From Clostridiales bacterium (lineage in GTDB: Bacteria; Bacillota; Clostridia; Peptostreptococcales; BM714): 18,821 bases of DNA. A program made the position numbers and the translations under genes. The notes beneath the pieces are model-generated. The model ran no database searches. It was given only the letters and a program-made list of their open reading frames with translations, and was not told the DNA's origin. Below, piece after piece: positions 1 through 18,821 of the stretch. The stretch spans positions 1-18,821 of the forward strand of contig PKTO01000274.1 of NCBI GenBank assembly GCA_002869095.1, given 5' to 3'. Positions within the stretch are counted from its first letter, which is position 1, and each line of letters begins with the position of its first letter.

Positions 1-7
1 AAGGAGG
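1..7 (+). promoter_or_regulatory. Shine-Dalgarno site of rplB
   Basis: AAGGAGG lies nine bases before the rplB ATG. The window begins here, so the preceding gene (rplW by conserved order) is outside it. Confidence 0.85.
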
Positions 8-16
8 TAAGAAGTT

Positions 17-844
17 ATGGGAATCAAGAGCTTCAGGCCCACTTCTCCTGGATTGAGACAAATGACAGTTTCAACCTTTGAGGATATAACTAAGAAGAAG
101 CCCGAAAAATCTTTGGTTGTAACCTTGAAAAAGCATTCCGGAAGAAACAATCAGGGTAAAATAACTGTTCGCCACAGAGGTGGCGGAGCGAAAATAAAAT
201 ACAGAATCATCGACTTCAAAAGAACCAAGGATGATGTACCGGCAAAAGTCGAGGCAATTGAGTACGATCCCAACCGTTCGGCAAACATAGCTCTCCTTGC
301 TTATGCCGATGGGGAAAAGCGTTATATACTTGCTCCCAACAAGCTTAAAGTTGGCGACAAGGTCATGAGTGGGAAAAATGCAGACATAAAACCCGGAAAC
401 GCAATGGAATTGGGGAACATACCTTTGGGTACCACTATTCACAACATTGAATTGAAACCCGGAAAAGGCGGACAAATGGTAAGATCCGCAGGCAATTCCG
501 CTCAGCTTATGGCAAAGGAAGGCAAGTACGCATTGGTAAGGCTGCCGTCGGGAGAAGTGAGAAGAGTTAGAATAGAGTGCCGCGCCACTATAGGGCAGGT
601 TGGAAACTTGGACCACGAAAATCTCAACATAGGCAAGGCCGGAAAGAAAAGACATATGGGAATCCGTCCGACAGTAAGAGGATCGGTAATGAACCCGAAC
701 GATCACCCACACGGTGGTGGTGAAGGACGTGCGCCGATTGGAAGACCGTCACCGATGACTCCTTGGGGCAAACCTGCAATAGGTTATAAAACCCGTAAAA
801 AAGGAAAGGCTTCTGACAAGCAGATTGTAAACAAAAGAAAATAA
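17..844 (+). CDS. rplB: 50S ribosomal protein L2
   Basis: Large-subunit protein L2 (uL2), which binds 23S rRNA near the peptidyl transferase centre and is needed for subunit association. The 275-residue length is normal for bacterial L2. The N-terminus ([12 protein letters not shown]), the basic RNA-binding stretch near residue 53 (RHRGGG) and the C-terminal [18 protein letters not shown] segment, which holds the conserved functional histidine, are all present. The ATG follows an ideal AAGGAGG. By conserved order rplW lies just upstream and rpsS follows after 54 bases, so this is the middle of the S10 operon. No oddities seen. Confidence 0.99.
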
Positions 845-898
845 TAAATCGGCAAGCATGAATAATCAAAGAAACAGCTGAAGGGAGGAACACCAAGA

Positions 899-1177
899 AT
901 GGGAAGATCTCTTAAAAAAGGACCTTTTATTGATCAGAAACTCCTCAGAAGAATTGAAGAGATGAATGATAAAAACGAAAAACGCGTAATCAAGACATGG
1001 TCGAGAGCTTCGACAATATTCCCGCAGATGATCGGACATACCATTGCGGTATACGACGGCAGGAAGCATGTGCCTGTCTATGTCACAGAAGACATGATTG
1101 GACACAAGCTTGGAGAGTTTGCACCTACTAGAACTTTCAGGGGCCACGCAGGGGACAGGAGCAGCAAAGTCAAGTAA
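899..1177 (+). CDS. rpsS: 30S ribosomal protein S19
   Basis: S19 (uS19) sits in the head of the small subunit, pairs with S13 and contacts the tRNA anticodon region. The 92-residue product has the typical start [10 protein letters not shown] and the basic C-terminal tail with [11 protein letters not shown]. The start is supported by AAGGGAGG at 881-888. It lies between rplB and rplV, as in nearly all bacterial S10 operons, and the next gene begins 33 bases later. Confidence 0.98.
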
Positions 1178-1210
1178 TATCAGTGAAAAGTATCGGAAGG
1201 AGGTATTGCT

Positions 1211-1546
1211 GTGGAAGCGAAAGCGATAGCTAAATACGTCAGAGTTTCATTTAGAAAAATTCAACCGATTGCCGCTATGGTGAGAGGGAAAAATGTAGAT
1301 GAAGCATTGGCGATACTGAAATACACGCCGAATAAAGGCGCAAGAGTATTTGAAAAGGTAATAAAATCAGCCAAAGCGAATGCTGAAAACAATCATGAAA
1401 TGGATGCCGAAAAACTCTATATCGCAGAGATATATGCGAATAAGGGACCGCACATGAAGAGGTGGAATGCTGGTTCCATGGGCAGGGCAAACCCGATTCT
1501 CAGAAGAACCAGTCATGTCGGTGTCGTATTGAAAGAGAAAGCGTAA
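1211..1546 (+). CDS. rplV: 50S ribosomal protein L22
   Basis: L22 (uL22) lines the nascent-peptide exit tunnel. The 111-residue product has the usual globular core and the conserved tunnel-hairpin tail ([13 protein letters not shown], near residues 89-101). Translation starts at a GTG at 1211, seven bases after a perfect AAGGAGG at 1197-1203; no in-frame ATG offers a better start. Its TAA overlaps the first base of the next SD site, so rpsC is probably translated by closely coupled ribosomes. Confidence 0.97.
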
Positions 1547-1560
1547 AGGAGGGGAAATTC

Positions 1561-2277
1561 ATGGGTCAAAAAGTTAGTCCGCACGGATTGAGAGTCGGAA
1601 TCATAAAAGATTGGGACTCTAAATGGTACGCAAACAAGAAAAATTTCGCCGACCTTTTAGTTGAAGACTATAAGATCAGGGAGTTTGTAAAAGAAAAACT
1701 GTATACATCCGGAGTTGCGAAAATTGCGATTGAAAGAAAAGCAAACAACAAAGTCAACATCAATATTTTCACATCCAAGCCTGGTATGGTTGTAGGAAGA
1801 GGCGGAGAGTTGATCGAAGTCTTGAAAAAGGATTTGGAAAAAATGACCGGAAAGACAGTGTATATCGATATTTCAGAAGTCGCCAGACCTGACAGAAACG
1901 CTCAGCTGGTAGCCGAAAGCGTTGCTTTTTCGCTTGAAAGAAGGGTTTCCTTCAGGAGGGCAATGAAGCAGGCCATGGGAAGAGCCATGAAATCGGGAGC
2001 TCAGGGAATAAAGATTATGGTTTCAGGACGTTTGGGCGGAGCCGAAATCGCCAGAACTGAAAACTACAGCCAAGGCAATGTGCCTCTTCAGACCTTGAGA
2101 GCCAACATCGAATACGGTTTTGCTGAAGCAAACACAACTTACGGTAAAATCGGCGTCAAGGTATGGATATACAAGGGCGAAATTCTTCAAGGAATGGCCC
2201 AAGATGAAGTGGTTGATAAAAACAGCAAAAGACCGCCTCGGAAAAAAACCAGAAGACCGAGGAAAAGCAATAATTAA
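1561..2277 (+). CDS. rpsC: 30S ribosomal protein S3
   Basis: S3 (uS3) forms part of the mRNA entry channel and its helicase activity. The product is 238 residues: an N-terminal segment ([14 protein letters not shown]), a KH type-2 domain with the loop [10 protein letters not shown] near residues 79-88, the S3 C-terminal domain with [11 protein letters not shown], and a very basic tail ([12 protein letters not shown]). The frame is open further upstream inside rplV, but the ATG at 1561 is chosen because AAGGAGG at 1546-1552 precedes it and MGQKVSP is the invariant family start. Confidence 0.98.
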
Positions 2278-2306
2278 GAGCAACAATTGGGAAGGAGGAA
2301 AGCATC

Positions 2307-2750
2307 ATGTTAATGCCTAAACGAGTCAAGCGCCGTAAAGTTTTTAGAGGCAGAATGAAAGGCAAAGCCAACAAAGGTAACGAGATTTCATATGGCGAAT
2401 ACGGTTTGATGGCCATGGAACCCGCATGGATAACTTCTAATCAGATAGAAGCGGCACGTATCGCAATGACGAGATACATGAAAAGGGGCGGAAAGGTTTG
2501 GATCAAGATTTTCCCCCACAAGCCTGTAACACAAAAGCCTGCTGAAACCCGAATGGGAGCCGGTAAAGGTTCTCCCGAATACTGGGTTGCGGTTGTAAAA
2601 CCGGGAAGAATAATGTTTGAATTATCAGGTGTCAGCGAAGAAGTCGCCAGAGAGGCTTTGAGATTGGCCGCGCACAAATTGCCCATCAGATGCAAATTTG
2701 TAAGCAGGGAAAGTGCGGTTGAAAAAGGTGGTGAAGCTAATGAAAACTAA
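2307..2750 (+). CDS. rplP: 50S ribosomal protein L16
   Basis: L16 (uL16) helps shape the A-site tRNA elbow-binding region of the large subunit. The 147-residue protein begins [11 protein letters not shown], typical for the family, and carries the conserved [27 protein letters not shown] region (residues 68-94), with the arginine and lysine loop that reaches toward the A site. AAGGAGGA just before 2300 supports the first ATG. Its last codons overlap the start of rpmC by 11 bases, a coupled arrangement common in this operon. Confidence 0.98.
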
Positions 2751-2934
2751 AAAATTGCGTGAAATGACATCGCAGGAATTAGACAATCAATTCAACGACT
2801 TGAAAAGCGAATTGTTTAATTTGAGATTTCAATTAGCCACTGGACAGTTGGATAATCCTGTGAAAATCAAGTATGTGAAAAAGGATATCGCAAGAGTAAA
2901 AACTATACAAAGGGAAAGAGAACTGAACGCATAG
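2740..2934 (+). CDS. rpmC: 50S ribosomal protein L29
   Basis: L29 (uL29) is a small helical-hairpin protein at the tunnel exit, next to the docking site for trigger factor and SRP. It is 64 residues, with the family features LREMTSQEL near the start and [13 protein letters not shown] in the middle. The frame is open from 2713, but the ATG at 2740 gives the usual MKTKKLREM start, with GGTGG eight bases before it. The start overlaps the end of rplP by 11 bases. Confidence 0.96.
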
Positions 2935-2959
2935 AAAACGAAGGAAGGAGGTCTGCATC

Positions 2960-3214
2960 ATGGAAAGAAACAGCAGAAAAGTAAGGGTTGGCAAAGTTGT
3001 AAGCGACAAGATGGACAAGACCATAGTTGTTGCGGTTGAAGATTTCGTCCGTCACCCACTTTATAAAAAAGCGGTAAAGAAGACCAACAAGTTCAAGGCT
3101 CATGACGAGAACAATGAGTGCAAGATTGGCGATAAAGTAAGAATAATGGAAACAAAGCCACTTAGCAAAGATAAAAGATGGAGACTCGAAAAAATCATAG
3201 AGGAAGCGAAATAG
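2960..3214 (+). CDS. rpsQ: 30S ribosomal protein S17
   Basis: S17 (uS17) is a primary 16S rRNA-binding protein with an OB fold. The 84-residue protein has the typical start [21 protein letters not shown], a region with the [11 protein letters not shown] motif, and the ending [19 protein letters not shown]. The start follows AAGGAGG at 2945-2951. In the classical E. coli layout this is the last S10-operon gene; here only 23 bases separate it from rplN, with no terminator or promoter visible, so the S10 and spc operons read as one. Confidence 0.97.
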
Positions 3215-3237
3215 ACTTTCCGAGAGGAGGGAAACCG

Positions 3238-3606
3238 ATGATACAACAAGAATCACGTTTGACCGTTGCAGATAACTCGGGAGCAAAAGAAGTTTTGTGC
3301 ATCCGCGTATTGGGTGGATCAGGCAGAAGATATGCCAGCATTGGCGATGTTATCGTATGTACTGTTAAAAGAGCAACACCAGGCGGCGTTGTCAAGAAAG
3401 GCGACGTTGTGAAAGCCGTCGTTGTAAGAACTAAAAAAGGTCTCAAGAGAAACGATGGAGTAAAGGTGAGGTTTGACGAGAATGCGGCAGTCATCATCAA
3501 GGATGACCAATCTCCCGTTGGAACCCGTATCTTTGGGCCTGTTGCAAGAGAATTGAGAGACAAAAACTATATGAAGATTGTCTCACTGGCTCCGGAAGTG
3601 CTTTAA
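3238..3606 (+). CDS. rplN: 50S ribosomal protein L14
   Basis: L14 (uL14) lies at the subunit interface, forms intersubunit bridges and contacts L19. The product is 122 residues, the exact family norm, starting [18 protein letters not shown] and ending with [22 protein letters not shown] longer frame opens at 3178 inside rpsQ but would add 20 unrelated residues; the ATG at 3238, after AGAGGAGG at 3223-3230, is clearly correct. Confidence 0.98.
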
Positions 3607-3623
3607 CCTAGGAGGTGAAAGGA

Positions 3624-3935
3624 ATGCATATCAAGAAAGATGACACTGTTGTTGTTATTTCAGGAAAAGACAAGGGTAAGCAAGGCAAGGTTTTGCAGGC
3701 TTTTCCCAAAACAGATAAAGTTATAGTAGAAGGTGTCAACATGGTGACAAAGCATCAAAAGCCTTCCGCAAAAGTTCAGCAAGGCGGAAGAATTCACCAG
3801 GAAGCGCCTATCCATGCTTCTAATGTAATGCTTTACGATGTTAAGGCAAAAGCTCCCACAAGAGTGGGCAGCAAGAAACTCGAAGATGGTAAAAAAGTAC
3901 GGATCTCAGTCAAAACTGGAGAAGTTATTGACTGA
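3624..3935 (+). CDS. rplX: 50S ribosomal protein L24
   Basis: L24 (uL24) is an early assembly initiator that binds 23S rRNA domain I and lies by the tunnel exit. The 103-residue product contains an N-terminal KOW motif ([18 protein letters not shown], residues 6-23) and the [17 protein letters not shown] segment. The GTG at 3615 is in frame but forms part of the SD site (GGAGGTG), so the ATG at 3624, seven bases past the SD, is the start. Confidence 0.97.
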
Positions 3936-3960
3936 TTGATGGTGAAAGGAGGTCGTAAAC

Positions 3961-4500
3961 ATGGCTAGATTGAAAGATAAATACAAGAATGAAACAACGA
4001 AAGCCTTGATGGAAAAGTTCAAATACAAAAATGTTATGGAAATTCCAAAACTTGAAAAAATTGTTGTGAACATGGGCGTCGGAGACGCAAAAGAAAATAC
4101 GAAAGTTTTGAATGTGGCAGCCGACGAATTGTCCATAATCACTGGACAGAAACCGGTCATAACGAAAGCGAAGAAATCCGTGGCCAACTTCAAATTGCGT
4201 GAAGGAATGCCTATTGGAACCAAAGTCGATCTCAGGGGAGAAATCATGTACGAGTTCTTTGACAGACTCGTAAACATAGCGCTTCCAAGGGTAAGAGACT
4301 TTAGAGGTCTTAAAACCAGTTCTTTTGACGGAAGAGGAAACTATTCCATGGGCGTCAAAGAACAACTTATTTTCCCGGAAATTGAGTATGACAAGGTTGA
4401 CAAGGTTCGCGGAATGGATATCGTTTTCGTAACGACAGCTCAAACGGATGAAGAAGCTTTTGAACTTCTCAAACTGATGGGCATGCCATTTAGCAACTAA
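3961..4500 (+). CDS. rplE: 50S ribosomal protein L5
   Basis: L5 (uL5) binds 5S rRNA with L18 and forms a bridge to S13 in the small-subunit head. Length is 179 residues, normal for Firmicutes. Family hallmarks are the early segment with [19 protein letters not shown], then [21 protein letters not shown], and the RDFRGL and [15 protein letters not shown] segments in the second half. The ATG follows AAAGGAGGT. The stop codon directly abuts the next SD site, implying tight coupling to S14. Confidence 0.98.
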
Positions 4501-4513
4501 AGGAGGCGAAAAA

Positions 4514-4699
4514 ATGGCGAAGAAATCTCTTAAAGTCAAGCAATCGAGAGAAGCGAAATACTCTACAAGAGAATATAATAGATGCAGAATATGCGGAAGA
4601 CCGCATGCTTATCTGAGAAAATTCGGTATATGTCGTATATGTTTTAGAGAATTGGCTTACAAAGGCCAAATACCGGGAGTCAAAAAGGCTAGCTGGTAA
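4514..4699 (+). CDS. rpsN: 30S ribosomal protein S14, zinc-binding type (type Z)
   Basis: S14 (uS14; this form is also called rpsZ) sits in the small-subunit head near the A and P sites. The short 61-residue form with four cysteines (C24, C27, C40, C43; CxxC-12-CxxC) is the zinc-ribbon type usual in Firmicutes, as opposed to the roughly 100-residue zinc-free form. AGGAGG at 4501-4506 comes immediately after the rplE stop. A zinc-independent paralogue, if any, is not in this window. Confidence 0.98.
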
Positions 4700-4721
4700 G
4701 AAGGAAGGGAGGTAGAAACAC

Positions 4722-5120
4722 ATGGCAATGACTGATCCTATCGCTGATATGCTTACTAGAATAAGAAACGCAAATTCAGCAAATCATAAAACTGTAGACA
4801 TACCTTCTTCTAACATGAAGAAAACCATTGCGGGAATTCTTTTAAATGAAGGATATGTTAGAGGCTACAATGTCATCGAGGACGGAAAACAGGGCGTGCT
4901 CAGAGTTCAACTCAAGTATGGTCCGAACAAGGAAAAAGTCATCACCGGTATCAAACGCATTTCAAAGCCGGGACTTAGAGTATATACAAAAGGCGAAGAA
5001 ATGCCGAGAGTGCTTGGTGGATTGGGAATAGCGATCATTTCTACATCTAAAGGCATCGTAACGGACAAGGATGCAAGGAAAATGGGTGTAGGCGGCGAAG
5101 TGATCTGCTACGTTTGGTAG
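4722..5120 (+). CDS. rpsH: 30S ribosomal protein S8
   Basis: S8 (uS8) is a central-domain 16S rRNA binder. The 132-residue product starts [18 protein letters not shown] and has the conserved C-terminal segment ([15 protein letters not shown] then GGEVICYVW) that contacts helix 21. AAGGGAGG upstream supports the ATG at 4722. In E. coli S8 is the translational repressor of the spc operon through a site near rplE. I saw no convincing copy of that hairpin at the rplE start here, though this was checked only by eye. Confidence 0.98.
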
Positions 5121-5149
5121 CATGAATTCATAGTATTGGAGGTGTAAGT

Positions 5150-5689
5150 ATGTCTAGAATCGGCAAAATGCCTATAGAATTGCCTGATGGTGTCGAAATC
5201 AAAGTGGCAAAGAACAATCTTGTCACAGTAAAAGGACCCATGGGTGAATTGAGTGAAAAAATCAGCGAAAAAATGAAAATTGCAATAGAAGGAAATGTGT
5301 TGACGGTAGACAGACCAAACGACACAAAAATCAACCGCTCGCTTCACGGCCTCAGCCGAACTTTGATAAACAATATGGTTGTCGGAGTTACAAAGGGCTA
5401 CGAAAAGAAGTTGAAAATTATTGGTGTTGGATATCGTGTCGCCAAGAAAGGCAATGCGTTGGATTTCAACCTTGGATTCTCGCATCCTTTGGAGATGCCG
5501 GATCCTGAAGGAATAACAACTGAAGTTCCCAACCAGACGGAAATCGTCGTAAAGGGAATCAGCAAGCAGCTTGTGGGCAACTACGCTGCCATCATCAGAG
5601 GACTCAGGCCTCCGGAACCCTACAAGGGCAAAGGCATAAGATACGAGAACGAGCAAGTTAGGCGCAAAGAAGGAAAAGCAGGTAAGTAG
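5150..5689 (+). CDS. rplF: 50S ribosomal protein L6
   Basis: L6 (uL6) lies near the factor-binding site and the sarcin-ricin loop. The 179-residue protein has the expected two related domains: the start [39 protein letters not shown] in the centre, and the C-terminal signature [13 protein letters not shown] near residues 151-163. The ATG follows TTGGAGGTG. Next gene rplR begins 17 bases after the stop. Confidence 0.98.
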
Positions 5690-5706
5690 AAAGGGAGTGA
5701 CTACGA

Positions 5707-6075
5707 ATGATTAAAAAATTAAGCAAGAATGAAAAAAGAAAAAAGCGTCATCTTCGCATGAGAAATAAAATCGTCGGTACTCCTGAAATGCCTCGCTTGA
5801 ATGTATTCAGAAGCTCCAAGAACATTTATGCTCAAATCATTGACGATGCAGAAGGAGTCACACTCGTGGCGGCCTCGTCTCTTGAAAAGGATGCTTCGGA
5901 AAAAATAGCGAATGGTGGAAACAAGGACGCCGCAAGAGAAGTTGGTAAAATGGTCGCTAAAAAGGCTTTGGAAAAAGGCATCGAAAACGTTGTTTTCGAC
6001 AGAGGCGGATACATTTACCACGGCCGTGTCAAGGAATTGGCTGAAGGAGCAAGAGAAGCCGGACTTAAATTTTAG
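5707..6075 (+). CDS. rplR: 50S ribosomal protein L18
   Basis: L18 (uL18) carries 5S rRNA into the large subunit together with L5. The 122-residue product has the basic N-terminus ([16 protein letters not shown]), the [19 protein letters not shown] segment and the ending with [28 protein letters not shown], all hallmark sequences. AAGGGAG at 5691-5697 supports the ATG. No oddities. Confidence 0.98.
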
Positions 6076-6092
6076 GCAAAGGAGGTTAGGTT

Positions 6093-6599
6093 ATGCTCGG
6101 AGAAAAATTTGATGCAAGCAAGCTCGAGTTGAAAGAGCAGGTTATAAACATAAATCGTGTAACAAAAGTTGTTAAAGGCGGACGTAATTTCAGATTCAGC
6201 GCCCTTGTGGTTGTTGGAGACGAGAATGGCCATGTCGGAATAGGAACAGGAAAAGCGCTTGAAGTTCCGGAAGCAATAAGAAAGGCAATACAGGCGGCTA
6301 CAAAAAATGTCGTATCCGTTCCAAGAGTTGGAACAACCATCCCTCATCAAAACAGGGGAAGGTTTGGAGCAGGCAAGGTTCTTATCATGCCGGCCAAGGA
6401 AGGTACCGGAGTAATCGCCGGAGGACCTGTACGTGCAGTCTTGGAATTGGCAGGAATCAAGGATGTAAGGGCAAAATCCCTGGGAAGCAATAACCCGCAA
6501 AACATGGTTAACGCTACAATGCAGGGATTGATGAGCATGAAAACTGTTGAAAAAGTCGCAAAACTCAGAGGAAAATCTGTTGAGGAAATTAAAGGTTAG
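6093..6599 (+). CDS. rpsE: 30S ribosomal protein S5
   Basis: S5 (uS5) works with S4 and S3 at the mRNA entry site and affects decoding accuracy. The 168-residue protein has the double-stranded RNA-binding-like N-terminal domain ([27 protein letters not shown]) followed by the [15 protein letters not shown] segment and the C-terminal domain ([18 protein letters not shown], then [18 protein letters not shown]). AAAGGAGG at 6078-6085 supports the ATG. Its TAG overlaps the SD of rpmD. Confidence 0.98.
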
Positions 6600-6610
6600 G
6601 GGGGAAAACC

Positions 6611-6793
6611 TTGGCTAATATGTTGAAGATTAAACTTGTAAAAAGTACGATCGCATCAAAGCCCAACCATCGAAAGAATGTTGAGGCTTTGGGACTCAGA
6701 AAAATAGGTCAAGTCGTTGAAAAAGAGGATAATCCTCAAATGCGCGGCATGATCAGAAAAGTTGAACATCTACTGGAAGTTGAAGAAATATAA
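6611..6793 (+). CDS. rpmD: 50S ribosomal protein L30
   Basis: L30 (uL30) is a small protein near the 5S rRNA side of the large subunit. The product is 60 residues and matches the family in [24 protein letters not shown] and in [19 protein letters not shown]. The start is inferred as TTG at 6611, six bases after AGGGGGG at 6598-6604. An in-frame ATG at 6620 would lie 15 bases from the SD and is less likely. The gene is tucked between rpsE and rplO as usual. Confidence 0.95.
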
Positions 6794-6811
6794 GTTGGAG
6801 GAGGTGTAGCC

Positions 6812-7252
6812 ATGAAACTTCATGAGTTGAAACCTGCAAAAGGTGCAGTCAGGAATAGAAAACGACTCGGCAGAGGTACTGCCAGCGGGCAGGGAGAAAC
6901 TGCCGGAAGAGGTGCCGATGGGCAAAACTCAAGATCGGGCGGAGGTACAAGACCCGGTTTCGAGGGGGGCCAAATGCCTCTTTACAGAAGAATTCCCAAA
7001 AGGGGATTCACCAATCCTTTCAAGAAGGTTTGGTCTATAGTGAATGTTGAAGATTTGAACAGATTTGAGGAAGACACAGAAATCACGCCGGCAATCCTTA
7101 TGGAAAACGGTTTGATCAAGAAATTGAACTATGGCGTAAAGATTCTTGGAAATGGTGAAATTGAAAAGAAGCTGACAGTCAAAGCCAATCAATTCACAAA
7201 GTCTGCTCAAGAAAAAATTGAAGCGGCCGGCGGAAAGGCAGAGGTGATTTAA
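6812..7252 (+). CDS. rplO: 50S ribosomal protein L15
   Basis: L15 (uL15) is a large-subunit assembly protein with a long, glycine- and arginine-rich N-terminal extension threading into rRNA. The 146-residue sequence starts [22 protein letters not shown], with the family signature [20 protein letters not shown] near residues 48-67, and a globular C-terminal half. GGAGGAGG precedes the ATG. The stop TAA is followed with no gap by the secY start, so secY translation is almost surely coupled. Confidence 0.98.
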
Positions 7253-8527
7253 TTGCTTCGTACCTTAAGGAATGCCTGGAAGATTCCGGATCTAAAAAAG
7301 AGAATCTTGTTTACGCTGATGATGTTTGCCATTTTCAGATTGGGGACATCCATCCCGGTGCCTGGAATTGACAGAGAAATATTGAATCAATTTTTTGCGT
7401 CGGACGGAGGACTCCTTAATTTCTTTAACTTCATGTCGGGTGGAGCTTTCAAGAATTTCACCATTTTCGCATTGAGTATAACACCATACATCACGTCGTC
7501 AATCATAATGCAGCTTCTGACTATTGCCATTCCTAAGCTTGAAGCATTGGCCAAGGAAGGGGAAGAAGGCAGAAAGAAGATTGCTCAATTCACACGTTAT
7601 GGAACAGTCGTATTGGCTGTGATCCAGGCGACTGGAATCAGCATAGGACTCTTTAGAAGAGCTCTTATATCAACTGATTTCTGGGCTGTGGCGACTGTTA
7701 TAATAACACTTACAGCCGGAACCGCTTTCCTTATGTGGCTCGGTGAGCAAATAACTGAAAACGGAATAGGGAATGGAATATCGCTTATCATTTTTGCGGG
7801 AATAATTTCAAGGGTTCCTCTTGGAATCAGCCAAACCTTCCAAAAGGTTTCCGCAGGTGAAATGTCGGTCTTGCCATTGCTGATTTTCGCAGTGCTTGCT
7901 CTGTTCGTTATAGCAGGCGTAATCGCAATCCAACAGGGAACAAGGAAAATTCCGGTTCAGTATGCAAAACGCGTTGTAGGCAGAAAAATGTACGGCGGAC
8001 AAAGCACTCATATACCGCTTAAAGTGAATCAGGCAGGGGTTATCCCGGTAATATTCGCAATTTCACTGCTGCAGTTTCCAATGACGCTGACATATTTCTT
8101 CCCGGATGGAGGATTTGCCAATTTTGTTGCAAAATACCTTTCGCCTACAGGAAGCCCCGGAATATATTTCTACAATCTGTTGTATGCGCTTCTGATAATA
8201 TTTTTCACATACTTCTACACGGCTATTACATTCAACCCTGTTGAAGTGGCAGACAACATGAAGAAAAACGGCGGATTCATACCGGGCATAAGACCTGGAA
8301 AGAAAACTGCTGAATATTTACAAAAATCATTAAACAAAATAACCTTGGCAGGAGCATTTTTCCTGGCGATGATAGCCGTTTTGCCCACACTGATTCTGAA
8401 TTTCACAAGCATAGATTTCAGATTTGGAGGGACAGCGCTTTTGATTGCGGTAGGGGTTTCTCTCGAGACCATGAAACAAATCGAAGCACAGATGGTTATG
8501 AGGCATTACCAAGGTTTTCTTAAATAA
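7253..8527 (+). CDS. secY: Preprotein translocase subunit SecY
   Basis: SecY is the pore-forming membrane subunit of the Sec channel, which moves unfolded proteins across or into the membrane with SecA and SecE. The 424-residue length and about ten hydrophobic segments fit. Recognisable parts are LGTSIPVPGID in the first loop/plug region, GGAFKNFTIFALSITPYITSSI, the GNGISLIIFAGI segment, and the cytoplasmic loop with RPGKKTAEYL. Translation starts at a TTG directly abutting the rplO stop (TAATTG); GAGGTG at 7241-7246 inside rplO serves as SD. Its usual partner adk follows after 21 bases. Confidence 0.98.
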   Translation: MLRTLRNAWKIPDLKKRILFTLMMFAIFRLGTSIPVPGIDREILNQFFASDGGLLNFFNFMSGGAFKNFTIFALSITPYITSSIIMQLLTIAIPKLEALAKEGEEGRKKIAQFTRYGTVVLAVIQATGISIGLFRRALISTDFWAVATVIITLTAGTAFLMWLGEQITENGIGNGISLIIFAGIISRVPLGISQTFQKVSAGEMSVLPLLIFAVLALFVIAGVIAIQQGTRKIPVQYAKRVVGRKMYGGQSTHIPLKVNQAGVIPVIFAISLLQFPMTLTYFFPDGGFANFVAKYLSPTGSPGIYFYNLLYALLIIFFTYFYTAITFNPVEVADNMKKNGGFIPGIRPGKKTAEYLQKSLNKITLAGAFFLAMIAVLPTLILNFTSIDFRFGGTALLIAVGVSLETMKQIEAQMVMRHYQGFLK

Positions 8528-8548
8528 TATCGTATTGGAGGGGTTAAT

Positions 8549-9199
8549 ATGAGATTGATACTTTTAGGACCTCCTGGGGCCGGAAAAGGAACTCAGGCAG
8601 TCGGTATCGTCAAGGCTTTCGGTATCCCCCATATTTCTACAGGAGATATCTTCAGAAAAAACCTTAAGGAAGGTACGGAACTTGGCACAAGAGCAAAAAG
8701 CTTTATGGACAAGGGCCTTCTTGTACCGGACCAGCTGGTAGTTGAAATAGTTGAAGACAGACTTAAAGAAAAAGATTGCGAAAAAGGATTTCTGCTTGAC
8801 GGATTTCCAAGGACACTCAACCAGGCCAAGGAGCTTGATGATGTTCTGGCAAAAATGAATGTCGCTATGGACAATGTAGTCAATATTGAAGTTGACAAGA
8901 GCATATTGGTTGGAAGGGCTGTCGGCAGAAGAATTTGCCGGGGCTGCGGAGCAACTTACCATGTCGAATTCAATCCTCCCGCAAAAGAAGAGGTTTGCGA
9001 CCTTTGCGGCGGATAATTGTATCAAAGAAGCGACGACAACGAAGAGACTGTATCAAAACGCATACAGGTGTATCTTGAGCAGACTCAGCCTTTGATTGAA
9101 TATTATTCAAAAAAAGGCATATTGATTGACATAGATGGAAAGCAGGACATTGAAAAAGTGACTGCCGATATCGAAAATGCATTAAAAGGCAAAGAGTGA
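8549..9199 (+). pseudogene. adk: Adenylate kinase, interrupted by one in-frame TAA stop
   Basis: Adenylate kinase converts ATP + AMP to 2 ADP in the cytoplasm. The first 155 codons carry the P-loop (GPPGAGKGT, residues 8-16), the AMP-binding TGDIFR, the DGFPRT segment with R88, R123/R127, and a zinc lid with C130, C133, C150 and C153. A TAA at 9014-9016 then interrupts the frame where relatives have Glu in the GGELYQR stretch. The same frame resumes for 60 conserved codons (LYQRSDDNEETVSKR, TQPLIEYYSKKG) to a TGA at 9197-9199. Joined length is 216 residues, the family norm. The 155-residue fragment lacks R160 and R171, equivalents of catalytic arginines in E. coli (R156, R167), so it is probably inactive. 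One base change (TAA to GAA) restores the gene. The upstream SD (TTGGAGGGG) and the TGATG overlap with map are intact. Gene identity is certain; whether the stop is real is not. Confidence 0.9.
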
Positions 9200-9945
9200 T
9201 GGTCACAATCAAGACAAAGCAAGAAATTGAATACATGAAAGAAGCCGGGAAAATTGTCGCTGAAGTCCATAAACTTATGGCAGAGGTCATAAAGCCCGGC
9301 ATGACAACAATGGAGCTTGACCAGATAGCTGAAAAGAAAATCATCGAGATGGGAGCAATCCCGGCATTCAAGGGCTATGGAGGATTTCCGGCTGCCATAT
9401 GCGCTTCCGTGAACGAACAGGTTGTTCATGGAATCCCGGATGGAAGGGTTCTTGAAAACGGTGATATAATAAGCGTCGATGTCGGTTCGAAGTTAAAAGG
9501 ATATTATGGTGACGGGGCAAGAACTTTCCCTGTCGGTGAAATAAGCGAAGAGGCCGAACGGCTTATAGCTGTGACGCGTCAAAGTTTTTTCGAAGGTTTG
9601 AAGTATTGCAAGGTGGGATACAGACTTTCCGACGTATCGCATGCGGTACAAAAATATGTCGAGGAAAATGGTTTTTCCGTAGTGAGGGATTATGTGGGCC
9701 ATGGAATTGGCACTGCCTTGCATGAGGATCCACAGGTTCCAAATTACGGTCCTCCCGGAAAAGGTCCGAGACTTGTTGCCGGGATGGTTATTGCAATAGA
9801 GCCCATGGTAAATGCAGGAACTTTCAGGGTGCAGACCCTCGGAGACGAATGGACGGTTGTAACGGCTGACGGAAAGTTGTCGGCTCATTACGAGAATACC
9901 ATAGCCATAACCGAGGAAGAACCGATTATACTGACTCAACTGTAA
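9199..9945 (+). CDS. map: Methionine aminopeptidase, type I
   Basis: This cytoplasmic metalloenzyme removes the initiator methionine from new proteins with a small second residue. The 248-residue product shows all expected active-site residues: H77 (VHGIP), metal ligands D94 (VDVG), D105 (GDGART), H168 (GHGIG), E201 (IEPM) and E232 (HYENT), plus H175. No zinc-finger N-terminal extension is present, so it is the plain type Ia form. The ATG at 9199 overlaps the adk TGA as TGATG; a GTG at 9196 is in frame but less likely. If translation is coupled to adk, the internal adk stop could lower Map output. Confidence 0.97.
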   Translation: MVTIKTKQEIEYMKEAGKIVAEVHKLMAEVIKPGMTTMELDQIAEKKIIEMGAIPAFKGYGGFPAAICASVNEQVVHGIPDGRVLENGDIISVDVGSKLKGYYGDGARTFPVGEISEEAERLIAVTRQSFFEGLKYCKVGYRLSDVSHAVQKYVEENGFSVVRDYVGHGIGTALHEDPQVPNYGPPGKGPRLVAGMVIAIEPMVNAGTFRVQTLGDEWTVVTADGKLSAHYENTIAITEEEPIILTQL

Positions 9946-9959
9946 AAGAGGTGTCTGAA

Positions 9960-10250
9960 TTGCTGGATACGAAAGAATTGACGATAGGGCAATTTGTAAG
10001 ATCAAAGGCCGGTAGAGACAAAGGAAGGGTTTTCATAATTGTAGATGTGATCGATGATCAATATGTTTTAGTCGCCGACGGCGACCTGAGGAGAATAGGC
10101 AACCCGAAGAAAAAGAAAGTGAAACATCTTGCCAAGTTCAATCTTATAAGTGAATTGATAGTAAGAAGAAACAATCAAAATCTCACTGTAACGAATTTGA
10201 TGCTCAGAACAGAAATCGACAAACTGGAAACCGACCGGCCCATGGAATAG
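9960..10250 (+). CDS. KOW-domain RNA-binding protein (L14e/L6e/L27e-like)
   Basis: A small basic protein of 96 residues with an N-terminal KOW-type fold: IGQFVRSKAGRDKGRVFIIV then YVLVADGDLRRIGNPKKKKVKHL. It resembles the KOW proteins found between map and infA in many Clostridia; their exact function is unknown, and ribosome or rRNA binding is only inferred from the fold and context. The C-terminal part (residues 60-96) is less conserved. Start: the GTG at 9951 is in frame but is part of the SD (GAGGTG), so the TTG at 9960, six bases after the SD, is preferred. infA follows 15 bases after the stop. Confidence 0.85.
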   Translation: MLDTKELTIGQFVRSKAGRDKGRVFIIVDVIDDQYVLVADGDLRRIGNPKKKKVKHLAKFNLISELIVRRNNQNLTVTNLMLRTEIDKLETDRPME

Positions 10251-10265
10251 GAGGAATGCTTCCTA

Positions 10266-10628
<363 letters not shown>

Positions 10629-10645
10629 TTGAGTGAAAGTAATTG

Positions 10646-10683
10646 TCAATTCAAATAAAAGCGCGGCTGCACTAATGAATTGA
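10646..10683 (+). promoter_or_regulatory. Hairpin in the rpmJ-rpsM intergenic region (candidate S4 leader element)
   Basis: TCAATTCA (10646-10653) and TGAATTGA (10676-10683) are perfect complements around a 22-base loop that includes GCGCGGCTGC. Together with the stem ending at 10628 it makes the 110-base gap before rpsM structured, in an operon otherwise packed with gaps of 10-50 bases. Because rpsD (S4) is in this operon, autoregulation by S4 here is plausible by analogy with the E. coli alpha operon. It has not been matched to a known RNA family. Confidence 0.4.
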
Positions 10684-10724
10684 AAACAACAACAAACGGA
10701 TTTAAACAGGAGGTGTACGGTTTA

Positions 10725-11093
10725 ATGGCGAGAATCGCAGGTGTTGACTTACCAAGAGACAAGAGAGTCGAAATCGGCTTGACTTATATTTTCGGCATAG
10801 GAAGATCAAGTTCCTTGGAAATTCTTGAAAAGGCTGGAATCAATAAAGATACCAGAGTCAAGGATTTGACAGAAGAGGAAGTCAGCAAGCTAAGGCAAAT
10901 CATCGTAGACGAGCATCAAGTCGAAGGAGATTTAAGACGAGAAGTTTCCTTGAACATCAAGAGACTCAAGGAAATCGGCTGTTATAGAGGAATACGTCAT
11001 AGAAGAGGTCTTCCGGTAAGAGGGCAAAAGACCAAGACCAACGCAAGAACGAGAAAAGGTCCAAAGAGAATGGTAGGACGCAAAAAGAAATAG
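10725..11093 (+). CDS. rpsM: 30S ribosomal protein S13
   Basis: S13 (uS13) sits in the small-subunit head, contacting P-site tRNA and bridging to L5. The 122-residue product has the start [21 protein letters not shown], the helix-hairpin-helix-like region IFGIGRSSS, and the basic tail [20 protein letters not shown]. The frame is open from 10680, but the ATG at 10725 follows CAGGAGGTG and gives the family N-terminus. It is the first alpha-operon gene and lies after an unusually long 110-base gap. Confidence 0.98.
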
Positions 11094-11112
11094 CAAAGGA
11101 GGGTTTTGAAAC

Positions 11113-11508
11113 ATGGCGAAGAAAGTCCGCAAGACACGTAGAAAGAAACGTGAGAAAAAGCATATAGAACGTGGACAGGCACATATTCAGTCTACATTCA
11201 ACAATACAATCGTGACACTCAGTGACATGTCCGGCAATGTTATTGCATGGGCAAGCGCCGGAGGACTCGGATTCAAGGGTTCCAGAAAATCCACTCCTTA
11301 TGCAGCGCAAATGACGGCTGAACAAGCCGCAAAAGATGCTATGGAGCATGGTCTGAAACATGTTGAAGTATATGTAAAGGGTCCGGGAGCAGGAAGAGAA
11401 GCTGCAATCAGATCGTTGCAAGCTACAGGGTTGGAAATCAGTTCAATCAAAGATGTTACACCGGTACCGCATAATGGTTGCAGACCGCCCAAACGAAGAA
11501 GAGTTTAA
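11113..11508 (+). CDS. rpsK: 30S ribosomal protein S11
   Basis: S11 (uS11) lies on the platform near the Shine-Dalgarno helix and the E site. The 131-residue protein has a basic N-terminus ([16 protein letters not shown]), the core [21 protein letters not shown], and the conserved ending [27 protein letters not shown] precedes the ATG. It lies 19 bases after rpsM. No oddities. Confidence 0.98.
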
Positions 11509-11532
11509 GTTAGATTAGGAGGTGAACGTATA

Positions 11533-12156
11533 ATGGCAAGATACACAGGACCGTCATGCAGACTTTGCCGAAGAGAAGGGCAGAAACTTTTTCTCAAAGG
11601 CGAGAGATGCTATACTGATAAATGTGCTATGAACAGACGCGCAAAAGCGCCTGGACAACATGGCGAAGGAAGAAGAAGCAAGCCTTCCAACTATGGGATT
11701 CAATTAAGAGAAAAGCAGAAGGTCAAAAGGTATTATGGACTTTTGGAAAACCAATTCAAGAGACACTTCGACAAGGCGGAAAAGCAATCCGGCATCACGG
11801 GTGAAAATTTCCTGAGGATACTCGAAACCAGATTGGACAATGCCGTATTCAGAATGGGAATGGCATCTTCAAGAAAAGAAGCCCGCCAACTCGTTACTCA
11901 CGGACATTTTACAATCAATGGCAATAAAGCTACAATCCCTTCAATGGTAGTTGAAGTTGGAGACACTATAGCTGTCAAGGACAAAAGCAAATCTTCCGCA
12001 AAATTCAAGGCGATAGCAGAAAAATCGGTTAATATTCCGAGCTGGCTTTCAGTTGACCCTGAAAAGATGGAAGGCAAGGTCGTAGCGTTACCCGTTAGAG
12101 AAGATATCGATATACCGATTGAAGAACATTTGATCGTAGAATTGTATTCCAAGTAA
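11533..12156 (+). CDS. rpsD: 30S ribosomal protein S4, zinc-binding type
   Basis: S4 (uS4) is a primary 16S rRNA assembly protein and, in both E. coli and Bacillus, an autogenous repressor of its own mRNA. The 207-residue product starts [16 protein letters not shown] and keeps four cysteines (C9, C12, C26, C31) that form the zinc site of the C+ type. An S4 RNA-binding domain ([20 protein letters not shown], then [15 protein letters not shown]) occupies the second half. AGGAGGTGA supports the ATG. Its position between rpsK and rpoA is as in E. coli and many Clostridia, unlike Bacillus. Confidence 0.98.
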
Positions 12157-12208
12157 TTAGAATCCGGTAACCCTCGAAATGACAATATGCTAAGAGGGAG
12201 GGCATAGA

Positions 12209-13159
12209 ATGATAGAAATTGAAAAACCGAGAATTGAATGTGTCGAAATGTCTGATGAAGGCACGTATGGAAAAATTGTTGTGGAACCGCTCGAAAGAGG
12301 CTACGGAATAACCATAGGAAACAGTCTTAGAAGAATTCTCCTTTCGTCTTTGCCTGGAGTTGCTGTCAAGTGGATTAAAATTGACGGCGTACTGCATGAA
12401 TTTTCAACAGTTGCAGGAGTAAGCGAGGATGTTGTCGATATCATACTCAACCTTAAAGAATTGTCCGCAAAGATTCATTCCGATGAATCGGTAAAGGAAG
12501 TAAGAATTGAGAAGAAGGGCCCAGGAATAATAACGGCTGGAGACATCGTCGCTGATGCCGACGTCGAAATTCTAAATCCCGACATGTATATCGCAACCAT
12601 TGACGAAGATGCGGAAATGAACATGGTGTTGGGAATTTCCAGAGGAAGAGGCTATGTATCGGCAGAAGGCAACAAAGACGAGGAAATGCCGATTGGCGTA
12701 ATTCCGGTGGACTCGATCTATACTCCTGTAAAGAAAGTCAACTACAAGGTTGAAGATACAAGGGTTGGGCATGTTACCGATTTCGACAAATTGACTCTCG
12801 AAGTATGGACGGACGGCAGCATTAGCCCGGACGAAGCAGTTTCATTGGGTTCAAAGATAATGAATGAACATTTGAATCTTTTCATTTGCTTGACGGAGAG
12901 TATCAGCGATGTTGAAATAATGGTGGAAAAAGAAGAAGACAAGAAGGAAAAAGTGCTTGAGATGACTATTGAAGAACTTGATCTTTCAGTTCGTTCCTAC
13001 AACTGCTTGAAGCGTGCAGGCATCAATACAGTTGAGGATCTCATACAGAAAACCGAGGATGACATGATGAAAGTAAGAAATCTTGGCAAGAAATCCTTGG
13101 AGGAAGTCAGAGAAAAACTGATTGAATTGGAACTGGTACTCAAGCAAGATGATGAATAG
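12209..13159 (+). CDS. rpoA: DNA-directed RNA polymerase subunit alpha
   Basis: The alpha subunit dimerises to start core polymerase assembly and contacts UP elements and activators. The 316-residue protein has the N-terminal assembly domain (residues about 1-230; [20 protein letters not shown] near 31-50), an acidic linker (KEEDKKEK), and a C-terminal domain with [12 protein letters not shown] and [11 protein letters not shown]262 matches the DNA-contacting E. coli R265. GAGGGAGGG supports the ATG. The 52-base gap after rpsD contains only a weak CCCTC/GAGGG repeat. Confidence 0.98.
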
Positions 13160-13182
13160 ACTTCAATAAAGGAGGGATCTTT

Positions 13183-13524
13183 ATGGCTGGATACAGAAGG
13201 CTGGGTCGTACGACCGACCACAGGAATCTCATGCTTAGAAATATCGTGACAAGCCTGATAAAGAACGGTCGTATCGAGACAACCGAGGCAAAAGCCAAGG
13301 AAGCCAGAAAAATAGCGGAAAAAATGATTACGCTGGCCAAAAGAGGCGACTTGCATGCAAGACGCCAGGCTATCGCTTATATGCTTGATGAAACCGTTGT
13401 CAAGAACATGTTTGATGAAATCGCACCTAAATACAGCGAAAGAAACGGCGGTTACACAAGAATAATTAAAATTGGACAAAGAAGAGGAGACGCTTCACCC
13501 ATGGTTCTTTTGGAACTGGTATAG
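13183..13524 (+). CDS. rplQ: 50S ribosomal protein L17
   Basis: L17 (bL17) lies at the tunnel exit region of the large subunit. The 113-residue product starts [20 protein letters not shown] and has [19 protein letters not shown] and the closing [14 protein letters not shown], all standard. AAAGGAGGG precedes the ATG. It is the last gene before the alpha-operon terminator 17 bases downstream. Confidence 0.98.
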
Positions 13525-13541
13525 TCGTCTGATGAGAAACC

Positions 13542-13571
13542 AAGGGGTTAAGTCATACTTAATCCCTTTTT
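13542..13571 (+). terminator. Intrinsic terminator after rplQ
   Basis: Arms AAGGGGTTAAGT (13542-13553) and ACTTAATCCCTT (13557-13568) form a 12-bp stem with one G-U pair and a 3-base loop, followed by a T run at 13567-13571. This closes the long ribosomal transcript. Confidence 0.9.
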
Positions 13572-13631
13572 CATTATTATTGGAAAAATTGATTATCCTA
13601 TGGAATCGGATTGAGATAGAGGCAGAAACAT

Positions 13632-14468
13632 ATGAAAAATATAATTGAAGTAAAAAAAGCTTCATATAAATATGTAACAGAAGAAGAGGAATTCCTGGCG
13701 GTCGACAATGTGGAATTTGTAGTCGGCCGCGGTGAATTCGTTGTTGTGATAGGCCACAACGGTTCAGGAAAATCCACATTGGCAAAAATGCTCAATGCAA
13801 TACTTGTTCCATGCGATGGTCAAGTGCTGATCAATGGTATGGACACAAAAGACGAAAATAATCTTTGGGAAATAAGGCGAAGCGCCGGAATGGTTTTCCA
13901 AAATCCAGATAATCAGATAGTAGCAACGATTGTAGAGGAAGATGTGGCTTTTGGCCCCGAAAATCTGGGTGTAGAACCGGAAGAAATAAGACGCAGGGTC
14001 GACAGGGCAATAGGCGTTGTAGGAATGAGCGAGTATAAAAGGAAACCGCCGCACCTTTTGTCCGGGGGACAGAAGCAAAGGATAGCGATTGCAGGAATTT
14101 TGGCAATGAAGCCTGAATGCATAATACTTGATGAACCCACAGCAATGCTTGACCCTTCCGGCAGGAAGGAAGTCATTGAAACAATAACCGGACTCAACAA
14201 AAGCGAAGGAATAACCATAATACATATAACCCATTTCATGGAAGAAGCGGTTCACGCCGACAGGGTTATAGTAATGGACGATGGAAAAATTATTCTTCAG
14301 GGAACGCCTAAAGAGGTGTTTTCACAATCGGAAACAATATTGGGATGCGGACTTTCCCTGCCTCAAGTGACTCTCTTGGCAAATTCTCTTAAAAAAGAAG
14401 GTCTTCCCGTTAGGGAAGGCGTATTGACTATGGAAGAAATGGTGGAAGAACTATGTCGATTATTGTAA
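13632..14468 (+). CDS. ecfA1: ECF transporter ATPase EcfA1
   Basis: One of two ATPases in the energising module of energy-coupling-factor transporters, which import vitamins and transition metals using interchangeable S components. The 278-residue protein has Walker [10 protein letters not shown] (41-49), the Q-loop Q90 in VFQNPDNQ, the signature LSGGQKQR (143-150), Walker B CIILDE (163-168) and switch H201. The weak SD (GAGG near 13620) and 107-base upstream gap suggest lower expression than the ribosomal genes. The end overlaps ecfA2 by 16 bases. No clear promoter is visible between the terminator and this gene. Confidence 0.95.
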
Positions 14469-15316
14469 AAGACTTGACGCACATATACAATCCCAAAAGT
14501 CCATTTGAAACCATTGCCCTCAAAAACATCTGTTTTGAAATAGAGGCAGGTGAATTCACTGGATTGATAGGACATACCGGTTCGGGCAAATCGACCCTGA
14601 TACAGCATCTCAACGGCTTGCTTAAAGCCGAGTCCGGAACAATACTGATTAACGGACTTGACATCACAGGCAAGGAAGTTAAAATGAATGACGTCAGAAA
14701 GAAAGTGGGTCTTGTGTTCCAATACCCCGAGTACCAGCTCTTTGAAGAGACCGTCGAGAAGGATGTGGCTTTCGGGCCCGGCAACCTTGGCCTTTCCGAA
14801 AAGGAAATCCACGAAAGGGCAAGGGAGGCAATTGAAACGGTGGGGCTGGATTACGAAGAAATAAAGGACAGGTCGCCTTTTGAATTGAGCGGCGGACAGC
14901 GCAGGAGGGTCGCAATCGCAGGCATAATAGCGATGAAACCCGAAGTGCTGATTTTGGACGAGCCGACGGCAGGCCTAGATCCAAGGGGAAGAAGAGAGAT
15001 ACTTGAGAAAATAAGCCTGCTCCACAAGAAGTACAACACGACGGTTCTCCTGATATCGCACAGCATGGAGGACATAGCCAGGCTTTGCGGCAAAGTGCTT
15101 GTGATAAACAAGGGCCAGATAGCTTTTTCAGGCACACCGAAAGAAGTTTTTTCGCAAGTCGATGCGCTGGAAAGCATAGGATTGGGGGTTCCCCAGATGA
15201 CGGCCTTGATGGACAAATTGAGCCGGCATCGTCAAGACGTGAAAAAGGGGGCCTTGACCGTGGAAGAGGCCAAAGAGGAGCTTTTAAGATTGGCGAGGGG
15301 CGGTAGCAATGCTTAG
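14453..15316 (+). CDS. ecfA2: ECF transporter ATPase EcfA2
   Basis: The second ATPase of the ECF energising module, which pairs with EcfA1 as a heterodimer on EcfT. The 287-residue product has Walker [10 protein letters not shown] (40-48), Q90 in [16 protein letters not shown] (145-152), Walker B VLILDE (165-170) and H203. The ATG at 14453 lies inside the end of ecfA1, and the gene overlaps ecfT by 8 bases, so the three are translationally coupled. It uses more G/C-ending codons and AGG arginine codons than the ribosomal genes, consistent with ordinary rather than high expression. Confidence 0.95.
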
Positions 15317-16106
15317 AGACATTACAATAGGGCAATACTATCCCGTTGAATCATTGATTCATCGAAGGGATCCGAGACTCAAGATATTGGCGGTTTTCGG
15401 ATTCGTAATAGTGCTGTTTATGATAGATTCACTGACGAACTACGTCTATGCGGCGGGTTTCATCGGTTTGATCATAGCCGCTTCAAAAGTCCCATTGAAA
15501 TATATACTCAAAGGCCTTAAGCCAATATTTCTGATCATATTCTTCACGTTTACGATCAACATGTTTTTGACCCGTGGAGAGATTATTTATAAAATGGGAA
15601 TTTTTGAAATAACCAGGGAAGGCCTGCATCAGGCGGTTTTTATGAGCCTGAGGCTCATTTTTCTTATTATTGGAACATCCATTTTGACATTGACGACTTC
15701 TCCAATAGAACTAACAGACGGGATAGAGAGGCTTCTGAATCCATTCAGAAGAATAGGCGTGCCCGCGCATGAGTTGGCTATGATGATGACAATAGCCTTA
15801 AGATTCATACCGACAATTCTGGAGGAGACAGACAAGATAATGAAGGCTCAAATGGCCAGGGGAGCGGACTTTGAAAGCGGAAACATAGTAAAAAGGGCAA
15901 AAAGCCTTATACCGTTGCTTGTGCCTCTTTTTATCGGGGCATTCAGGCGTGCTGATGATTTGGCAACTGCCATGGAGGCAAGATGCTACAGGGGAGGAAA
16001 GAGCAGAACCCGCATGAAACAGCTTAAGTTCAACAAAGGCGACTTCGCCGGGTCGATTTTGATGGTTTTGTTTTACGGTTATCTTGTTTTTTTGAGGATT
16101 GCATAG
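15309..16106 (+). CDS. ecfT: ECF transporter transmembrane component EcfT
   Basis: The membrane scaffold of the ECF transporter that couples the two ATPases to S components. The 265-residue product has several hydrophobic segments (from [19 protein letters not shown] residues near 30 to a final segment near 245-260) and the two ARG-type coupling motifs, in [10 protein letters not shown] and in [10 protein letters not shown], that dock onto the ATPases. The ATG overlaps ecfA2 by 8 bases. The S component is not encoded here, as is usual for group II ECF systems with a shared module. Confidence 0.93.
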
Positions 16107-16145
16107 GCATTGATTTTTTTATTTTAAATGGAAAGAGGTAATATT

Positions 16146-16670
16146 GTGGAAACCTTGATATTGAAAGGCCTGTATATTTTCGCGGCTCGAGTCATAATTG
16201 CATCGCTGGTATCGGTGAGAACAATTCTGATGACTAAAAACAGGAAATTTTTGTCGTCCCTGATAGCGTTTTTCGAATCGCTCCTGTTCATAGTAGTATT
16301 GGGCACGGTAATGAACGACCTTGACAACATATGGTTCGTAGGGGCTTACGCCATTGGATTTTCAGTTGGCAATTATGCCGGCATAATGATAGAGGAAAAA
16401 ATGGCTATAGGGGAGTTGGTCCTTAGAATAATTGTAGACAAAAACGAAGACAAGCTGGTGGAGGAGCTCAGAAACAATGGCTTCGGCGTTACCGTAATCA
16501 AAGGCGAGGGCAGGGACGGCGACAGGTACCTTCTCTTCATAAGCATAAAGCGCAGGGATATGGAAAAAATTTATGAAATCATCGATAAAAACAGGGTCAG
16601 CAGCTTTATTTGCACCAGTGACGGAAGGACCAACAAAGGCGGAGTGTTCAGAGGAAAGACTAGACATTGA
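16146..16670 (+). CDS. UPF0316 family membrane protein (DUF5698/DUF2179)
   Basis: A 174-residue protein of unknown function resembling B. subtilis YebE-type UPF0316 proteins. Three hydrophobic segments fill the N-terminal half (YIFAARVIIASLVSVRTIL, FFESLLFIVVLGTVM, and FVGAYAIGFSVGNYAGIMIEEK). A soluble DUF2179-like domain follows (ELRNNGFGVTVIKGEGRDG) and the tail keeps the KGG motif seen in the family. GTG at 16146, eight bases after AAAGAGG, is preferred over the upstream ATG at 16128, which lacks an SD. It sits between ecfT and truA, with truA starting 14 bases past its stop. Confidence 0.82.
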   Translation: METLILKGLYIFAARVIIASLVSVRTILMTKNRKFLSSLIAFFESLLFIVVLGTVMNDLDNIWFVGAYAIGFSVGNYAGIMIEEKMAIGELVLRIIVDKNEDKLVEELRNNGFGVTVIKGEGRDGDRYLLFISIKRRDMEKIYEIIDKNRVSSFICTSDGRTNKGGVFRGKTRH

Positions 16671-16684
16671 CAGCAGGTGAAACA

Positions 16685-17425
16685 GTGAAAAACATAAAAC
16701 TTACCATAGAATATGACGGGACGGATTTTTGCGGTTGGCAGAAACAGATTGGGCTGAGAACTGTGGAAGGAGTTCTAAACGAGACACTGACCAAGGTTTT
16801 GAATGAGGAAGTGGAGGTCATAGGTTCGGGAAGAACCGACTCGAAGGTCCACGCTTTAGGACAGGTTGCGAATTTCAAATCTGATACGCCCATATCACTC
16901 GACAGATTTCCCAGGGCTGTGAACTCATACCTTCCGCCGGATGTGGCAATTATTTCAGCCGAGGAAGTGCCAATGGATTTTCATGCAAGATACGACCCGA
17001 AAAGAAAAACATACCTGTACAAGGTACAAAACGGAAGCGTTTGCAGACCTGTCTATAGAAATTACGCATATCATTATTACCGCAGACTGGATGAGGAGAA
17101 AATGCGCCAAGCGCTTGGAATGTTTGTAGGCGAGCATGACTTCAAAGCCTTCATGTCGTCGGGATCGCCCATAAAAAAGACCGTAAGGACAATTTACAAG
17201 GCTGAAATTTCCCGGGAAAAGGATCTCTTTGTCATTGAAGTTGAAGGAAACGGTTTTCTTTACAACATGGTGAGAAGGATTGTCGGAGTCGTCCTGGAAG
17301 TGGGAAGCGGAAGACTTGACGCAGGAGAAATTCCGGAGATACTCAAAGAAAAGGAAAATTGCCGGACCAGGCGTTTGGCGCCCCCGCAGGGCCTGTATCT
17401 TAAAAATGTGGAATATGAGGTTTAG
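16685..17425 (+). CDS. truA: tRNA pseudouridine(38-40) synthase TruA
   Basis: TruA converts uridines 38-40 of the tRNA anticodon arm to pseudouridine. The 246-residue protein begins MKNIKLTIEYDGTDFCGWQ and carries the catalytic D52 in GSGRTDSKVHALGQ; the SK in place of the more common AG after TD is a variant also seen in some clostridial TruA proteins. The FLYNMVRRIVG motif appears near the C-terminus. GTG at 16685, five bases after AGGTG, is preferred to an in-frame TTG at 16667 that overlaps the previous stop. Confidence 0.95.
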   Translation: MKNIKLTIEYDGTDFCGWQKQIGLRTVEGVLNETLTKVLNEEVEVIGSGRTDSKVHALGQVANFKSDTPISLDRFPRAVNSYLPPDVAIISAEEVPMDFHARYDPKRKTYLYKVQNGSVCRPVYRNYAYHYYRRLDEEKMRQALGMFVGEHDFKAFMSSGSPIKKTVRTIYKAEISREKDLFVIEVEGNGFLYNMVRRIVGVVLEVGSGRLDAGEIPEILKEKENCRTRRLAPPQGLYLKNVEYEV

Positions 17426-17437
17426 GACTTGTTTGGC

Positions 17438-17466
17438 TTGACACAGCCGGGTCGGTGTATTATAAT
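17438..17466 (+). promoter_or_regulatory. Consensus sigma-A promoter for rplM-rpsI
   Basis: TTGACA (17438-17443) and TATAAT (17461-17466) both match the consensus exactly, with the ideal 17-base spacer. The start of transcription is expected near 17473, giving a leader of about 107 bases before rplM. Confidence 0.93.
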
Positions 17467-17472
17467 GTCAAG

Positions 17473-17579
17473 AGTGTGAAAAGCGAAATATTCAAGCAGA
17501 CCCAATGCCCCGGGTTTTGAAGTTTCTCTTTTTTAATAGAATAATCATATGAAGAAGATTCATATTGGGAGGTAAAGTC
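17473..17579 (+). ncRNA. Probable L13 (rplM) autoregulatory leader
   Basis: The 5' leader between the promoter and rplM is structured. TTCA-AGC-AGACCC (17491-17503) pairs with GGGTTT-TGAA (17512-17521) around AATGCCCC, with a three-base bulge; a perfect ATATGAA/TTCATAT hairpin (17547-17565) sits just before the SD GGGAGG; AAGAG/CTCTT (17470-17474, 17526-17530) could close the first domain. Leaders upstream of rplM-rpsI in Firmicutes are a known family (L13 leader), thought to bind L13. I infer membership from position and structure; I could not compare it with the family model. Confidence 0.6.
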
Positions 17580-18014
17580 ATGAAAAGTTTTGTAGCTAAG
17601 CCTCATGAGGTTGAAAAGAAATGGTATGTGGTAGATGCAACCGACAAGCCGCTTGGAAGACTGGCATCGCAAGTTGCCAACATCCTAAGGGGAAAACACA
17701 AACCTATCTTCACGCCGCATGTGGACACCGGTGATTTTGTAATCATCATAAATACCGACAAAGTCAAGTTGACAGGCAAGAAGCTAGACCAAAAGATGTA
17801 CAGATGGCACACAGGCTATCCAGGAGGCCTCAAAGAGAGGACTTACCGTGAAATGATGGCCACCAAGTCCGACAGAATTGTTTACGAAGCCGTTAAGGGA
17901 ATGATTCCCCACAACAAGCTTGGCAGACAGGTTATTAAAAAGCTCAAGGTATGCAAGGGTGCGGAACATAACCATCAGGCTCAAATGCCTGAAGATTTGG
18001 ACATACAAGTATAA
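17580..18014 (+). CDS. rplM: 50S ribosomal protein L13
   Basis: L13 (uL13) is an early large-subunit assembly protein. The 144-residue product starts [20 protein letters not shown] and carries the family segments [33 protein letters not shown] and [29 protein letters not shown]. The frame is open from 17565, but the ATG at 17580 follows GGGAGGTAAAG and gives the family N-terminus. It has its own promoter and is followed 17 bases later by rpsI. Confidence 0.98.
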
Positions 18015-18031
18015 TGGAGGAGGATGGTTAA

Positions 18032-18424
18032 ATGGCTGGCGTTCAGTATTACGGGACAGGAAGAAGGAAAAAGTCCATTGCCAGGGTTAGATTAGTTCCC
18101 GGAAATGGTAAAATTCTGATAAACGGTAGAGATATTGAAGAGTATTTCAACTATGAAACACTCAGGATGGAAGTCAAAAGACCTCTTTTGCTGACTGAAA
18201 CAGAAGGCAAATTCGATGTCTTGGCGAAAGTCCACGGCGGTGGAACCACCGGTCAGGCCGGAGCTTTGAGACATGGAGTTTCAAGAGCTCTTTTGAAAGC
18301 CGACGGAGAATTCAGGGGAGCACTCAAAAAAGCGGGATTTCTTACCAGAGACGCAAGAATGGTCGAAAGAAAGAAATACGGCTTGAAAAAAGCAAGAAAA
18401 GCATCCCAGTTCTCGAAGAGATAG
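18032..18424 (+). CDS. rpsI: 30S ribosomal protein S9
   Basis: S9 (uS9) lies in the small-subunit head with a C-terminal tail reaching P-site tRNA. The 130-residue product has [18 protein letters not shown] at the start, the [19 protein letters not shown] segment, and the conserved ending [17 protein letters not shown], whose terminal KR contacts tRNA. GGAGGAGGATGG precedes the ATG at 18032. It is the last gene of the rplM unit. Confidence 0.98.
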
Positions 18425-18436
18425 GTATTGCCATTC

Positions 18437-18472
18437 AAAGCACCATGCATATGCATGGTGCTTTTATTTTTC
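18437..18472 (+). terminator. Intrinsic terminator 1 after rpsI (perfect palindrome)
   Basis: AAAGCACCATGCAT (18437-18450) is followed with no gap by its exact reverse complement (18451-18464), and then a T-rich tract to 18472. In RNA the hairpin must open at its centre to form a loop. It begins 13 bases after the rpsI stop. Confidence 0.9.
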
Positions 18473-18498
18473 CTCTGCTTTTAAACTGCTCCCCTGAT

Positions 18499-18526
18499 GC
18501 TTAATGCGTATGCATTATGCTTTTTT
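18499..18526 (+). terminator. Intrinsic terminator 2 after rpsI
   Basis: GCTTAATGC (18499-18507) and GCATTATGC (18512-18520) form a 9-bp stem with one T-T mismatch and a GTAT loop, followed by six T (18521-18526). The core resembles terminator 1, suggesting tandem or duplicated terminators. Confidence 0.75.
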
Positions 18527-18578
18527 GGTTTTGCGGCTGGGCAATGAGGGTAATAGATTTTTAAAGGAGGCTTTGCAA

Positions 18579-18821
18579 ATGGGGAAAATACTGTCGGCAT
18601 ATCTTATGCCTCACCCGCCTATAATAATAGAGGAAATAGGAAAGGGTGAAGAAAAGAAAATAGAAGAGACAATTAAGTCAATGCAATATATAGCAGAGTA
18701 CGTCAGGCAAAAGAGGCCTGACACCATAATTGTAATAACGCCGCATGGTCCGGTTTTCAGGGATGCTGTCGCCGTCTCTTACGGGGAACATTTGAGAGGG
18801 ACATTGGAAAAATTCAATGCA
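18579..18821 (+). CDS. AmmeMemoRadiSam-system MEMO1/extradiol-dioxygenase-like protein (5' part)
   Basis: The first 81 codons of a gene that runs off the window end. The sequence MGKILSAYLMPHPPIII and DTIIVITPHGPVF resembles the class III extradiol dioxygenase (LigB/MEMO1-like) domain of AmmeMemoRadiSam proteins; H12 and H56 lie where the family has metal-binding histidines. In many Clostridia this domain is fused to an AMMECR1 domain and the gene is followed by a radical SAM gene, neither of which is in the window. The biochemical role of this group is unresolved. AAAGGAGG before the ATG is a strong SD. The two terminators upstream imply a separate transcript, but I see no convincing promoter. 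Confidence 0.82.
   Translation, partial: MGKILSAYLMPHPPIIIEEIGKGEEKKIEETIKSMQYIAEYVRQKRPDTIIVITPHGPVFRDAVAVSYGEHLRGTLEKFNA

Follow-up and report, generated by a model that had tools for sequence, protein, structure and literature searches.

An in-frame TAA in the adenylate kinase gene of a Clostridiales draft genome: probably a single-base consensus error

The gene for adenylate kinase (adk) is normally essential, and the question raised by the copy described here is whether the in-frame TAA that interrupts it exists in the organism or in the assembly alone. The window, by which is meant the whole stretch of 18,821 nucleotides that was analyzed, is contig C92 of a draft genome (G000) that comprises 1.93 Mb in 370 contigs, is 90.9% complete and was probably assembled from a metagenome; the TAA is located mid-contig. 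Reading of the open reading frames together with Pfam searches revealed that positions 8549-9016 encode 155 amino acids of the N-terminal part of adenylate kinase (PF00406 and PF05191) and end with the TAA, that 60 further codons in the same frame (9017-9196) match PF00406 positions 121-150, and that this frame ends with a TGA at 9197-9199, which shares one base with the ATG of map at 9199. All of this agrees with a previous sequence-only reading of the same DNA. The Cys4 zinc-lid motif (C130 to C153) is whole and lies directly 5' of the TAA (Table 1).

Table 1. Features of the adk locus and other lone in-frame stops detected in the same draft genome
Feature	Position	Strand	Evidence or remark
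adk codons 1-155: core, AMP-binding part, zinc lid	8549..9013	+	PF00406 positions 1-122, PF05191 positions 1-29; 89.7% identity to sister genome G001
Zinc-lid Cys4 stretch, C130-x2-C133 ... C150-x2-C153	8936..9007	+	Sequence read directly; PF05191
In-frame TAA, adk codon 156	9014..9016	+	GAA (Glu) in sister genome G001
adk codons 157-216 and stop TGA, first codon TTG	9017..9199	+	PF00406 positions 121-150; weak ribosome-binding energy at TTG
map, intact	9199..9945	+	1-base overlap with adk stop
secY, intact, upstream neighbor of adk	7253..8527	+	
Other lone in-frame stops of G000	L157:1562, L162:4223, L188:8486, L230:12550, L237:187, L238:815 and 9190, L249:678		recD2, rubrerythrin, flhA, permease, AlaDh/PNT-type, probably Ppx/GppA, mfd, AAA ATPase

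The gene resembles bacterial adenylate kinases in its sequence, in its zinc Cys4 lid (PF00406 and PF05191) and in its location in the spc operon, where secY and map flank it, and its PF00406 core and PF05191 lid share one frame, which identifies it as a long zinc-lid adenylate kinase. It differs from them in the TAA after the lid, which was present in none of the relatives among the matches listed. As assembled, the frame is broken at codon 156 and does not run on through the C-terminal arginines located 3' of the TAA, which we take to be catalytic. With the two halves of the family sharing one frame and parted by one stop, the site is a nonsense substitution on any reading, and chance is not at issue.

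The sequence-only reading had proposed that a single G-to-T change at 9014 turned GAA into TAA, and that adk of the closest genomes should be compared at this codon. In this comparison, 132 aligned loci could be scored at codon 156, three of them being the window itself; among the 129 others (some perhaps from the same or a near species), Glu was present in 69 and a stop in none. The sister genome G001, which is the single same-genus genome found and is 86% identical over positions 1-18470 of the window, has an uninterrupted adk with GAA at codon 156, and the proposed substitution fits this codon. Among the 60 genomes searched as relatives, 55 (G000 included) matched adk above the cut-off, and an internal stop occurred in G000 only. 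A search of the phylum gave matches above the cut-off in 393 of 398 genomes, and the stop was again restricted to G000 among the matches listed. Among named sequences, the closest adk (74% identity over residues 1-155) came from 'MAG: Clostridiaceae bacterium isolate T1Sed10_77m', in a search that may have left out the record of the window and those closely related to it, and the 42-base stretch around the stop had no match in viral contigs. When adk was compared between G000 and G001, 40 synonymous and 16 nonsynonymous differences were observed in the 155 codons before the stop, and 18 synonymous and 7 nonsynonymous differences in 58 codons after it (87.9% identity). Such similar constraint on either side of the TAA implies that the stop is either very recent or not real, and the substitution pattern makes an old loss of adk appear unlikely.

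In G000, PF00406 and PF05191 each gave one match, both of them the window adk, and a second adk was not found, although this absence is not strict because the draft is 90.9% complete. Tolerance of the stop through a second adenylate kinase, which had been suggested previously, is not borne out by either Pfam family in this draft. Considering the intact codon in relatives, the failure to find a second adk, the similar constraint on both halves and the other isolated stops of the assembly described below, the TAA probably reflects one wrong consensus base in a fragmented assembly. A miscall of G as T at 9014 would have turned GAA into TAA, and the adk of the organism would be intact, most likely encoding an ordinary adenylate kinase (AMP + ATP -> 2 ADP); we infer that the stop at 9014 is absent from the cells. 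The sequence-only reading had also ranked an error as the simplest explanation, ahead of a tolerated mutation and of recoding, and this order is supported by the intact relatives and by the isolated in-frame stops elsewhere in the assembly. Substitution errors in draft genomes can yield isolated false stops, and no literature that directly treats such stops was found.

The background of stray stops was examined by comparing 81 pieces of G000, a sample of 473 kb out of 1.93 Mb, with 61 pieces of G001 (1.16 Mb), which gave 153 alignments of G001 with G000 covering 43,407 amino acids. Under a filter that accepts a lone stop when it lies at least 25 columns into the alignment and both flanks are conserved, in-frame stops were detected in four G000 genes, i.e., adk, flhA (FHIPEP), a gene with an AlaDh/PNT N-terminal domain and rubrerythrin (families taken from the G001 copies). 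No frameshift-split gene of G000 was found under this filter in the 153 alignments, the frameshift test detecting only pieces of 80 amino acids or more. The remaining G000 hits of the alignment scan were three stops in L269, where the stretch preceding a gene matches poorly, and a looser filter also picked up stops close to the ends of alignments, as well as alignments that were split, in the tRNA region of L152 and in a pair in L236. In addition, scanning for coding potential and searching the pieces separately with Pfam revealed that an NCS2-type permease is broken in G000 (PF00860 positions 2-67, then 69-149), as is recD2, in which all four relatives that were read have Glu at the affected codon; stops probably also break mfd, a Ppx/GppA gene and a gene for an AAA ATPase.

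Together with adk, these approximately eight other lone stops make nine sites in 473 kb, chosen partly by eye out of a longer list that also held L164:101 (at a contig end), L238:3820, L257:10665, L159:2648, L235:2787, L240:4285 and L257:4788, the TGA sites in L232 and L241, and rows resembling ordinary gene ends, all of which were left out of the nine. Four of the nine sites are located less than 300 bp from a contig end, zones that make up 10.3% of the sampled bases. Based on the eight other sites in the remaining 454 kb, about 0.3 stops would be expected per stretch as long as the window, and one stop in it is therefore no great surprise. A scan of coding potential gave 27.5 interruptions per Mb in G000 versus 13.8 in G001, a rough measure that lumps broken genes together with gene ends and probable selenocysteine TGAs, and its start-plus-SD filter drops two of the counted sites (those in the AlaDh/PNT-type gene and the permease). 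An initial interruption scan was dominated by antisense and out-of-frame shadow ORFs, and the alignment scans described above were used instead.

In the reverse comparison (149 alignments, 42,695 residues), ten stops were found in G001 within six query frames, four of which merely shadowed a frame whose conservation was clearly better (89-94% identity); the frame in L235 was the shadow of a slightly better one (79% vs 73%), and the pair L268 and L227 may reflect a frame change on the G001 side. G001 also contains at least one broken gene, found by eye and presumably phosphotransbutyrylase-like. The lone stops of G000, which are not accompanied by frameshifts according to the test used, lie in some cases at contig ends and are spread over housekeeping and other genes, in all of which they resemble false stops caused by substitution errors; the difference is that the contig of the window bears no other sign of error.

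An otherwise clean contig counts against a plain error. The sequence-only reading had stated that every other gene in the window is intact, which holds for the 33 genes compared with the G001 locus (L111), none of which has an internal stop; this comparison extended neither to rpmJ nor to the part of the window beyond rpsI. Private residues were also counted in 11 window genes including adk (1,782 columns), and G000 had eight (the stop included) versus 17 in G001, so private residues, which in excess might have betrayed errors, are not unusually frequent around adk. The TAA is the sole radical residue private to G000 in these 11 genes.

The broken codons themselves carry some information on the type of change involved. 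Four of the five broken G000 codons that could be read in G001 are Glu, more than the 20% expected under uniform substitution (P about 0.006); this excess also counts against a plain error, and it hints at G-to-T changes. At codon positions 1 and 2 in 146 alignments, 644 G-to-T/C-to-A differences were counted in G000 relative to G001 versus 536 in the reverse direction, and there was no clear excess of radical missense changes of this class. An oxidative G-to-T/C-to-A error signature across the whole draft was considered and rejected, much of the excess being Arg-Arg, Leu-Met and Ala-Glu and not radical. The excess may accordingly represent ordinary composition drift, and oxidized DNA, a mutator or drift could each yield it. 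The same 146 alignments also showed that the compared codons of G000 are richer in G+C than those of G001, and that certain shifts in G000 run mostly one way, such as Ala to Glu (16 vs 3) and the Arg-Arg class of G-to-T/C-to-A changes (51 vs 28).

A different explanation takes the TAA at face value, as a real and very recent nonsense mutation that leaves a truncated, inactive Adk devoid of the part after the lid, with either a polyphosphate kinase of the PPK2 family recycling AMP or the lineage being a minority or a dying one. This is rather unlikely, although the sequence does show the TAA, the rest of the contig is clean and G000 does encode a two-domain PPK2 of predicted class II. The PPK2 gene lies on contig C130, and the best solved relative of its product is PA3455 of P. 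aeruginosa (3czp, E 4.8e-125, residues 1-489). The product belongs to the PPK2 fold family, contains Walker A motifs and has a Gly after the Walker B motif of its C-terminal domain, and a Gly after Walker B of the active domain is described as the class II signature (PMC8776046). Class II enzymes convert AMP to ADP; according to the same source, PA3455 is one of them and acts on AMP and GMP, and weak adenylate kinase activity has been reported for it. The G000 protein thus appears, from its two fused PPK2 domains and the C-terminal Walker B glycine, similar to class II polyphosphate:AMP phosphotransferases such as PA3455; as a possible bypass only, it differs in that its gene is located outside the adk locus and is present in the adk-intact sister too.

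G001 has the same PPK2 and an intact adk, so this enzyme is no recent replacement and does not explain a loss. A two-domain PPK2 was detected in six of the 60 genomes including G000, and all five others have an uninterrupted adk match. In the E. coli experiments described in one report, growth stops when adk is repressed (PMC6393671). Tolerance of a real nonsense mutation through the tandem class II PPK2 is possible but unsupported, and nothing usable was found in the literature on a bypass of adk. The stronger proposal, that adk is truly dead and that PPK2 with polyphosphate, perhaps helped by a weak adenylate kinase activity of its own, carries the recycling of AMP to ADP, is quite improbable. 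In both genomes the PPK2 gene is located upstream of two genes that resemble guaB and guaA (L151:8032-12831 in G000, L286:353-5219 in G001), and this neighborhood suggests a role in purine nucleotide metabolism.

A precedent for life without adk was sought in seven genomes that had no full adk match (G022, G029, G030, G048, G057, G231 and G076; G100, G319 and G343, which likewise gave no full match in the phylum search, were outside this test). Only G076, a distant member of the same phylum whose genome is 82% complete, offers a candidate case that would favor a real mutation: PF00406 gave no match there, and a gap of only 16 bases, without adk, separates secY from map (L292). The adk of G076 may have moved, may lie in the missing part of the draft, or may have been truly lost, and the second of these counts against its use as a precedent. 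The other six genomes had no secY match either and prove nothing about adk loss, because the ribosomal-protein region is apparently absent from them; this region seems to be absent despite the high completeness stated for some of these genomes.

It is also conceivable that full-length Adk is produced because a suppressor tRNA, or readthrough specific to this site, places an amino acid (perhaps Glu) at the TAA. The frame after the stop is still constrained and Glu predominates at the readable broken codons, as noted above, and the suppressor might be missing from the draft, which contains 16 tRNA genes only. However, no UUA or CUA anticodon is present among these 16, a number smaller than a genome needs, and the stop is not conserved in any of the other loci read at codon 156. 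Two genes of the RF-1 family are encoded in G000 (frames of 344 and 360 amino acids), and the same is true of G001. TAA ends 16 of the 33 other window genes, and the G001 counterparts of these 16 end with TAA in 15 cases and with TAG in one. Moreover, the four in-frame stops that emerged from the alignments with G001 include two TAGs, and in one case the residue replaced is Tyr. In view of the TAA gene ends and the two RF-1 family genes, genome-wide recoding of TAA is rejected, and real recoding, one of the options raised from the sequence alone, fails the tests that could be made; readthrough in any form is accordingly given very little credence.

Some in-frame TGAs in these genomes may be of another nature. 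In both genomes, a small gene has a TGA at the same place ('MEGFG*GGP..GIALDKQK'; L241:4475 in G000, L193:12929 in G001), and this gene looks to us like that of a HesB-like selenoprotein, the shared TGA suggesting that the genus probably uses selenocysteine. In G001, a further TGA is located at L226:3420 in a gene that presumably corresponds to glycine reductase protein A (GrdA), a known selenoprotein, and this GrdA-like gene points to Stickland-type fermentation. At L232:10204 in G000, a TGA replaces the first Cys of the heavy-metal-associated CxxC motif of a P-type ATPase, which is either a stray stop or selenocysteine.

The codon directly after the TAA raises one more alternative, in which translation terminates at the TAA and restarts at the adjacent TTG to give an enzyme of two chains, as at the join of rplO and secY. 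At that join (7250-7255), the rplO stop adjoins the TTG start of secY, with a strong ribosome-binding match within rplO, and the sequence TAATTG is the same at both sites. At TTG 9017 the 16S duplex has an energy of -5.0, a strength equaled or exceeded by 32 of 104 internal TTGs, and the value for secY is -17.0; on the other hand, among the 34 annotated starts there are three whose energies do not surpass that of TTG 9017, namely those of map (which is coupled to the adk stop), of a KOW-type gene and of the gene at 16128, which indicates that a strong ribosome-binding site is not required here. Regarding the protein, one study describes an engineered two-fragment adenylate kinase of Thermotoga neapolitana that sustains growth of E. 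coli, whereas in the experiments it describes complementation failed with fragments of the enzyme from the mesophile B. subtilis (PMC6313779). The weak energy alone is insufficient to exclude a split enzyme; the TTG is not conserved, being CTG in G001, and for this reason reinitiation at TTG 9017 is unsupported and a split Adk must be regarded as extremely improbable.

If the stop were real, this would be a bacterium that lives without adenylate kinase or reads through a stop codon, and the question of how its adenylate balance is maintained would be reopened. If, as is most likely, it is a consensus error, the locus is a caution: when a draft genome is fragmented, a lone stop in one of its housekeeping genes should be weighed, before it is taken as biology, against the stray-stop background of that assembly itself.
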